From: Clostridium rhizosphaerae
GTDB lineage: Bacteria > Bacillota > Clostridia > Clostridiales > Clostridiaceae
Direction: 5' to 3'
Length of the DNA: 64,000 nt
Assembly (NCBI RefSeq): GCF_016765585.1
Contig: NZ_JAESWC010000014.1
Location: forward strand, 186,001-250,000
This document shows, piece by piece, positions 1 through 64,000 of the stretch; positions within the stretch are counted from its first letter, which is position 1, and each line of letters starts with the position of its first letter. The notes under the pieces were generated by a model. The model ran no database searches. It saw only the letters and a list, made by a program, of their open reading frames with translations, and had not been told where the DNA came from. The position numbers and the translations under genes are program-made.

Positions 1-208
1 CTTCAACATCTTTCCCCTGTCTCTTTAACTGAGCTATTTCCTTTGACAAAGTATTTCTCTTGCTTTGAAGTGTCTCAACTTTAACTAAAAGCTCTCTTCT
101 TTCCTTATCCAGCTCTAATATTTCTGTAAAATCAACCTCATCCATACGCTTTAGAAGCGCTGCCTTTACTTTTTCAGGGTTTTCTCTAATTAAATTTAAA
201 TCTAACAT
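1..208 (-). CDS. serS: Seryl-tRNA synthetase, N-terminal part (cut by window edge)
   Basis: This is the first 69 codons of seryl-tRNA synthetase, which charges tRNA-Ser with serine in the cytoplasm. The translation begins MLDLNLIRENPEKVKAAL and runs into the Lys/Glu-rich helices of the long N-terminal coiled-coil arm that grips the tRNA-Ser variable arm. The ATG at 206-208 follows an AGGAGG-type ribosome-binding site. The upstream leader is a T-box, which independently fits an aminoacyl-tRNA synthetase gene. The remainder of the gene lies left of the window, so the catalytic motifs cannot be checked. Confidence 0.95.
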   Translation of the reverse strand, partial: MLDLNLIRENPEKVKAALLKRMDEVDFTEILELDKERRELLVKVETLQSKRNTLSKEIAQLKRQGKDVE

Positions 209-261
209 ATCTATTTAGCCTCCTATAATCAATTTACCTTTATAAACTTACTGCAAAATAA

Positions 262-485
262 AAACTTCCGCCTCTGTATAAAAACAGAGACGGAAGTATA
301 TCCGCGTTGCCACTCTCATTGTCAAATAAAAATTTGACCTCTCAACAGTGCTTTAAAGGGCACAAACCATTGACTTTTCGTCTAAGTTCAAGAAGTGGAT
401 TGACTATTTCCTGCATCGGTTTTCACCAACCACCGACTCTCTTAAGCAGTTCTTAAGTCTTAGCTTCCATCATAACCTTATATAT
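262..485 (-). promoter_or_regulatory. T-box riboswitch upstream of serS
   Basis: On the minus strand the conserved T-box motif GAGAGTGGCAACGCGG lies at 302-318. It is followed by a strong terminator hairpin at 264-297 (14-bp stem with one G-U) and a U-run. Upstream lie long helices that would form Stem I. Uncharged tRNA-Ser is expected to pair with the specifier codon and the T-box bulge, melt the terminator and permit serS transcription. A UCC at about 397-399 is a possible specifier codon, but I could not fold the region to prove it. A plausible promoter (TTGCAC at 534-539, TATGAT at 510-515) precedes the leader. Confidence 0.92.
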
Positions 486-563
486 TTATTAAACACTAGT
501 ATTTATATTATCATAGATTTTAACACTTATTTTGTGCAAAGTAAACACAAAATATTCAAAATC

Positions 564-1046
564 TTATTCTAAAATCATTAAATGAAACTTTGATACAGTT
601 ATTCCTTTTGCTCTGTCAAAGCTCATTTTTCTCTTAAAGCCTGATTTTTCATATAATCTTATTGCTCTTTTATTAAAATCAGCTACTGTTAATCTAATGT
701 TATCAGTTGAATACATTGCTTTAGCAAATTGTATTCCGCTGCTTAAAAACTTTTCTCCTAATCCTTTTCCACATAAATCTGGTCTCATGCCAAGCCCTAT
801 ATCAACATAATCATCATCTTTATATACCAAGTGCTGATTTCCGGCAGGCACCTGTGCAGCTTTTCCAAAACAATAGAATCCAATAATCTTCCCCTCTTCA
901 TCAGTTACTGAATAATAGTCTCCACTCATAAATTCATCTATACACTCTAAGCTTCCATCCATACTATATATAGAGTATGGCTCTTCATATTCCCAAGTGG
1001 AGATTTTAACAGCTGCAGATTCGTCCATCTTTTTAATAAAAAACAT
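564..1046 (-). CDS. GNAT family N-acetyltransferase
   Basis: A 160-residue cytoplasmic protein with the GNAT acetyl-CoA binding motif (CGKGLGEKF, about residues 92-100). The family's closing pattern, in which AIRLYEKSGF leads into the last strands, is also present. GNATs move an acetyl group from acetyl-CoA to an amine; the substrate here is unknown. The ATG follows AGGGGGCG with 5 bases between. It is the third gene of a leftward set with the methyltransferase and P-loop protein, 95 bases downstream of the latter. A leader resembling antibiotic-inducible attenuation heads the set, so drug or metabolite modification is an inference worth testing. Confidence 0.85.
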   Translation of the reverse strand: MFFIKKMDESAAVKISTWEYEEPYSIYSMDGSLECIDEFMSGDYYSVTDEEGKIIGFYCFGKAAQVPAGNQHLVYKDDDYVDIGLGMRPDLCGKGLGEKFLSSGIQFAKAMYSTDNIRLTVADFNKRAIRLYEKSGFKRKMSFDRAKGITVSKFHLMILE

Positions 1047-1141
1047 AGTTTCGCCCCCTATTATCTACATTTGTAGAACCCTTAACTACCTTTTTATATT
1101 TATGATTTGTTCAACCCTCTTATTACGATTATCGTATATCA

Positions 1142-1990
1142 TCACAACTCATTCCCCAGAAACTTTTCAATTTTATTGTAGCAATTCTCCCAGTTGTAGC
1201 CGGAATTATCTAATATTAATTTATCTATAGATAACTTTTCTAGAAGTTCAAGTTCTACACTTCTTCTATCCTCAAAAAACTTCACAGTACCATCAAATCC
1301 ATTTAAATCATGCTTTTCCCCATAAGCCTGATTACAAATATATTCTATAACAAAATTAATCCAGCCTTTATCTCTAATCTCCGCTACTCTTTTAATAGTT
1401 TCCCTTACACTTTCTTGATAATAATAAATAAGCTTAGGATTCAATTTATTAATTATATTTTCGATTTGAAGCACATGACTCATAATATATTCCTTAGCAG
1501 TACAATGTCTTGCCATCATTACAACTAAAGGATTTTGTATGAAACAGCACTCAAATATATATACTTTATCTTCCTTGCTTGCTCTTTCTGCAAATTCATT
1601 CCACCTTTTAAGTGTAAGTTCATGATATCTCTCTAAAGATAAACCATCACACACATCAAACTTAATAATTTCATTATATAGATCTTCCGAAAGTTCATTG
1701 CCCCTCTCATTTTTAATTTTACCATAATGTATAAAGATATTATTATCTTTCTTTATTACACTGCTTTCTAATATAGGCTTAAATCTTTCGTATTTTAAAA
1801 GCAACAGCTCATACTCAGCTTTACTCAAACAAGCTACTGCTTCAAAATCTGCAGGATGTTCTAAATTGCCTTCACTATACAATTCATTATCTATACCTTC
1901 CTTATCCAGCAGTTTTTTAATAAATTCAGCCGTTGTAGTTTTACCTGAACCAGGTATTCCCTCTACTATAATCAATTTAGTTTTTGTCAT
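1142..1990 (-). CDS. P-loop kinase-like / AAA-type NTPase of unknown substrate
   Basis: A 282-residue soluble protein opening with a beta strand and a perfect Walker A loop, GIPGSGKTT, at residues 11-19. That is the layout of small-molecule and nucleotide kinases. Further motifs are not diagnostic: there is a VYIFECCFIQNPL strand in the middle and a helical C-terminus. The ATG is preceded by GGAGG with 7 bases between and lies 13 bases after the methyltransferase stop, so the two are surely cotranscribed. Thymidylate-kinase-like and antibiotic-phosphotransferase-like proteins share this fold. The substrate cannot be told from the sequence. Confidence 0.75.
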   Translation of the reverse strand: MTKTKLIIVEGIPGSGKTTTAEFIKKLLDKEGIDNELYSEGNLEHPADFEAVACLSKAEYELLLLKYERFKPILESSVIKKDNNIFIHYGKIKNERGNELSEDLYNEIIKFDVCDGLSLERYHELTLKRWNEFAERASKEDKVYIFECCFIQNPLVVMMARHCTAKEYIMSHVLQIENIINKLNPKLIYYYQESVRETIKRVAEIRDKGWINFVIEYICNQAYGEKHDLNGFDGTVKFFEDRRSVELELLEKLSIDKLILDNSGYNWENCYNKIEKFLGNEL

Positions 1991-2003
1991 ATAAAATCCT
2001 CCA

Positions 2004-2678
2004 TTATTCTACGAAATAAATTGTGTGCTCTCCTTCTTTAAATACAAGTTCAAACTTAGCAAAACCAGCTTCGTTAAAAAGCTTTTTCTGAGTTTCTATT
2101 GAGAATGGTATATCTATGTGATAAAGCTTGCCCGCCTCAAGGCCAAACTTCTCATAAGCTTTATAGTATTCCTTTAGCCATTTTTCTTCATTTTCCTGAC
2201 TTACCACATAATCTCCTTCAATATATCTTCCACCATCCTTCACTGCACTTCTAATCTTTTCATAAAGCTTCTTCTTTTCATCGTATATAAAATGATGCAT
2301 TGTCATAACTGATATTACATAGTCGTAGCTTTTTACTCCAAAGGAATGTGTAAGGTAAGAATCCTTAATTATATTGATTTGATTTTTTTTGCTTTTGTAC
2401 TTTTCTAAAAGTATTTCAAGCATCTGCTCTGACATATCAATGCAGGTTATTCTTGCATTGGGGGCCTTTTTAAATATTCCCTCTATCTCTAGACCGGTAC
2501 CACATCCTAAATCTAATATTTCAACCTCCTTATCCGTTTCTTCTATAGAACATGATATTAAGTTATAATAAGTCTCAAAGGAATTAACAGTATCCCTCAT
2601 ATGTGCTTCGTATCCTACTGCCCTTTCATTAAAAAAACTTGACATTTCCTCGTACTTAACAGTTTCTTGACTACTCAT
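2004..2678 (-). CDS. Class I SAM-dependent methyltransferase
   Basis: A 224-residue soluble methyltransferase. The SAM-binding motif I, ILDLGCGTG, lies at residues 54-62, an acidic residue ends the second strand (CIDMSEQM), and motif IV-like YDYVISVMTMHHF follows. The reading frame is open 12 codons further upstream. I chose the ATG at 2678 because GGAGAGGG sits 7 bases before it. It is the first gene of a three-gene operon whose 350-base leader holds a short translated peptide and two terminators. The methyl acceptor is unknown. The attenuator context suggests protection against or modification of a translation inhibitor, but this is inference. Confidence 0.85.
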   Translation of the reverse strand: MSSQETVKYEEMSSFFNERAVGYEAHMRDTVNSFETYYNLISCSIEETDKEVEILDLGCGTGLEIEGIFKKAPNARITCIDMSEQMLEILLEKYKSKKNQINIIKDSYLTHSFGVKSYDYVISVMTMHHFIYDEKKKLYEKIRSAVKDGGRYIEGDYVVSQENEEKWLKEYYKAYEKFGLEAGKLYHIDIPFSIETQKKLFNEAGFAKFELVFKEGEHTIYFVE

Positions 2679-2719
2679 AATAAATCCCTCTCCTAATTTA
2701 AGTTTATTTCTCAATAAAA

Positions 2720-2752
2720 TAAAAAACGTAAAGAAGACTAGCTTCCTTACGT
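2720..2752 (-). terminator. Second leader terminator before the methyltransferase
   Basis: On the minus strand ACGTAAGGAAG pairs with CTTCTTTACGT (2742-2752 with 2726-2736, one G-U) and six U residues follow. It sits only 42 bases before the methyltransferase start, inside the same leader as the terminator at 2787-2812. Two serial intrinsic terminators in one leader imply tight attenuation. Confidence 0.8.
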
Positions 2753-2786
2753 CAATTCAGCATTACTAAATACCTATTTCATGAAA

Positions 2787-2812
2787 TAAAAAAGCCATAC
2801 AAACAGTATGGC
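2787..2812 (-). terminator. First leader terminator (attenuator)
   Basis: On the minus strand GCCATAC (2806-2812) pairs perfectly with GTATGGC (2794-2800) around a 5-base loop, followed directly by a run of U residues. It lies about 160 bases after the leader-peptide stop codon and upstream of any full gene, so it must act on the leader transcript. Confidence 0.8.
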
Positions 2813-2863
2813 GTAAATTCATGTAACAAGCAGTATAAAACAAGACTATAATAAACGCTATAT

Positions 2864-2994
2864 CATTCTTAACATTGGTCTCTAAGAAACACAACAAACA
2901 AACCTGAGCTTTATATAATTTAAAATTATATAAGTCAAGCCAAAAGCTTCTTAGATTAATTATTAAATTTAATTATTTAACAATGTTTAGAATG
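2864..2994 (-). promoter_or_regulatory. Structured attenuator leader overlapping a leader peptide
   Basis: Three nested helices are visible. The leader-peptide codons at 2981-2994 pair with 2864-2877 (13 of 14 positions). Bases 2948-2955 pair with 2881-2888 (8 of 8). An 11-bp perfect inverted repeat spans 2911-2933. Because the outer helix uses the peptide's own coding sequence, a ribosome paused on the peptide would stop that helix forming. This is the arrangement known from leaders of inducible erm, ABC-F and similar resistance genes. I could not identify the exact antiterminator by eye. Confidence 0.65.
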
Positions 2995-3005
2995 AACTTT
3001 AACAT
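2973..3005 (-). CDS. Leader peptide MLKFILNIVK
   Basis: An 11-codon open frame encodes the 10-residue peptide MLKFILNIVK and a TAA stop. The ATG at 3003-3005 has GGAGG (3016-3020) 10 bases ahead. It lies about 26 bases after the predicted transcription start and is the first translatable frame of the methyltransferase operon transcript. Its codons form one arm of a long leader helix. It is probably a sensor of ribosome stalling rather than a functional product. Confidence 0.65.
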   Translation of the reverse strand: MLKFILNIVK

Positions 3006-3037
3006 CTATTAAGTACCTCCGTATTTCCTTTATCTAA

Positions 3038-3066
3038 ATATTATCATCACTTCCTTATGATGTCAA
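3038..3066 (-). promoter_or_regulatory. Sigma-A promoter of the methyltransferase operon
   Basis: The minus strand carries a consensus -35 TTGACA (3061-3066) and a -10 TAATAT (3038-3043) separated by 17 bases. This predicts a start near 3031, giving a leader of about 350 bases before the methyltransferase. Confidence 0.85.
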
Positions 3067-3154
3067 TTACTATGCCAGTGTAATATTTATTCAATAAATT
3101 ACACAATCTATCTTTAAATAGTATTTAACAATTAATAGAAAAGAGGCACTTATT

Positions 3155-3322
3155 ATGAATGACTATCCTAAAAAGCACAAATTTCTAGATTTCTTAAATC
3201 GAATTGGTGAGGCCGCAGACTTTGTTAATACTGATTATTTAAACTTAACTAATTTATCTAAACCCCCGCTTAATTTTGAAAGCAAATATAATACAGGCCA
3301 GGATAATAATGACTTTGATTAA
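3155..3322 (+). CDS. Small hypothetical protein, 55 residues
   Basis: An ATG with AAAAGAGG 5 bases upstream opens a 55-codon frame encoding a charged, soluble, Asn/Asp-rich protein (starts MNDYPKKHKFLDFLNR, ends in NNDFD). An intrinsic terminator begins at its stop codon, which supports it being a real transcribed gene. I recognise no family. It points away from the attenuated operon and lies 89 bases upstream of that operon's promoter. Confidence 0.55.
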   Translation: MNDYPKKHKFLDFLNRIGEAADFVNTDYLNLTNLSKPPLNFESKYNTGQDNNDFD

Positions 3323-3357
3323 AAACCCTTGGTTACAAAAGTGCCCCAGGGTTTTTA
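3321..3357 (+). terminator. Intrinsic terminator of the small gene
   Basis: AAAAACCCTTGG pairs with CCAGGGTTTTT around a short loop, followed by a U-run on the plus strand. It starts at the stop codon of the 55-residue frame. Confidence 0.8.
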
Positions 3358-3525
3358 TCAGTTACAGCATCATATATTAATAAAATGCTTATGAAATTCT
3401 GCTTAACTTTATCTCACACCTTATTGTATTTGCTGTAATAAATATGGAGAAACACTTCTTTTGAAAATAAAGTAAACATTGTATAATATAGGTGTATATT
3501 ATTTTTAGTAGAGGTGTATTAAATT

Positions 3526-4176
3526 ATGACAATAAAGTTAGCCCTAATTGTACCATTTCTAATTTTGTGCATACTAAATGTCTTTTATGAGAAAAATGGC
3601 AAAAGAAAAGGGGTAGTATTTACCAAGCCACTTTTAATGCCCCTTCTTGGAGTTTTCTATTCACTAAACACAGCACATATAAACTACTATATTCTTTTAG
3701 CATTAACCTTTGGGTTTTTAGGTGATGTCTTTTTACTGAAAAATAATAGAAACAGCTTGGTTTTAGCTGGTATTGTATCATTCTTAATAGGTCATGTATT
3801 TTATATTTTTATTTTTGCTTTAAGTTCATATATGTTAAAACCTATACCTATTTGGTTCTTATTATTCTTACTCCCCTATATTGGTATAGCCTATTTAATG
3901 TTTAAGAAGCTCTTATCTACAATGGAGTCTATGAAGTTTCCAGCTATTATTTATATGTGTGTACTCTGTACCATGAGCTTTATGAGTTTATCGCGTATTT
4001 GGGCTGTTTCCTTATTATCCTTTATGCTAACATTTTTAGGATCATTGTCCTTTTTAATATCAGATTCCATATTGGCATTTGATATGTTTTCTGCTCGAAA
4101 AGGAAATAATGGTGCAGTCATAATGGCAACCTATACTTTTGCACAGCTTTTGATTGTTATAGGATTATTGGTATAA
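3526..4176 (+). CDS. YhhN family membrane protein (lysoplasmalogenase-like)
   Basis: A 216-residue, highly hydrophobic protein with about seven or eight predicted membrane helices. The family's acidic FGFLGDVFLL segment lies at the end of an early helix and a matching SLSFLISDSILAF segment near the C-terminus. YhhN/TMEM86 proteins hydrolyse the vinyl-ether bond of lysoplasmalogens, and many clostridia make plasmalogens, so that role fits. The start has AGAGGTG ahead, and a TATAAT at about 3482 marks the promoter. It is a single gene ending at a strong terminator. Confidence 0.75.
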   Translation: MTIKLALIVPFLILCILNVFYEKNGKRKGVVFTKPLLMPLLGVFYSLNTAHINYYILLALTFGFLGDVFLLKNNRNSLVLAGIVSFLIGHVFYIFIFALSSYMLKPIPIWFLLFLLPYIGIAYLMFKKLLSTMESMKFPAIIYMCVLCTMSFMSLSRIWAVSLLSFMLTFLGSLSFLISDSILAFDMFSARKGNNGAVIMATYTFAQLLIVIGLLV

Positions 4177-4179
4177 AAT

Positions 4180-4225
4180 AAAAAGATCACATTGAAATCA
4201 GAAAACTTACAATGTGATCTTTTTT
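4180..4225. terminator. Bidirectional terminator between convergent genes
   Basis: AAAAAGATCACATTG and CAATGTGATCTTTTTT form a 15-bp perfect stem with A-runs and T-runs on both sides. It lies between the YhhN gene (+) and the DUF3810 gene (-) and can terminate both. Confidence 0.9.
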
Positions 4226-4238
4226 CAATATTAAATTA

Positions 4239-5312
4239 TTATTTCTTTTTATATTCAGCAAGCAGCAAATCTACCATTCTTCCGTAGCTCTGTACTCCAT
4301 CCTTTTGTCCGTTTGATTTTAAATATGTATTATTTACTTGATTAGTAATTTTCTCAGTTTTTCCCTTATACTTCTGCCAATACTCTGAATCATATACAAG
4401 ATCTCTTCTCACACCTTCAGAATAGGTTTTAGCAAGGTGTTTATAACTTTCCATATCATTATCTGCAAGTGCATTCATGGAATATATAACTGCCAGCATC
4501 ACGCCGGAATACTGAAAATCATTGTCTGGATGCATTGAACAGGTTACATAGGCAATATAATTTGCTTCATCCTCTCTTGCAAAACCTCTCTGATGAGCCA
4601 TTTCATGAGCTGCTGTAGCTGGCAGCATATAGTCAGTAACATTAATATTTACATTTGGTTCACCTGTATAAGGCATATAAATACCAGTAATACCTGTGTA
4701 AGACATTTTTTCAGACAACAAAATCCTCTTAGGAGGGCCGTATTTTCCTCCAAGTTCAGGATAGATTTTAGAGGCAGCCTCATAGCCTGAGGCTTCTCTT
4801 TTGAAAACATCTTTATAGCCTCCTTGAATCGTCATAACACCTTTGGGATTTTCGTAAACTTTGCTTCTTAAAGTATTAGCTCTTGCTATAAGACTTTCAC
4901 AAAGCTTATATAAATCTTCCTTAGAGGATTTTTCTATCTTAAGGTTTGCAATCTTATCGAAGGATATTCTATTATAATTAAAACCCCAAAAAATCATGAA
5001 TATAATATATAAACTTGAAGCAAAAGCTAAAATATTTATAAGCTGCTTAATAAATCCTCCTTTTACTATTTTAATAAACAAAACAATAAATGATATCACT
5101 AAAATTATTACAAGTGTTATTATCAAAAATTCTGCTGCTGAAAAAGGAAAAACACCTGTAATTATGCTGAGTCCTTGTCTTATAGGCCTATCTAAGCCAG
5201 TTGAATAATACTTTTCAATAAACTCGGGATAGCTTTTGGTTATAATGTTTAAAATAAAAATTATTGGCGCAAGTGCAATTATTATTATCTTTGACCTTAA
5301 CTTATCATTCAT
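4239..5312 (-). CDS. DUF3810 family putative membrane zinc metallopeptidase
   Basis: A 357-residue protein with three membrane helices in the first 110 residues followed by a large soluble domain. The soluble domain contains HEMAH at residues 236-240 and a downstream acidic REDEANYIAY stretch. That is the HExxH plus Glu pattern of gluzincin-like peptidases and the hallmark of DUF3810. Substrate and role are not known for the family. The active site probably faces outward, given the helix layout. It ends at the shared terminator and appears to be a single gene. Confidence 0.8.
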   Translation of the reverse strand: MNDKLRSKIIIIALAPIIFILNIITKSYPEFIEKYYSTGLDRPIRQGLSIITGVFPFSAAEFLIITLVIILVISFIVLFIKIVKGGFIKQLINILAFASSLYIIFMIFWGFNYNRISFDKIANLKIEKSSKEDLYKLCESLIARANTLRSKVYENPKGVMTIQGGYKDVFKREASGYEAASKIYPELGGKYGPPKRILLSEKMSYTGITGIYMPYTGEPNVNINVTDYMLPATAAHEMAHQRGFAREDEANYIAYVTCSMHPDNDFQYSGVMLAVIYSMNALADNDMESYKHLAKTYSEGVRRDLVYDSEYWQKYKGKTEKITNQVNNTYLKSNGQKDGVQSYGRMVDLLLAEYKKK

Positions 5313-5412
5313 AAACAGCCTCTCAACTTATACCTTAAAACTTATTATTTACCTTTATTTGTATTAATTATATTACATAAACGCTTCGTAGAATATATAA
5401 ATTTTATTAAAT

Positions 5413-5669
5413 AAAAAAGGGACTGTTACAGAAACACCTAAACTTAGCATGTTATTTGAATTCGTAGAAACATTTGAGCGAGCAGTAATAAGACTTTAAT
5501 AAAAAAACTTATAAAGCCGTTAAGAATCCTATATTGTTTAAGCGTAGCGAGTTTATAGGATTTAGGCTTTATAAATTTTTTTATTATTAGTCTTATCTGC
5601 ACAGCGAAAGTTTCCCAGAATTCAAATAACGTGCAATGGGTTTAGGTGTTTTTCAACAGTCCCTTTTTT
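5413..5669. repeat. 257-bp long-hairpin element (MITE-like)
   Basis: The sequence starts AAAAAAGGGACTGTT and ends AACAGTCCCTTTTTT. Between these ends, further arms match in inverted order: ACACCTAAAC with GTTTAGGTGT, TTATTTGAATTC with GAATTCAAATAA, AATAAGACT with AGTCTTA, and CTTATAAAGCC with GGCTTTATAA. The whole segment can fold back into one long interrupted hairpin. It encodes no protein and lies directly after the stop codon of the 115-residue gene, so it may also terminate transcription. Its structure suggests a miniature inverted-repeat element, but no clear target duplication was seen. Confidence 0.65.
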
Positions 5670-5670
5670 C

Positions 5671-6018
5671 TTAATTAGCTTTTTTTAAAGTAATATAATT
5701 ATTTTTAAACAGCTTTTCTACAAGCTTAATTCTTGCAGCCGCCTCGTCTCTTGCTTCAACTTTTATTACTTCCTCAGAGCCTACTTTATATTCATAAATT
5801 CTGCCGCCTATTTTTAAAACCTTGGCTGCACATTCTCCATATTGTTTGTATTCATCAGTTCCTTTTTTGATATATTCAACATCTACATTATTTTCTTCCG
5901 CGATTTTTATTATATCTTCCCACTTAAAATCAAGATAGGAATACATAAAAACCTCATTTTCCTTAAGACCAGAAAAAAAATCTTTTCTATTAGAATATTG
6001 TGTTAAGTACTTAACCAT
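5671..6018 (-). CDS. Hypothetical protein, 115 residues
   Basis: A small soluble protein starting MVKYLTQYSNRKDFF with an alternating alpha/beta pattern, no signal peptide and no recognisable motif. The ATG has AGGAGGG upstream with 8 bases between. The stop codon abuts the long-hairpin element. Composition and codon use match the neighbours, so it is likely real. I cannot assign a function. Confidence 0.65.
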   Translation of the reverse strand: MVKYLTQYSNRKDFFSGLKENEVFMYSYLDFKWEDIIKIAEENNVDVEYIKKGTDEYKQYGECAAKVLKIGGRIYEYKVGSEEVIKVEARDEAAARIKLVEKLFKNNYITLKKAN

Positions 6019-6201
6019 TTTTCTATCCCTCCTGCATTTCTCATACTAACCATAATAGCTATTACTATTATGCATCCTGTACTGCTCATGCAGTCCATAA
6101 AAACAAATAGTTCTTATGGCTCCATTTATTGAACATTATAAGTCAATGGTTAAGCTATTACAAATCATAATTATTTCCATAAATGGTACTACAAATTTAC
6201 G

Positions 6202-6963
6202 CTAATCTTCTTTTTTATGAAAAACATTTTCCTTTACAGCTTCTCCAAAAGCCTTCCATGCAAACACTGGCAAAACTAGCTGTCTTCGCCATCTTGAAGG
6301 TTGTGATAATAATCTATGAAGCCACTCAATATTTAACTTTTGCCATATAAGAGGAGCCCTTTTTACTTTTCCAGCAATTACATCTAAACTTCCACCTACA
6401 CCAAAAGTTACCTTTGCGTTAAGCCTTAGTTTATTATTATAAATCCATTTTTCTGCTCTAGGTGCTCCTAAGGCTACGATTAAAATATCTGGTTTTAAAT
6501 TACTAATCTCTTCTATTATTTTTTCTTCCTCTTCTTTATTAAAAAAACCATTATGTCTTCCCGTAACTACAATATTAGAATTTTTCTCTTTTATTATCTC
6601 TACAGCTTTTTTATTTGTTTCTTCATCTGCGCCTAAAAAGTAAAAAGACCAGCCTCTCTCATTACCTCTGTCTAATACTCTCGCTAGTAAATCCACCCCC
6701 GTAACTCTCTCCGGCAGTAAATCCTTCTTCCATTTTGAGGCTAATATTATGCCTACACCATCCGGCGTTATCAAATCTGTATCATCTATTATATCTTGAA
6801 GAACCTTCTCTTTTTTATAACTAACAACGATTTCCGGATTGCCTGTTATTATATGATAAGGCTTTTTTCTATCTGAATTGATTTGATTTTCTATTATATC
6901 TACTGTTCCATCAGTAGTAATTCTATTAAAGGGAACTCCCAATATTTTTACGATATCTCTCAT
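6202..6963 (-). CDS. WecG/TagA/CpsF family glycosyltransferase
   Basis: A 253-residue soluble enzyme with the family's landmarks: ILGVPFNRITTDGTVD at the N-terminus, the LITPDGVGIILASK segment with the catalytic-region Asp, VALGAPRAEKWI and FGVGGSLDVIAGK. The basic tail (WLHRLLSQPSRWRRQ) binds the membrane in characterised TagA. The family transfers N-acetylmannosamine or a related sugar to an undecaprenyl-linked acceptor at the start of wall teichoic acid or capsule synthesis. No other wall-polymer genes adjoin it, so the exact polymer is open. Confidence 0.9.
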   Translation of the reverse strand: MRDIVKILGVPFNRITTDGTVDIIENQINSDRKKPYHIITGNPEIVVSYKKEKVLQDIIDDTDLITPDGVGIILASKWKKDLLPERVTGVDLLARVLDRGNERGWSFYFLGADEETNKKAVEIIKEKNSNIVVTGRHNGFFNKEEEEKIIEEISNLKPDILIVALGAPRAEKWIYNNKLRLNAKVTFGVGGSLDVIAGKVKRAPLIWQKLNIEWLHRLLSQPSRWRRQLVLPVFAWKAFGEAVKENVFHKKED

Positions 6964-7108
6964 AAAACATTCACCTTTTCCTTTGTATTTATGTAAATAT
7001 TTTAACTTAAATTCTATTATTTTTAAATACTTAACAATATATTAGATTGTGTTATAATCAAAATATATTTGTTTAAGCAGACATTAATTTGACTGAAAGG
7101 AAAATAAT

Positions 7109-7531
7109 ATGAATATTAAACTAAAATTCGATTGCGATAATATAAATTGGGAAATTGTTTGTGAGGTGATTGAAAAAGCCGGTCTTTCAACCCATCCTGT
7201 CAAAGAAACACAAATAGCCTTTGAAAATAGCTTTGCATGCGTATTTGTATTCGATGATGATAATCTTATAGGCACTGGAAGAGCAATTTCAGATGGAGTT
7301 TTTCAGGCTGGCATTTACGATATAGCTGTACTACCTGAATATCATAAAAAAGGTATTGGAAGAGTTATTATGGAAGGGCTTGAAAGCAAGCTTCAAAATA
7401 TGAATATAATATTGTATGCAAATCCAACAGCACAAAGCTTTTATAAAAAGCTTGGGTATTCTAAGATGCTTACAGGCATGGCAAAATTTAAAAATGAAGA
7501 ATCTATGAGAAACAGAGGCTTCATAGAGTAA
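7109..7531 (+). CDS. GNAT family N-acetyltransferase
   Basis: A 140-residue GNAT with acetyl-CoA loop KKGIGRVIM after the strand IYDIAVLPEY, and the late pattern AQSFYKKLGY. Length is typical of a minimal GNAT. The start has GAAAGGAAAA ahead and a TATAAT at about 7053 with TTAACA 16 bases upstream. It may be cotranscribed with the nitroreductase 72 bases downstream. The substrate is unknown. Confidence 0.85.
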   Translation: MNIKLKFDCDNINWEIVCEVIEKAGLSTHPVKETQIAFENSFACVFVFDDDNLIGTGRAISDGVFQAGIYDIAVLPEYHKKGIGRVIMEGLESKLQNMNIILYANPTAQSFYKKLGYSKMLTGMAKFKNEESMRNRGFIE

Positions 7532-7603
7532 GTAAAGACAAGTTAATTTAAAGGTGTTATCATATTTATATTAAGATAATTTTTATTAAATGGGGGTAAC
7601 AAA

Positions 7604-8176
7604 ATGATTCGTGATTTAGTTGAAAAAAATCGAACCTATAGAAGATTTTATGAAGATGTTAAAATTGAAGAAAGCACTTTAAAGGACTTAGTAGACTTAG
7701 CACGCTTATCCTCTTCAGGAGCTAATCTTCAACCTCTAAAGTACATAATTTCAAGCAGTGAAGAAAAAAATAAGTTAGTTTTCCCAAACTTAAGATGGGC
7801 AGGCTACTTAAAGGATTGGGATGGTCCATCAGAAGGTGAAAGACCTGCTGGTTATATTATAATGCTTTTAGATAAAGAAATAAGCAAAAACCCTATGTGG
7901 GATCATGGCATAGCTTGCCAAAGTGTTCTATTAGGAGCTGCCGAAAAAGGGCTTGGCGGATGCATGTTTGGTTCTGTAGATAGAGATGCCTTAAGAGCTA
8001 CTTTAAATATTCCTGAAAAATATGAAATTCTTCTTGTTATAGCTCTTGGAAAGCCAAAGGAAGAAGTTGTTCTAGAGAATTTAAATACTTCAAAGGATAT
8101 TAAATACTGGAGAGATGAAAACCAGGTTCACCACGTTCCTAAGAGAAGACTTGAGGATATGATTTTAGATTTATAA
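7604..8176 (+). CDS. Nitroreductase family protein
   Basis: A 190-residue flavoenzyme of the nitroreductase fold. The N-terminal motif VEKNRTYRRFYED binds the FMN phosphate, SSSGANLQPLKYIISS is the second FMN contact region, and AEKGLGGCMFGS is the conserved glycine-rich segment. Such enzymes reduce nitro groups, quinones or flavins using NAD(P)H and work as dimers in the cytoplasm. The natural substrate is not predictable. A GGGGG site precedes the ATG and a terminator follows. Confidence 0.88.
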   Translation: MIRDLVEKNRTYRRFYEDVKIEESTLKDLVDLARLSSSGANLQPLKYIISSSEEKNKLVFPNLRWAGYLKDWDGPSEGERPAGYIIMLLDKEISKNPMWDHGIACQSVLLGAAEKGLGGCMFGSVDRDALRATLNIPEKYEILLVIALGKPKEEVVLENLNTSKDIKYWRDENQVHHVPKRRLEDMILDL

Positions 8177-8182
8177 TTATTT

Positions 8183-8213
8183 AAAAGGATGCAGATATTT
8201 TGTCTGCATCCTT
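8183..8213 (+). terminator. Terminator after the nitroreductase gene
   Basis: AAAGGATGCAGA and TCTGCATCCTTT form a 12-bp perfect stem followed by a T-rich stretch. Confidence 0.85.
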
Positions 8214-8419
8214 TATTAATATTACTCATTAAGCTTTTTTATTTATTTTTAAGACATTACTCTCAGAAAATACAGCAGTAATTCCCTTCACATCTAAAGA
8301 AATATGAGAAAAATACGAATATTATATTATAATTAAAAACCTTGCTATTTTAAATAAATTAATTCTCCAAATTGAAATAACCTAGGTACATTTTAATTAA
8401 AAAACAAGGAGGTATTGAA

Positions 8420-10465
8420 ATGTCACTAAAAAAGAAATTACCAATTTTAATTACTACATTGTTAATATTATCAGTTGTAATTACAAGCATTTTTTCCTAC
8501 TATGAATCTTCAACTTTAATGTATAGGACAAGTAAGGATGAAATGCAATCTGTATCAAAAAGAGCTGTAGAAACAATCACCGCACTTGTGCAGAAGGAAT
8601 TGATTACAGTTGATGAACTTTCAGGTAATAAGAATATTGATGCTTTTTTGCAAAAGACTTTGACTCAACACCCTGAAAGCGACGAATATAAAGCAGCTTT
8701 GGAAAATACAAATAAAATGTTAGATGAGCACGTAGCTTCTTCTGGCAATTTAGAGCATGCATTTTTAGTTAGTTCTAAAGGAATTATAATTGCAGATAGC
8801 GACAGAAAACTTATTGGCAGTAATATTAGTGATAGAAGTTATAACAAAACTACTTTGGAGGGAAATGGAAAACAAATAATAAGCGAAACTCTTGTTTCTA
8901 AATCTACTGGAACACCAATAATAGTATTTACTTGTCCTATTAAGGAAAATGGAAATATAGTTGCCTATATGGCTACAGCAGTAAAAGGTGAGAGTTTTTC
9001 AACATATTTATCTAAAATAAAAGTTTCCAGCAGCCCATCTAGCTATGTATTTTTAGTTGACGAAAAGGGTAGTATTATTTATCACCCTACAAAAGAGAAA
9101 ATAGCTAAGCCTGTTGAAACACCACAAATCAAAGCTATATCGGACAGAATAGTAAAAGGCGAAAAAATTGAAGGCACTTCTATTGAATATAATTTCAATA
9201 AAGCTGATAAGATTGCTGCTTATGAAGAGGTTCCAAATACAAATTGGTTAGTAGTATTTACAGCAACTAAAAGTGAAATACTGGCACCCATTAAAAATAT
9301 GACTAATATAATTTTCATAATTAGTGCAGTTATTGTTCTTGTTGCTATAGTAATAGGAATAATAGTATCTGGAAGAATAACAAAGCCAATTGCTATGGTA
9401 ACAAATTTGGTAAATATGACTTCAAATCTTGATTTGACTTATCAAAAGCAATTCGATGAAGCACTACAAAATTATAAAGACGAGGTCGGCACTATGGCCA
9501 GGTCTATTATAAATATGAGGAAATCACTAAGAGAAGTTTTAAGCAGTTTAATACAAGTGTCTGAAAATATAAGCAGTAATGCTCATAATGTCGAAGTTTC
9601 TACAGAAGTATTACAATCTATTGCAGATAACACTTCTATGGAAACAGAAAGTCTTTCTGCCGGTATGGAAGAAAGTGCAGCAACTATTGAGGAAATATCA
9701 GCCTCTTCTGGTGAGATGGAAGATGCAGTTAATGAAGTAGCGATAAGGGCAACTGGCGGAAGTGAAAAAGCAAATGAAATTGCTGGAAGAGCAAAAGAAC
9801 TTAAGCAAAGCGCAATACTATCCAAAGAAAATTCTAATTCAATTTATAATAGTGTAAAATTAGAAATGGAGCAAGCTATCAATGGAGTAAAAGCTGTTCA
9901 GCAAATAGAAGCCTTGTCTAAAGCTATATTGGATATTAGTGAACAAACTAACTTATTAGCCTTAAATGCAGCTATTGAAGCTGCAAGAGCTGGTGAAGCT
10001 GGGAAAGGCTTTGCTGTTGTAGCTGATGAGGTAAGAAAGTTAGCTGAACAATCAGCAGCAACTATTTCTGATATTCAAAGCACAGTAAAAATCGTAAATG
10101 ATTCTGTAAATAACCTTACTAATACATCAATTAAAGTACTTCAATATATTGATACGGATGTTAGACAGGATTATGATAAATTTATAAACACTGGGGATCA
10201 ATATAGTGAGGATGCAGAGGAAGTAAATAATTTTATGATAGAATTTAGTGCCGTATCTGAGGAATTAAGTGCTTCAATATCAGGAATTTCCAAGGCTATA
10301 AATGAAATGGCTAATACGGTAAATGAGGGCGCTTCAGGAATAGGTAATATAGCTAACAAAACCATTACTGTAGCTGAAAAGTCACAGGAAATAAAGACAA
10401 GCGTAGACGAAAATATTAGAAGTGCTGAAGTACTAAAAGAGATTACAAATAGATTTAAGATTTAA
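8420..10465 (+). CDS. Methyl-accepting chemotaxis protein with dCache-type sensor
   Basis: A 681-residue chemoreceptor. A first membrane helix lies at about residues 8-28. An extracellular cache-like domain follows to about 290, with paired strands ending in [13 protein letters not shown] and [13 protein letters not shown] second helix spans about 296-318, then HAMP, then the cytoplasmic signalling coiled coil with the conserved tip containing [16 protein letters not shown]. It binds CheA/CheW and steers flagellar motors in response to a small extracellular ligand, probably an amino acid or organic acid. The start has AAGGAGG and a terminator follows. No C-terminal CheR-tethering peptide is visible. 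Confidence 0.92.
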
Positions 10466-10475
10466 ATTACTAGAC

Positions 10476-10508
10476 AGCCCCAAAGCGTATTAGGACTATT
10501 TTGGGGCT
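10476..10508. terminator. Terminator after the chemoreceptor gene
   Basis: AGCCCCAAA and TTTGGGGCT form a 9-bp stem, with a T-rich tract on the plus strand. It lies between the convergent chemoreceptor and GNAT genes. Confidence 0.75.
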
Positions 10509-10541
10509 ATATTTATATAGAGGAATACTGCTGTCTTTTTA

Positions 10542-11090
10542 TCAATCCTTCTTACTATAGTATTCATCCTTCGTAATATTATAAACCAGCTCTCTGGCAG
10601 GTTTGTTGTCTAAAAGTCTCATTGTAACATAGCGGGTAAACTTATAATTAAATCCGCATTTTTCAACTACTCTTTTAGATTTATCATTAAAGTCATAATG
10701 CCCGCACCAGATTAGATCAAGATCCATTTTTTCAAAACCATACTTAATTAAAGCTTCTACAGCCTCAGGTACATAGCCGGTACCCCAGTAAGCTGGGTTT
10801 AGAGCGTATCCGATTTCTCTTTGTTTTAATTCTTTCAAATCTTCATCTGGCTGTCTGTTATGCATGCCGATTCCGCCAATTACTTTGTTCTCAGCTTTTA
10901 ATACAATAGCATAACAATCATTGTCTTCGATAAACATTTTTACAACAGCTTTGCTTTCTTCTGGGCTTTTATGGACAGGCCAACCTGCATTTGGCCCTAC
11001 TCTGTCGTCTTTTCCATATTCATATAAATCAGAACTGTCACTTTCACGCCAGTCTCTTAATACTAATCTTCTTGTTTCTAATGTTTCCAT
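10542..11090 (-). CDS. RimJ/RimL-type GNAT acetyltransferase
   Basis: A 182-residue GNAT of the RimJ/RimL subgroup. It begins METLETRRLVLRDW, carries REIGYALNPAYWGTGYVPEA with the acetyl-CoA loop WGTGYV, and has SKRVVEKCGF near the end. Members acetylate protein N-termini, polyamines or antibiotics. It is the last gene of a six-gene leftward operon, 21 bases after the esterase stop codon, and GGAGG precedes the ATG by 7 bases. The association with hydrolases suggests small-molecule modification rather than ribosomal protein acetylation, but this is inference. Confidence 0.87.
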   Translation of the reverse strand: METLETRRLVLRDWRESDSSDLYEYGKDDRVGPNAGWPVHKSPEESKAVVKMFIEDNDCYAIVLKAENKVIGGIGMHNRQPDEDLKELKQREIGYALNPAYWGTGYVPEAVEALIKYGFEKMDLDLIWCGHYDFNDKSKRVVEKCGFNYKFTRYVTMRLLDNKPARELVYNITKDEYYSKKD

Positions 11091-11111
11091 AGAAACACCT
11101 CCAGTATAATT

Positions 11112-12329
11112 CTATTTAGAGCCTATTAAAGAAATCAGACCATTTGCCAAGGTTTCGCCCCAGCATAAATAATCATGGCCGCTTTTAAATTCCTCAAAAT
11201 GAACATCATAGCATTTAGAAATTAATAACTCTTTAAAATTTATATTTGTATCAATCATTATAGGTTTAGCTTCAAGAACTCCAACATTTAAGTAAAATTT
11301 AACAGGAAGCTTATCTATTTTCTCATATTCAGAGCTCATCCAGCAGCTATTTTCTTTATCTTCATAACCTTCAGGCTTGTACCAATAAGAACCTGACTGT
11401 GAAAGCACATTTCCAAATACCTCTGAGTGTTTTAGTCCTAAGTAAGCTGCTGTTAAGCCTCCTAGGCTTAATCCTCCTATTATTGTTTTCTCAGGGCTTT
11501 CTGATATATTATTATTATTTCTAACCCAAGGGATTAATTCATTAACTACAGTATTGCTAAATTCATCACTGCATTTTAATTCTTCCATTCTTGTTTCAGT
11601 TGAGTCTATAAATAAAACTGCTATAGGTGGAATCTTTTTATCAGCAATTAGATTATCCAGCACTGCTTTTGAAGAAAGCATATTAATATATTCATCTCCA
11701 TCAGTCAGAACTAGAAGTCCATAAGGCTCAGTATTTTCGTTATAACCAAAAGGTGTGTAAACTCTAATTCTTCTCGGCTCCTTAAAGCTTTTGCTTTCAA
11801 AGTAATGTTCATGTAATTCTCCTTTAGAAATTTCACTTCTTTCCTTTGTCCAAAAGCGAGGCTCTGCTTTAGGCATTACAACAAAAGGTCTTTCTATATC
11901 TTTCTTTCCGTTTTCACCTTTAAAAACCGTTACCTTGTTATTAAATTTATCAGAAACTAAATTATCCCCTCTTTTTTCCCAATCATCATCAAGAGGATCG
12001 TTAGGGCAAAAATAATATCCAAAATAAACGTCATTTCTCACTTTATATGTTATATACCATACATTAGTATCCAATAATCTATCCATCTTATTTTCTTGTA
12101 TATTTCTCATATCAACTGGAGGTATAAACAAAACATTTTCCATATCCCCTTCAGCCCTATAAAAGAAAGTCACTAAGTCATTTTCTTTATCTCCTTCAAT
12201 ATCTTCAATTATTGGACTGCCTTCTGTCAAAAGCCTATTATATAATCTTTCCAAAGCTATTTTACCCTCAGATTTTACCTCTTCTTCAAGCTTTATGATT
12301 GTGTTAATTTTTTCTTTAATTCTTTTCAT
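11112..12329 (-). CDS. Enterochelin esterase (Fes)-like alpha/beta hydrolase
   Basis: A 405-residue soluble protein. The N-terminal half resembles the Fes accessory domain (EGDKENDLVTFFYR, RNDVYFGYYFCPNDPL). The C-terminal half is an alpha/beta hydrolase with nucleophile elbow GGLSLGGLTAAYLG and catalytic histidine in FKSGHDYLCWGETL, like Fes/IroD. Fes cleaves the trilactone of iron-enterobactin. No siderophore synthesis or iron transport genes are nearby, so it probably hydrolyses another ester. There is no signal peptide. It is the fifth gene of the operon, 22 bases after the glycosidase-like gene. Confidence 0.82.
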   Translation of the reverse strand: MKRIKEKINTIIKLEEEVKSEGKIALERLYNRLLTEGSPIIEDIEGDKENDLVTFFYRAEGDMENVLFIPPVDMRNIQENKMDRLLDTNVWYITYKVRNDVYFGYYFCPNDPLDDDWEKRGDNLVSDKFNNKVTVFKGENGKKDIERPFVVMPKAEPRFWTKERSEISKGELHEHYFESKSFKEPRRIRVYTPFGYNENTEPYGLLVLTDGDEYINMLSSKAVLDNLIADKKIPPIAVLFIDSTETRMEELKCSDEFSNTVVNELIPWVRNNNNISESPEKTIIGGLSLGGLTAAYLGLKHSEVFGNVLSQSGSYWYKPEGYEDKENSCWMSSEYEKIDKLPVKFYLNVGVLEAKPIMIDTNINFKELLISKCYDVHFEEFKSGHDYLCWGETLANGLISLIGSK

Positions 12330-12351
12330 AAGTTATTTCCCCCTTAAAACC

Positions 12352-13479
12352 CTATTTTTTATACCAATTTTTTATTATTTCTATGCTGTACTGACTTGGA
12401 TAATATCTCTTATCAGGACCATTTTCACCAATAGCAAATACAGAAAAGCCTAAATTCCAAGGTTCCTGTTCGAAAGATTTTCTATAAGCTTCAAAACAAT
12501 TAGCCTGTTCCTTTTCATTTAACTTATTTGTCTGATTTGGATTCCAAGGCTCTATAGATGCCTTATCAGTTATTGGAAAACCTAGCTCTCCAAAGAAAAT
12601 TGGCTTATTCCATTTATCATAAAAATTCTTAATTTCTTGCTTTACATTTTGCTTTCTCTTATATCTTTGAGTACTTTCTATAGCGCTTACTAAATTATCA
12701 ACTGTATTTGTATCATTTTCAGTAAGCTCAAAGTAAGCTGCAATTGAGATAAAATCTACCTTTGAAAATATCTTATTATTAAGCTTTTTTTCATAGTCTT
12801 GCTGAAGCTTCTCTTTAAGCTTTTCAGTGGCTGGATCCTTCCAGTCTACAGTAATCCAAAAGCTGGTTCTATAGGTAACTAAGCCTTTATAATACTGCCT
12901 TACATAATCTATCATATTGCAAAAGCCTTCTTCTTCATTTTCAAACTTTGTAAAGCTTGTACCTATATTAAAGGCATCAACTCTATATGGCACTGCCACC
13001 TCATCTATAAGAGGTTTTAACACTTTTGTCTTCCAGTTAGCAAAAAACTCATCCTTATTATCAGGAAGCCATTCAGTTTCATATTTCGATCCGTTTGCAA
13101 TCCAAGGATAAGGCTCTAATATTATGTTTATTTTCTTTCCTTTTAGCTCCTTAATAAGGTTTATTGCCTTTTCTTTGCTTGAATTATCTATTGTCATATT
13201 ACTTGCTGTAAGGCTTTCTATATTTATTGCCACAGGAACATTTAGAGTATTAAGCCCCAGTTTATCTATGTCCTTAAGAACGGTGTCTATATTATAATCC
13301 GTAGCTAAATTACCTGATTTTATTTTAGTCTTAAATTTATTATTTAAGGTCTTTCCTTGAAGCTTGTTTATTGTATTATTGATATATCCTCTAGTATTAT
13401 AATTAACTTTAAAAGTATAATACCAAGCTGAAGTTAATACTGCTATTAAAACTATAATAATCAAAATCTTTTTTTTCAT
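12352..13479 (-). CDS. GH113-like TIM-barrel protein with N-terminal membrane anchor
   Basis: A 375-residue protein with one N-terminal hydrophobic segment (residues 2-20) followed by a TIM-barrel pattern. NIILEPYPW, VDAFNIGTSF, FISIAAYFEL and FFGELGFP match the glycoside hydrolase 113 (beta-mannanase-like) layout. Glu in FFGELGFP is the expected nucleophile. The expected acid/base Glu of an IGTE-type motif appears as Ser in NIGTSF, so the enzyme may be inactive or altered. I chose ATG 13479 (GGAG 6 bases ahead) over a GTG four codons upstream. It sits 4 bases after the GNAT gene in the operon and is probably extracellular-facing. Confidence 0.65.
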   Translation of the reverse strand: MKKKILIIIVLIAVLTSAWYYTFKVNYNTRGYINNTINKLQGKTLNNKFKTKIKSGNLATDYNIDTVLKDIDKLGLNTLNVPVAINIESLTASNMTIDNSSKEKAINLIKELKGKKINIILEPYPWIANGSKYETEWLPDNKDEFFANWKTKVLKPLIDEVAVPYRVDAFNIGTSFTKFENEEEGFCNMIDYVRQYYKGLVTYRTSFWITVDWKDPATEKLKEKLQQDYEKKLNNKIFSKVDFISIAAYFELTENDTNTVDNLVSAIESTQRYKRKQNVKQEIKNFYDKWNKPIFFGELGFPITDKASIEPWNPNQTNKLNEKEQANCFEAYRKSFEQEPWNLGFSVFAIGENGPDKRYYPSQYSIEIIKNWYKK

Positions 13480-13495
13480 ACGCTTCTCCACTCTT

Positions 13496-14374
13496 TTATG
13501 TATGTGAGGTCATAGGAAACAATATCTCCTTAGATAAATCCTCTTTGCTTCTTAAAAACAAGGTATCATTTTTTCTTTGTTTATACCCCTTAATCACATT
13601 ATACTTCATCAGCTCAGGCACAAAATGAATTTCTATTATTTTATCACTTTCTAAAACAAACTTTTCAATGATATTATCTAAAATAAAAGGTTCTAAAGTA
13701 AGAATATCATATATATGAAGCCTATCCCCTTCTCTTACTGCGATTACAATAATATCTTCATCCTCTAAATAATATAAATCATTGCTGTACTCATAAAGGC
13801 AATACACTAATAGAGGCCAAATATCATTACATATTCCTAATTTTTGAGATACAGGCTGTCTATTTTCAGCAAGTCTTAAAATTATTTTATAATCCTCTTC
13901 ATTTTCTTTATTAAGTTTTCTTATTTGGCTTTGCTTTTTATTTATCTGTGCTGCATCCAATTCATAAAAATACTCTTCTGCTTTTTTAAATCCAAACTTA
14001 GGATAGAAATTCAAAACGCTGTCATTTGCAAAAAGATAAATAATATCATAATCATTCTCATATTTTTCAATAATATGCTTCATGAGTGCTGCTGATAAAC
14101 CTTGATTCCTATACTCAGGGTGCGTCATTACTGTCCCTATTTGAAGCGCCTTTTTCTTTTGATTTTTAATAATCAAATTCATCTTGTTGATAGATATATT
14201 AGCTATAATCTCGTCTCTATCAACAAAGGAATAACAAATATATCTATTATAAAACAACTTATTCTTATACCAGTCCTCAAAATCAAGTCCAAAAGTGCCT
14301 ACAGCAAGCTTATTAAAACTTGATCTATATTTTTCATTGTCCATATAATTGCTTATCATTTTATATTTTTTCAT
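13496..14374 (-). CDS. Two-domain GNAT acetyltransferase (Eis-like layout)
   Basis: About 292 residues. The N-terminal GNAT domain has TVMTHPEYRNQGLSAALM (acetyl-CoA loop RNQGLS) and VLNFYPKFGF. A long C-terminal region recalls multi-domain GNATs such as Eis. The substrate is unknown. The frame overlaps the end of the upstream hydrolase gene. I chose the third in-frame ATG because GAGG lies 6 bases before it, giving a 14-base overlap that implies translational coupling. It is the third gene of the six-gene operon. Confidence 0.8.
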   Translation of the reverse strand: MKKYKMISNYMDNEKYRSSFNKLAVGTFGLDFEDWYKNKLFYNRYICYSFVDRDEIIANISINKMNLIIKNQKKKALQIGTVMTHPEYRNQGLSAALMKHIIEKYENDYDIIYLFANDSVLNFYPKFGFKKAEEYFYELDAAQINKKQSQIRKLNKENEEDYKIILRLAENRQPVSQKLGICNDIWPLLVYCLYEYSNDLYYLEDEDIIVIAVREGDRLHIYDILTLEPFILDNIIEKFVLESDKIIEIHFVPELMKYNVIKGYKQRKNDTLFLRSKEDLSKEILFPMTSHT

Positions 14375-15368
14375 TTGCATCCTCATTGTATATAAAGTCT
14401 AAAACTTCATCTAATTTATAATCTAAGTCATTAGGAATTTCATGCTCTAAACCTTTATTTATATAGTATTTACAGGGTATCCCTGTATTTTTAAACATTT
14501 CAAGCATTTCTTCTTGAGCTTTTACTGGCAGACTATTCTCACCTTCCATGAAAACTAACTTTACTTTTCTGCATAAAGCATCTTTGATACTACTAATTGT
14601 TACGGATTTGGGTTTTCTTTCAGGGCATATAGATATGAGGCCCTTTATAGGAATTACCCCCTCCATAACAATATCAATAGCAGCCACAGCACCACCAGAA
14701 AATCCACCTAGAATTACACATTCCTCATTGATAAAACACTGCTTTTTTAATTCTTGGTATAACCCTGAAATATCGTTTCTTGCAATATCTAAATTGCTAA
14801 TCCAGCTGAAGCCCTTATGATTATATACCTGAGATGACTGCGCATATACAACTATGTATCCTCTGCTTAGAAACATCTCCGCCTTCCATTCCTTAATAAA
14901 GGATTTAATATTATCACCATCACCATGCATGGCTATAAACAATGGATATTTTTTATTACAATCATACTCTTTAGGAAAATATATATTATACTTAAACTTG
15001 GTTATTTTTTGTCTTTCAACCCTTAATAAATCATTTTTCTCTTTAGTTTTTCCATATCTATAGTCACCTTGCCATAACCTTAAAAACACTTCATAATCTT
15101 CATTTCCTTTGTATTCAAACATCCACTGTGGGCAGATAATTTCATTTTCTACCGCCTCAATAATATTGTTAATAAAGCCTTCAGAATTCTTCATCATATA
15201 ATGAATCCAAATCCTTCCGCAATATATATCAAATTTATATTCATTTAATTGTTCTTCTGTAAAACAATCAAAGCCAGAATTCCATACTTCTAAAGCCTTT
15301 GTATATTCCCCATCATCTTCTAAACCATATGCATTATTGATTGCTTCCTCAACATTTTTATAACTCAT
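14361..15368 (-). CDS. Alpha/beta hydrolase / esterase
   Basis: A 335-residue soluble protein. The first third is helical and of unknown role. The rest is an alpha/beta hydrolase with oxyanion-region motif PLFIAMHGDGDN, nucleophile elbow GGFSGGAVAA, an acidic residue strand (KLVFMEGENS) and catalytic His in NKGLEHEIP. The pattern is like phospholipase/carboxylesterase or dienelactone hydrolase relatives. The substrate cannot be predicted. It is the second gene in the operon, 23 bases after the methyltransferase, with GGGGG ahead of the ATG. Confidence 0.8.
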   Translation of the reverse strand: MSYKNVEEAINNAYGLEDDGEYTKALEVWNSGFDCFTEEQLNEYKFDIYCGRIWIHYMMKNSEGFINNIIEAVENEIICPQWMFEYKGNEDYEVFLRLWQGDYRYGKTKEKNDLLRVERQKITKFKYNIYFPKEYDCNKKYPLFIAMHGDGDNIKSFIKEWKAEMFLSRGYIVVYAQSSQVYNHKGFSWISNLDIARNDISGLYQELKKQCFINEECVILGGFSGGAVAAIDIVMEGVIPIKGLISICPERKPKSVTISSIKDALCRKVKLVFMEGENSLPVKAQEEMLEMFKNTGIPCKYYINKGLEHEIPNDLDYKLDEVLDFIYNEDANEKI

Positions 15369-15391
15369 AATTCCCCCAATACCCTCATTAA

Positions 15392-16054
15392 CTATTTCTT
15401 ACTTACAATTAATTTAAAGTGTTTTGAAAAATATTTTGTATTATCCATGTTATATTCCGTTTCCTCAACAGGTATCTTCACGAAATCAAAATCTATAAAA
15501 TATCTTTTTATATCTTCAATATCAACATAAAAATGAGGCACATCTTTCTCGGTTTCATGCTCGTCCCTTAATATAGTGTTGTCATCTACACGCTTGTACT
15601 TTTCAGCGCTTTGATAGGACCAGGTATTTTTTGAAATGAGAGTAATAAATAACTCTCCATTGTCTTTTAAGACTCTTTTAATCTCATTAAGTGCTTTTAT
15701 AAAGCCTTCAGTATCTGTGTGATAAATAACATTGTAAGCTATTATGCAGTCAAAGGTATTATCTTCAAAGGGCAAATTGAGCATATCACATACTTGTGCA
15801 TCAATATTAAGCTGCTCTTCTTTAGCCCATTTTTTCAGATGATTTACCCCATAATCAGATAAATCTACCGCATTTACTTCAAAGCCCTTTTTTGCTAAAT
15901 AAATGGAGTGTCTTCCAAGCCCACAGCCTAAATCAAGAAACTTATTAAAACCCTTTGACCTCCATACCTCAGATAAATAGCAGGTTTCAATGGAAGGAAC
16001 AAGCCAGCTGCTGCTTTCATTTTTACTCCAGTCCCAAGCTTTTGATTCAATCAT
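15392..16054 (-). CDS. Class I SAM-dependent methyltransferase
   Basis: A 220-residue cytoplasmic methyltransferase with motif I FLDLGCGLGRHS, an acidic residue in VNAVDLSDYG, motif IV DCIIAYNVIYH and motif VI-like ELFITLISKNTW. It looks like the small-molecule methyltransferases related to UbiE/TehB. It is the first gene of a six-gene leftward operon with an esterase, two GNATs, a GH113-like protein and a Fes-like esterase, so it presumably alters the same compound. The substrate is unknown. The start has AGAAAGGAAG 6 bases ahead. Confidence 0.85.
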   Translation of the reverse strand: MIESKAWDWSKNESSSWLVPSIETCYLSEVWRSKGFNKFLDLGCGLGRHSIYLAKKGFEVNAVDLSDYGVNHLKKWAKEEQLNIDAQVCDMLNLPFEDNTFDCIIAYNVIYHTDTEGFIKALNEIKRVLKDNGELFITLISKNTWSYQSAEKYKRVDDNTILRDEHETEKDVPHFYVDIEDIKRYFIDFDFVKIPVEETEYNMDNTKYFSKHFKLIVSKK

Positions 16055-16389
16055 AATATGCTTCCTTTCTATAACTTCTTATCTTTATTTGTTTATATAT
16101 TCCTTATATTTCTTAAAATTCCTTTAATTTGATAAGTATTTTACCATAAATAATCAAAAACACATAAATAAATTACCACAACAAGCTTTTGGTAAAATTC
16201 ACCGAGTTACCAGTTAATAATAGCAAGAAAATTAAATTATGCTGATGGCTGAATAGTTACCAGTTTTAAATAGTTGTAAAATATATACTCAGTGAATATA
16301 CTATAGTATAATTATTTCTAAGGATAAGGTCTCTATTTTATATATTGCTATCTGTGATTATTATGGATATGTTAAGGGGGAAGGATATC
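16055..16389. other. Divergent promoter region with repeated AGTTACCAGTT
   Basis: This AT-rich divergent spacer separates the methyltransferase operon from the DUF5692 gene. The 11-base word AGTTACCAGTT occurs twice in the same orientation, at 16205-16215 and 16255-16265, exactly 50 bases apart. That looks like a regulator-binding pair. A stretch at 16088-16126 is closely similar to 19321-19358, upstream of another leftward gene. Confidence 0.45.
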
Positions 16390-17325
16390 TTGGGTATTTT
16401 ATATCAATCAACAAGTTTAGCTGTATGGGGAATTTGGCTTTTTGTTCTCTTTACTTTAATGGCATTTAATGAGTTCGGACGTTCAACAAAATGGGGTGGA
16501 ATTATACTATTTTTTATTGTACCTCTAGTGCTAACAATTTTTGTTTGGCCAACCACTGCATCACCAGGAAATGAATATGGTACTGGAACTTGGTTTAATT
16601 GGGTTAAAACCTATTCTGCATTGGCAGGCTGCTTAGGATTTATGGCTCTTCGTTATATTCCATCGCTGCAAAAAAAGAAATGGGCATTATGCTTTCCACC
16701 ACTTATATTAGCACTAAATATTCTTGAAGCTGCTATTCGTGACTTTCAATGCTTTTCATTTGGTGCTTGGAGTGGAGCTAGAGTTGACAGCCTATGGGTA
16801 ATGTCAGGACCATGGAATATCATGAATGGCATAGCTGGTTTGCTAAATATTATCACTATATGTGGCTGGGTAGGCATCATTATTTCTAAAGACAAGACAA
16901 AAGATATGATTTGGCCTGATATGATTTGGGCATGGATAATAGCTTATGATTTATGGAATTTTGCATACACTTATAATTGTATTGCAGACCATTCATTCTA
17001 TTGTGGACTAGCATTGCTGCTTTCCTGTACTATACCTACCTTTTTTATCAAAAAAGGAGCATGGCTGCAGCATCGTGCACAGACACTTGGCTTATGGATT
17101 ATGTTTGTTATGACAGTACCATCTTTTGCAGATCGTATTGCACCTGTACCTACTACACATAATAAAACTGCGTTTTTTATAGTAAGCTTTATATCTTTAG
17201 CTGCAAACCTATCACTAGCAATTTATCAGTTTAATAAGATTCGAAAAAACAAGCTAAATCCAATGAAAGACGAAATTTATGCAAGTACAAAAGTGTATAA
17301 AGATGTGATTAAAGAAAACATATAA
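16390..17325 (+). CDS. DUF5692 family integral membrane protein
   Basis: About 311 residues with roughly eight to nine membrane helices rich in Trp (for example SLAVWGIWLFVLFTLMAF and IWAWIIAYDLWNFAYTY). It matches my recollection of the DUF5692 family, whose function is unknown. The frame is open upstream to 16345. I prefer the TTG at 16390, which has AAGGGGGAAGG directly before it with 5 bases between; the earlier candidates have no ribosome-binding site. It is divergent from the six-gene modification operon and closed by its own terminator, so it might be a transporter for that compound (inference). Confidence 0.65.
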   Translation: MGILYQSTSLAVWGIWLFVLFTLMAFNEFGRSTKWGGIILFFIVPLVLTIFVWPTTASPGNEYGTGTWFNWVKTYSALAGCLGFMALRYIPSLQKKKWALCFPPLILALNILEAAIRDFQCFSFGAWSGARVDSLWVMSGPWNIMNGIAGLLNIITICGWVGIIISKDKTKDMIWPDMIWAWIIAYDLWNFAYTYNCIADHSFYCGLALLLSCTIPTFFIKKGAWLQHRAQTLGLWIMFVMTVPSFADRIAPVPTTHNKTAFFIVSFISLAANLSLAIYQFNKIRKNKLNPMKDEIYASTKVYKDVIKENI

Positions 17326-17335
17326 TAGTAGAACT

Positions 17336-17367
17336 AAAAAAATCCATGGCTTCCATGGATTTTTTTA
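17336..17367. terminator. Bidirectional terminator
   Basis: AAAAAAATCCATGG and CCATGGATTTTTTT form a perfect stem with A-runs and T-runs on both sides. It lies between the convergent DUF5692 and CPBP protease genes. Confidence 0.88.
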
Positions 17368-17410
17368 ACTACATTTCGGGAATCGTAAAGCACCTTCATC
17401 CAAAAATTAA

Positions 17411-18202
17411 TTATATAAATATATTAATCCAGTTTGCAAAGGTATGATATATACCTGCTGCTGCAATATTTTTAGTTTTAATCTGTATATATCCCATTGT
17501 TAAACTTATTGGAATCAGCAAAACTGAATTTATAAAAGCTTCTTTTAGCGGCAATCCCATTGATACCATTCGTTGAGGAATATGAATTAGAGCCATAAAT
17601 ATAGAAGTTATAACCCATCCTCTCCATATTCCTACCCAGCTTATTAAACGGGTTTGTAAATAACCTCTATACATAAACTCCTCACAAAATCCTACAACTG
17701 AATAATAAATGAAAGCATATATAGCATTTAGAGTTAATTTTTGCCCTATACCTTCCAAATTTATTGAACCAAATAATACTGCAGATAACATAGCAATTGC
17801 TGCAAGTATAAGACCTATTGAAACAGACTCCTTTAAATTATATTTTAAAATTCCTGTACTCTCCCAAGTTTCCTTGTTAATCTTTTTCATTATTAAAATA
17901 GGTGATAGCAAAATCAGCCAGCTAATTGCAATATTTACTATACTATTTAAACTATAGCTTTCAATCCTTGAAACTGTTTCAGATGTATTCTGCGCCTTAA
18001 TTAACGCCATTAATGTTATAATTATACAAGAGCTAAGTGTAACTGCTAATATTGAACATAAAGCATTTTTTCTAGGATTTGAAAACTTAACCTCATAGTT
18101 TTTTATTTTTATATTTTTAGTTAAAAAATATATTATTACTCCTAAAACAAAAAAGTTAAGCAATGAAAGTCCTAATTCTTTTAAAATATTTATTGCCCCC
18201 AT
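17411..18202 (-). CDS. CPBP family intramembrane metalloprotease
   Basis: A 263-residue polytopic membrane protein with the three CPBP (Abi/CAAX-protease) motifs: EEFMYRG in the second half, FMALIH, and HTFANW. The two Glu and two His residues are the predicted catalytic site within the membrane. Bacterial members process prenylated or bacteriocin-type peptides or give self-immunity; no bacteriocin gene adjoins. The ATG has GAGAGG 5 bases ahead. It lies just downstream of the TIM-barrel gene in the same direction. Confidence 0.88.
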   Translation of the reverse strand: MGAINILKELGLSLLNFFVLGVIIYFLTKNIKIKNYEVKFSNPRKNALCSILAVTLSSCIIITLMALIKAQNTSETVSRIESYSLNSIVNIAISWLILLSPILIMKKINKETWESTGILKYNLKESVSIGLILAAIAMLSAVLFGSINLEGIGQKLTLNAIYAFIYYSVVGFCEEFMYRGYLQTRLISWVGIWRGWVITSIFMALIHIPQRMVSMGLPLKEAFINSVLLIPISLTMGYIQIKTKNIAAAGIYHTFANWINIFI

Positions 18203-18286
18203 ACAAACCTCTCATAAAATTATAATTATTTTATAGATACCCAATATCCTCATTAACTATTTCATACTTAAATTATATTATTAGCT

Positions 18287-19180
18287 TTAATTGTTAATCA
18301 TCTCAACTACCCACTGATAACATTCTTCAAGTTCTTCATCACTTATTAAATTAGATTTATGCTCAAATAAGACTTTATAATTATTATTCTCCCTATTTAA
18401 AGCATTAAAAAATGACTCCATATCTCCCCAGCCATCCTCTACTCTCAAGGTTTTAAGTGCCGGATAATGAGAATTTGTTACATTAGTATTTACCTTTACG
18501 TTCCATAAATGAACTAAGTAAGTATACCTTCCAAACTTACTGATTATCTTTTTTGCCGTAAAATTTTTATCTATACACTCTTGTAAGTGTATTCTTCCAA
18601 AATCAAGGCATAACTTAATATTAGGATATTCCTCTAATAGATTTTCAAGAAGGCTTGTTTCATAAATATATCTGTTCAAACCATCTAATTCTAAAACAGG
18701 TGTAAAATTATATTTCTTTCCATACTCAGATAATATCTTAAAGAAATGTCTGCTTCTTTCTTTAAAGTACTCATAGGATATAGTTGATTCATAATAGTAC
18801 TCGGTATCATCTTCAAATCTCCAGGATGTCCAATCAACATTATCGTCTAAAATAACCGGTTTGGGATAATGAAGCAAAATATAATTCGGATTAAGCTCCT
18901 GTGCTCTTGCAAATTCATTTTCCATATATTTAATAGACTCTTCATAAGTTCTATTATCCTTAGAAAGGTATTGAGGATCTCTTGATCTCCATTGATTCTT
19001 TAATAAAGGAAAATGAATACCTATGTTCAAATTCCTCTCTCTAATGTTGTCCTTCAATATTTGCAGTTCATAAAGAGATTCCATTTGATTAACTTCAATT
19101 CCAAAAAAATAATTTCTAAAATCCCTATTCTGCCTCTTTGTATCAAATCTATCAAATTGGCCAATCATTAATCTTTTCAT
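18287..19180 (-). CDS. Xylose isomerase-like TIM-barrel protein
   Basis: A 297-residue soluble protein with the sugar-phosphate isomerase/epimerase barrel pattern: NIGIHFPLL, YILLHYP, PVLELDGLN, IKLCLDFGRIHL and YLVHLWNV, ending in YKVLFEH. Acidic and His residues at the strand ends would form the metal site. The substrate is unknown. Endonuclease IV-like proteins share the fold but lack this exact pattern. The flanks of this gene resemble those of the methyltransferase at 15392-16054, suggesting a duplicated gene slot. The start has AAAGGAGAG 4 bases ahead. Confidence 0.78.
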   Translation of the reverse strand: MKRLMIGQFDRFDTKRQNRDFRNYFFGIEVNQMESLYELQILKDNIRERNLNIGIHFPLLKNQWRSRDPQYLSKDNRTYEESIKYMENEFARAQELNPNYILLHYPKPVILDDNVDWTSWRFEDDTEYYYESTISYEYFKERSRHFFKILSEYGKKYNFTPVLELDGLNRYIYETSLLENLLEEYPNIKLCLDFGRIHLQECIDKNFTAKKIISKFGRYTYLVHLWNVKVNTNVTNSHYPALKTLRVEDGWGDMESFFNALNRENNNYKVLFEHKSNLISDEELEECYQWVVEMINN

Positions 19181-19199
19181 ATGACTCTCCTTTAACCTA

Positions 19200-19301
19200 T
19201 ATACAATGCACTAAAGTTCTTACATTAATGATGTCACAAAATATCCAATCTTCAAGGATTTTCGGGATATCATTAATGTATTAGAACTTTTGCATTGTAT
19301 A
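19200..19301. repeat. 102-bp inverted-repeat element
   Basis: Two 33-base arms (19200-19232 and 19269-19301) are nearly perfect inverted copies, from TATACAATGCA to TGCATTGTATA, with two small offsets and a 36-base centre. There is no coding potential. It interrupts a stretch that otherwise resembles the upstream flank of the 15392-16054 gene, and TATA occurs at both borders. This fits a small non-autonomous mobile hairpin. Confidence 0.65.
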
Positions 19302-19385
19302 TACCATAAGTTTTTGCTATTTGTTTATATATTCTTTATTTTACTTAAAATTCCTTCAAAATAATAATCTTACTTTCACATTAAT

Positions 19386-19413
19386 AAAAAAACAAGACTG
19401 CCCTTAGGCAGTC
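19386..19413 (-). terminator. Terminator of the lysine fermentation operon
   Basis: GACTGCC and GGCAGTC (19395-19413) form a hairpin followed by TTGTTTTTTT on the minus strand. The kamE stop codon lies inside the stem, an economical arrangement. Confidence 0.85.
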
Positions 19414-20192
19414 TCTCTATTAACTATTTCAGTTACGGCAAAGCTTGCAACATCATCAGCATACTTTCCAGGGCCAAAGCCTGCATCATAGCCAAGTTCT
19501 TTTGCTAGCTCATGAGTTATTCTTGGTCCTCCGCAGATTAAAATCACTTTATCTCTTATTCCTTCTGCTTCTAAAAGCTCTACAAGATTTGTTAGGTTTT
19601 GAATATGAACATTCTTTTGAGTTACTGTCTGAGAAACTAAAAGAACATCAGCATTAAGCTCTATAGCCTTCTTTATAAATTCTTCGTTAGGCACCTGACT
19701 TCCTAAATTATAAGCTTCTATCATTTCATATCTTTCAAGTCCGTAATGCCCTGCAAAGCCCTTCATATTCATTATTGCATCTATGCCTACAGTATGAGCA
19801 TCCGTTCCTGTACTTGCACCTACTATAACAACCTTGCGCTTGATATTTTCTCTAATGTATTCATTAGTCTCTTCCATGCTCATTGCATGAACGTCTACTG
19901 ATTGCACTTTTATTTCAGTATAATCTACTGTATGACTTAAGCCTCCATAAACTACAAAGAAAGTAAATTCCTTATCCAGTGCAGCATGATAAGCTACATT
20001 AGGCTCTTCAAGCCCCATCTTTTTAGCTAAAAGCTTTGCTGCTTCTACAGCTTTGTCATTATCAGCAATAGGAAGAGTAAAACTAACTTGAACCTTTCCA
20101 TCATTCATTGTATCGCCATAAGGCTTAAGCTGCGTTAAATCCAAGGTTTTATCAAAATCTTTTTTATCTGTTGAATAAAGTCCACCACTCAT
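19404..20192 (-). CDS. kamE: Lysine 5,6-aminomutase, beta (cobalamin-binding) subunit
   Basis: The 262-residue small subunit of the adenosylcobalamin- and PLP-dependent lysine 5,6-aminomutase. The enzyme moves the terminal amino group of D-lysine or L-beta-lysine (here 3,6-diaminohexanoate to 3,5-diaminohexanoate). The B12 base-off motif TDAHTVG places the cobalt-ligand His at residue 133. The PLP lysine lies at 144 in MNMKGF, the numbering known for the characterised clostridial enzyme. It starts 2 bases after kamD and is the last gene of the operon. Its stop codon lies in the terminator. Confidence 0.97.
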   Translation of the reverse strand: MSGGLYSTDKKDFDKTLDLTQLKPYGDTMNDGKVQVSFTLPIADNDKAVEAAKLLAKKMGLEEPNVAYHAALDKEFTFFVVYGGLSHTVDYTEIKVQSVDVHAMSMEETNEYIRENIKRKVVIVGASTGTDAHTVGIDAIMNMKGFAGHYGLERYEMIEAYNLGSQVPNEEFIKKAIELNADVLLVSQTVTQKNVHIQNLTNLVELLEAEGIRDKVILICGGPRITHELAKELGYDAGFGPGKYADDVASFAVTEIVNRETA

Positions 20193-20194
20193 GG

Positions 20195-21763
20195 CTATAC
20201 CCCCTTATTAGCTTTATCATTAAGCATAAGTTCTATAAACGGATTTAAATATTCCTTTTCTTTTATAACAACTCCATCAAGACCTTTTCCTCCATCTATA
20301 GGTCTCTTTATTCCTGCAAAGATACCTTTCTCAAGAGTCTTGAAAAGTCCTATAGATTCTATTTCCTTAAGAAGTTCATAAGCTTTTTCTACAACTTCAT
20401 TAGCTCTATTATGAATTATGCCTCCATCCTTAAAGCTTATTTCCTCACCTAAATCAGACATAGTATTAAATATATATCTTGCATTTTCTATAGCTAAGGC
20501 TCTGTCTGACATAAATGGAGTGTGAATAGCTTCTGTTAACATTCCAAGAAGATGAAGCTTTTGATTTGTCATTATAGTAACCATATTAAACAATGCATCC
20601 TGAACATGACCTTTAAATATGTTTCCGGTCATAAACTTTGTAGGGGGCATATATTTAAGAGGTGCCTTAGGGAATATTTCTCTAGCCATCTGAGCCTGTG
20701 CAAGCTCATATAAAAATCCATTTTTAAGCTCAGGGTTTATTTCAAAAGCATGGCCAAGTCCCATTTGTTCCTCTGGAAGTCCTGCAAGTAGAGCAAACTG
20801 CTCATTTATAAACTGTGAAGCAAGAACAGTATGTGCTTCTTCTACCGCATCTGCTGTAGTAAGATAATTATCTTCGCCTGTATTTATGATAACCCCTGCA
20901 AAACCATTTATAATTCTTGAAAAATGCTGGTCAACCAGTGTTCTCTTCATATTTATATCTCTAAATAAGATTCCATATAGAGCATCATTAAGCATAACAT
21001 CCAGTCTTTCCAAAGCTCCCATAGCTGCTATTTCAGGCATGCATAGTCCTGAGCAATAGTTACACAGCCTTATATATCTTCCAAGTTCTTCACCAACCTC
21101 GTCAAGAGCTTTTCTCATAAGTCTGAAGTTTTCCTGTGTTGCAAAGGTTCCTCCAAAGCCTTCTGTAGTTGCACCGTAAGGTACATAATCTAAAAGACTT
21201 TGACCTGTAGTTCTTATAACAGCTATGATATCTGCCCCTTGCTTCGCTGCTGCAACTGCCTGGGTTATATCTTCATATATGTTGCCTGTAGCCACTATTA
21301 CATATAAGTATGGACCCTGCTTATCGCCAAATCTATTAAGATATTCCTCTCTATTTGCTCTGTTACTTTTTATTTTATCAACAGTCTCTTTTGCAATACT
21401 ATTTATTTTAAGCTTTATATCAAAAATATCTGCTGCTTGAAGCCTAGTTAAATCCATCTCTCCTTTTGATACTTTAAGTGCTATCTCCTGTGGAGTTAGA
21501 TTTGTATTAACAACTGCATTACCTATAAAATATGCTGACCCCATTGAAAGCCCATTACCATTTTTAATATTATCCACTACTACATTAGGAAGCGGCACTC
21601 CAAATTCATCTACTCCGTCTATTCCAAGAAGTCTGCAAATAGTTCTTTCAACTGCTACTGTAGTATGTCTCTCGATAAATTCTTGAGTATCCAACGCTAT
21701 ATTTTGGGCTGCTTTTCTGCTTTCCTCAACTAGTTCAAAGTTTAAGTTTAATTTACTCCCCAT
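20195..21763 (-). CDS. kamD: Lysine 5,6-aminomutase, alpha subunit
   Basis: About 522 residues; the large catalytic subunit that pairs with KamE. Family segments include RTICRLLGIDGVDEFG, YLYVIVATGNIYED, RLCNYCSGLCMPEIA and MTGNIFKGH. The frame is open from 21793, but homologues begin near MGSKLNLNFELVEE, so I take ATG 21763 (21769 is also possible). This gives a short overlap with kamC and implies coupled translation from GGAGG at about 21782-21786. Together with KamE it isomerises beta-lysine in the second step of lysine fermentation. Confidence 0.95.
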   Translation of the reverse strand: MGSKLNLNFELVEESRKAAQNIALDTQEFIERHTTVAVERTICRLLGIDGVDEFGVPLPNVVVDNIKNGNGLSMGSAYFIGNAVVNTNLTPQEIALKVSKGEMDLTRLQAADIFDIKLKINSIAKETVDKIKSNRANREEYLNRFGDKQGPYLYVIVATGNIYEDITQAVAAAKQGADIIAVIRTTGQSLLDYVPYGATTEGFGGTFATQENFRLMRKALDEVGEELGRYIRLCNYCSGLCMPEIAAMGALERLDVMLNDALYGILFRDINMKRTLVDQHFSRIINGFAGVIINTGEDNYLTTADAVEEAHTVLASQFINEQFALLAGLPEEQMGLGHAFEINPELKNGFLYELAQAQMAREIFPKAPLKYMPPTKFMTGNIFKGHVQDALFNMVTIMTNQKLHLLGMLTEAIHTPFMSDRALAIENARYIFNTMSDLGEEISFKDGGIIHNRANEVVEKAYELLKEIESIGLFKTLEKGIFAGIKRPIDGGKGLDGVVIKEKEYLNPFIELMLNDKANKGV

Positions 21764-23156
21764 AACCATTATTCCCGTATTCCTCCCTTGCAATATCTAT
21801 AACATCATTTTGAAGACCCAAAAGCGTACATATATTAAGTGCATCCTTAGGTACTTCAGAATGTGTATTTACTTTTTCAAGTCTATAATCCATATGTTCT
21901 TGTATTAAGCTTACTGAATTGATTTTATCTGATTTTATTTTTTGCCTAAGCAAATTAAAATCTATATTTTTAAGCCCCATTACCTGATAATGAGTCATAT
22001 TTTCTGAAACTGCACCATCGTAATGAGTTGAAATTACACTTACAGACTTATAAATATTTAAATATTTACATATGGCTTTTACCAAATACAAGCCTTCCTT
22101 TGGATTTGTCCCTCTCGCAAACTCATCTAGTGCTATGAAGCCTTGTGATGATTGAGCATCCTCTATAACCTCTTTAAGCTTTACTATTTCAGCTCCGAAA
22201 GTACTTAGTCCTTTCGATATGGACTGCATATCATCCGAAATAAAATATATAAAACTCAATATAGGTATTTCTGCTTCTTTAGCAAACACATAAAATCCAT
22301 ACTGTACTAAAAGAAGATTTAATACAGTAGTTTTAAGTACAACAGACTTTCCACCCATATTTGCACCTGTTATCACAGTTGTGCCGGAGTTTAATTCTAT
22401 GCTCACAGGTACAAAGGATTTTCCTTTTGCTTTAAGAGTTTCCGAAACTTCCGGATTAAACATATCCTTAAGGCTTATTTTCATGTTTTCTGATATATTA
22501 GGCTTTATACCCCCATAACTTAAAGCCAGCTTACTTTTTGCCATTAAAAAATCAAGCCTGCCTATAGAATTTATATTTTCCTCTATTAACTCCGCAAAGC
22601 TTGATAGCTTTTTTGTTAAATCTTTTCTAATTATGAGTTCTTCTTCCTGCTCTTCTATAACAACTTTCATTCGGAAAGCCTTAAGTTTTGCTGCTTCTTC
22701 TTCATTGCTTTCTTTAAAAATTAATTCCTCAAGCCTTTTCTTTTTTTCTCTTATTAGCCTTAACTTATCAGAATAGCTGTCATAAATATAAAAAGTAGAC
22801 AACTTCTTATCTTCTGGATCAAGTATGCTAACTACCTTCTCCAAACTGTTTAGCTTGATGCAGCTTATATTCAAGCTGAGATTTTCATAAGCTTCTATAA
22901 GCTCTTTTATTAATAAAGCAAAATATTTTATTTCGTAAAGCTCAACATCATCTAAGGTGGTGAGATTTCTGCATCTTTTGGCAGTTGCTCTTATATCCTT
23001 TACTCTGCAAAATACTCTTTCTATCTCACCTGTGGAAGCTTTATTCTTAAGCATACTTTCTATAAAGCTTTCAATATTATTTAGCTCCTCTAAAAGCTTT
23101 TCTCTGTCACTATAAGGAACCAGTTTTTTCTTTTCCTCTATTCCAAAGGCTGTCAT
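21753..23156 (-). CDS. kamC: MutS-like ATPase KamC, aminomutase reactivase component
   Basis: A 467-residue protein with the MutS-type ATPase domain: Walker A GANMGGKSVVLKT, signature STFGAEIVKLKEV and Walker B GFIALDEFARGTN. A helical lever-like region precedes it. In lysine-fermenting clostridia this gene is annotated as a reactivase component for lysine 5,6-aminomutase, exchanging damaged cobalamin at the cost of ATP. The first canonical start is ATG 23156, but no good ribosome-binding site lies there. The same frame continues 23 codons upstream (VKFLDWEQREQIGF) to a GTA placed ideally after AGGAGGGGG, so the true start may be 23225 with a non-standard codon. Confidence 0.88.
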   Translation of the reverse strand: MTAFGIEEKKKLVPYSDREKLLEELNNIESFIESMLKNKASTGEIERVFCRVKDIRATAKRCRNLTTLDDVELYEIKYFALLIKELIEAYENLSLNISCIKLNSLEKVVSILDPEDKKLSTFYIYDSYSDKLRLIREKKKRLEELIFKESNEEEAAKLKAFRMKVVIEEQEEELIIRKDLTKKLSSFAELIEENINSIGRLDFLMAKSKLALSYGGIKPNISENMKISLKDMFNPEVSETLKAKGKSFVPVSIELNSGTTVITGANMGGKSVVLKTTVLNLLLVQYGFYVFAKEAEIPILSFIYFISDDMQSISKGLSTFGAEIVKLKEVIEDAQSSQGFIALDEFARGTNPKEGLYLVKAICKYLNIYKSVSVISTHYDGAVSENMTHYQVMGLKNIDFNLLRQKIKSDKINSVSLIQEHMDYRLEKVNTHSEVPKDALNICTLLGLQNDVIDIAREEYGNNGYGE

Positions 23157-23242
23157 TACTTCTAAATTATCTATTATAAAAGAGAAGCCTATTTGCTCTC
23201 TTTGCTCCCAATCTAAAAACTTTACTTTAACCCCCTCCTGTC

Positions 23243-24268
23243 CTAAGCTTTTACATCAATTACAGGCAGACTCACAGCCTGACTTAGCTTTTCTAAAAAC
23301 ATATTTTTATTAAATTCATATCCAGAAGGTGACCTTGGATTACAAGTTATACAAACCAAATTCACTTTATTAACTGCCTTTAAAATGCCTCCCATTTTAA
23401 CAAACTTTTCAAAGGTTTCATTTTTTAAAAACAGCTTCGTTCCATCTTCAACAAGGAATGTAACTCCTTTATATTTATCTGTAGATTTTAATATATCTTC
23501 TAATAATTTGTCTGAAACAATGCCTCTTATTAAAACATGGCTCACATCATCATTTAATTCTTCTACAATTTCTTTAGCAGCTTCCAGTGAAGTTGCTGCT
23601 TCTAAATTTTTTGTTTCTTTATTCTTATATATAATTCCTATCCTCGAATGGCTGAGCTCTTTTTTTATTATTTTTATTACATCTTTATCGGCTTCCTTTT
23701 CCAAGGATAGGAGCTTTACTGAAAGACTTGTCATCTCTACTACCTTATTCATACTTCTGTTTAAAGAAGCTCCCGTTGATAATATGCAGGCTTCTGTTAC
23801 AGCGGGCGATGCCATAGTTTTTCTGCTTAATGCCCCATCTACTAGGATAAGCTCGCTACCCAGATTAGAAAGCTTATCACATATCTCTTTCATATAATTA
23901 TTTACAGATGGTCCCCCAAGCTCTACGTAACCGTCGCTTAAAGCCTTTGCAATTATTACTTCCCCCATGGGAGTGTTTATGCCGGTAGTTTCTATTATCT
24001 CTTTTGTGATATCTCCATTGAACAAACATTCCTTTGCGGTGGCTATAAAATTACCACTCTCTATAAATATCCTAGGTTTATCCGTTCCGATGACCCTGTC
24101 TTTATCCTCTCCATCTCTCCCAATAGAAGTAAGACCAAGGGTGAGCTTTCCCCTAGCTTCACCCAGTATATGATTCAATACTGTGGTCTTACCAACATTT
24201 TTATCCATACCAATTATTGATACGGTGCGGTATTGTTTTATTTTTTCTAATATATTAAAATTCCCCAT
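23243..24268 (-). CDS. kamB: P-loop protein KamB, aminomutase reactivase component
   Basis: About 341 residues with an N-terminal P-loop, GMDKNVGKTTV, at residues 20-30. Beta/alpha repeats follow (LILVDGALSRK, VLIRGIVSDKLL), ending in a Cys-containing VNLVCITCNPRSPSGYEF segment. It matches the KamB proteins found only in lysine aminomutase clusters, thought to act with KamC in reactivating the B12 enzyme. I took ATG 24268 because GGAGG lies 6 bases ahead. It lies between kamA and kamC in an operon with short spacings. Confidence 0.85.
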   Translation of the reverse strand: MGNFNILEKIKQYRTVSIIGMDKNVGKTTVLNHILGEARGKLTLGLTSIGRDGEDKDRVIGTDKPRIFIESGNFIATAKECLFNGDITKEIIETTGINTPMGEVIIAKALSDGYVELGGPSVNNYMKEICDKLSNLGSELILVDGALSRKTMASPAVTEACILSTGASLNRSMNKVVEMTSLSVKLLSLEKEADKDVIKIIKKELSHSRIGIIYKNKETKNLEAATSLEAAKEIVEELNDDVSHVLIRGIVSDKLLEDILKSTDKYKGVTFLVEDGTKLFLKNETFEKFVKMGGILKAVNKVNLVCITCNPRSPSGYEFNKNMFLEKLSQAVSLPVIDVKA

Positions 24269-24298
24269 GATTAACCTCCGCACCTTAATTATTAATTT

Positions 24299-25576
24299 TT
24301 AAACTGTCAGCAAATCCTCTTGAGGCGCCTGTTTCTTACGTTTCTTACGCTCAAGTCCTTCTGGCTCAAGTGCCATTTGCTGATGATTTAAGAGTCCTGC
24401 AACACCTACTCTTACTGCCTCGCTCTCTCCTCTGCAAACCTCGCAGTTGCAGCCTGGAGTGTAATGTTCAGGCTCATCGTAAGTTGTAATAACACCTTCA
24501 AAGTTTCTTAGGATAACCTTGTTATGTCCTTGTGAAATAACGTAGTTTGGCATAACAGGTATCTTTCCTCCACCCCCTGGAGCATCAACAACGAAGGTTG
24601 GTACACAGAAGCCTGAGGTATGCCCTCTAAGTCCTTCTATGATTTCAATTCCTTTTGAAACACTGGTTCTAAAATGACCAAGACCTAATGATAAATCACA
24701 TTGATAAATGTAATATGGTCTTACTCTTATTTTAACTATTTCATGAACAAGCTTTTTCATTACGTGTACGCAATCGTTTACTCCTCTTAGAAGTACTGAT
24801 TGGTTTCCAAGAGGAATGCCTGCATTTGCTAAGCGTTCGCAAGCTCTCTTTGAATCTTCTGTAACTTCATTTGGATGATTAAAATGAGTGTTAATCCAAA
24901 TTGGATGATATTTTTTAAGCATATCTACTAAATCCTCAGTAATTCTTTGAGGCATCACAACAGGTACTCTTGAACCTATTCTTACTATCTCAACATGAGG
25001 TATTTCTCTAAGTCTTTTTATAATATGCTCAAGCCTTTCATCTGATAATAAAAGCGGATCTCCACCTGATATAAGCACATCTCTTATCACAGGAGTTTTT
25101 GCTATATAATCTATAGCATTATCTATCTGTGTCATTGGAAGTGCTGAATCATGGTGTCCTGCAAAACGTCTTCTTGTGCAGTGCCTGCAGTACATGGAGC
25201 ACTGATCTGTAACAAGTAAAAGCGCTCTGTCTGGATATCTGTGCGTAAGACCAGGTACCGGAGAATCCCCATCTTCATGAAGAGGGTCTAAGAGATCTGC
25301 TTCGCTTCTTATTAGCTCAAAAGCTGTTGGTATTGCTTGTTTTCTTATTGGGTCATGCTCGTCATTTATGTCGATAAGTGATAAATAGTAAGGTGTTATA
25401 GCCATTCTAAGACTTTCTAGGCACTTTTTTATTCCTTCCTCTTCTTCTAAGGTTAAAGGAATAAATTTCTTAAGCTCCTCTAAAGTTTCTATTCTGTTTC
25501 TTACCTGCCACTTCCAGTCATTCCACTGTTCATCTGGTACATCCTTAAAAAGTTCATACCTTCTATTTACTTTCAT
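24299..25576 (-). CDS. kamA: Lysine 2,3-aminomutase
   Basis: A 425-residue radical SAM, PLP-dependent enzyme converting L-lysine to L-beta-lysine, the first step of lysine fermentation. The radical SAM cluster motif CSMYCRHC has cysteines at 126, 130 and 133. The PLP lysine is 338 in DAPGGGGKIPV, and a Cys-rich zinc motif, PGCNCEVC, lies near the C-terminus. Length and numbering match the classic Clostridium subterminale enzyme almost exactly. The start has GGGGG upstream. It lies in the middle of the operon, downstream of kdd. Confidence 0.98.
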   Translation of the reverse strand: MKVNRRYELFKDVPDEQWNDWKWQVRNRIETLEELKKFIPLTLEEEEGIKKCLESLRMAITPYYLSLIDINDEHDPIRKQAIPTAFELIRSEADLLDPLHEDGDSPVPGLTHRYPDRALLLVTDQCSMYCRHCTRRRFAGHHDSALPMTQIDNAIDYIAKTPVIRDVLISGGDPLLLSDERLEHIIKRLREIPHVEIVRIGSRVPVVMPQRITEDLVDMLKKYHPIWINTHFNHPNEVTEDSKRACERLANAGIPLGNQSVLLRGVNDCVHVMKKLVHEIVKIRVRPYYIYQCDLSLGLGHFRTSVSKGIEIIEGLRGHTSGFCVPTFVVDAPGGGGKIPVMPNYVISQGHNKVILRNFEGVITTYDEPEHYTPGCNCEVCRGESEAVRVGVAGLLNHQQMALEPEGLERKKRKKQAPQEDLLTV

Positions 25577-25663
25577 TTCGAACCCCCATATAATTTTTAT
25601 GCCTTATATAATTTCTAAAGGTATGTCAATCTACCCCTTAGATTGACATACCACAGCATCTAA

Positions 25664-26698
25664 TTAAACATATAATTCTTCAAAGATTTTTCTCAAAGTT
25701 TCGCTTTCTCTAAGCTCAGCTAAAGTTATTTCAGCATGGTCTTTTGTATATCCGTTTCCTATAATCATGTTTACATCTTTGCCTATGCCTTCTGCTCCTA
25801 GAGCTGCTTTTGTAAAGCTTGTAGCCATTGAGAAGAAATAAACTATTCCATCATCTTTAACTGGAAGTATGCAGGACATTTCAGTATTAGGTATGTTTAC
25901 ACAGCTGATTGAAATATCAACTTCTTTTCCATTGTTAACTTCTAAAGTCTTATTAAGTACATCTACCGGCTTTTGAGCATCTCCAACTATTACTTCATGG
26001 CAAAGTTTCCAATCTAAAAGCTTCTTAGCCTGCTCTTCTTTTCTAACTAAAGCTATAACCTTTCCAGTAGGTCCAACTCTCTTCATTGCTTCATAGCAGC
26101 ATAACATTCCTGATTTTCCAGCAGCTCCAAGAATTAATACGCTTTGTCCTGGTCTAACAAGCTTTGCAGCCTGAGCTGGTGCTCCTGCAACGTCTAAAGC
26201 TGCAAGTGCTAAGTTTTCAGTCATATCATTTGGAAGCTTTGCATAAATTCCGCTTTCAAATAATATAGCTTTAGCTTTAACTTCTACTCTGTCTATTTCC
26301 TTTTTAATATCAACTATTTCTTCAATTTTTAATGGAGTTAAAGAAAGTGAAACTAATGAAGCTATTTTATCTCCAACCTTTAAGTCTCTACCCTTTAGAT
26401 CTTCTCCGATTTGCGCTATAGTTCCTATTAACATTCCGCCTGAACCGGTAACAGGATTTTGCATCTTTCCTCTTTGTCCTACTATTTCTAGTATCTTAGC
26501 CTTAATTTTTTCTACATCACCATTTGCTTCTTGTTCTAATTGAGTAAAGCTAGCTGAGTCAATATTTAATGCCTGAACATCAATAAGCATTTCATTGCTA
26601 AAAATATTCATGTCGTTGCATATCTTTAATGCAGCTTGTGGTAAAACTCCCTTTGGCTCAATTACTCTGTGTGTTCCATATTTACATCCTTTATTCAT
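25664..26698 (-). CDS. kdd: L-erythro-3,5-diaminohexanoate dehydrogenase
   Basis: A 344-residue NAD(P)-dependent oxidoreductase that deaminates 3,5-diaminohexanoate to 3-keto-5-aminohexanoate. The N-terminus MNKGCKYGTHRVIEPKG is characteristic of Kdd, and a Rossmann loop, SVLILGAAGKSGML, follows in a medium-chain-dehydrogenase-like fold. I took ATG 26698 rather than 26713 because the homologous N-terminus begins there and GGGGG lies ahead. It sits between the CoA-transferase beta gene and kamA. It links the aminomutase products to the cleavage enzyme Kce. Confidence 0.95.
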   Translation of the reverse strand: MNKGCKYGTHRVIEPKGVLPQAALKICNDMNIFSNEMLIDVQALNIDSASFTQLEQEANGDVEKIKAKILEIVGQRGKMQNPVTGSGGMLIGTIAQIGEDLKGRDLKVGDKIASLVSLSLTPLKIEEIVDIKKEIDRVEVKAKAILFESGIYAKLPNDMTENLALAALDVAGAPAQAAKLVRPGQSVLILGAAGKSGMLCCYEAMKRVGPTGKVIALVRKEEQAKKLLDWKLCHEVIVGDAQKPVDVLNKTLEVNNGKEVDISISCVNIPNTEMSCILPVKDDGIVYFFSMATSFTKAALGAEGIGKDVNMIIGNGYTKDHAEITLAELRESETLRKIFEELYV

Positions 26699-26731
26699 GA
26701 TGATTACCCCCATATATTTAATTAATTTAGT

Positions 26732-27394
26732 TTAAACTTCCATAACCTTAAGATCATCAGAAATTATAAGTTCTGCTTCAGTTAAGGATTTAACTTCTTC
26801 AACTGTTGTGTCTTTGTGAATTTCTTTTAGAACTAAACCTTGTTTAGTTACTTCAATAACACATAATTCTGTAACTATTAAATCCACCTCTGCTTTTGCT
26901 GTTAGAGGCAGTCTGCATTTTTTTAATATTTTAGGCTCGCCTTTTCCGGTATGCTGCATTGCAACTATAACCTTTTTAGCTCCTGTAACTAGATCCATAG
27001 CACCGCCCATTCCCGGAACCATCTTTCCCGGTATAATCCAGTTTGCCAGGTTTCCTTCTTCATCAACTTCAAGTGCTCCAAGAACAGTTATATCTACGTG
27101 TCCTCCTCTTATTAAAGAAAAAGACATTGAGCTGTCAAAGAAAGCTCCATGAGGAAGTACAGTAACAAATTGACCCCCTGCATTAGTTATATCTAAATCT
27201 TCTGCACCAGCAACCGCTGCAGCTCCCATGCCTACCATTCCATTTTCTGACTGGAATGTTATATCCATTCCCTCAGGAATATAGTTAGCAACTAAAGTAG
27301 GAAGTCCAATTCCCAAGTTAACAAGCTGACCATCTTTAAGTTCTTTTGCAACTCTTTTTGCAATAATTACCTTAGCCATTTTACTGTCAACCAT
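26732..27394 (-). CDS. Butyrate-acetoacetate CoA-transferase, subunit B
   Basis: About 220 residues of the family I CoA-transferase beta subunit. The catalytic Glu lies in the SENGMVGMG motif, and [15 protein letters not shown] and [13 protein letters not shown] are also conserved. Together with subunit A it moves CoA between butyryl-CoA or acetyl-CoA and acetoacetate, disposing of the Kce and Kal products. I chose ATG 27394, one base after the subunit A stop codon (TAG-C-ATG), with GAGGGGG ahead. This is the atoA-type partner in lysine fermentation clusters. Confidence 0.93.
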
Positions 27395-27395
27395 G

Positions 27396-28049
27396 CTATT
27401 CAACCCCCTCAATAATATAATCAACCAATACTCCCGGTGTAATAACGTAGTCTGGATTTAATTCTCCCTTTTTAACTAGTTTTTCAGCCTCTACAACAAC
27501 CTTTTCTCCAGACATAGCAATTATTGGATTAAAGTTTCTTGTAGTACCTTTGTAAAATGTGTTTCCAAACTCATCAACTATAGTTCCTCTTATTATTGCT
27601 AAATCAGCTTTTAAAGGAAGTTCAATCAAGTATTCCTTACCTTCTATAGTAACCTTTTGCTTTCCTTCTTCAACAATTGTGCCTACTCCGGTAGGTGTCA
27701 AAACTCCCCCAAGTCCTGAACCTCCCGCTCTTATTCTTTCTATAAGAGTTCCCTGAGGTACTAATTCCACTTCCATTAAGCCTTCATTCATAAGTCTTCC
27801 TGTTTCTGAATTAGTGCCTATATGAGAAGCTATAACCTTTTTAACTTGTCTGTTTACAACAAGGCGGCCTATTCCCTTATCAACATAGCTAGTGTCATTA
27901 GCTATTATTGTTAAATCCTTAATATTAAGCTCTATAAGAGTATCAATTATCTTATGTGGAGTACCGCAACCTAAAAAACCGCCAATCATAATTGACATAC
28001 CGTCTCTAAAAAGGCTTTTAATTTCTTCCGGCTTAACTACCTTATTCAA
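27396..28049 (-). CDS. Butyrate-acetoacetate CoA-transferase, subunit A
   Basis: 217 residues, the alpha subunit of a family I CoA-transferase (atoD type). The CoA-binding motif [10 protein letters not shown] lies at residues 22-31, followed by [13 protein letters not shown] and the conserved [11 protein letters not shown] segment. The subunit pairs with the following gene to form an alpha2beta2 enzyme. It lies 22 bases after kce. The position inside the lysine operon indicates acetoacetate from Kce as one substrate and butyryl-CoA as the CoA donor. Confidence 0.93.
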
Positions 28050-28071
28050 GATTTATCCCCCAATCCCCAAA

Positions 28072-28893
28072 TTATTTTTTAAGACCTAATATTTCTCTTG
28101 CCTCAGCTGGAGTTGCAATTTCTCTACCAAGTTCTTTAGCAAGTCTTACAACCTTTTCAACAAGTTCTCCGTTTGATGCAGCAAGTACACCTTTGGATAG
28201 GTAAACGTTATCTTCATAGCCGACTCTAACATGTCCACCAGAGATTATTGACATCGCTGCCATAGGAAACTCATTTCTTCCTATGCCTGATACTGTAAAG
28301 GTACTTCCTTCAGGAATACTTCCCATCATAAAGGTAAAGTCTCTTGCCTCTGCACTTATTCCCCCATTAACTCCCATTACAAAGTTAAAATGCATTGGGG
28401 CCTTTATGTAGCCCTTCTTTTGAAGCCTTACAGCCATATCAATCATACCTTTATCAAAAACCTCAACCTCAGGCTTTATTCCTAAAGCTATCATCTTCTC
28501 TCCAAAAGCTTTAATCATATTTTCTGTATTTACAAAAATATCATCTCCACCAAAGTTGCAGGTTCCACAGTCTAAAGTGGCCATTTCAGGTAAAAGCTGC
28601 GTAGGCTGAAGTCTTTCTTCTATGCTCATACCTACTGCTCCACCGGTTGAAGGCTGAATAATAACATCTGGACATCTTCTTTTTATCTCTTCAATGCATA
28701 ATCTGAATCTTTCCTTATCCTGAGTTGGAGTACCATCATCATTTCTTACATGAAGATGTATTATGCTTGCTCCTGCTTTATAAGCAGCTTCAGCTTCTCT
28801 TCCAATCTCTTCCACAGTATATGGAACACTAGGATTATGCTCTTTAGTAACCTCAGCACCACATATTGCTGCAGTAATAATTAATTTTTCCAT
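28072..28893 (-). CDS. kce: 3-keto-5-aminohexanoate cleavage enzyme
   Basis: A 273-residue BKACE-family TIM barrel enzyme. It condenses 3-keto-5-aminohexanoate with acetyl-CoA, giving acetoacetate and L-3-aminobutyryl-CoA. Visible marks are ITAAICGAEVTKEHNP, SIIHLHVRNDDGTPT with the metal-binding HLH pair, and the conserved PEVEVFDKGM and GGHVRVGYEDN segments. The length is typical. It is the second gene of the operon, between kal and the CoA-transferase, as in other lysine fermenters. Confidence 0.96.
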   Translation of the reverse strand: MEKLIITAAICGAEVTKEHNPSVPYTVEEIGREAEAAYKAGASIIHLHVRNDDGTPTQDKERFRLCIEEIKRRCPDVIIQPSTGGAVGMSIEERLQPTQLLPEMATLDCGTCNFGGDDIFVNTENMIKAFGEKMIALGIKPEVEVFDKGMIDMAVRLQKKGYIKAPMHFNFVMGVNGGISAEARDFTFMMGSIPEGSTFTVSGIGRNEFPMAAMSIISGGHVRVGYEDNVYLSKGVLAASNGELVEKVVRLAKELGREIATPAEAREILGLKK

Positions 28894-28924
28894 AATACTT
28901 CCCCCATTTTAAACCCATAGACCT

Positions 28925-29317
28925 TTATTTCTTTCTTTGCTTATCCTTTGGCACTACGCAGGTTCCTGTAGCCCTGCATACTACAACAGGCTCATCTAAT
29001 ACATCTGCTGCAGAATCATTTATATAAGGCAGAGGAACAATAACCTTTCTTGCTTCAAATCTCATTTTTCTTGAAGTTTTTCCACACTCAATTATTTCTC
29101 CCTCGGCTTCAATGTAATCTCCAGCATAAACAGGTGCTAAAAATTCTACATTGTCATACGCTCTAAAAAGTCCTTCGTCTCCATCATTTCTTATTAGGAG
29201 TTCTGTAGCCACATCTCCAAAAAGCTGAAGCATTCTAGCTCCGTCTACAAGATTACCTCCATAATGTGCGTCGTGCGTACTCATTCTTAATCTAATTAAT
29301 GATTTCAATTCCTTCAC
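28925..29317 (-). CDS. kal: 3-aminobutyryl-CoA ammonia-lyase
   Basis: A 130-residue hotdog-fold enzyme that removes ammonia from L-3-aminobutyryl-CoA to give crotonyl-CoA, which is then reduced to butyrate. The sequence shows the hotdog pattern [25 protein letters not shown] and [18 protein letters not shown]. It is the first gene of the operon. GGGGGTGAAGG precedes the start, and the riboswitch terminator lies immediately upstream, so the riboswitch controls the entire set. Confidence 0.95.
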
Positions 29318-29325
29318 CCCCTATA

Positions 29326-29367
29326 ATCTTTAAAAAAATAAAAAGCACTGAATATTTTTCAGTGCTT
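29326..29367 (-). terminator. Attenuator terminator of the lysine riboswitch
   Basis: On the minus strand AAAGCACTGAA pairs with TTCAGTGCTTT around a short AU loop, followed by TTATTTTTTT. It lies between the aptamer and the kal ribosome-binding site, where conditional termination would control the operon. Confidence 0.88.
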
Positions 29368-29439
29368 TGATGGCATAGTTATTAAGAGCTACCCTTCACT
29401 TAGTAGCCATCTATGCAATGAAAAATTCTTTCTCATTAC

Positions 29440-29615
29440 ATAAATAGCTCTCCATGAAGCTTATTCACGGCAAGGATAAAAGTGTGCCTATTATCCCCAA
29501 GATTATACCCAAGAACAAATATAACCTTTCGGCAGGTAAATCCTTCGCTTTTAGTCTTGAAGGTTCTTCTCCTTAACACCTAAAAACTACAACGTTTACT
29601 TGCTCCTCTATTTAT
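29440..29615 (-). promoter_or_regulatory. Lysine riboswitch (L box) aptamer
   Basis: A 176-base aptamer is closed by P1 (ATAAATAG at 29608-29615 with CTATTTAT at 29440-29447). It holds lysine-aptamer landmarks: AGAGGAGC after P1, CCTGCCGAAAGG in the second arm, and CATGGAGAGCTAT at the 3' side next to P1. Downstream, bases 29385-29391 (TAGCTCT on the minus strand) can pair with the 3' P1 arm at 29445-29451 or with 29403-29407, giving exclusive alternatives before the terminator. It lies ahead of lysine catabolic genes, so activation by lysine is expected physiologically. The direction of the switch is not proved. Confidence 0.85.
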
Positions 29616-29642
29616 GTCTATTTTTGTTAAATTTATATCTTT

Positions 29643-29671
29643 ATTATATTACTCCCTAAATATTCTGTCAA
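29643..29671 (-). promoter_or_regulatory. Promoter of the lysine fermentation operon
   Basis: A full consensus promoter: TTGACA (29666-29671) and TATAAT (29643-29648) with a 17-base spacer. The start is predicted near 29636, about 20 bases before the riboswitch. The strength of the promoter implies that control is mainly at the RNA level. Confidence 0.9.
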
Positions 29672-29737
29672 TACTGTTTGCTGAAAATTAAGATATTTCA
29701 TTCATTTTGAAAAATTCGTGTTTTTTATAATTCATTT

Positions 29738-29766
29738 TTGTTAAATAATTACTTATATGCTATAAT
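29738..29766 (+). promoter_or_regulatory. Promoter of the HD-domain gene
   Basis: TTGTTA (29738-29743) and TATAAT (29761-29766) are 17 bases apart, 68 bases before the ATG of the HD-domain gene. It is divergent from the lysine operon promoter. Confidence 0.7.
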
Positions 29767-29833
29767 TAATTCAGTTTTATTACTATGAGTTATGATATAA
29801 TGCGATGCCTAACTAAAGAAAGAAGGTTTTAAG

Positions 29834-30415
29834 ATGTCAGACTACAAACCAACTAGAGAAGAAGCCTTTGAACTTCTAAAAGAATTTAATAAAAGCGAAA
29901 GTCTTATTAAGCATGCACTTTCAGTTGAAGCTGTTATGAGGCACTTTGCAGAACTTTTTAATGAACCTGATGTTGAGAAGTGGGGTATTATAGGTCTAAC
30001 ACATGATTTAGATTATGAGATGTATCCTGAAGAGCACTGCAAGAAAACTGGCGAGATTTTAAGGGAAAGAAACTGGTCAGAAGATTATATTCATGCAATT
30101 CAAAGTCATGGCTATGGAATATGTATTGATATTGAGCCTATAGAAAAGATGGAAAAGATGCTTTATACAACAGATGAATTAACAGGTCTTATTGCTGCAA
30201 CTGCTCTTATGAGACCCAGTAAAAGCATATTAGATACTGAACTTAAATCTATTAAAAAGAAATGGAAAACAAAAGGCTTTGCCGCAGGAGTAAATAGAGA
30301 GCTTATAGCAGAAGGTGCTCAAAAGCTTGGCATGGATTTAGATACAATTATTGAAGAAACACTAAAAGGAATGCAGAAGGAAGCAGATGCTATAGGTCTT
30401 AAAGGCAGCTTATAA
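29834..30415 (+). CDS. HD domain (HDIG-type) phosphohydrolase
   Basis: A 193-residue soluble HD-superfamily protein. KHALSVEAVMRHFAEL supplies the first His, LTHDLDYEMYPEEHCKKTG has the HD pair and a following His, and AIQSHGYG has another metal-site His. This is the HDIG-type protein common in clostridia, a predicted metal-dependent phosphohydrolase with unknown substrate. The start has AGAAGG ahead and its own promoter. It is followed 68 bases later by a kinase-fold gene. Confidence 0.85.
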   Translation: MSDYKPTREEAFELLKEFNKSESLIKHALSVEAVMRHFAELFNEPDVEKWGIIGLTHDLDYEMYPEEHCKKTGEILRERNWSEDYIHAIQSHGYGICIDIEPIEKMEKMLYTTDELTGLIAATALMRPSKSILDTELKSIKKKWKTKGFAAGVNRELIAEGAQKLGMDLDTIIEETLKGMQKEADAIGLKGSL

Positions 30416-30483
30416 AACTAATGTAACATATTTCAATTACTAAACATATTATATAGGGAATCAATGTTTTTCGGGATGTATAT

Positions 30484-31071
30484 ATGGGGCACAGAAAGTA
30501 TAGAAGCATCAATCTCTTTGAATGTAAGTTTTTAGGCAAAGGACATAATGGTATTGTGTACCTTCTTCCTGATAATAAGGTAATTAAGATTTGCTATGTT
30601 ATGAAAGATTTTCATGGTGAAGCTTATATTTTAAAAAAGGTTAAAGGAAATAAATATTTTCCTCGAATATACGAGGTTGGCGGGAACTACATGATAAGAG
30701 ATTATGTAGATGGAATAACCTTAAAAAGCTACATAAAGAAAAATGGCCTCAGCAGGAAACTAACGCTTGAAATAATTGAACTACTTAAGGAATTTCAAAA
30801 ACTTAAATTTAAGAAAATAGATATAAGATGCAAGGATGTTTATGTTCAGCCAAACGGAAAGCTGAAGGTAATTGACCCTCAAAAATTTTATTCAAAAGAG
30901 AGAGATTTTCCAAGACATTTATCTAAAGGCTTATATAAACTTAACGTTTTAGATGATTTTCTCTGCATATTAAAATACGAGGAACCCTCTCTTTATAAAA
31001 AGTGGGCATATAAAATCAGACGATATGTTATGACCCTAGAATTAGAAAATAAAATCGACGATGATGATTAA
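30484..31071 (+). CDS. Protein kinase-fold protein (small, divergent)
   Basis: A 195-residue protein with a kinase-like N-lobe: glycine loop FLGKGHNGIVYLL, Lys in KVIKICYV, and hinge YMIRDYVDG. The catalytic-loop region IDIRCKDVYVQPNGK departs from the usual HxD-N pattern, while VIDPQKF occupies the DFG position. It may be a catalytically altered or lipopolysaccharide-kinase-like enzyme. It resembles in layout the other small kinase-like protein at 42568-43224. The start ATG lacks a strong ribosome-binding site. The function is unknown. Confidence 0.65.
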   Translation: MGHRKYRSINLFECKFLGKGHNGIVYLLPDNKVIKICYVMKDFHGEAYILKKVKGNKYFPRIYEVGGNYMIRDYVDGITLKSYIKKNGLSRKLTLEIIELLKEFQKLKFKKIDIRCKDVYVQPNGKLKVIDPQKFYSKERDFPRHLSKGLYKLNVLDDFLCILKYEEPSLYKKWAYKIRRYVMTLELENKIDDDD

Positions 31072-31078
31072 AGTAAAA

Positions 31079-31127
31079 CAAAGTGGTTATAAAACACCTT
31101 AACTTAGCGTGTTTTACAACCACTTTG
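31079..31127. terminator. Hairpin terminator between convergent genes
   Basis: AAGTGGTTATAAAACAC and GTGTTTTACAACCACTT form a long stem (one mismatch) around a CTTAACTTAGC loop. The loop resembles the AAACTTAGCATG part of the 257-bp hairpin element at 5413-5669. Confidence 0.7.
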
Positions 31128-31289
31128 TTATGCTTCTTTATCAAAATAGTCCATAAGAACTATTATTTCTTTGCAAAGCTCTGGATTCTTCAAAAGCTCT
31201 AATTTATTATAGCTTATATTATTTTCCTTAAGTCTTTTAGCTACTTCTTTATATGCATATAAGCTTTCTATGTCAATAACTTTGTCCAT
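31128..31289 (-). CDS. Small hypothetical protein closing the tubulin-like operon
   Basis: 53 residues from ATG 31289, chosen because AAGGTG lies 7 bases ahead; the frame is open further upstream. The sequence is charged and helical (MDKVIDIESLYAYKEVAKR) with no motif I recognise. It follows the transglutaminase-like gene by 54 bases in the same direction and is probably the last gene of that operon. Confidence 0.5.
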   Translation of the reverse strand: MDKVIDIESLYAYKEVAKRLKENNISYNKLELLKNPELCKEIIVLMDYFDKEA

Positions 31290-31343
31290 AACTATCACCT
31301 TATCTATCTTTTGTATCATAGTATGAAGCAAAGTTATCTTATG

Positions 31344-32486
31344 TTACATATTTGAGACCACTTCTTTAATGGGGACAACAGTAATGTTTGCTCCAGGCAT
31401 ATCAGGCATTTCTCCAACTCTAAAGCTCATTTGGCTGTTTTCTAAAGGAGTTACCTCACAGTAATAATAATTTCTGTTATTATATCTAAGAAAATTTCCC
31501 GGAACTCCTTCCGCACCTTCTACAGCTAAAGCTAAATGTCCTTCCCCCTCCGGAAAGGTTATTCTAAGTAAAACTATATCATAACCCATAGCATATAGTA
31601 TCGCTGCAGAACAAATACTGTGACAATCACAGTCCCCTTCTCTATCAACTATGGTTTCAAGAGGATATCTTAAATACTCAGCGGTATTTTTCGAATCAAT
31701 ATCAGGAACATACTTAAGGCTTTGTTGAAAAGCCATTATTACTGAAGCCTGATGGAAGGTTGTAAAACCTCTTGCAACACAAATTCTTTTTATCTGTCTT
31801 GCAAATTCTACAACCTCGGGACAAATCCCATCTAATACATGTTCTCTTAAAGCTTGAGGCATATTATCAATATGATCTTTAGCCTTATACTCAATATACC
31901 TATCTGTATTAACAGGCAAACTTACTACAAATCTTACAGGCTGCTGCATTGCAAGAGGATCCATATTGTAAGTCCACTCAAATAACAGCGAATTGCTTCC
32001 TTGAACTGTTTCTTCGGACGCTGCTTCCGCTCTATCTCTTTGTTTAAAGCTCTTCTTATCTGATGTTCTAAATACATACATAAGACACAAAAATGCCAGC
32101 ACTATAATTTTTATATCAAATACACCTGCTAATATATGAATAAAAAGTACAATGACTATAGAAATAAAGCCTATGGCATTTATATTCCTTTGCCCTTTTG
32201 TGAACTTTGCTAAAAGCTTATTTTCTTCTATTTCATTATCTAAATATACATACACGCTTTTAACAACTATATATTTTAGCAAAAGATAAATACACAAGAA
32301 CAAAACGCCTGCATATACAACATAAAAAACTGCTGTTAAGATACCTGCCGTTCCTTCTGTAATAAAAGGAGTCCTTTGTGCATTTACAATACTTATAACA
32401 GTTTGATTTGATAGATGATAAAAAACTAAGTTAAGCGGTATTATATATAATAATCCAATCACTAATAACGCAGAAGCCTCAAGCAT
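31344..32486 (-). CDS. Membrane transglutaminase-like protein
   Basis: About 380 residues with three or four membrane helices in the first 130, then a soluble cysteine-protease/transglutaminase-like domain. The core motif is DREGDCDCHSICSAAIL (catalytic Cys), followed by the strand EGHLALAVEG carrying the His. Bacterial members of this superfamily are often peptidases or amidases rather than crosslinkers. The start is probably the ATG at 32486, which overlaps the TGA of the previous gene (ATGCTTGA), so translation is coupled. It is the fourth gene of the vWA / tubulin-like operon, and its role there is unknown. Confidence 0.75.
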   Translation of the reverse strand: MLEASALLVIGLLYIIPLNLVFYHLSNQTVISIVNAQRTPFITEGTAGILTAVFYVVYAGVLFLCIYLLLKYIVVKSVYVYLDNEIEENKLLAKFTKGQRNINAIGFISIVIVLFIHILAGVFDIKIIVLAFLCLMYVFRTSDKKSFKQRDRAEAASEETVQGSNSLLFEWTYNMDPLAMQQPVRFVVSLPVNTDRYIEYKAKDHIDNMPQALREHVLDGICPEVVEFARQIKRICVARGFTTFHQASVIMAFQQSLKYVPDIDSKNTAEYLRYPLETIVDREGDCDCHSICSAAILYAMGYDIVLLRITFPEGEGHLALAVEGAEGVPGNFLRYNNRNYYYCEVTPLENSQMSFRVGEMPDMPGANITVVPIKEVVSNM

Positions 32487-34626
32487 TTCTCTCACTCTCC
32501 CTCAACAGCTTTCTAACAGGAGCTATATTATTAAAATTCACACCCAGGCAGAGTCTTATGATAGATATACAATTTGTATAAATATCTCTTCCCTCAATAA
32601 TTGACACATCAAAGCCTGAGAGATCATCAGGTTTCATTTCCCTAGTAACCTTATAAACCTGAGGGGAGGTTATAAAAAGAGAATGTTCTTCAAGCAGGTC
32701 ATTATTTATATACTGCAAAAGATACTTTGATTTAACCAAACCTTTATCAATCCACTTGCTTAATTCTTCACTGATATTTTCTTTGTATTTAAATTTCATG
32801 TATTCAAAAAAATCAAGTTCAATATAAATTGGAGAAGCTTCTAAGCAGAACTTCTTTATCTTATCTTCCAAGTTACCTTTATTAAATTCCTTAAATCCCC
32901 CAAGCTCTAATAAAAAGTTTCTATATAAATCTGAAATTCTGGGAACTTTCTCCTTATAAAAATTGCTTCTATCTTCAAAATTCAGTAAATCTGAAATAAG
33001 ATTTCCCATGTTTTCTTCTTCCTCCAGCTTAACAGGAGACATAAGCATAGAAAGCTCTCTGCATTTCTTTATACAGCTTATTAATTCTTCTCTTTTACTA
33101 GTTATATAGTTAATTAAACCTTTTTGATTATCTAGTAAACTTTTTTCTATATATAAATTTATTAGACTGCCACTCTTTATATATACTTCTTCTTTATAAG
33201 CTTTAATAAAGGTATTAATCCTCTTTAAAGTAAACCAGTATTCTAAGTAAGCTGCAGCAAAAAATATTAAAAAGAATACTATGGAAATAACAATATTAAC
33301 CTCTATATCAAATCTTGGATATAGAATATTTATCATAGAGTAGAGAAAAAACGCAGCTAAAATTATGCATTTTCCTATATATCCAATGAGGTTTGGATAA
33401 TTTTCCACCCTTTGCTTAAGTTCTTTGTTAAGCTTTGAAGTATCAGTGCTTATACTTGCTTTATTTGCAGGCTTCTGCTTTAAAATATGTTTCTCTAAAG
33501 TATTCAAATAATTTACTGCTTCTTTTAAACTATAGTTTAAAGTTATATTGCTTAAGTCTTCTTCTATATTTTCTATAATTTCCTCCGCACTTGAGTGAGC
33601 ATTTTTATCAATTGTTTTTTTCATATCAGTAAGACATTGATGCTCAATAAATTCCTCCCAGTTTTTAAAAACCTTTGGATACTCTGATATATCTTTAGGT
33701 AAGTTTAATTCAAACTGCTCGATATTGCTCAGTCTGCAGCAATCTTCTTCCTCTACTATATTAATGTTTTGTTTTAATTTATTTTTGTGAACCTCATAGT
33801 TTATAAGCTGAAATACTTTATTACCGCTAAACTCTCCATGCACCTCGGACTCAACTGCATATTTTAGTATGTCTTCTGCCATATACCTTGAAAAATCTTC
33901 AAGAAGCGTATCCTTAAATACAGTCAAGGTTGTAATGCCAATAGTGCCTACCTTATAATCCCCTTCATTCATAAGAAGCCTTCTATTAAAGTTTGAAAGT
34001 GGCGGCTCCTTTGAAGGAAGTATGTTTAGATAAGTTAATATGCCGCTTATATATTCCAACTCTTTCATGGGTATTCTTGTCCCATCGTTTGAAACACAAT
34101 GGAGCACATATACCTTTGAATCAATATTAAGTATGTTTTCTTTCTTTGAAACGTACTCTACAATTTGTTTTAACTTTTCTATGGATTCTATACTGCTTTT
34201 TTCCTCTAAAGTCCATTCCTTTTCCATAAGAGGAAGAACGTATAGGGAAACCCCCGAATGCTGCTCCTTATCAATATTCCCATAATTTAAAGAAGACAGC
34301 ATTTTTAAAACCTCAAAGGCAGAAATATCAGAGTTATAAACGTCCCAAAGCAAATATATATTAATTTTTACAGAACTTATATTTTCACTTCTAACCTTAT
34401 AGCCTAAATCAACAAGCCTATTTAGATATTTTGCAGAAAGCAGCCTTGTATCTACTATTTCTTGAATTTCCTTGGATAAGCTTTCTAGGCTTTCTGCATT
34501 ATAGTAATCTACCAAATCCAAAAAGTGCTTTGGCATATAGGCTAAAAGCTTTTTAGAAAAATCAAGGGCCTTACTCCCAGAAGGCCCAAGAGATATTAAA
34601 AGTGAAGGATTAAAAATCTCATTCAT
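32479..34626 (-). CDS. Probable degenerate tubulin-like protein with central membrane helices
   Basis: About 715 residues, no family recognised directly. The N-terminus SLLISLGPSGSKALDFSKK mirrors TLIIGLGGTGYQVIKRLK of the adjacent tubulin-like protein. INIYLLWDVYNSDISAFEVLK, then SLYVLPLMEK, falls where the neighbour has its GGTGCGT loop, helix and next strand. So it appears to be a tubulin-fold paralogue that has lost its GTP-binding signature. Two membrane helices lie at about residues 410-470, followed by a helical C-terminal half. GGAGG precedes ATG 34626. It is the third gene of the operon. Homology is inferred by eye only. Confidence 0.6.
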   Translation of the reverse strand: MNEIFNPSLLISLGPSGSKALDFSKKLLAYMPKHFLDLVDYYNAESLESLSKEIQEIVDTRLLSAKYLNRLVDLGYKVRSENISSVKINIYLLWDVYNSDISAFEVLKMLSSLNYGNIDKEQHSGVSLYVLPLMEKEWTLEEKSSIESIEKLKQIVEYVSKKENILNIDSKVYVLHCVSNDGTRIPMKELEYISGILTYLNILPSKEPPLSNFNRRLLMNEGDYKVGTIGITTLTVFKDTLLEDFSRYMAEDILKYAVESEVHGEFSGNKVFQLINYEVHKNKLKQNINIVEEEDCCRLSNIEQFELNLPKDISEYPKVFKNWEEFIEHQCLTDMKKTIDKNAHSSAEEIIENIEEDLSNITLNYSLKEAVNYLNTLEKHILKQKPANKASISTDTSKLNKELKQRVENYPNLIGYIGKCIILAAFFLYSMINILYPRFDIEVNIVISIVFFLIFFAAAYLEYWFTLKRINTFIKAYKEEVYIKSGSLINLYIEKSLLDNQKGLINYITSKREELISCIKKCRELSMLMSPVKLEEEENMGNLISDLLNFEDRSNFYKEKVPRISDLYRNFLLELGGFKEFNKGNLEDKIKKFCLEASPIYIELDFFEYMKFKYKENISEELSKWIDKGLVKSKYLLQYINNDLLEEHSLFITSPQVYKVTREMKPDDLSGFDVSIIEGRDIYTNCISIIRLCLGVNFNNIAPVRKLLRESERNA

Positions 34627-34675
34627 CAAAAACCTCCAGTATTAAACATACTGCTTAAAAATGTCTCTACTTTGG

Positions 34676-37456
34676 TTAACCTTCAATAATTCTCTGGTTA
34701 ATCTTTTCCTTTGCAATAAAATCTCCAAGTGCTTTATCCTTTATATAATTTTCAATGCAGTGAGCCTTAAGCTGTTCTTTATTAAGCTTGCTTTTTACAT
34801 TTTTTATAAAGCCGTCAATAAGTTCGCTTGCTTCAGCATTTTCACTTAAATATTTTATTGCCTCATGATAATTGTCCCCTATCTTAAGCTTTAATAAAGT
34901 CTCAGAAGTTGTACTTGGTATACCTCCATTTTCCATAACATAATCAATAGGCTTGAGGCAGTACTTGTAAGGGTAAATATACCAATACGCATCCTTTTCC
35001 TTCTTTATATTTAAATAAAGGCCATTATCTATCTCCATAATCGCTCCATAAGCCCTTGCTAAAGAGTAGTTTAAAAGAACCTTTTCCATATCTAAATCCA
35101 ATTCTTCAAGTCCTATATACTCCTCATTTAAATGAAGCGGGTAGGCTTTTGAAGCTAGAAGCTTTAGGTAAAACTGCTTATAGTGCTTTATATCTGGAAG
35201 ATAAGCAGCACAGGCCCCCATTGTTATATGAATAACATCTATAGCATTAGGATTAGTTGTTTCCACATATCTAGCCCATCTTGAACGCTCTCCTGTCTGA
35301 TTTCTTATCCAGTTGTCAATTTCCTTTGGAGCTTTTATTGTAAAGCCATTATTTATGCTTTCATCCTTAACACAACCAATGTAATAGCACTCTGTCCAGG
35401 ATACCTCTGGATTTTTTATCGCTGACCAAAACGGCTTAGCAAGCTTTGAGGTAATATCCAATTCTTCTGTTACATAGCTTTCGAAGCTCATACCTTTAGT
35501 TTCAGCATTTTCCTCAAGTATTTTCATAATATCGTTATATGGTGCTACTCTTTCATATTGAGCTTCACATAGCTTTATAAGTTCTTCAGAATTCCCTTCA
35601 ATTAAAATAGGATCTATTATTCCTTTAGAAACACCTTTAAAATACTTGTTATAATAGCTTTCATAGAATTCCCTTCCTATCATTTCACGGGATATAATAT
35701 TTCCCCCATACTTCTTCTCGTTTTGATTATTAATTTTATTAAGATTGTTATTAATATCATTTAGCATATAAAGTATATTGTTATTTAAATTGCTCAGCTT
35801 TTTAATAACTTCTTTTATGATATCTTCAATAAAATTATATCTGTCTTTATAAATTAGATTTCTTACTCCAGAGTAAAGCTGCTGAGCATAATCATTAAAA
35901 TTATTTATTATCTCAAATGGAACAGGCTCTTTTCCGGATAAAACTTTTCCGTAAGTTTTTTTATTGGACGCAATGCCATTTATTTCCCCTTCAACATAGC
36001 TTCTGTCTACCGAAGAATAAGAATTATTGCTGCTCATATCTTTCATAAACCTTGTATTGAGTCTGTCTAAAAGCTCTATTGTAAATTTTATTCCCCTTTC
36101 AATTACAAGGTCATTAACAAAGTTATTTACTATTTTATCAATGTCACCCTTACTGCTCGTCTTAATCCTTTTCCAAAATTCCTTCTTATCTCTTTCACTG
36201 TTTTCAAGCATGTCTAAATTGCTTTTATACGCTTCTTTTAAGTCCTTATAATAAATTACAGCCGGAAGCTCACAGCCAGATATAAAATCTTCTCCTGCTT
36301 CTTTTATCTTAAGCCTTTCATCAATACCTTTAATTAAACTGTTTAGTTCCTTATTTAAAGCTTCTTCATCCTTACTAAATTCACTGCTTATTTTATTTAA
36401 AATATCCTTAGCAAGCATATTGCAGCAGTATCCCTTTAAGTTATCTGCTGAAAATTCCATAGAGGAGGAAGAGAAGGTACTAAAATGTCTATCCCTATTT
36501 AATACGGGGTCTTTATCCTTGCATATAAAATTAGCATAATCAGCTCTAAGCTGAGAACCAAGCTTTGTTCCTATCTCCTGAAATAATTGAAGAGAGCACA
36601 AATCGTATATATCTTCAATATTTGTAAGAACTCCACCCATTTCATTTTTATTTTCTATAAGATAGCAAATATCTAAAAGCTTTCTATCAAGCTTTATTTC
36701 ACCAACATTGTTATATTTAAAGGTATATTTCTTATCCTCAGGATTTGTAATGGAAGACATGTAAAACTCAAGCTCCTTAAGAGCAGCATAACAATTAGCC
36801 TTACTTCTGTTTTGTGCATCCAAATCTGAGGAAAGCTTGTCATCATAGCAGCTTTCCAGTGTAAACATACCTATAATATTCGTATTGTCTCTATTGAATA
36901 TTTTTGAAACCATCACTGCCACATCAAGAAAGGTTCCGCAACCGGTTCCCCCTGCAAGAGATCCCACTATATAAACCTTATGTCTGTCTATATTCTCTAG
37001 ATAGTTATCCTCTAAATCAATTAAAACCTTATGAAGATCGACCAAATCATTTTTAGCAGTCTGAAGACTGTCATATGATAGCTTTGCATTTTTGCACAGA
37101 TACATTCTTCCTATGGGCCTTACAAGTCCAGCACCTTGATCTGTAGATGTAAAAAAGTCTGGTGTTATCTTAGGGTTTTTAGGCAGCCATTCAAAATTAG
37201 AGTTTCCATAAGCCCATTCAAGAGTATTTTTAATTCCTTCACCGAATCTTAGCTGGCACTTTTCATTGTTCTTTATACTGTCATCAAGAAAGGATTTTAA
37301 ATCTGTATCTATTAATAGATATCTAACTGGAAGTTTTTCATCCTTGTATCTTTTGTCAAAGAGCTGTTTAAGTCTTTTAATTACCTGATATCCTGTACCT
37401 CCAAGACCTATTATAAGGGTCGGCAGAATATCCTTTGGAACCTTGGTATTTTTCAT
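34676..37456 (-). CDS. Tubulin-like (Tubulin_2 / FtsZ-like) protein
   Basis: A 926-residue protein. N-terminal glycine loop LIIGLGGTGYQVI (residues 14-26), DTD after strand two (50-52), GAGLVRPIGR (108-117) and the tubulin/FtsZ signature GGTGCGT at 169-175 indicate a GTP-binding tubulin-fold domain. This belongs to the large-bacterial group named Tubulin_2 (FtsZ-like family 2 in comparative studies). The C-terminal 550 residues are helical and unassigned. The group has been proposed from gene context to take part in membrane remodelling, with no experimental function that I know of. It is the second gene after the vWA protein, 27 bases away, with GGGGGG before the ATG. Confidence 0.82.
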   Translation of the reverse strand: MKNTKVPKDILPTLIIGLGGTGYQVIKRLKQLFDKRYKDEKLPVRYLLIDTDLKSFLDDSIKNNEKCQLRFGEGIKNTLEWAYGNSNFEWLPKNPKITPDFFTSTDQGAGLVRPIGRMYLCKNAKLSYDSLQTAKNDLVDLHKVLIDLEDNYLENIDRHKVYIVGSLAGGTGCGTFLDVAVMVSKIFNRDNTNIIGMFTLESCYDDKLSSDLDAQNRSKANCYAALKELEFYMSSITNPEDKKYTFKYNNVGEIKLDRKLLDICYLIENKNEMGGVLTNIEDIYDLCSLQLFQEIGTKLGSQLRADYANFICKDKDPVLNRDRHFSTFSSSSMEFSADNLKGYCCNMLAKDILNKISSEFSKDEEALNKELNSLIKGIDERLKIKEAGEDFISGCELPAVIYYKDLKEAYKSNLDMLENSERDKKEFWKRIKTSSKGDIDKIVNNFVNDLVIERGIKFTIELLDRLNTRFMKDMSSNNSYSSVDRSYVEGEINGIASNKKTYGKVLSGKEPVPFEIINNFNDYAQQLYSGVRNLIYKDRYNFIEDIIKEVIKKLSNLNNNILYMLNDINNNLNKINNQNEKKYGGNIISREMIGREFYESYYNKYFKGVSKGIIDPILIEGNSEELIKLCEAQYERVAPYNDIMKILEENAETKGMSFESYVTEELDITSKLAKPFWSAIKNPEVSWTECYYIGCVKDESINNGFTIKAPKEIDNWIRNQTGERSRWARYVETTNPNAIDVIHITMGACAAYLPDIKHYKQFYLKLLASKAYPLHLNEEYIGLEELDLDMEKVLLNYSLARAYGAIMEIDNGLYLNIKKEKDAYWYIYPYKYCLKPIDYVMENGGIPSTTSETLLKLKIGDNYHEAIKYLSENAEASELIDGFIKNVKSKLNKEQLKAHCIENYIKDKALGDFIAKEKINQRIIEG

Positions 37457-37482
37457 AATGTACCCCCCGGTAAATTTAAATT

Positions 37483-39747
37483 TTATTTGAAGTAAATAGT
37501 TATTGTTTCTTCATTAATATCAAATCTTATTGGTTTAGCCATCTCATAATCCATCTGTCCTATAGGGTTTCCCTTTAAGTCCTTTTGCTTTAGCTTTGGA
37601 ACATACTTAACCTTAAATATCTTTTGTCCTTTGATTAAAAATTTTAGTCCTTGAGTTATTTTATTTCCGTCAGGCTGACTTAAAATAAAATGCCCAATAA
37701 GGTTACCTTGCGTATTATTATCTTTGAAAGCTTTGATATTTCCGTCTATAAAATTTAAATAGCAAACATTATTTTTATTGTTTAGCTTAATGCTAACAAA
37801 GCGATTTCCACCTTCTGAACTTCTGCAGCTTATCTTTTTATTAAATTCATATTTTGATACCTTAGTATTATAAATAAAAATACACAGGCTGATAAATGCA
37901 CCAGTTAAAGCCAGTAGTATAAACAAACTTATAAAAGCTATCTTATACCTGTACCAAAAATATTCTCCAGCAGACATTATCCTTAAGTTTGTTTCAACTT
38001 CGCTGTTTATTTTAATATCATTATCAGCTTTAAATAAAAACTTTAAATTGCTGCCTTTTTTCAAATTATTTAAGGTTATGACTGCCATACGGTCTTTAGG
38101 TTTTACATAGAAGTCCTTCAAGTGATTATTATTACTGTCATACAGGCTTATTTTTTCTTGTTTGTAAATTAAATTATCTGGCATAACAAATCTTATATCT
38201 ACAGAACTATTCTCCATAAAAGGCTTGCTATAAATTATGCTGCAAAATGTAATATGAGGATTATCTATAACTTTTGCCTTAAAGTAAGGGAGATAGTAGG
38301 AGTGGTTTTCTCCATCCTTCATAACTGTTATCTGAGAAGAAATCTTTACATCTCCTATGTTTTTTAAGCTAACCTCTGCATGCAACACTCCATTTTCAAA
38401 CCTAAAAGGAAAAGTTTCTTCTTTACCTTCATACTTTACATGAACATCTCCAGAAGCTTTCTCAATACTACTGCTATCAAGCTGCCTTAAGTCTATAGAA
38501 ACAACTTTATCTTTAAATATTTGTTCTGGAATAGGCTCGCAGTAATAAAAAGGAGTATTATCAGTAACATTAATATTTATATATTTAGCTGAAATTATAT
38601 TGTCATTACCATCGCAAGCTGTTATAAAAACAGGGTAAAAACCAGGTTTATCTTTGCTAAAAGTAAATTTAAACTCATTATTGCTCTTTTCTATCTCCTC
38701 TTTTTTACCTTCATCAACCTTGTACATATGAAGATCGCTTATCTGACTATCAGTATTAAGTACAGCCTGAAGATTTACAGGAACCTTATAGGGTATTTCG
38801 AAGGTATCGCTGGAACTGTTTATTCCTATAGAAACCTTGCTTTTAATCTGAATAATTATTGAATCTCTACTGTCCTCTTTAGTGGTTATTGTCAGCGTTC
38901 TATCCTCACTGTTTTTAAACTTATATATTTTATACCGATTTTCAGATATACTGCTTATCTCTGAGCCTTTGCTGTCTATTACATCTACAGAAGGAAACTT
39001 ATCTTCACAGGAAGCAATTTTGACTATTACCTCGTCAACATAAGAACTTAATTTTATTTTTTCCTCTGTCTTTCCGCTTGTTATATACTGTTTAATTGTA
39101 TAAAATCCGTTAATATTTCCAAGTATCTTGCTGAATATATCAAAGAGCCCTGAAGCATTTTCACTATAAAAATAATCTCCGTCTGTTTTATTAGATATAT
39201 TTGAAAGGACTTCTTTATCAGAGTCTTTTGAAAGTCCTATGGAGTGAATTTTAATTTTTTCCTTTTGAGCATCACCAATAATAGAATCGAGCTCTTTTTT
39301 ATGCACCTCCATATTTACTCCCTTAATGTCTTCTCTTCCATCAGAAAGCACTATTATTATTTTTTCTCCAGTAACAGCTTTAAGCTGATCTAAAGCTTCA
39401 GCCATTCCATCCTTTAAATTTGTATTCTTGTCAGTAAATTTAACTTCAGACAGCTGTTGTTTTAATATATCTCTCGAAGGCTTGTCTTGAAGTTTCTTTG
39501 TATAAACAACCTTATCTCCAAAGCTTAGTATGTTTAGATTTGTATTAGAATCTAAGGTATCTATAAGCATAGAAGCAGCAACAAGAGATAATCTTTTAGA
39601 GTCTGTTGTCTGCATACTTCCTGAATTATCTATTAAAAGTATTATATTCTTTTCATTTTCTGCAGCTTTTATATTCCTAAAAGTTAAAGGTTCAATGATA
39701 AATAGCAATAAAAAAAGAACTATTAAAACCTTATTATATCTTTTCAT
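37483..39747 (-). CDS. vWA-domain membrane protein
   Basis: About 754 residues. A signal peptide (KVLIVLFLLLFIIEPL) precedes a vWA domain with an intact MIDAS: IDNSGSM near residue 40, DKNTNLKDG, and VLSDGRED. Beta-rich regions follow to about 610, then a membrane helix (FISLFILLALTGAFISLCIF) and a cytoplasmic beta-rich tail of about 110 residues. The vWA part is therefore outside, the tail inside. ATG 39747 has GGGGAG 6 bases ahead. It is the first gene of the operon with the tubulin-like protein, which the tail could contact. The ligand is unknown. Confidence 0.85.
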   Translation of the reverse strand: MKRYNKVLIVLFLLLFIIEPLTFRNIKAAENEKNIILLIDNSGSMQTTDSKRLSLVAASMLIDTLDSNTNLNILSFGDKVVYTKKLQDKPSRDILKQQLSEVKFTDKNTNLKDGMAEALDQLKAVTGEKIIIVLSDGREDIKGVNMEVHKKELDSIIGDAQKEKIKIHSIGLSKDSDKEVLSNISNKTDGDYFYSENASGLFDIFSKILGNINGFYTIKQYITSGKTEEKIKLSSYVDEVIVKIASCEDKFPSVDVIDSKGSEISSISENRYKIYKFKNSEDRTLTITTKEDSRDSIIIQIKSKVSIGINSSSDTFEIPYKVPVNLQAVLNTDSQISDLHMYKVDEGKKEEIEKSNNEFKFTFSKDKPGFYPVFITACDGNDNIISAKYININVTDNTPFYYCEPIPEQIFKDKVVSIDLRQLDSSSIEKASGDVHVKYEGKEETFPFRFENGVLHAEVSLKNIGDVKISSQITVMKDGENHSYYLPYFKAKVIDNPHITFCSIIYSKPFMENSSVDIRFVMPDNLIYKQEKISLYDSNNNHLKDFYVKPKDRMAVITLNNLKKGSNLKFLFKADNDIKINSEVETNLRIMSAGEYFWYRYKIAFISLFILLALTGAFISLCIFIYNTKVSKYEFNKKISCRSSEGGNRFVSIKLNNKNNVCYLNFIDGNIKAFKDNNTQGNLIGHFILSQPDGNKITQGLKFLIKGQKIFKVKYVPKLKQKDLKGNPIGQMDYEMAKPIRFDINEETITIYFK

Positions 39748-39813
39748 AAGCATCTCCCCTTTAAGTATTCATTATTAATATATTTGTCTCTTATATATCT
39801 TTAGAACAAAAAA

Positions 39814-39850
39814 TAAAAATACCAAGATAATAATATCCTGGTATTTTTAT
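39814..39850 (-). terminator. Terminator after the second chemoreceptor gene
   Basis: AAAAATACCA and TGGTATTTTT, with inner pairs, form a hairpin with T-runs. It separates the chemoreceptor gene from the vWA operon downstream, which therefore needs its own promoter in about 39760-39815. No clear promoter was seen there. Confidence 0.8.
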
Positions 39851-39853
39851 AGT

Positions 39854-41965
39854 TTATTTTGTTTTAAACTCATCTACAAGCTTTAAAAGTTCCTTTGAAT
39901 CAAGAGAGCTCTTATTAGCTTCCTCAGTTATTCCTTGAGTCTTTGCATATATATCTCCAACATCGCCGGAAATTTCAGAGGAACTTGAAGCTACTTGACC
40001 TACAGCACTTAAGATTCCTTCCATATTAGAATTTATATCATTCATAGAGTATGCTATTTGATTTGTTATATTTTCAAACTCACCTATAATATTTTCAAAC
40101 ATATCTCCATCGTTTTTATATTCTCTGCTTATATCAATAAGCTGGTCGTAATCCTTAAGTATTTCCGTTTCCATTATATTAAGCATATTCTCCCCTGAGG
40201 AGGACAATTCCTTTATTACTAATAGCGCTTCATTTACTATCTTTTTAATGCTTTCTGCCGCTGTACTTGACTGGTCAGCTAACTTTCTGACCTCATCAGC
40301 TACTACAGCAAAGCCTTTTCCAGCATCTCCTGCTCTTGCTGCTTCAATAGCAGCGTTTAGTGCAAGTAGATTTGTCTGCTCTGATATAGCTAATATAGCT
40401 TCTGTCATTTCTCCTATTTTATATACAACCTTTGAATTATCAATAGCCTTTTCAAGTCTGTTCTTTGATTCATCATAAGCAGTAGCTACCTTATTTTGAG
40501 TAGCCTTTGCATTAGACATTATAACTTCCGCCTTTGACTTGACCTTGTCTGCAAGAAAAGCTCCTTCCTTTGCTTTATCTGAAACAACATTTATAGTGGT
40601 TTTAACCTGATTTACTTTTTCAGAAACCGAATCTATGGCCGCACTTGATTCCTGCATGCTGGCCGAAATCTGTTCTGTAGCTACAGTAACGTTGTAAACC
40701 TGGTTTCCTACTTCGCTATACATATCTTGGGTCTTCTGAACTAATAAATATGTTGAATTTGTACGTTCCTTAACAGAATTAAGAACTTCCCTTAGGTGGC
40801 TTGTGGCTCTATTTAGTGAAGTTACAGTCTGCCCAAATTCATCACTTCTATTAACTATAATTTCATGAGTAAGATCATATTCTGCTAAGCTTTCAGAATA
40901 CTTCTTTATCTTAGTTAAAGGATTAGTTATATCTCTTCCTATAAACAGCCCCACCGCTACCCCTAAAACTATAAATATTGCTGTAAATACTATAACGTTA
41001 GTTCTTAAGGCATAAACGCTTGATAAAAATTCAGATTCATCCATTGTAATGCCAATAGACCAGTTTGTTTTATCTATAGGTGCATAACCAATAATCCTTT
41101 TGCTGTTTTCATAAGAATAAGAGTTTACACCTGCCTGTGCCTTTGACATTGAAGTTAATATATTGTTAAACAACTTGTCTTTACTGTTTTTACTTGTCTC
41201 TTCAATTAAGTTAGTACCTTTTTCAAGAAGTTCTTTATCTTGATGAGCTATAAGCATTCCATTATTATCTACTATAAAGGAATAGCCAGTTTTTCCTGCT
41301 TTTATATCGCTTACAAGTCCAACAATTTCACTAGAATCAATCTCTCCCACTAGAACTCCAAGCTTATTACCTGATTCATTAATTATTGGAGAGGCAATTC
41401 CAAATACTAATGCCTTATCACCAGCAGCGCTCTGCCCTGTAGGTATAACAGTAATATCCCCATTAATGGCAGATTTAAAAAAATCCATTTGGCTGAAATC
41501 AATGTTTTTTAAAGTATTATCGGTACTAGTTCCTTTTCCATCCTTGCCTAATATATGAAATCTAAAGTATCCAAGGCGTGTAGCTTCACCTCTTAAATAT
41601 GTTTTACTCTTATCAATTTGAGTCTGTTCTACATTATTATTTACTAAAAGCTGAACATCTGCTCTGCTTGATAATGCAAATATTTCAGTTTTTTTATTTT
41701 CAATGGATTGAGATATCAATTTTGAAGCATCTTTAGCTCTCGCATTTAGAGAAGCTTTTGTTTCATTTTGTAAAGCTCTTGAAGCATTATAGTAAGACAT
41801 AGTACCTAGTATTCCGCAAACTACAATCAGTAGAATTGATATTTGTATTACTATCTTAGTTCCAATTTTATGTGATAGCCCTTTTCTTTTACTCGAAACT
41901 GCCGGCACCTTCTTTACTTTATTTCGTAATTTACTAAGCTTTTCTTTGTGTTCAAACGTTTGCAT
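39854..41965 (-). CDS. Methyl-accepting chemotaxis protein with dCache-type sensor
   Basis: A 703-residue chemoreceptor with a basic N-terminal tail, membrane helix at about 33-55, extracellular cache-like sensor ([30 protein letters not shown]), second helix at about 325-345, HAMP, and signalling domain with [16 protein letters not shown] at the tip. Compared with the receptor at 8420 the tip is nearly identical while the sensors differ, so the two sense different ligands. A promoter lies at 42002-42030 and a terminator follows. Confidence 0.92.
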
Positions 41966-42001
41966 TTTCGTGCCTCCCTGCTTTTTCTTTTGTTACTTTT
42001 T

Positions 42002-42030
42002 ATTATAATACTAAATTAAATCATTTACAA
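42002..42030 (-). promoter_or_regulatory. Promoter of the chemoreceptor gene
   Basis: TTGTAA (42025-42030) and TATAAT (42002-42007) are separated by 17 bases, about 40 bases before the chemoreceptor start codon. Confidence 0.7.
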
Positions 42031-42092
42031 TAAACAAAAATTCAGGAAAAAGAATTTTTGGTCCGTATTTTTTTCAAAATATTAATTGTTAG

Positions 42093-42125
42093 AATAAAAT
42101 AGCAGCCGATATAAAAACAGCTGCT
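42093..42125 (-). terminator. Terminator after the Spo0E-like gene
   Basis: AGCAGC and GCTGCT form a short stem, followed on the minus strand by ATTTTATT. It lies about 60 bases after the Spo0E-like stop codon. Confidence 0.6.
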
Positions 42126-42185
42126 TTAAAAATAGTTAATGATAACCTATTTGTATTCTTTTAATTCGGAGGAGCTACAATAAAA

Positions 42186-42347
42186 CTACTTCAACCTAAC
42201 TTTATCATATTCATTTAATAGCTTGTCTAATTTTTTGCTAATTAAAATTACATCATTGCTTGTTAGTTTGTCAGCCTTGGTTATAGCCAACTCCATCTCA
42301 CATCTTACGATGTCTATTTTGTCCGCTAACCTTTCAAGGTTGTACAT
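42186..42347 (-). CDS. Spo0E-like sporulation regulatory protein
   Basis: 53 residues, MYNLERLADKIDIVR through LISKKLDKLLNEY. This is the two-helix Spo0E fold with its S-x-x-LD signature (SKKLD). Spo0E phosphatases remove phosphate from Spo0A~P and delay sporulation. I chose ATG 42347, which has GGGAGG 7 bases ahead and a promoter just upstream; the longer open frame would begin inside that promoter. It is a single gene. Confidence 0.85.
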   Translation of the reverse strand: MYNLERLADKIDIVRCEMELAITKADKLTSNDVILISKKLDKLLNEYDKVRLK

Positions 42348-42369
42348 ACCATTTCCTCCCTTTACTTTT

Positions 42370-42397
42370 ATTATAGCAAAGAAATGCCAATTCTCAA
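42370..42397 (-). promoter_or_regulatory. Promoter of the Spo0E-like gene
   Basis: TTGAGA (42392-42397) and TATAAT (42370-42375) have a 16-base spacer and lie 22 bases before the start codon. This also argues against the longer upstream reading of the gene. Confidence 0.7.
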
Positions 42398-42567
42398 GTA
42401 ACATTTGTTACCACTTAGTTGCTAAATATGAATTATTTGTTAAATAATCGATATTATTAAATATTTGAAATCAGAACTCAAAATAATCAATATACTTTTT
42501 GACACATCGGTATCATAATTAAAATAAATGTATATGATATATTGATAATTTTTTAGGAAGTGTTGTA

Positions 42568-43224
42568 ATGATTGAAGCTGAAAAGTTAGCCCAGCTTATA
42601 AATATTATAGAAGATGATTTATTAATCCATGTAAAATTGAGAAGTATAGATGATTATGACCCTATAGTTGCAGAACATATTCCATATCCATGGACTCTCA
42701 TAGGATCAGGAAATTATGCAGCAGTCTTTTCTAATCCTTATTATCCTGAAGTAGTTATAAAAATATACGGGGAAGGCCGACCCGGGATAGAAGAGGAAAT
42801 TGAAGTGTACAAAAGACTTGGTTCTAATCCTGCCTACTCAGAATGCTTTTATCACTGTAGCAATTATCTAGTGTTAAAAAAACTGAATGGAACCACTCTT
42901 TACGATGCTATAAAGAAAGGGATTCAAATACCCGAAAAAATAATACAAGATATTGATAATGCTCTAGAGTATGCAACAGCCAGAGGTCTTCATCCTCATG
43001 ATGTACACTTCAAAAATGTTATGGTGAATAATAACTCTGGTATAGTTGTGGATGTTTCTGACTTTTACCATAAAGAACACTGTATGCTTTGGGAGCACTC
43101 GAAAAAAGCTTATTATAAAATATATTTACCATTTTTATATAAGCTTCATCCACCTATACCTGACTTTTTATTAAATTTAGTTAGAAAATGTTATCAGCTT
43201 TATAAAAGAACTAAAGGAAAATAA
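42568..43224 (+). CDS. Small serine/threonine kinase-like protein
   Basis: 218 residues with a compact kinase fold: glycine loop LIGSGNYAAVFS, Lys in VVIKIYGEG, Glu-rich helix (GIEEEIEVYKRL), hinge YLVLKKLNG, catalytic loop LHPHDVHFKNVMV (HxD...N) and VVDVSDF in the DFG position. All catalytic elements are present, unlike the kinase-like protein at 30484. Substrates are unknown, and it could phosphorylate proteins or small molecules. It has its own terminator. The start has AGGAAG ahead. Confidence 0.78.
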   Translation: MIEAEKLAQLINIIEDDLLIHVKLRSIDDYDPIVAEHIPYPWTLIGSGNYAAVFSNPYYPEVVIKIYGEGRPGIEEEIEVYKRLGSNPAYSECFYHCSNYLVLKKLNGTTLYDAIKKGIQIPEKIIQDIDNALEYATARGLHPHDVHFKNVMVNNNSGIVVDVSDFYHKEHCMLWEHSKKAYYKIYLPFLYKLHPPIPDFLLNLVRKCYQLYKRTKGK

Positions 43225-43237
43225 ATTACATTAAATA

Positions 43238-43262
43238 AAGCCTAGAGTTAATCTCTAGGCTT
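43238..43262. terminator. Hairpin after the kinase-like gene
   Basis: AAGCCTAGAG and CTCTAGGCTT form a 10-bp stem between convergent genes. The U-run is weak. Confidence 0.6.
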
Positions 43263-43292
43263 AGCTTAAAACTTACTAATCAAATTAAAATT

Positions 43293-43409
43293 TTACTTTT
43301 CATTTTTCTCATTTTCTTTATCTAACTTGTTTGATATTAATAAAAAATATACTCCGCCAAATATAAATATACCTAAAACAATTGCAATTAATATATCTTG
43401 AGCATTCAT
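43293..43409 (-). CDS. Small single-helix membrane protein, 38 residues
   Basis: MNAQDILIAIVLGIFIFG begins a 38-residue protein with one strongly hydrophobic helix and a charged Lys/Glu tail (NKLDKENEKNEK). GGAGGG lies 7 bases before the ATG. The frame, ribosome-binding site and membrane pattern support a real small gene. It might be cotranscribed with the 122-residue protein upstream. The function is unknown. Confidence 0.6.
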   Translation of the reverse strand: MNAQDILIAIVLGIFIFGGVYFLLISNKLDKENEKNEK

Positions 43410-43433
43410 ACTAATCCCTCCTTATTAAATCAT

Positions 43434-43802
43434 TCAAAAGGCATTAGTATCTTCTTTATACTTACTCCCATTAAAGTATACCGTTCTAATATAAAGTATT
43501 ATCTTGATGATATAAAGCGGTGGATTATTTAGCAAGAAATATAATGCGCATGCAGCTATTATATAAATCTCGATACTTTCTACTCTTTCATCAATGTTTA
43601 TTTTTAAAATTCCTAAATCAATATTATCAGCATGTTTATAATCAATGATATTACTACCATGTAATGAAGCACTTATTATTGTTTGAGTATTTTTACTGGC
43701 ACTTTTACTATCGTTATTAATATTTGCTGATGGAACTGAAATTTTTATAAATAAAACAAATAATATAAATAAAATATATATTACACGTTTTTTTCGTTTC
43801 AT
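43434..43802 (-). CDS. Hypothetical small secreted or membrane protein
   Basis: 122 residues from ATG 43802 (AAGGGG 10 bases ahead). A signal-like helix (VIYILFILFVLFIKI) and a second hydrophobic region near the C-terminus (IYIIAACALYFLL) frame a polar middle of about 50 residues. No motif is recognised. It lies just upstream of the 38-residue membrane protein in the same direction, suggesting a two-gene unit. Confidence 0.5.
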   Translation of the reverse strand: MKRKKRVIYILFILFVLFIKISVPSANINNDSKSASKNTQTIISASLHGSNIIDYKHADNIDLGILKINIDERVESIEIYIIAACALYFLLNNPPLYIIKIILYIRTVYFNGSKYKEDTNAF

Positions 43803-43805
43803 CAA

Positions 43806-44239
43806 AATAATTCCCCTTGCTGAAAGTTAATAATGATATTATAACTGATTAAATTAAATCCGTGAATATAAGTTCATAAAATAAATAATTAATTTTGGCG
43901 CTGTTTAATAATAGTGTTGCTATAAGCATATTCTTTCATATTTTTGAAAGCATATCTACTGCAAACCAGCATGGTTACAGTAAATATTTATATATTTAAA
44001 TATTTTCATAGGTTTATATTTAAATATATAAATTATAAAGGGACCATTACTTGATTTTAATAAAGACCTGTTTAACAAGAGTATTGATACAAATATTTTT
44101 TTACATTGTAGAAGGCACTAGAGCAGGTATTAATAAGACTTTGAATAACCTGCAGCATTTCAATACGTTTCTTTAACAGAGCATTAATTGTAAGCAATAA
44201 AAATACCAAGGCTATAAAAGTCTTGGTTTTTCTTTAATT
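43806..44239. other. AT-rich spacer with a terminator at the island border
   Basis: No gene is visible. A hairpin at 44199-44233 (ATACCAAG with CTTGGTTTTT) can terminate either strand. It lies directly beyond the 3' end of the tRNA-Thr fragment and is likely the original terminator of the tRNA-Thr gene before the island inserted. The rest is AT-rich with no readable signal. Confidence 0.5.
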
Positions 44240-44291
44240 ATTTACTGGAGCTCCCAGGGGGATTTGAACCCCCGACCTACTGATTACGAAT
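44240..44291 (-). repeat. Island attachment site: 52-bp copy of the tRNA-Thr 3' end
   Basis: These 52 bases are identical to 60416-60467, which contains the last 46 bases of the intact tRNA-Thr plus 6 bases beyond it. The copy runs from the anticodon loop to the CCA end. Left of it comes a terminator, right of it foreign-looking sequence. This is the classic footprint of a tyrosine-recombinase integration into a tRNA gene. Confidence 0.92.
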
Positions 44292-44767
44292 TACACCGAA
44301 ACAAAAAATCAGCATATATATAAGAAAATACATGCTATATAAAAGCCTGTATTCAAGCCGTTTTTAGGAATTTTTTGTATAAAATCAAAAACAGAAAAAA
44401 ACTAGAAATAATATGCGGCGTTGGCAAAAATAAATATATATATATTGTCCTAGAAGTATTAATATATCTACTTTTATAGCTAAGTATTTCTGTAAGTAAA
44501 TATAATTATTTATACCTTATGTGTAATTAGTATGGGAAAATAAGAAAAGAACTAAGATCTTTTCAATATCTGGATTGTCCTCGGCATACCTTCTTTCCAC
44601 ATTATTGTTTATGCAAAGATTTCAAAATTTAAAATGCACTTTATAACACAGCTATAATCTTTATAGCTATTTCAACTTATGTAAATTTATGGTATTCTGT
44701 ATGGTATAATAAAGAAAATTTTTATTTAAAATTATCACATTATATATGCAGAAAGGGGAAATTTATT
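44292..44767. other. Island end sequence with partial duplicates, no gene
   Basis: 44366-44431 is a close copy of 48669-48733, and 44447-44603 is a close copy of 48895-49053. The second block includes the last codons of the LexA-like gene (reading WKEGMPRT on the minus strand), so a gene end was duplicated here. A promoter for the aldo/keto reductase probably lies at 44680-44715 (TTATGG... TATAAT near 44704). No intact gene is seen. Confidence 0.55.
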
Positions 44768-45616
44768 ATGCAAAAAAGAGTTCTAGGAAGAACAAAAGAA
44801 GAGCTGTCCATAGTTGGTTTCGGCGGAATTATAGTCACGGGGGAATCTCAACATGATGCGAATAACTATGTTGCAGAAGCCATTGATGCGGGAGTAAATT
44901 ACTTTGATGTTGCCCCTACTTATGGGGATGCACAAGATAAGCTTGGTCCTGCTCTTGTCGGAAAAAGAAAAAATGTATTCCTAGCCTGCAAAACAGAAGA
45001 CAGAACTAAGGACGGCTCTAGAGCACTGCTTGAGGAATCCTTAAGAAAGCTTAATACTGATTACTTTGATTTATATCAATTTCATGCAGTTACTACCGCT
45101 GAAGATGTAGAGAGAATATTGGGAGTAAATGGTGCTATGGAAACCTTCATTAAAGCAAAGCAGCAGGGACTTATAAAACATATAGGATTCTCAGCTCACT
45201 CTGAAGAAGCCGCTATGGCTTTAATGGATAGATTTGATTTTGACTCAATACTTTTCCCTGTTAACTGGGTAAATATTATGAACTCAAACTTTGGGCCTAA
45301 GGTAATAGCTAGAGCTAAGGAAAAAGACATGGGAATACTTGCTTTAAAAGCTATGGCTAAAACAAAACTTGAGAAAGGTGCAGTCAATAAATATCCTAAA
45401 GGCTGGTATGAAGCCATAGATGATAAAGAACTTGCAATGCTTGCATACAGGTATACTCTTTCTCAGCCTATAACTGCAGCAGTGCCTCCAGGGGATATAG
45501 AGCACTTCAGATGGGCAGTAGAGGCAGTTCAAAACTTTAAGCCTGTAAGTAAAGCTGAAGAAAATACGCTGTCAGAAAAATGTAGAGGACTAAAATCCTT
45601 GTTTCCCCTAGGCTGA
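44768..45616 (+). CDS. Aldo/keto reductase
   Basis: A 282-residue TIM-barrel oxidoreductase. VLGRTKEELSIVGFGG opens it, and the active-site Asp and Tyr lie in VNYFDVAPTYGDAQ. Lys in VFLACKTEDRT and His in YFDLYQFHAV complete the tetrad. It is close to the clostridial aldo/keto reductases that lack the C-terminal ferredoxin domain. It reduces carbonyls with NAD(P)H; the substrate is unknown. The start has AAAGGGGAAA. It is the first gene inside the tRNA-Thr island and unrelated in strand to its neighbours, perhaps cargo. Confidence 0.88.
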   Translation: MQKRVLGRTKEELSIVGFGGIIVTGESQHDANNYVAEAIDAGVNYFDVAPTYGDAQDKLGPALVGKRKNVFLACKTEDRTKDGSRALLEESLRKLNTDYFDLYQFHAVTTAEDVERILGVNGAMETFIKAKQQGLIKHIGFSAHSEEAAMALMDRFDFDSILFPVNWVNIMNSNFGPKVIARAKEKDMGILALKAMAKTKLEKGAVNKYPKGWYEAIDDKELAMLAYRYTLSQPITAAVPPGDIEHFRWAVEAVQNFKPVSKAEENTLSEKCRGLKSLFPLG

Positions 45617-45932
45617 TAAACAAAAAATAAAAAAATCGTGCGATGCAATATTCGTACGATTACCGTTGAATTCAACTAAAATCTTAATAGAGAATATATA
45701 AAAAATTAGAAAGCAGCCAACTATATTTAAATAGCTGGCTGAAATAATTTAAACCATTCTATGTGTTTTTAAGTATGACTTTATAACATCATTCCTTAAC
45801 GTAATATTTTACTAGAGCTATTTTATCAAGTAAGTAGGAGTGAAAAAAATCTATTTAGCTCTTGAGTTTTTATTATTTTAATTGATTAGAATATTGATAT
45901 ATTACCATATATATAAATTTCTCCTGAACATG
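45617..45932. other. Spacer with hairpins and a direct repeat
   Basis: A hairpin at 45632-45659 (AATCGTACG with CGTGCGATT) is followed by T7 on the minus strand. A second hairpin lies at 45711-45742. Bases 45669-45741 are about 80 percent identical to 47659-47733. No gene is visible. Confidence 0.45.
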
Positions 45933-46994
45933 TTAATCAAGTTTGTTTATGACTTCCTCAAATGTTGTACTGTATGTTTTCCCTTTATAAACCGCCACCA
46001 TATCAATTTTTATCTTTGCATCTCTAGGTACTTCAGTTCTATTTGCAGGTATAAGCTTCATATCTTCTGATGATTTACCCGAAACACTAACATCTCTTCC
46101 TATAATATGAAAGGTTACTTTGTACGATACATCATTGCCAACAAAGCTATAATATATTCCATTAGGCTGTGTCGAATAGCTTAAAAACCTTAATCCGAAA
46201 GCATCTACTAAGTTCCCATTTGAGTCCTTAACGTTAAACATATCATATGATGCGGATACAATATAATTAACACTGGATCCAGTACTTCCAGAAGATGGCT
46301 TACTAGGTTCTTGAGTTTTTTTCTTTGCATCCTCTTGAGCTTTCTTTTTTGCATCTTCTTCTACTTTCTTTTTTGCATCTTCTCCTGCTTTCTTCTTTGC
46401 ATCTTCTTCCGCTTTCTTCTTTGCATCTTCTTCCGCTTTTTTTTGTATCTCTATATTATATTGTTCCACTAAATTCCCTGCTTCTTGATTCAGAGGTTCT
46501 ATCTTTACAATGTTGTCTAGAAAAACTATTGCTTGACTATAATTTTTATTTTCAGCTTCTTTTTTTGCATTTACCAGATTTGCTTTTATATATTCGCTTT
46601 TTGCAAAATCAGCTTTTAACTTGGATTCCTCAAAGTATTTAGTATCTTTTTGTGGAACCTTTTTGAATTCATCTATAGCCTCCAAATACTTTCCATCATC
46701 TAATAGTTTCGTTGCCTCATCATAACTTATCTTTGATTTTTTTAAAATATTTACCAGCTCAATGTTAGAGTTAATATCGCTGTTATGTTTGTCGCTATAT
46801 TTTATGGACTGTCTAAAATAATTTACGGCATCATCAAATTTTTCGTTTGCTAGTGTTTCAATTGCTAGCTTGTAATATTTGTTGTAATTATAATTTTTAT
46901 AGGCATATACAGATGTTGGAATAAAAATAATAGCTATTAATATTCCAATTATTAATAGGCCTAAAGACTTATTTTTAGTAAAACCAAATTTCAT
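45933..46994 (-). CDS. Membrane-anchored TPR protein with EDAKKKA repeats
   Basis: About 353 residues: a short cytoplasmic start, one membrane helix (GLLIIGILIAIIFIPTSVYAY), and TPR-like helical pairs to about residue 180 (YYKLAIETLANEKFDDAVNYF and similar). A Lys/Glu/Ala-rich linker with five or six copies of EDAKKKAE follows, then a beta-rich C-terminal domain of about 110 residues. The bulk is probably outside the membrane. ATG 46994 has GGGGG 6 bases ahead. TPRs suggest a scaffold role, and the C-terminal domain is not recognised. The linker DNA is a 24-bp tandem repeat likely to vary in length. Confidence 0.7.
   Translation of the reverse strand: MKFGFTKNKSLGLLIIGILIAIIFIPTSVYAYKNYNYNKYYKLAIETLANEKFDDAVNYFRQSIKYSDKHNSDINSNIELVNILKKSKISYDEATKLLDDGKYLEAIDEFKKVPQKDTKYFEESKLKADFAKSEYIKANLVNAKKEAENKNYSQAIVFLDNIVKIEPLNQEAGNLVEQYNIEIQKKAEEDAKKKAEEDAKKKAGEDAKKKVEEDAKKKAQEDAKKKTQEPSKPSSGSTGSSVNYIVSASYDMFNVKDSNGNLVDAFGLRFLSYSTQPNGIYYSFVGNDVSYKVTFHIIGRDVSVSGKSSEDMKLIPANRTEVPRDAKIKIDMVAVYKGKTYSTTFEEVINKLD
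46324..46443 (-). repeat. Five 24-bp tandem repeats inside the TPR gene
   Basis: The unit TTTGCATCTTCTTCYGCTTT plus four bases starts at 46324, 46348, 46372, 46396 and 46420. Each encodes eight residues (AEEDAKKK), so copy-number change keeps the frame. Confidence 0.85.
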
Positions 46995-47012
46995 AATAAT
47001 CCCCCACAACAT

Positions 47013-47155
47013 TACTACTTTCGTACAAAGCGATTTTTTATCATTATAATACTAATGTATAAATGTATTTCTATATAGATTACAGAATACCTTTTAAAAT
47101 ACATTATATTTTCTCGACACCATTTTACATAGCTATCGGATTAACCCCTTCGCTT
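47013..47155. other. Short AT-rich spacer
   Basis: This is the upstream region of the leftward TPR gene. A TATAAT-like word lies at about 47043-47048 on the minus strand. Nothing else is readable. Confidence 0.3.
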
Positions 47156-47340
47156 TGGACAAAACCTAATAATTTTTCTGTTTTTCTCAAATTTACACAC
47201 TTATTTCAGTATTAGTTAGGTTTTATCCAAAATTAAGATTATAAAATTCATTTGGTGATATAAAACTTAAGCTCGAATGCATTCTCCTATTGCTATAGAA
47301 TTCCATGAGGTCGGTTATTGTTTTGTATGTTTCTCTCATT
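47156..47340 (-). pseudogene. IS3-family transposase remnant
   Basis: Only the last 37 codons of an IS3/IS150-type orfB remain, TYKTITDLMEFYSNRRMHS through LSFISPNEFYNLNF, matching the usual YNxxRxHSSLxxxSPxEF end of that transposase. TGGATAAAACCTAAC (about 47216-47230) just past the stop codon pairs inversely with a copy at 47156-47170. The rest of the element is missing. Confidence 0.8.
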
Positions 47341-47384
47341 TCAATTTTCTTACGCATAATATTTTTCCTCCTATTACGTGCGAA

Positions 47385-47456
47385 AAAACAACGCACGCTT
47401 ATGTATTTTTGCAATACACAACGTGCGTCTATTTTAAACGTGCGTTAATTCAGTTT
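47385..47456. repeat. Cluster of ACGTGCGT inverted words
   Basis: The words TACGTGCG, ACGCACG, AACGTGCGT and AACGTGCGTT occur within 72 bases in alternating orientation between the IS3 and tRNA-Leu remnants. Any two can form a hairpin. They may be a recombinase or regulator site, or the remnant of an element end. Confidence 0.45.
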
Positions 47457-47481
47457 TTTCAATGCTTTCCAGACAAAAAAA

Positions 47482-47540
47482 TGGTGCGAGAGACGGGACT
47501 TGAACCCGTACCGCCTCCCACACGCCCCTCAAACGCGCCA
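47482..47540 (-). pseudogene. tRNA-Leu 3' fragment (second attachment-site remnant)
   Basis: On the minus strand this reads TTTGAGGGGCGTG (loop with anticodon GAG), a long variable arm, the T-arm GGGTTCAAGTCCC and CTCGCACCA. This is a tRNA-Leu from its anticodon loop to the encoded CCA. The 5' half is absent and the anticodon stem cannot close. Such 3' fragments are left by tRNA-integrating elements. Confidence 0.85.
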
Positions 47541-48442
47541 TAAGTTTAACGTATCTCAAAGCTTGTATTTAAGCCATTTTCGGTTAATTATTACTAAAAA
47601 CTATCACACATATTTCAACGTGTTTCATTATTAATATAATAATCATATATTTAATAATAATTCAACTAAAATCTTAATAGAGAATATATAAATAAGTAGA
47701 AAACAGTCAGTTATATAAATAGTTGGCTGCTTTCTACTTATTTATAAGGTATAGCAATACTTCTATGGGAGATTGCTAATTATTTATGCTTATGTTGTAA
47801 ATTCTAAATGTAATGGTTTGATGACAATAATAAAAGCTATCTATTAACTTCAACCTAATAAATAAAAACTTATTATCAAAAAACTAAAAAAGCTGATTAG
47901 ATACTAATCAACTTCTTAGTGTTTATATTAAATGGGGGGACTTATTTGTCATGTTTATATAATACATTCCAATTATGACCATTCCATGACTTTTTTAGAA
48001 ACTATATATTAACTACATTTTAATAATTAGTAAATAAAAACAACCAACTAAAAAAAATAGTTAGCATTCAAAGTACTAACTATTAAATAAGGAATTGATT
48101 ATGAAAAAATTAACCAAATTTTTATTAGCAATCCATTCTGGCATAGGTGTTAAAATTAAAACAAAAATTGGTACAAGTATTAATCGAATTGTTGTAATTT
48201 TATTAGCAAGATTCATAGCCTCAACCCCTTACTATTTTAGTTTAGTATATTACTATTGGAGAATCGTATATATTATACGACCCTGCAGAACACCCCTTAT
48301 TTTGTCATACCATCCACCGTTTCGTACTCAAGATGCCGAAAGGCCTGGAGCGACTGCACTTAGCTTTGCAGATGTGATTTGCAATCTTCTCATGCAATGA
48401 GGAATTGAACATTTTGTTATCAGATGGATATGGATATAAAAC
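47541..48442. other. Degraded spacer, about 900 bases
   Basis: Bases 47562-47580 (TTGTATTTAAGCCATTTTC) resemble 44350-44366 next to the other tRNA fragment, so both are element ends. Bases 47659-47733 repeat 45669-45741 and fold into a hairpin. A reading frame at 48101-48400 (starting MKKLTKFLLAIHSG) has no good ribosome-binding site and no recognisable domain. I see no convincing gene. Confidence 0.4.
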
Positions 48443-48660
48443 TTATAATAATCTCCATCTCATCCCTAATGCATTTATCCATGTCCCTTCGTAATCTTCC
48501 TGTTCTGAATTCACATCATCATCATAAAACAAAATAGCTTCATCTCTTAGCATAATAGTTGCTGAAAACAAATCAGAAGAATAATTATCTTTCGCAGGCC
48601 GCAAATTAAGTGACAATACACCTTCAAAGACAATTTCTATACTATCAGACCAACCACTAT
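48443..48660 (-). pseudogene. C-terminal remnant of an unknown gene
   Basis: About 72 codons (FDSGWSDSIEIVFEGVLSL to WINALGMRWRLL) look like real protein sequence. Upstream they run into the duplicated element-end block at 48669-48733, which supplies only accidental codons. The start of the gene has therefore been lost. The family is not recognised. Confidence 0.5.
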
Positions 48661-48668
48661 CAAATTTC

Positions 48669-49053
48669 AGGAATTCTTTGTATAAAATTAAAAACAGAAA
48701 AAAACTAGAAATAATATGCGCCGTCGGCAAAAATAATTAACATATAAATTGATAAGTCTGCCAGTGAGTCTCTCAGTTAATATAGTAAACGCACACCTGC
48801 CAAAACTACTTACATGAAGTATACGCTACCTCCACACGTGTGTCAATTATTACAGGATACTCAGTAATGCTTTCATTCTTATATTTTTTGCCCTTGTCGT
48901 AGAAGTATTGATATATCTAACTTTTATAACTAAGTATTTCTGTAAGTAAATATAATTATTTATAACTTGAGGTGGATTAGTTGTGGGAAAATAAGAAAAG
49001 AACTAAGCTCTTTTCAATATCTGGAGTGTTCTCGGCATACCTTCTTTCCACGT
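48669..49053. repeat. Second copy of the duplicated island-end blocks
   Basis: Block 48669-48733 matches 44366-44431, and block 48895-49053 matches 44447-44603. Between the blocks this copy has about 160 bases, the other copy only 15. The middle part includes a CACACGTGTGTC palindrome (about 48834-48845). The right block contains the 3' end of the LexA-like gene. Confidence 0.75.
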
Positions 49054-49224
49054 TATATATCCTTTTTCTTTTAGCTTTTCCAAATAACTATGCATCGTAG
49101 AAGTTGATTTTATTTAAAATAGATGCATTAACTCTCTGGTAGTTGGAGATATCTTATTATCATCAATATAAATAGATATTATCTCTAGTACATTCTTTTG
49201 TTTTTCTGACAATTTATTACTCAT
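49003..49224 (-). pseudogene. LexA-like DNA-binding domain with an internal stop
   Basis: The translation MSNKLSEKQKNVLEIISIYI, then ISPTTRELMHLF, stop, IKSTSTMHSYLEKLKEKGYI, then TWKEGMPRTLQIL, is the winged-helix DNA-binding domain of LexA (usual form SPTxREI... LKSxSTVHxHL). A TAA at 49114-49116 replaces one residue in the middle of the helix-turn-helix. The protease half is absent. It follows the 87-residue gene by 18 bases, downstream of a promoter holding a LexA box. Confidence 0.75.
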
Positions 49225-49242
49225 AACTTTCATTCCCCTTTT

Positions 49243-49506
49243 TTATAACTTCCATAAAATCCATTTACATGTCTTTAGTTCATACTTTAATTCAAATAAC
49301 TTCCACTGGTTATTAATAACACTTTGGCATCTAAATATCAGCATCTCATTTCCTGCCAGTTTCTCTTTATCCTTATGCAAGATTCTATCTACTTTTATTA
49401 CTCTCTCACTTTCATCTTCACTTGTTAACTTGAATCTAACAGGATGAGGTGACCCTGTTTTTTCAAACCAGCACACCATATCCACAGGCTTAGCAATTAT
49501 CTTCAT
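49243..49506 (-). CDS. Small SOS-controlled hypothetical protein, 87 residues
   Basis: Begins MKIIAKPVDMVCWFEKTG and consists mainly of beta strands (PHPVRFKLTSED, MLIFRCQSVINNQWKLFEL). I recall similar small proteins beside LexA-like and Y-family polymerase genes in clostridia but know no function. ATG 49506 has AGGTG 5 bases ahead. The promoter upstream carries a LexA box exactly between -35 and -10, so it should be induced by DNA damage. Confidence 0.7.
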   Translation of the reverse strand: MKIIAKPVDMVCWFEKTGSPHPVRFKLTSEDESERVIKVDRILHKDKEKLAGNEMLIFRCQSVINNQWKLFELKYELKTCKWILWKL

Positions 49507-49540
49507 AATTTCACCTACCATGAATCTTCTTTATAGCCAA

Positions 49541-49570
49541 ATTATATTAGAACATTTGTTCGTATGTCAA
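49541..49570 (-). promoter_or_regulatory. SOS promoter with LexA box
   Basis: TTGACA (49565-49570) and TATAAT (49541-49546) are 18 bases apart. The spacer contains CGAACAAATGTTCT (49549-49562), a near match to the Gram-positive LexA box CGAACATATGTTCG. LexA bound there would block RNA polymerase directly. Confidence 0.85.
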
Positions 49571-49643
49571 GTATAAAAAAGTAAGTTTATTAACATGTTT
49601 AATAATCCTTTATTTGTTAAGAGTTTAAGCAGAGGTGAATTTC

Positions 49644-49811
49644 ATGTATGATGAAGAGGAAAGCTTTTATGCTACGGTGAAGCTGATTGTTAAAGAGAGT
49701 AATAAGAAGAGAATAAGACTATTAGAAAATGAGCTTATGGCCTTGGGATGCGTTAATGAAGAAACTGGAGAAGATATTATAAGAGCTACGTTTTGTTTTA
49801 AAAGCATATAA
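49644..49811 (+). CDS. Small hypothetical protein, 55 residues
   Basis: MYDEEESFYATVKLIVKESN starts a 55-residue acidic protein. The ATG has AGAGGTG 6 bases ahead and a strong terminator follows within 10 bases, so it is probably real. It is divergent from the SOS operon and separated from its promoter by about 75 bases; the LexA box could affect both. No family is recognised. Confidence 0.55.
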   Translation: MYDEEESFYATVKLIVKESNKKRIRLLENELMALGCVNEETGEDIIRATFCFKSI

Positions 49812-49819
49812 TAAAAATA

Positions 49820-49845
49820 AAGCTCTGGAATAAACTCCAGAGCTT
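49820..49845. terminator. Bidirectional terminator between two small genes
   Basis: AAGCTCTGGA and TCCAGAGCTT form a perfect 10-bp stem with A/T runs on both sides, located between the convergent 55- and 53-residue genes. Confidence 0.8.
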
Positions 49846-50007
49846 TTATTTAATAATATAAACAACATCATTACACTTTTTACATATTAAAGCTATTGAA
49901 CCATCATCAATACTTTTTATGCTGAAATTTTCTAATGCTTTCTCTGTTATGATTTTTTCTATATTTCCACATTTGCAAATAAGTTTCGTAAATATCACTC
50001 CAAACAT
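49846..50007 (-). CDS. Small zinc-ribbon-like protein, 53 residues
   Basis: MFGVIFTKLICKCGNIEK opens a frame with two Cys pairs, CKC near residue 11 and CKKC near residue 43, spaced as in a small zinc ribbon. The stop codon abuts the shared terminator, supporting transcription from this strand. The ribosome-binding site at the ATG is weak, so the start is uncertain. The function is unknown. Confidence 0.45.
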   Translation of the reverse strand: MFGVIFTKLICKCGNIEKIITEKALENFSIKSIDDGSIALICKKCNDVVYIIK

Positions 50008-50153
50008 TTCTACATTGTATTGCAAATATAATATTCTCCAAATGAATTAAAATTCCTTGAAAAAATAAAAAACAGTAACCATATTTAGATAGCTACATAA
50101 TATATACCAGGACAAGAAGTCCCACGATTTTATATATAAGGGAGGATATTAAT

Positions 50154-50576
50154 ATGCCTAATGATTCTAGACTAATTAATGATTTAGCACGACACATAGG
50201 ACAAACAGTAACTATTTTTACAACTAGTGGAGGTCAATCTGGAAGAGGATTCACAGGAGTTCTTGCATCAGTCAATTGTGATTTTGTTAGACTTGTAACT
50301 AATATTGGTCCAGCACCAGGATGTGCATTGGGAAACTGTTGTGAAGAAAGAGAAGAAAGAAGACGTAGAAATGACGAATGTGAAGAAGAATCTTTCGACA
50401 GAGACAGAGATAGGGACAGAGATAGGGATAGGGATAGAGACAGAGACAGAGACAGAGACAGAGACAGAGACAGATTTGATTGTAATGGAAGAAGAGGACT
50501 AGGCGCAGTAGTTGATATTCCTGCAGATAGAATTGCTGCTTTTGTTCACAATGCTGTAGGAAGTGAAGGTTGGTAA
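50154..50576 (+). CDS. Sm-like/spore-coat-like protein with Arg-Asp repeat
   Basis: 140 residues. The N-terminal region (LARHIGQTVTIFTTSGGQSG to GVLASVNCDFVRLVT) is beta-rich and looks like a small barrel. A Cys-rich stretch (GCALGNCCEE) follows, then 13 Asp-Arg dipeptides, then a last segment (GAVVDIPADRIAAFVHNAV) that seems to complete the barrel. Similar proteins in spore formers are annotated as coat-associated, but I cannot confirm this. A strong AGGGAGGA precedes the ATG. The repeat DNA is a 6-bp tandem array prone to slippage. Confidence 0.65.
   Translation: MPNDSRLINDLARHIGQTVTIFTTSGGQSGRGFTGVLASVNCDFVRLVTNIGPAPGCALGNCCEEREERRRRNDECEEESFDRDRDRDRDRDRDRDRDRDRDRDRDRFDCNGRRGLGAVVDIPADRIAAFVHNAVGSEGW
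50397..50474 (+). repeat. Hexanucleotide tandem repeat, 13 units
   Basis: Thirteen in-frame copies of GACAGA and its variants GATAGG and GATAGA encode (Asp-Arg)13. Change in copy number would preserve the reading frame. Confidence 0.9.
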
Positions 50577-50718
50577 TAGTTACATCAAATTAAATCTTTC
50601 TGAAAAGCAAATAAACTTGGAGGGATTTCTCCCTCCAGGTTTATTGATACGTCATATAAGAATAGGTAATTGGAGTTTTATAACTTTCATCTGGGCTTTT
50701 AAGCCAATCATGCCTTTC

Positions 50719-51771
50719 TTACTTTTCATTAAGCTCGCCGATAACATTTCCGTCCTTATTAAAAGACAGTTTTATTGTCTTAGTCACTATATCTCCATTA
50801 TTAAACTCTGCAGAAACAGTTATGGTATCTGCCGGCAAATCCTCATAAAGTATATTACCATCTTTTTGTAGAATACCCATGGCGTTATCCGGCGACCAGT
50901 TTATAACTTTACCCGGGGTTGCTTTTACTACCAGCCCCTCTTTGAAATATGGAGGCCTTCCATTCTCTTTATTGTATATCTGCATATATCTTCTTTCTCC
51001 TGTTGTGTCTGGAGATCCATGGAAGCCGATCGTATAATCATCAAGGTTTATATCTTTTCCATTGAAATATTTGTTTTTGAATTCATCAAGGTCCCCGCTG
51101 GCCCACAGCTTTGAAAAAGCTTTCTTAATACTGTTATAGCCCATTTCCGGATTTATGAGATCTACTGAAACAGGAATTTGGCAAATGTACAGTTCTCCCT
51201 TTGTCTCCATCTCTTTCATGAGTTCCACATCAAAATAATGAAGCATACCATTCTCTGAAGTATATGTGATATTTACAATATTTTCTCCCATACTGGTTAG
51301 CCCCAAACTTCCACCTTCAAAGTTAACCTCGTATCCATTGCTTTTCTTTACATTTCCTCTTTTAATTTTTCCGGATGGCATTTGGATTTTTAAATTGGGT
51401 TTCAACTCATTCTTTGTATTTGGATCTACTTTAATACCAGGTGAAGTTTTAGAATTATCAATTGATGCTGCATAGGCAACTATCATGAAGTCATTTTTCT
51501 GCTTAACTGTAGTCCCGGTGTCAGGGTTATTTTCAGCATATTTTGTATTGGGTATCAGAGACATATTCGGAAAGTTGAACAATAATACTGCAGCTATGAT
51601 TAAAAATGTTGTTGCAAACCTGAATGATAACCGCACATGTCTGCTTGTCCTGCGTTTGTTTGCAATACTATTCCTGGTGCTTGAGTTCAGTACATTTTTC
51701 AATATAAGGTCTTTATCAGCTATATTTTCATCAATCACTCTTTTAAACAACATACTTTTTTTCATATACAT
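50719..51771 (-). CDS. Membrane anti-sigma factor-like protein
   Basis: 350 residues: a cytoplasmic N-terminus of about 45, one membrane helix (FATTFLIIAAVLLFNFP), then a large extracellular beta-rich part. Its start codon shares one base with the stop of the ECF sigma gene (TAATG), with GGAGG just before, so the two proteins are made together. That arrangement and topology are typical of anti-sigma factors that hold the sigma at the membrane. The extracellular part resembles the DUF4179-type sensors, which is an uncertain assignment. Confidence 0.78.
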   Translation of the reverse strand: MYMKKSMLFKRVIDENIADKDLILKNVLNSSTRNSIANKRRTSRHVRLSFRFATTFLIIAAVLLFNFPNMSLIPNTKYAENNPDTGTTVKQKNDFMIVAYAASIDNSKTSPGIKVDPNTKNELKPNLKIQMPSGKIKRGNVKKSNGYEVNFEGGSLGLTSMGENIVNITYTSENGMLHYFDVELMKEMETKGELYICQIPVSVDLINPEMGYNSIKKAFSKLWASGDLDEFKNKYFNGKDINLDDYTIGFHGSPDTTGERRYMQIYNKENGRPPYFKEGLVVKATPGKVINWSPDNAMGILQKDGNILYEDLPADTITVSAEFNNGDIVTKTIKLSFNKDGNVIGELNEK

Positions 51772-52304
51772 TATTCCTCCTGAAGACTAAATTTATCATT
51801 TATTTCCTTCAAAGTCCTGTACAGCCGGTTTTTTACCATAGACTCGCTTATCCCCAAGCTTTTTGATATATCACAAATCTTTAAGTCATGACTGTAGTAT
51901 AATGTGAAAATTTTAAAAGTGAGTATGTCTCTTTCTTTCAGGTACTGCCATATATCATTGCATATAAGTTTATCATCGCTCAATTCCTCGTCATATAATC
52001 CTTGCTCGAAATTTATTAAGGTTTCATCCTCCGATTGTGAAAATACCGGTATAAAATTCTTTGTGAAACTAAAAATACCATAATACTTGAATAATTCATG
52101 CTTTGCTATTTTGATAGCATACCTTTTATGTTCCCTGATATCACCCTTGGCTTTAAATCTTTTATAGAAGCTCAGGTATATATTTTGTATCAAGTCCGGA
52201 ATATCATCCGGATTATGGCATTTTATCACCACAAATCTCAGGACATCACTATATGTAGAATTATAAATGTCTGTAAAAAGTTCATTTATCTCCGGAACTT
52301 TCAA
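51771..52304 (-). CDS. ECF-type RNA polymerase sigma factor
   Basis: 177 residues with sigma region 2 (YSDVLRFVVIKCHNPDD, DLIQNIYLSFYKRF) and region 4 helix-turn-helix (LKICDISKSLGISESMVKNRLYR). Region 1.1 and region 3 are missing, as in ECF sigmas. The start is a TTG with AGGAGG 9 bases ahead. It is coupled to the membrane anti-sigma protein downstream. A TGAAAC upstream (about 52350 on the minus strand) might be an autoregulatory -35 element, but the -10 match is poor. Confidence 0.87.
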   Translation of the reverse strand: MKVPEINELFTDIYNSTYSDVLRFVVIKCHNPDDIPDLIQNIYLSFYKRFKAKGDIREHKRYAIKIAKHELFKYYGIFSFTKNFIPVFSQSEDETLINFEQGLYDEELSDDKLICNDIWQYLKERDILTFKIFTLYYSHDLKICDISKSLGISESMVKNRLYRTLKEINDKFSLQEE

Positions 52305-52646
52305 TTATAATCACCTCCTACTATAAAGGATATATAAATATGGTATTTTGTTTCAATAAAACTAATTTTTTTATATGTCTTCTTCCCAAATAAATGTTAC
52401 ACAAGGGAACAACTCAATACAGGGTTATTTGTGTTTTTTGGTGAATTAATATACCGGATAAAACAGGAGACTTTTTACGAAAGGAATTTAAGAGAAACCT
52501 TGCAAAATAGTCAGGAAAGCAAAAGAGATGCCCTTTAAAAGAGGACGTATTAATATACATGTATGCTGTATCCGCTTAGAACTTAGTTGTAATATCCCAG
52601 AACTCTTATTCAAGATATTGTTTAGTAGCTATATTTTAATTTAATT
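52305..52646. other. Spacer between the sigma and transporter genes
   Basis: It holds the promoter region of the sigma gene (right of its TTG start). Otherwise it is AT-rich with no small frame that has a ribosome-binding site. The transporter gene ends at its right edge with no strong terminator visible. Confidence 0.35.
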
Positions 52647-53822
52647 CTATTTAGTATAGCTATAAAAAATTAAACCTATAATTGATAGACAAAAAAAGTT
52701 TAGTAAAATAAACTTCAATAGATATTCTCTCTTTTTATAAGGATATTCAAGGATGAACATCTTGTAAGAAATAATACTTGCAAGAGAAGCAACAGGTGTT
52801 CCTAGTCCACCAATAGTTACTCCATAAAATAATGCATGCCAGTTGAATGTAAATGGAGCAAGCAAAATACTGCTTGGCACATTACTTATGATTTGGCTTA
52901 ATAGCAATGCAGACAGATAAGTAGTTGCTGGTGTATGAGTTAGAAATGTTAGGTAACTTCGTATTATAGCAATATTTGATATATTGCCTACAAAAATGAA
53001 AAAACAAATAAAAGTAAGTAACAGCTGGTAGTCAAGTTTTCTAAATAAACTTCTATTTAAAACTAGTGTTACTAATATTAAAATGGGTAAAATCACAAAA
53101 TATGGTATAGTACCAAGAACACTAAATATCAGTAAAACAAATAATACTAAAAACACGGTTATTTGTTTTTCAAGTATTGGTGTTTCATTTATGGTAAAAA
53201 AAATTCGTTTAGGCCTAACAAAGAAGGTTATACAAATTATTAAGAACAAACTTGCAATACAAATCGGTAATGAATAAGAAAAGAAGGTCTCAACAGGCAA
53301 TTTGTAATGAGAGAAAATGTATAAATTCTGAGGATTCCCAATTGGTGTTGCACAGCTTCCAAGATTTGCTGAAATTGTTATAAGGATAGTGGGGAAAATA
53401 ATATTATAACTGCTTCTCCTAGAGATATTAATTATGATTGGGATAATTGCTATCAATGCTACATCATTTGTTAAAAACATGGCTGATACAAAAGCAAATA
53501 AGCACAAAACCTGGAGTAAAATTCTTTCATTTTTACACCGATTCAAAATCAATAACGATATATGGTTAATCAAGGAGTATTCTTCAAAAGCTTTCACAAT
53601 AATCATTAATTCAAACAAGCAAATAATCACTTTAATATCTAAGTACCTCCAATTTGGAGTGTTGAAAAATGAAGTTATAATAGCAGCAAATAAGGAAATG
53701 GATAAAAACAAATCATTTTTCAAAGCTGCTTTTATTTTTGCTAATATTTCAATTAAAAATTCGTAATTTTCATTTAATAGAAATGATTTAAATCCATACA
53801 AAGTATTTAAGACAGTTTTCAT
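52647..53822 (-). CDS. ArsB/NhaD/SLC13-type ion transporter
   Basis: 391 residues with about ten membrane helices. The conserved features are FLTNDVALIAIIPI in the first half and ANLGSCATPIGNPQNLYIF (the ATPIGNPQN signature of the ion transporter superfamily) in the middle. NVPSSILLAPF mirrors the first motif in the second half. Such proteins export arsenite or exchange Na+/H+ or carry dicarboxylates, and the ion here cannot be told. A MarR regulator gene lies upstream in the same direction. An inverted repeat lies in the spacer between them. Confidence 0.82.
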   Translation of the reverse strand: MKTVLNTLYGFKSFLLNENYEFLIEILAKIKAALKNDLFLSISLFAAIITSFFNTPNWRYLDIKVIICLFELMIIVKAFEEYSLINHISLLILNRCKNERILLQVLCLFAFVSAMFLTNDVALIAIIPIIINISRRSSYNIIFPTILITISANLGSCATPIGNPQNLYIFSHYKLPVETFFSYSLPICIASLFLIICITFFVRPKRIFFTINETPILEKQITVFLVLFVLLIFSVLGTIPYFVILPILILVTLVLNRSLFRKLDYQLLLTFICFFIFVGNISNIAIIRSYLTFLTHTPATTYLSALLLSQIISNVPSSILLAPFTFNWHALFYGVTIGGLGTPVASLASIISYKMFILEYPYKKREYLLKFILLNFFCLSIIGLIFYSYTK

Positions 53823-53924
53823 TATAGATCACTCCTCTAATTATTTTATATAAAATAAGATCTATATTTTTTATGACCAATTAAATAAATAAAAATATTC
53901 ATTTAAACCTCTGAGATAGGTATG

Positions 53925-53948
53925 ACCATTTCATAAATATGAATTGGT
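53925..53948. promoter_or_regulatory. Inverted repeat upstream of the transporter gene
   Basis: ACCATTTCATA and TATGAATTGGT are inverted copies (10 of 11 positions) around AA, about 100 bases before the transporter start. It is a candidate operator. The sequence differs from the MarR-gene repeats at 54693-54764. Confidence 0.4.
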
Positions 53949-54094
53949 GATATTGGCAAAGCAACAATAATAGGAATAAATGCTGAAATAATATCTATAA
54001 TGCATTAGCAAATTAGATATTATTTTGTAAAAATAATTTTTTTATGCACAAATCTGGAAAAAGATTATATTTTGATTTATGATGTAAATACATT

Positions 54095-54670
54095 TTATTT
54101 GTCATGATTTAATGGAAGAACTGGATCATGCCCATTTCTTTCATGTGGTGGAACATGTCCTCTCAGGTGAGGTGGTAATGGTTCATTTAAATCATAATCT
54201 TCAAGGATTGCCTGAGCTTCAAAATGAGTACAAAGCTTTTTAATGGTATTATAAAATGAATGTTTTTCATCACTAGATAGATTTTTAAATATTTCTTCTG
54301 AAAAATCATTCTGATTTTCAAATTTTTTTACAAATTCTAATCCTTTAGGGGTTAAAAATACCCGCATTTTACGTTTATCCACTTTATCTTTTGTCCTGTT
54401 AATAAGGCTTGAATGTTCTAGTTTATCCAGAAGCTCTGATAATGTTGCTGCTCTGATATCCAATATTTCAGTAAGTTCTTTTTGGTTCAATCCATCATTT
54501 TCAGCTATAATATTTAAAAGTCTGACCTGGCCACGATAAGGTGTATAATGAACTCGTGTTTGATATAAGCTTCTTTGGTACATATTTATAAATTTGTTTA
54601 GTGCAATTAATAATTCATTTGATGAAATAATTATTTTTTCATCCTTTCCATCAAAAGTATTGTTGTCCAT
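54095..54670 (-). CDS. MarR family transcriptional regulator
   Basis: 191 residues: a helical dimerisation start, winged helix (NQKELTEILDIRAATLSELLD as recognition region, then KMRVFLTPKGLEFV as the wing), and a His/Pro-rich tail (LPPHLRGHVPPHERNGHDP) unusual for MarR and perhaps metal-binding. GAGGAGG precedes the ATG. The promoter is flanked by two identical palindromic words, suggesting autorepression. The likely targets are itself and the transporter downstream. Confidence 0.87.
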   Translation of the reverse strand: MDNNTFDGKDEKIIISSNELLIALNKFINMYQRSLYQTRVHYTPYRGQVRLLNIIAENDGLNQKELTEILDIRAATLSELLDKLEHSSLINRTKDKVDKRKMRVFLTPKGLEFVKKFENQNDFSEEIFKNLSSDEKHSFYNTIKKLCTHFEAQAILEDYDLNEPLPPHLRGHVPPHERNGHDPVLPLNHDK

Positions 54671-54692
54671 TTGAATCCTCCTCGAAATATAA

Positions 54693-54764
54693 TAAGGTAC
54701 CTAACTATAATATTAATATAAACTGTTTAGATAACTAAGTCAAGAAATATTTTAAGGTACCTAA
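54693..54764 (-). promoter_or_regulatory. MarR promoter between two TAAGGTACCTAA operators
   Basis: The 12-base word TAAGGTACCTAA occurs at 54693-54704 and again at 54753-54764, exactly 60 bases apart. Between them lie -35 TTGACT (54738-54743) and -10 TATATT (54715-54720), 17 bases apart. The spacer itself holds a related TTAGTTATCTAA. This is a typical autoregulatory layout for MarR proteins. Confidence 0.75.
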
Positions 54765-54889
54765 TTAATTATGTTGATATTTTGTCTATTTATGAACCAA
54801 ATAATCTATAATTTTCATACAACTTCTTAAATATAATCTCAATAACATTTTAATATATTCTATATAAGAAGTTAAAATCGTGATAAAGA

Positions 54890-54917
54890 AAAAAGTTTTG
54901 ATTGTTCAGAACTTTTC
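54890..54917 (-). terminator. Terminator after the diguanylate cyclase gene
   Basis: AAAAGTT and AACTTTT pair around an inner imperfect stem, followed by T-rich sequence on the minus strand, 33 bases after the cyclase stop codon. Confidence 0.6.
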
Positions 54918-54949
54918 CTTATCTTTATTTACATTCCTATTTTAATATT

Positions 54950-56047
54950 TTACTTGATATTATCTTCATTGTTATATAAAACAACTTTATTCCTTCCAGT
55001 TCTTTTTGCTTTATATAATGCATTGTCAGCATGTTCTAAAAGCTCATTTACATTTTGTGTTATATTCGGATATGTTGAGACTCCGATAGAGATAGTTATA
55101 TTTATAAATTTTTTATCGGATATATAGAATTTATTATTCTCTATACTTTTTCTTATTCTCTCTGCAATTTCCATTGCACTATCAGATTGACAATTATTCA
55201 ATAGAATGGAAAATTCCTCTCCGCCATTACGAAATACATTATCATATATTCTACATGAATTACGTAAAATATCAGCTAAATCTTTCAGTATAATATCTCC
55301 AATATTATGGCCATAGGTATCATTAATTTTCTTAAAGAAATCTATATCTAAAAAAATTAGTGATAAATACCCATCATTTCTTATTGTCTGTTGAGCCACA
55401 ATATTAAAAACTTTATCAAATTGTCTTACATTATTTAATCCAGTTAAAAAGTCCACCGTAGCTTCATTTCTAAATTTCCAATATAGTTTTATAGCTTCAT
55501 TTATATATTCTGTATACTTAAAAACGAAATATGACATTATAACTGTACTTAAACTATATGCGATAAAAATTTCAAGTATTGAACTTGGATCTTTAATAAG
55601 AATTATCATTGGAAATAAATTAACTGTTAATAAATATCCGATAGAATAAATCCACTTTCTTTTGTTAGTTACCTTCATTGCGCTAATAAAGCAAAACCCT
55701 ATTCCTATTAGTATAATGGCTATCACTGCAAGTATAGACGCATAAGAAATACCAAAATGCCAAATTCGAAATATCCCAATTATTATTGAAGCAATAATTG
55801 GAGGTATTACTCCTCCATATATTGCAGATAATAAAATTGGTAAAGCCCGAAAATCTGTAATTATCGTAGGAGCAATCTTTACGCTATACATCATAAGTAT
55901 TACCCCTAAAAGGCCTGCCCATAAACCTGTTATAAATTTTAATAGAAATGATGATTTGTGATTTATGTCTATTCTCCTTATAAAATTTTGAGAAATACTA
56001 ATAAATGCTATTAAAATACATGAATTTATGAATATTTGAGAAACCAT
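54950..56047 (-). CDS. Diguanylate cyclase with 5TMR-type membrane sensor
   Basis: 365 residues. Five to six membrane helices make up a 5TM-5TMR-LYT-like sensor (DFRALPILLSAIYGG, IIGIFRIWHFG). The GGDEF domain follows with DFLTGLNNVRQFD, FLDIDFFKKINDTYGH and the active site RNGGEEF. An inhibitory I-site RIYD sits five residues ahead. It should make cyclic di-GMP from GTP and be feedback-inhibited. Within the island this could influence motility or adhesion. No EAL protein is next to it, although one lies just outside the island at 60506. Confidence 0.9.
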   Translation of the reverse strand: MVSQIFINSCILIAFISISQNFIRRIDINHKSSFLLKFITGLWAGLLGVILMMYSVKIAPTIITDFRALPILLSAIYGGVIPPIIASIIIGIFRIWHFGISYASILAVIAIILIGIGFCFISAMKVTNKRKWIYSIGYLLTVNLFPMIILIKDPSSILEIFIAYSLSTVIMSYFVFKYTEYINEAIKLYWKFRNEATVDFLTGLNNVRQFDKVFNIVAQQTIRNDGYLSLIFLDIDFFKKINDTYGHNIGDIILKDLADILRNSCRIYDNVFRNGGEEFSILLNNCQSDSAMEIAERIRKSIENNKFYISDKKFINITISIGVSTYPNITQNVNELLEHADNALYKAKRTGRNKVVLYNNEDNIK

Positions 56048-56204
56048 AACTATTTACTCCTTTTAATTAATACATAAATTCCTCATAAATATATTAATTT
56101 TTTTCATAACAATTATCAGTGTATTACAGATTATTGCTTATTTCAACATTTTCATTTTCAATAATTTGAATATTTTCATATATAAATGTCATATTTTCTG
56201 CTAT

Positions 56205-56810
56205 TTCTATTAGTCAATTTACCTTGCCAGTAATTTTGCCCTGAAGTATCTGCAGCTCTATCAAAAAACAACCTATACATTATACTTACATAGTCAGAAT
56301 CCGAAAGCCATATCTGCAGCTGTGCCTGAACTTAAAACCAATCTATTAGCCCAATAAGAAGGGCCATCCTGGTCAGGTTTTCTGTCTAGTGATTTAGAGT
56401 AGAACCTATATGTAAATGCAGTTATATCTGGATATCTATCAACAACATCTGTTATTGTTATGTTTCCTTTTACTATATTGTAGCTTGTACATATATCACC
56501 AAACTCTTTCCAATTAACAAACGATGTAAATACATATCGTCTTGCTATTCCACTGTTAAGTTTACTTGACCAGTAATTTTTTCCTGAGCTGTCCGTTTCT
56601 ATATCTCTATTGAAAAACGTACTGTACATAATTCTTAAAAATTCAGAATCTGAAACATTATTATTTATAAATTCTGAACTGAATATAAAAGAATTAGCAA
56701 CTTCTGCACCTGAGGTTGAACCTGTATTAAGTTTATTTAACCTTGTATTGTTTAAATAGAAGTTCCCTATGAAGTTATCGTATTCCCTTGGCTTGTTACT
56801 GTACTCTTCA
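56205..56810 (-). pseudogene. DUF4214-type secreted protein remnant
   Basis: Reading leftward, REYDNFIGNFYLNNTRLNK, then SGAEVANSFIFSSEFINN, then SDSEFLRIMYSTFFNRD, and further on SDYVSIMYRLFFDRAADTSG are repeated DUF4214 units (usual form: YRxxLxRxPDxxGxxYW, SGxxVAxxFxxSxEF). The frame changes at about 56295 and 56790, and there is no start or signal peptide. It is a broken fragment of a repeat-containing surface or secreted protein. Confidence 0.75.
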
Positions 56811-57127
56811 AACTTGTAAAAGCAACATCCAAAGTTTGATTTTCTCTATCAAGCTTTACTCTTGAAGATTTAAGCGTAGTTGTATCACTATTAATCTGTA
56901 CATTAGCAGAAGAGCTATGGCATCATTTTACAACTATATGAGATACAACAGCTGAGTGCTTCTGATATATAGATAGGGTTCTTATTGATAAAGTTGAATT
57001 GAAAGCTCTAAGATGGGCAGTACATACTATTTTGTCAGCCGATGAAATAGTATAAGCTTTAAATAGCTGCGGCTGTACTTTTGAGTGTGCAGAAGAACTT
57101 AGTGTTACAGAAAAGTTTTGAATTAAG
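56811..57127. other. Degraded sequence between two gene fragments
   Basis: On the minus strand a stretch encoding TLKSSRVKLDRENQTLDVAF may belong to another part of the DUF4214 protein or a phage-tail-like protein, in a different frame. On the plus strand the part just before the integrase (57020-57127) shows short open frames but no recognisable N-terminal integrase domain. Confidence 0.35.
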
Positions 57128-58051
57128 TTGCTTGATACATATGCAAAAATAAATGTCGCTCCAAAAACTTATGATAGCTATAAAAATATGATTGATACAT
57201 ATATTGTTCCTAAGATTGGAGCAATAACTCTAGAAAAGCTGAAGCCTCTTCATATACAAAATTTTTATAAGAGCTGTATTGAGGAATTTGGACTCTCCGG
57301 AACATCAGCATTATACTGCCACAGGATATTGCATACTGCATTAAACCAAGCGGTTAGATGGCAGCTTATTAAAACTAACCCTACAAACATGGTTGATAAG
57401 CCAAGAAAGAGCAAGCCTGAAATGAAAGTTTTAGACACTCACGAAGTTGATTCGCTGCTTAATAGAATAAAGGACTTAAGCGTTTATATTCCAGTATTTT
57501 TAGCCGTTACTACTGGTATGCGCAGGGGTGAGCTCTGCGGTCTTAAATGGGAGAATGTTGACCTTGATGAAGGAGTAATTTATGTAAAGAATCAGCTTCA
57601 AACTATTGATAATATTAAGCAGATAGTTCCTTTAAAAACTGCAGGTTCAAAGCGTAAAGTTATATTACTAGACTATACTATATCTATTTTAAAAGAATAT
57701 AAGGATCACCAGGAAGAAAATAAAAAAGTCTACGGAGATAAGTACAAAACAGAAAACTTCGTACTTTCCCACGTAGACGGAACGCCTTTTGATCCTGATT
57801 ATATATCAAGAAACTTTGCTCGTTGGATACATCCTATATCTAAAGAACTTAATATGCATAAAATTAGGTTGCATGATTTACGCCATACCCATGCTACGCT
57901 ACTTTTAAAAGCCGGGGCTAATATAAAAGCAGTTAGTGAAAGGCTTCGCCACACATCTGTGGCTATGACTTTGAATACTTATAGTCATTTGCTGCCCGAT
58001 ATGCAGAAGGATGCGGTTAGGAAGTTGAATGATTTGTTTTATAAATTGTAA
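57128..58051 (+). pseudogene. Tyrosine recombinase/integrase lacking its N-terminal domain
   Basis: 307 codons beginning at a TTG, LDTYAKINVAPKTYDSYKN. The core-binding helices and the full catalytic domain are present: R in TTGMRRGELCGLKW, HDLRHTHATLL (H-x-x-R) and RHTSVAMTLNTYSH (H and the nucleophile Tyr). Members of this group usually carry about 60 further N-terminal residues (an arm-binding domain), which are missing here; the upstream sequence is unrelated. It sits about 2.4 kb from the intact tRNA-Thr and is probably the enzyme that inserted the island. It may still cleave core sites, but excision is doubtful. Confidence 0.85.
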
Positions 58052-58332
58052 GATGAACAATTATATGACTTTACAATATATTTTATAAAATACTTCAATC
58101 TGTAGATGCCAAATTAGCCACTATAGGAATACCCCTTAGCTGCAATTGCATCAGGAAAGTAATATTCATTGGTGATACTTATAGCTCTACCAAAACTTAG
58201 TATAGAGGCCTAGAATTATCAAGTCTGCTTGTCATAATTCTCTATGTTAAAGCGAACTTGGGTGTATTGTTAGGTGCTCTCTTATTTTAGTTCTTATGAA
58301 AGAACCCAAATACTACTTCAATCAGATATATT
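58052..58332. other. Spacer between convergent integrase and ATPase genes
   Basis: It is AT-rich with a few short palindromes, no strong terminator, and no frame with a ribosome-binding site. Confidence 0.3.
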
Positions 58333-59961
58333 TTATATCAAACTTGGTATATATGTTTTAACAGCATCAATAATTTTTTTCTTTGTTTCAATATTTCCTG
58401 ATCTTTTTAATAGATTTATTATCTTTTGCCTATATTGCCCTTTTTGCAATCCGTATTTTGAATCAGCACATTTGCTTAATTCTTTAAAGTTAAATAATTT
58501 TATAATACTTTTATAATCTTGAGCTTGATCAAAAAGGTAGCATTTTGATTCATATATAGAATTAATATTTTCTATAGAAAACTTATTATTAATATTTTCT
58601 TTGATCTTTTCCTTAGTTACTTTTTCATCAAATTTTATTATATTAAGTTGGTGATTGATCTCTTTAACAAAGGCTTCTTGTATTTGTTTTGGTTTTTGTT
58701 CTTTAAATATTTCAATAATTAAATTTTTAACATTCTCTGCTGTCCCACCCTGGCATCCAAGATGTGCTTCCATAAAATCTAACAATTCTGGCACAATAAA
58801 TAAATTTTCAACCTCAGCTACATCAATAGCATATATACCATTATCTTTTAGTGAGTCAATTTCATTTTGTGGCCTAAAATCACGATCAATAATTCCGTAT
58901 ACTTCAATATGATTAAACTTTGAATAACCTTTTTTAGCTTTAACATAATTTATTACCTGAGAGCATCCACCACATGGTATTACATGATAATCATGATCTT
59001 TATATAATTCTTGATAAATAAGGTAGTCCAGGCTATCCTTAGTACCTTCTACAAAAATAACTTTCTTTTGAGTACCAATAATTTCAAATATCAAACCTTC
59101 AGGTAAATCCGAATATTCATTTATTAACAAGAACTCATATTCCCATTTATCCAAACCGTTAAAAGATTTTACCCATAATACTTCATCAACATTCCTTGAT
59201 ACAGCAAAATCTAAATCGTGAGTAATATACATAAATACACAGTCTTGCCGTAACTCTTCAAGTTTGTCCCAAAGTTTATTAAGTATAGCTTTATGAATAT
59301 GCAACTCAGGCTCATCAATTATTATTAATGAATTAGATTTAACCGATAGACATTGAACAATCATATATAGAATTACTCTTTCTCCATCACTCATCTCTTT
59401 ACCATGATAACGAGATTCATTAGTTTGAGCATGTACTTCGTTACCTGATAAATCAATTTGCCTGTTGGGCAACAGATATTTCCAAATACTTTCGGCTTGT
59501 TCTTTCATAGATTCATCTGCAATAGGTGATGGTTTATTTTCAGCTTGGGCTTTTCTACATTTTTCATAATATTCTTCTGTTTGTTTATTATTTCGTGCAA
59601 AAAATAATGAAAGCATTTTATCATAATCATTTAAAAAAGATGTTGCTGGATTATTATTAAACCTACTACCTAATTTAACCGAATATTGACTACTATCACC
59701 AATAAATGCTTCTTTCTCTGATACATCTAATCCTTTTATAATTATATTATCACTTAATTGTAAGGATTTTTGAGCAGATAATCTATGTACTAAAAAATTA
59801 TCGCTATTGTAAAAGTTTCTATAATTGTTATCATTTAACTCTTCTATCTTTACACTAAAACGTGTTTTGCCGGCTCCGTTTGATCCAAGTACTACTATCG
59901 GTTTCCCCTTTTCAAACTGCTTACTTTCCCCATTTGGAAATTTGATATTTATTGTTTCCAT
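58333..59961 (-). CDS. ABC-type ATPase fused to DUF4435 (PARIS/OLD-like defence candidate)
   Basis: 542 residues. The N-terminal SMC/ABC-like ATPase has Walker A LGSNGAGKTRFS at residues 25-36, signature MSDGERVILYMI and Walker B SLIIIDEPELHI, with ITHDLDFA as the switch His. From about residue 300 a DUF4435/TOPRIM-like nuclease domain follows: VIFVEGTKDSLDYLI (Glu), VYGIIDRDFR (DxD) and VENLFIVPELL. Separate ATPase (AriA) and DUF4435 (AriB) genes make up the PARIS anti-phage system, and fused versions are known. It has GGAGGG before the ATG, stands alone, and lies at the tRNA end of the island. Confidence 0.85.
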   Translation of the reverse strand: METINIKFPNGESKQFEKGKPIVVLGSNGAGKTRFSVKIEELNDNNYRNFYNSDNFLVHRLSAQKSLQLSDNIIIKGLDVSEKEAFIGDSSQYSVKLGSRFNNNPATSFLNDYDKMLSLFFARNNKQTEEYYEKCRKAQAENKPSPIADESMKEQAESIWKYLLPNRQIDLSGNEVHAQTNESRYHGKEMSDGERVILYMIVQCLSVKSNSLIIIDEPELHIHKAILNKLWDKLEELRQDCVFMYITHDLDFAVSRNVDEVLWVKSFNGLDKWEYEFLLINEYSDLPEGLIFEIIGTQKKVIFVEGTKDSLDYLIYQELYKDHDYHVIPCGGCSQVINYVKAKKGYSKFNHIEVYGIIDRDFRPQNEIDSLKDNGIYAIDVAEVENLFIVPELLDFMEAHLGCQGGTAENVKNLIIEIFKEQKPKQIQEAFVKEINHQLNIIKFDEKVTKEKIKENINNKFSIENINSIYESKCYLFDQAQDYKSIIKLFNFKELSKCADSKYGLQKGQYRQKIINLLKRSGNIETKKKIIDAVKTYIPSLI

Positions 59962-60415
59962 ATGAATCCCTCCAACCTAAAATCTGATCCTTTTGGCCAA
60001 TATTGACTTTTTACAGTATTTATTTAAGACTAAACATATTTCAAGTAACTTAAAAATCTCTATACATATATAGCTATATACCATTAATAAACTAATATTC
60101 TCGACGTTAATGCTAAAAACATAATTATATTAATCAATATAATTATAACTTAATCTTACTGGGATTACATCTACTACATATTAATCCACAAATTATTTAA
60201 CATAAATGTTATTAATTTTATTTTTATACGTAAGGAATATATATTAACACAATAATGTATATTCTATTAAAAATATTAAAATAAAAGATGATTACTCAAA
60301 TTCAAATTATTAAAGTACTCATCTTAAAACTCTCTTTTATTATTAAATTATTTTTTCGTCGGCAATCCGTCGGCAAAATCATTTTTTCTATTTATTAAAG
60401 GCTCTGAAAGCCTTG
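59962..60415. other. AT-rich island edge
   Basis: No gene is visible. GTCGGCAA occurs twice at 60359-60376 and resembles the GGCAAAAAT words in the two duplicated element-end blocks. A small hairpin at 60398-60414 (AAGGCT with AGCCTT) follows the tRNA and may act as its new terminator. Confidence 0.4.
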
Positions 60416-60467
60416 ATTTACTGGAGCTCCCAGGGGGATTTGAACCCCCGACCTACTGATTACGAAT
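60416..60467 (-). repeat. Island attachment site within the intact tRNA-Thr
   Basis: 52 bases identical to 44240-44291. The copy covers the 3' part of the functional tRNA gene, so insertion left an intact tRNA and moved the original 3' end 16.2 kb away. Confidence 0.92.
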
Positions 60468-60497
60468 CAGTTGCGCTGCCAGCTGCGCTATGGAAGC
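60422..60497 (-). tRNA. tRNA-Thr (anticodon CGT)
   Basis: 76 bases on the minus strand, from GCTTCCA to TGGGAGC followed by TCCA. D-arm GCGCAGCTGGCAGCGC, anticodon arm ACTGA-TTCGTAA-TCAGT with anticodon CGT (reads ACG), and T-arm GGGGGTTCAAATCCCCC are all complete, and CCA is encoded. Confidence 0.95.
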
Positions 60498-60505
60498 ATT
60501 TTAAC

Positions 60506-61717
60506 TTACTCATTCATTATATTTGTCGCCCACTCTAATGCCTGGGTGTATAGCTCAGATATGTCCTTTTCGCTTATATTAAGTCTTCGAGAACATTCGC
60601 TAAGCATTCTAAAATCTCCGTTTTCATAATAGAAGATTAGATCGTTTATAAATTTAAAAATGTTTTCCTCTCCTAGAAGTGCTGCTTTTATGTCATCTGC
60701 TAATGGCAAATCCACAAGGGCTTGCTCCATTGGTTGATTTAAAAGGACATCTATGTTTGAAAACATCTCCATAATAAATATTTCTGAAGCTCTGCTTTTA
60801 AAATTTATTTTCTCTGCAATTGATTCTCCAAATTTTGCTCTTACAATGGATATATCCATTACAGCTTCGCTGTTTGTATCTGAAAAATCCCTTATGGTCA
60901 CTAAAGCAATCCATTTCATTAATTCTTTCTTGCCCATCAAAACTAAAGCCTGTTTAATAGATTTTACTTCTGCCATTAGTCCCAGCGTTGCAGAATTGAT
61001 ATACTTTAAAAGTTTGTAGGAAAGAGCTACATTCTTCTTTATAACATTTTCTATATCATCTACTCTAAAAGTATCTTCCTTAAGGAATTTTAAAAGTTCA
61101 AAACTACATAAATTATTTGTAGGCATTTCTTTTGCACTTAAAATAGTAGGTTTACTAAAAAAATAACCTTGAAAATAAGTATAACCTAAATTTACAGCTT
61201 CGTTGAAGTCTTCTATGGTTTCAACTTTTTCAGCTAAGAATTTAATATTACTATTATTAACTTTCTTAATTATATTTTTTCTCTCTTCACCTTTTGTGAT
61301 CAAGAAATCAACTTTAATATAATCTGCCAGCTGTATAAGCTCTTCATAGTCAGACTTAAAAACAAAATCATCCAAAGCTAATTGATACCCTCTAGCCTTA
61401 AGCTTTTTACAGCATTCAACCAATCTAGCAGTAGGGGTTACAGTTTCTAAAATTTCTATTACTACCTTGTCCTTGGGCAAAAGAAGAGCTGTTTCGTTTA
61501 GAAGAAGGCCTTCTGTGAAGTTTATAAAGGCTCTTTTCCCATTAGTCATATTCTTCATGCCTATAAGAGTAAAACTATTTGTTATAACATCTAAAGTAGC
61601 CTTATCTCCATCAACTTCGTTATAGTAGTTTTCTTTATTTTCTCTAAAAAGGAGTTCATAATAAGCTACGCTTTTGTTGGTATTCAATATAGGCTGTCGT
61701 GCAACAAATACTTCCAT
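60506..61717 (-). CDS. EAL-HDOD signalling protein
   Basis: About 403 residues. The N-terminal EAL-like domain starts MEVFVARQPILNTNKSVAYYELLFR, and its later strand has LALDDFVF and AEKVET. The C-terminal HDOD domain contains NNLCSFELLKFLKED, SYKLLKYINSATLGL and IKQALVLMGKKELMKW. This YuxH-type layout is known from cyclic di-GMP-linked or regulatory proteins; several EAL catalytic residues look altered, so it may bind rather than cleave. ATG 61717 has GGGGGT ahead. It lies 9 bases upstream of the tRNA-Thr and belongs to the core genome. Confidence 0.85.
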   Translation of the reverse strand: MEVFVARQPILNTNKSVAYYELLFRENKENYYNEVDGDKATLDVITNSFTLIGMKNMTNGKRAFINFTEGLLLNETALLLPKDKVVIEILETVTPTARLVECCKKLKARGYQLALDDFVFKSDYEELIQLADYIKVDFLITKGEERKNIIKKVNNSNIKFLAEKVETIEDFNEAVNLGYTYFQGYFFSKPTILSAKEMPTNNLCSFELLKFLKEDTFRVDDIENVIKKNVALSYKLLKYINSATLGLMAEVKSIKQALVLMGKKELMKWIALVTIRDFSDTNSEAVMDISIVRAKFGESIAEKINFKSRASEIFIMEMFSNIDVLLNQPMEQALVDLPLADDIKAALLGEENIFKFINDLIFYYENGDFRMLSECSRRLNISEKDISELYTQALEWATNIMNE

Positions 61718-61809
61718 TCTTACCCCCAAAGTGCAAACCATCATATACATAATTATCTTGTATCTTAATTATATCCTAATTTTATAATTAATTACAATAT
61801 TAAAATAAC

Positions 61810-61836
61810 AAAGGCACAGTATTACACCGTACCTTT
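61810..61836 (-). terminator. Terminator after dnaB
   Basis: AAAGGTACGGTGT and ACTGTGCCTTT form an imperfect stem with T-rich sequence following on the minus strand, right at the dnaB stop codon. Confidence 0.75.
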
Positions 61837-61837
61837 A

Positions 61838-63175
61838 TTAAAAATCACTGTGAACCGTATCAAGATTTCCAAATTTACTGAACTGACCAAGCCATGCAAG
61901 CTTTATAGTACCAGTCGGGCCGTTTCTCTGTTTTGCTATTATACATTCTGCTACATTCTTATCTTCTGTTTCCTTGTCATAATACTCATCTCTGTATAGG
62001 AACATAACAAGGTCAGCATCCTGCTCTATAGAACCTGATTCTCTAAGGTCTGAAAGCATAGGTCTGTGGTCTGCTCTTTGCTCAGGAGCACGAGAAAGCT
62101 GTGAAAGTGCAATTACAGGGCATCCCATCTCTTTAGCAAGAGCTTTTATAGATCTTGATATTTCAGAAACTTCCTGCTGCCTGTTTTCCGGATTGCTTCC
62201 TGACATAAGCTGAAGATAGTCAATTAAAATCATATCAATACTACCATGCTCAATCTTAAGCCTTCTGCACTTAGAACGCATTTCCATTACAGAGACCCCT
62301 GCTGTATCATCTATAAATATCTTTGCTGCAGCAAGAGGCCCTGAAGCCCTGGCTATGTTCTCCCAATCTCTATCATCCAGGTTACCTGTTCGGAGTCTAA
62401 GCATATCAACATTTGCCTCAGCACAAAGCAGCTTATAAGCAAGCTGTTCCTTAGACATTTCAAGAGAAAATATAGCAATACTTTTTCCGGATCTTAAAGC
62501 TGCATGCTGAGCTAAGTTAAGGGCGAAGGTTGTTTTACCCATAGAAGGTCTTGCTGCTATAAGCACCATATCACCCTTTTGAAAACCGGAAGTCTTTGCA
62601 TCAAGGTCTCCAAACCCTGATGGTACCCCTGTTACCTGACCTTTGTTATTGAAAAGTCTTTCAATTTCTAAAAAGCCTCTTTCAAGAACTACATTCATAG
62701 GTTCGAAGTCTGCTGTATTTCTCTTTTCTGCAATATTAAATATTTTCTGCTCTGCTGAGTCAAGCACACCTTCAACATCGTCCTGCTTATTATAACTGGC
62801 TTCTATTATTTCATTTGAAGCTCTTATAAGCTTTCTAAGCATTGCCTTTTGTCCTACAATTTCTATGTATGACTTAACATTTGCTGTAGACAGAGCTGTA
62901 CCATATACTTCACTTATGTAAGTAAGCCCTCCAACAGATTCAAGTTTTTGGGCAGATTTTAAAGCTTCGGTTAAGGTAATTATATCTACAGGTGTATCTT
63001 TTTGATATAATTCAACCATCGTGCTGAAAAGCACCTTATGCGCATCTCTATAAAAATCCTCACTTTTTAAAACTTCCACAGCTGAAGCTATGGAAGTTCT
63101 TTCTTTAAGCATAGCACCTAATACCCACTGCTCTGCTTCAATATTGTGAGGCAAACTTCTTAGAGGTGTATCCAT
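61838..63175 (-). CDS. dnaB: Replicative DNA helicase DnaB
   Basis: 445 residues, the usual length. The N-terminal domain opens with LPHNIEAEQWVLGAML. The RecA-like motor has Walker A AARPSMGKTTFALN, Walker B DMILIDYLQLM, and DLRESGSIEQDADLVMFLYRDEYY near the end. It forms the hexamer that unwinds DNA at the replication fork. A GGAGG precedes the ATG. It follows the Lon-family gene by 28 bases, a common clostridial order near rplI and the replication genes. Confidence 0.97.
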   Translation of the reverse strand: MDTPLRSLPHNIEAEQWVLGAMLKERTSIASAVEVLKSEDFYRDAHKVLFSTMVELYQKDTPVDIITLTEALKSAQKLESVGGLTYISEVYGTALSTANVKSYIEIVGQKAMLRKLIRASNEIIEASYNKQDDVEGVLDSAEQKIFNIAEKRNTADFEPMNVVLERGFLEIERLFNNKGQVTGVPSGFGDLDAKTSGFQKGDMVLIAARPSMGKTTFALNLAQHAALRSGKSIAIFSLEMSKEQLAYKLLCAEANVDMLRLRTGNLDDRDWENIARASGPLAAAKIFIDDTAGVSVMEMRSKCRRLKIEHGSIDMILIDYLQLMSGSNPENRQQEVSEISRSIKALAKEMGCPVIALSQLSRAPEQRADHRPMLSDLRESGSIEQDADLVMFLYRDEYYDKETEDKNVAECIIAKQRNGPTGTIKLAWLGQFSKFGNLDTVHSDF

Positions 63176-63203
63176 GAAGAGACCTCCTTGCGTATATTAT
63201 TTT

Positions 63204-64000
63204 TTAAAATACCATTTCCATTAATTCTTCTATTGTTTCTACTGCTTTAACTTCGATATCCTTAAGACCTGATGGAACTTCCTTTAAATTATCCTTAGGT
63301 ACAACTACAAGCTTAATACCCTTTCTTCTTGCACCATATACCTTTTCAAATATTCCCCCTACAGGCTTAACATTTCCTCTTAAGGATATTTCACCGGTTA
63401 TTGCAATATCCTGTCTGATTGGCTTGTTTAACAAAGCACTTATTATACATACAGTTATTGCCGCACCTGCTGAAGGGCCATCAATATTTCCGCCTCCAAT
63501 AACATTAACATGGATATCATAGTCTTTTATATCCTTGTCAGTTATCTTTCTGATAACGGAAGCCGCATTAAATACAGAATCCTTTGCCATGCTTCCAGCA
63601 GTGTCATTAAAGCGAACCTGTCCAGTTCCTTTATCTTTTGCTTCAAAAACAGCTGTTTCTATTTCTAAAGTTGAACCAATATATCCATTCACACCTAGAC
63701 CATAAACATGACCTATTTCCCTATCATTTTCAGTCTTAACTTCTTCATAAGGAGTTAATCTTCCAATAGATATTATTTCGTGAACATCTTTTATCTGAAG
63801 CTTAATATTTTCACTTTCACCCTTGCTGTATAAAACATAACCATATACATCAGCTAGTATATTTACAGCTTTTCTTCCCTCTATGGTGTATCTGCTTATT
63901 AGCTCAGCTACCCCATCTTCAAGCTCTACCTTAAGCTTTTCTGCTGCATTTTCAACTATTTTCTCAATATCCTTTGCAGTTAAAGGCTCAAAATAAACCT
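63204..64000 (-). CDS. Lon-family ATP-dependent protease, C-terminal part (cut by window edge)
   Basis: The frame is open from the right window edge, so the ATG at 63692 is internal. 265 codons are visible: the end of the ATPase domain (AVELISRYTIEGRKAVNILA-type sensor-2 helices), then the Lon protease domain with VYGLGVNGYIGSTLEIE, the catalytic Ser in GGGNIDGPSAGAAI and Lys in VKPVGGIFEKVYGARR. It is followed by dnaB, as is usual for the LonC/LonB-type proteins of clostridia. The N-terminus lies outside the window, so the subtype is not settled. Confidence 0.9.
   Translation of the reverse strand, partial: VYFEPLTAKDIEKIVENAAEKLKVELEDGVAELISRYTIEGRKAVNILADVYGYVLYSKGESENIKLQIKDVHEIISIGRLTPYEEVKTENDREIGHVYGLGVNGYIGSTLEIETAVFEAKDKGTGQVRFNDTAGSMAKDSVFNAASVIRKITDKDIKDYDIHVNVIGGGNIDGPSAGAAITVCIISALLNKPIRQDIAITGEISLRGNVKPVGGIFEKVYGARRKGIKLVVVPKDNLKEVPSGLKDIEVKAVETIEELMEMVF

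Follow-up and report, generated by a model that had tools for sequence, protein, structure and literature searches.

Organization of the gene cluster

The window, a stretch of 64,000 nucleotides from Clostridium rhizosphaerae, carries five minus-strand open reading frames (ORFs) between positions 31128 and 39753, all of which were confirmed in an ORF check of the window (Table 1). From the vWA gene to the small ORF, the four junctions measure 26 bp, 46 bp, a 17-bp overlap if the longest starts are taken, and 12 bp. The terminator-like hairpin separates the operon from the upstream chemoreceptor gene. A promoter scan of the sequence did not exceed its shuffles (39 versus 42.4). Start sites are probably not the most upstream ones throughout. 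Relatives suggest that the 383-aa and 716-aa genes begin a few codons downstream of the longest ORF and that the small gene begins at its internal ATG. Six other loci carry an orthologous frame of 50-53 aa for the small protein; at four of them it starts exactly at the equivalent Met, and at the other two it starts three residues earlier.

Table 1. Features of the gene cluster
Feature	Position	Strand	Description
vWA membrane protein	37483..39753	-	756 aa; PF00092, hydropathy, neighbour of Tub retained across loci
Tubulin_2/FtsZl1 protein (Tub)	34676..37456	-	926 aa; PF13809 match
Membrane partner (TMP), pseudo-tubulin	32479..34629	-	716 aa; longest ORF
Transglutaminase-like membrane protein	31344..32495	-	383 aa, longest ORF; weak DUF553/LapG-family matches
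Small conserved protein	31128..31289	-	53 aa from internal ATG 31289; open frame to 31331 gives 67 aa
Terminator-like hairpin	39813..39850	-	17-pair stem (3 G-C pairs), then T run; consensus match, not proof

Distribution and conservation

Profile searches of 194 genomes of the same family found TMP and a compact Tub in the same 11 genomes, seven of these TMP carriers being themselves rows of the TMP model. The order vWA-Tub-TMP is present at 12 loci including the window, so that the grouping of the three genes is more than chance. The small gene was found at only seven of 11 loci, and the transglutaminase-like gene is likewise less constant (see below). The original prediction of a five-gene operon thus stands as far as the ORFs and their tight junctions are concerned, but the genes are not equal members: the core unit is vWA-Tub-TMP. 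The neighbourhoods, which retain these three genes, support a conserved unit in which a tubulin-family protein is joined by a membrane-bound vWA protein and a second membrane protein. Marginal TMP matches in three genomes (G410, 3.4e-4; G031, 2.4e-4; G934, 9e-5) were taken as chance. In addition to the 11 compact systems, 19 of the 194 genomes carry a long one, and none has two matches over the cut-off. We do not claim mutual exclusion, because chance alone would yield only about one genome with both. An HD gene flanking the operon is absent from both genomes of the same genus that lack the system, and these genomes offer no empty-site comparison.

Tub has intact T1 and T4 loops

Tub matches the Tubulin_2 profile PF13809 well over its cut-off (E 4.6e-45, 154.9 bits versus 27; residues 14-353), in agreement with the family assignment predicted for it. 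The two glycine-rich signatures recognized from the start, GLGGTG (17-22) and GGTGCG (169-174), represent the T1 and T4 loops. Both loops are retained in every Tub N-terminal half examined, T4 reading GGTGAG in L087. The GTPase-type domain (14-353) is followed by a long middle part, predicted to be helical, and a conserved C-terminal region (approx. 671-804). The structural model has low confidence (mean pLDDT 54), with long helices at 403-583 and a partly helical C-terminus, and is too poor to place the T7/catalytic segment. A sequence search of solved structures returned nothing useful for Tub. With T1 and T4 intact, Tub looks like an active tubulin that would bind GTP and may polymerize.

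The label 'FtsZ-like family 2' originally attached to this protein has to be corrected. According to the definitions given by Makarova and Koonin (2010, PMC2875224), Tub belongs to FtsZ-like family 1 (FtsZl1), the 2 in the Pfam name Tubulin_2 being a mere coincidence. The same paper describes FtsZl2 as a separate family of proteobacteria and found no genes associated with it. It is ruled out for Tub by a PF00091 (Tubulin) score of 22.3 bits, under the cut-off of 33, by the conserved neighbours and by the Clostridium-type hosts.

TMP is a divergent tubulin

The membrane-spanning partner exists as predicted and is part of the conserved core; what had been missed is its nature as a divergent tubulin. 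TMP alone has no credible Pfam match, and an earlier profile comparison between TMP and Tub with 7+7 rows was not significant. With more diverse rows, 0/200 and 0/100 shuffles reached the real score, establishing homology to tubulins. The N-terminal domain (approx. 1-300) has a predicted tubulin-type fold and is followed by a transmembrane (TM) hairpin (approx. 414-468) and a helical C-terminal part. A motif scan of 12 TMPs found neither the T1 nor the T4 pattern in 11 of them and T1 only in L087; these patterns are narrow, the one for T4 having passed over GGTGAG in the L087 tubulin as well. Judged by its sequence, TMP is a tubulin whose T1 is eroded and whose T4 cannot be recognised. Residues 170-189 were rejected as a T4 candidate: hhalign sets this DG(T/S)R stretch opposite Tub residue 264 onwards, beyond T4. 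For T4 of TMP we therefore claim motif absence only, and no position.

At the level of the N-domain fold, which is predicted, Tub and TMP resemble FtsZ, CetZ, TubZ and gamma-tubulin, and Tub shares the T1 and T4 loops with them. Foldseek alone gave no match at E <= 1e-3. In contrast to these proteins, both have large extensions predicted to be helical and show very low identity, and TMP contains a TM hairpin.

The vWA and transglutaminase-like proteins

The vWA protein matches PF00092 with an E-value of 1.1e-16 and carries an intact DxSxS motif, read from the translation as DNSGS (42-46). An N-terminal hydrophobic helix (5-29) precedes the vWA domain (36-206), and a TM segment (602-630) precedes a tail of about 126 aa. 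Hydropathy and flanking charges predict that the domain lies outside the cell and the tail in the cytoplasm, which agrees with the external MIDAS and cytoplasmic tail postulated before. Among solved structures searched by sequence, 4rck_A matched with an E-value of 0.0025.

The 383-aa protein contains some four TM helices, and its transglutaminase/BTLCP-like domain is predicted to lie in the cytoplasm. Its motifs GDCDC and GEGHL presumably provide the active-site Cys and His. These motifs and weak profile matches link the window protein to the BTLCP/LapG-like family (Peptidase_C93, DUF553). The matches, however, are all under their cut-offs (DUF553, E 0.003; LapG model, E 7e-4 and 18.8 bits versus 320), and the predicted cytoplasmic location, the TM helices and the loss of the putative site at most loci examined set the protein apart from that family. 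Only two of 11 loci, the window and L031, retain the putative Cys/His; the residues are gone at six, the gene is truncated at one and was not found at two. The transglutaminase-like assignment of the original prediction is therefore a weak one.

Relationship to known tubulin systems

Operons combining vWA and FtsZl1 genes are already published, and a membrane-remodelling role has been proposed for them (PMC2875224). The window operon shares with those described there a Tubulin_2 protein with an N-terminal GTPase-type domain and a long C-terminal extension, and an adjoining vWA gene with intact DxSxS. It differs in that their frequent partners, a P-loop GTPase, a protein kinase and OmpA, are missing. 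We found no description of a membrane pseudo-tubulin in that paper, although its unnamed families A1-A2 and B1-B9 may include TMP. Beyond the cited papers, no title among those listed by our literature searches resembles a study of this operon; neighbourhoods of this kind may be given in the supplements of PMC2875224.

A second set of relatives are the conflict systems that Kaur et al. (2020, PMC7159879) predicted in firmicutes, in which GAP1-N2 and the double GTPase DO-GTPase2 form the core and two tubulins are accompanied by an extracellular vWA protein. The window cluster likewise combines two tubulin-type proteins, Tub and TMP, with a vWA domain predicted to be extracellular, and its order vWA-Tub-second tubulin recurs in L043 and L090. 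Profile comparison likewise marks the 770-789-aa protein beside the tubulin of GAP1-N2 systems as a degenerate tubulin (43.9, 0/200 shuffles), and their vWA protein (approx. 580-597 aa) matches the window vWA profile at 6/8 Clostridiaceae-type loci and in L090. Nevertheless, the window operon has no GAP1-N2, double GTPase or second vWA gene of the kind described in PMC7159879. GAP1-N2 was matched in none of the 11 compact genomes at E <= 0.001 (controls 2/2). The same holds for DO-GTPase2 (PF19993; 0/11, controls 2/2), five of the 11 genomes being scored on 108 of 110-141 candidates. As neither core domain was matched, a GAP1-N2 system was rejected as the identity of the cluster. Compact Tubs (924-963 aa) also form a separate group on the tree from the complete ones of GAP1-N2 systems (approx. 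1129-1142 aa), and the second tubulin of approx. 780 aa lacks the TM hairpin of TMP in the two rows scored. A direct comparison of TMP with this partner gave no match (11/60 and 36/60 shuffles scored as high; full length E 0.23). Although both are degenerate tubulins, orthology between them is thus not shown.

A possible surface-attached cytoskeletal device

The cluster may encode a small, surface-attached device of the cytoskeleton. On the inner side of the membrane, TMP would present an interface of the tubulin type and there seed, cap or anchor a GTP-dependent polymer of Tub. Through its tail, the vWA protein would connect the Tub/TMP assembly with an external ligand or wall component. The transglutaminase-like protein might assist in docking or processing as an accessory factor that has become a pseudo-enzyme or has been lost at most loci. 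We give an even chance to this reading, i.e. a compact version of the vWA/FtsZl1 operons, free of the GTPase switch, in which a membrane pseudo-tubulin seeds, caps or anchors a Tub polymer coupled to a surface vWA domain. Signalling from outside, with a vWA sensor acting on a filament as in the original prediction, may be part of it. Gamma-tubulin serves as a template for microtubules. By analogy, a nucleotide-dead membrane tubulin might template polymers of the active tubulin under the control of the extracellular vWA domain, a more specific idea that we regard as possible but rather doubtful.

The same components could act as a GTP switch without filaments, in which the helical arms of a membrane-bound Tub/TMP hetero-oligomer relay the vWA signal by conformational change. 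In favour of this, the FtsZl1 proteins are described as having no recognisable T6-H7 elements (PMC2875224). Pairing of an active with a pseudo-tubulin suits a regulated heterodimer, and long helices dominate the models of both proteins. On the other hand, the tubulin-superfamily chains listed for Tub are in general polymer formers or templates of such polymers. We consider the switch unlikely. An anti-phage or anti-kin conflict system, reduced from the GTPase-centric GAP1-N2 systems, would account for the shared pair of tubulins, the degenerate partner, the related vWA protein and the patchy distribution (11/194 genomes). It is quite improbable given that both core domains are missing from the matches in the compact genomes, that PADLOC models gave no match at E <= 0.01 for any of the four main proteins and that no effector is recognisable, except possibly the transglutaminase-like domain. 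Four of ten chosen flanking proteins did match PADLOC models, which we read as generic: DruC for a chemoreceptor (0.005), PD-T4-6 for a kinase-like protein (7e-7), mad3 for an ABC transporter (9e-24) and RtcR models for a sigma-54 activator (2e-112). That the membrane transglutaminase-like protein is itself a protease effector, merely positioned by the tubulins and the vWA protein, would fit its putative Cys and His in the window and L031. It is highly improbable, since the other three genes persist where these residues or the gene have been lost.

The function of Tubulin_2/FtsZl1 proteins was predicted in 2010 from gene context only, and we found one experimental hint since. With its three core genes, the cluster is a minimal version that occurs in cultured anaerobes and has a predicted template on the membrane side; the question of function can thereby be tested directly, using two soluble domains and the tail of one receptor. 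If true, a membrane-embedded pseudo-tubulin in bacteria would nucleate or cap tubulin polymers in a novel manner. Should the template reading hold, the pairing of an active with a pseudo-tubulin would be a design common to the compact and the larger GAP1-N2 systems.

Results

All five open reading frames of the original prediction were found, each on the minus strand. In Pfam, the 926-aa protein is a Tubulin_2 protein (PF13809, E 4.6e-45, 154.9 bits against a cut-off of 27) and the 756-aa protein matches vWA (E 1.1e-16); the 716-aa membrane pseudo-tubulin (TMP) had no match above cut-off, and the transglutaminase-like matches of the 383-aa protein were all sub-threshold. Hydropathy places two helices in the vWA protein, at the N terminus and at residues 602-630, a hairpin at about 414-468 in TMP, and hydrophobic stretches at 3-29, 48-85 and 103-144 in the transglutaminase-like protein. 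As the last stretch has room for two helices, this protein probably contains about four transmembrane (TM) helices, and the flanking charge suggests that its catalytic domain lies inside. The small gene probably encodes 53 aa with its start at the ATG at 31289, because orthologous open frames (50-53 aa) start exactly at the equivalent position in four of six cases and three residues earlier in two. A terminator-like hairpin behind the upstream chemoreceptor gene indicates that the operon probably starts with the vWA gene.

Positions of the genes and other features discussed in the text
Feature	Sequence	Position	Strand	Remark
vWA gene	window	37483-39753	minus	756 aa
Tubulin_2 gene	window	34676-37456	minus	926 aa
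TMP gene	window	32479-34629	minus	716 aa
Transglutaminase-like gene	window	31344-32495	minus	383 aa
Small gene	window	ATG 31289	minus	probable start
Terminator-like hairpin	window	39850-39813		after chemoreceptor gene
HD-domain and small kinase-like genes	window	29834-31071	plus	downstream, convergent with operon
Presumed lysine-fermentation-like genes	window	27396-29317		acyl-CoA transferase type, beta-keto acid cleavage enzyme
TMP without hairpin	L040	3438-5198		586 aa, MAG contig
Partner of about 780 aa	L043 (G035)	4821-7160		GAP1-N2 system
Tubulin half	L091 (G109)	1-3083		
Tubulin half	L038 (G109)	3-1166		
Different Tubulin_2 gene and neighbours	L088 (G278)	9079-16569		843 aa, T1 GLGGAG
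Tubulin_2 gene and neighbours	L089 (G228)	6967-19500		1192 aa
Short FtsZ-like gene	G012:C4			
Short FtsZ-like gene	G053:C47			
Short FtsZ-like gene	G077:C12			
Short FtsZ-like gene	G113:C2	549594-549893		

Both GTP-binding loops, T1 and T4, are retained in every N-terminal half of the compact tubulin examined; T4 of the tubulin at locus L087 reads GGTGAG. At the T1 position, TMPs from genomes of the window's family carry SLGPSG, SAGPSG, SVGPSA and similar sequences, and only the L087 TMP retains GLGGAG. The T4 pattern, a narrow one, was found in none of the 12 TMPs scanned. An initial assignment of T4 within TMP is dropped, as the profile alignment contradicts it.

A Tubulin_2 profile search of 194 same-family genomes gave matches at E <= 0.001 in 41 and above cut-off in 30. 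These 30 tubulins comprise 19 long (231-293 bits) and 11 compact proteins (157.6-173.2 bits; 924-963 aa where complete), the window's being the lowest-scoring compact one. Strong TMP matches (E < 1e-100) occurred in exactly the 11 compact-tubulin genomes, seven of which supplied sequences for the TMP profile and so match it necessarily, with G053, G077, G106 and G109 independent of it; one extra row was marginal (G031, 2.4e-4). Carriers include Clostridium folliculivorans, C. manihotivorum, C. zeae, C. yunnanense, C. celatum and C. tarantellae, which points to Clostridiaceae as the window's family. The class sample gave TMP in 2/391 genomes (the own genome and one marginal row). In the phylum sample, Tubulin_2 matched in 14/398 genomes, 11 above cut-off, and TMP was found in 3/398, namely the own genome, G836, which also carries a compact-type tubulin, and one marginal row; both strong matches are rows of the model used.

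The order vWA-tubulin-TMP is kept at 12 loci (window, L031-L037, L039, L040, L052 and L087), with the vWA gene of L040 cut by the contig start and the TMP gene of L052 by the contig end. G109 was left out of this count because its tubulin is split over two contigs. There, the N-terminal half lies at a contig end and the C-terminal half is preceded by two genes, one that by eye resembles ParA and another small one; rearrangement, a plasmid junction or misassembly may account for the split.

The accessory genes could be compared at the eleven loci whose sequence extends downstream (window, L031-L037, L039, L040, L087). The putative Cys and His of the transglutaminase-like protein, which we take to be its active-site motif, are kept in two (window and L031) and lost in six; L033 holds a 72-aa remnant, and no such gene was found in L040 or L087. 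The small gene is present in 7/11 loci in a search covering open frames of at least 45-50 aa. Given this patchiness, the core consists of the vWA protein, the tubulin and TMP.

Genes flanking the operon vary between genera. A Pfam scan covered ten selected proteins: eight flanking proteins that had a match (transporters, enzymes, regulators and a DUF2207 protein), a vWA protein and one protein without a match. PADLOC matches at E <= 0.01 in 4/10 flanking proteins (chemoreceptor, kinase-like protein, ABC transporter, sigma-54 activator) are read as generic. The order of HD-domain and kinase-like genes recurs at the same-genus locus L031 and is absent from the other loci examined.

The survey also met other tubulin genes. 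At L088, a clostripain-family peptidase gene (PF03415) lies two genes on from the tubulin, together with an ATPase-like gene with GATGTGKT; these genes may form a further tubulin system that includes a protease. The L089 tubulin gene adjoins one for an 887-aa protein with a vWA-like start, and kinase-like and PP2C-like genes follow further along (all by eye). Four genomes carry, besides canonical FtsZ, a second short FtsZ-like gene with an open frame of 353-357 aa (PF00091, E 2e-11 to 3e-10).

Discussion

One earlier study touching on Tubulin_2 is presumably that of Santana-Molina and colleagues. In the part of that text considered here, Tubulin_2 proteins served as root and were then left aside (PMC9871819). 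In the sections used here, Makarova and Koonin (2010) named this tubulin family FtsZ-like 1, noted that its operons mostly include a vWA gene and suggested a role in membrane remodelling (PMC2875224). The link between vWA proteins and tubulins has thus been published and is not the novelty. For the GAP1-N2 systems of firmicutes, Kaur et al. (2020) describe a pair of tubulins together with two vWA proteins, and they predict conflict roles (PMC7159879).

In both genomes tested, if not more widely, the long tubulins belong to such GAP1-N2 systems. GAP1-N2 and DO-GTPase2 are present in G113 as well as in the L043 cluster of G035, which also contains GAP1-M and two vWA genes. At the remaining long loci the likeness is limited to gene layout. 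The partner of about 780 aa in this system (770-789 aa; L043 and seven relatives) also scores as a degenerate tubulin in profile comparison (43.9, 0/200), with a recognisable T1 or T4 in 0/8 rows. In contrast, none of the 11 compact genomes had a GAP1-N2 match or a DO-GTPase2 match, the latter with 108 of 110-141 candidates scored in five genomes, and the compact tubulins group separately in the tree (98/98, 10 rows). A conflict role for the compact system is less favoured, because it lacks the regulatory core and shows no evident effector. Cell division is not its likely task either, since canonical FtsZ was present in all 13 genomes tested.

The gene anatomy fits a surface-to-cytoskeleton device, in which the vWA protein would be a receptor-like component, the 926-aa protein an active-looking cytoplasmic tubulin, and TMP a pseudo-tubulin held in the membrane that might act as seed or cap by offering a tubulin interface. 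GTP binding, polymerisation, topology and signalling are predicted properties of this system, and the most serious rival is a GTP switch that operates without polymerisation. The L040 TMP, in which the TM hairpin is missing and the sequence on either side is retained, counts against a strict membrane-anchor role.

In summary, the compact unit of vWA protein, tubulin and TMP is real and conserved. With it, we add a membrane-anchored pseudo-tubulin and a stripped-down three-gene core to this family.
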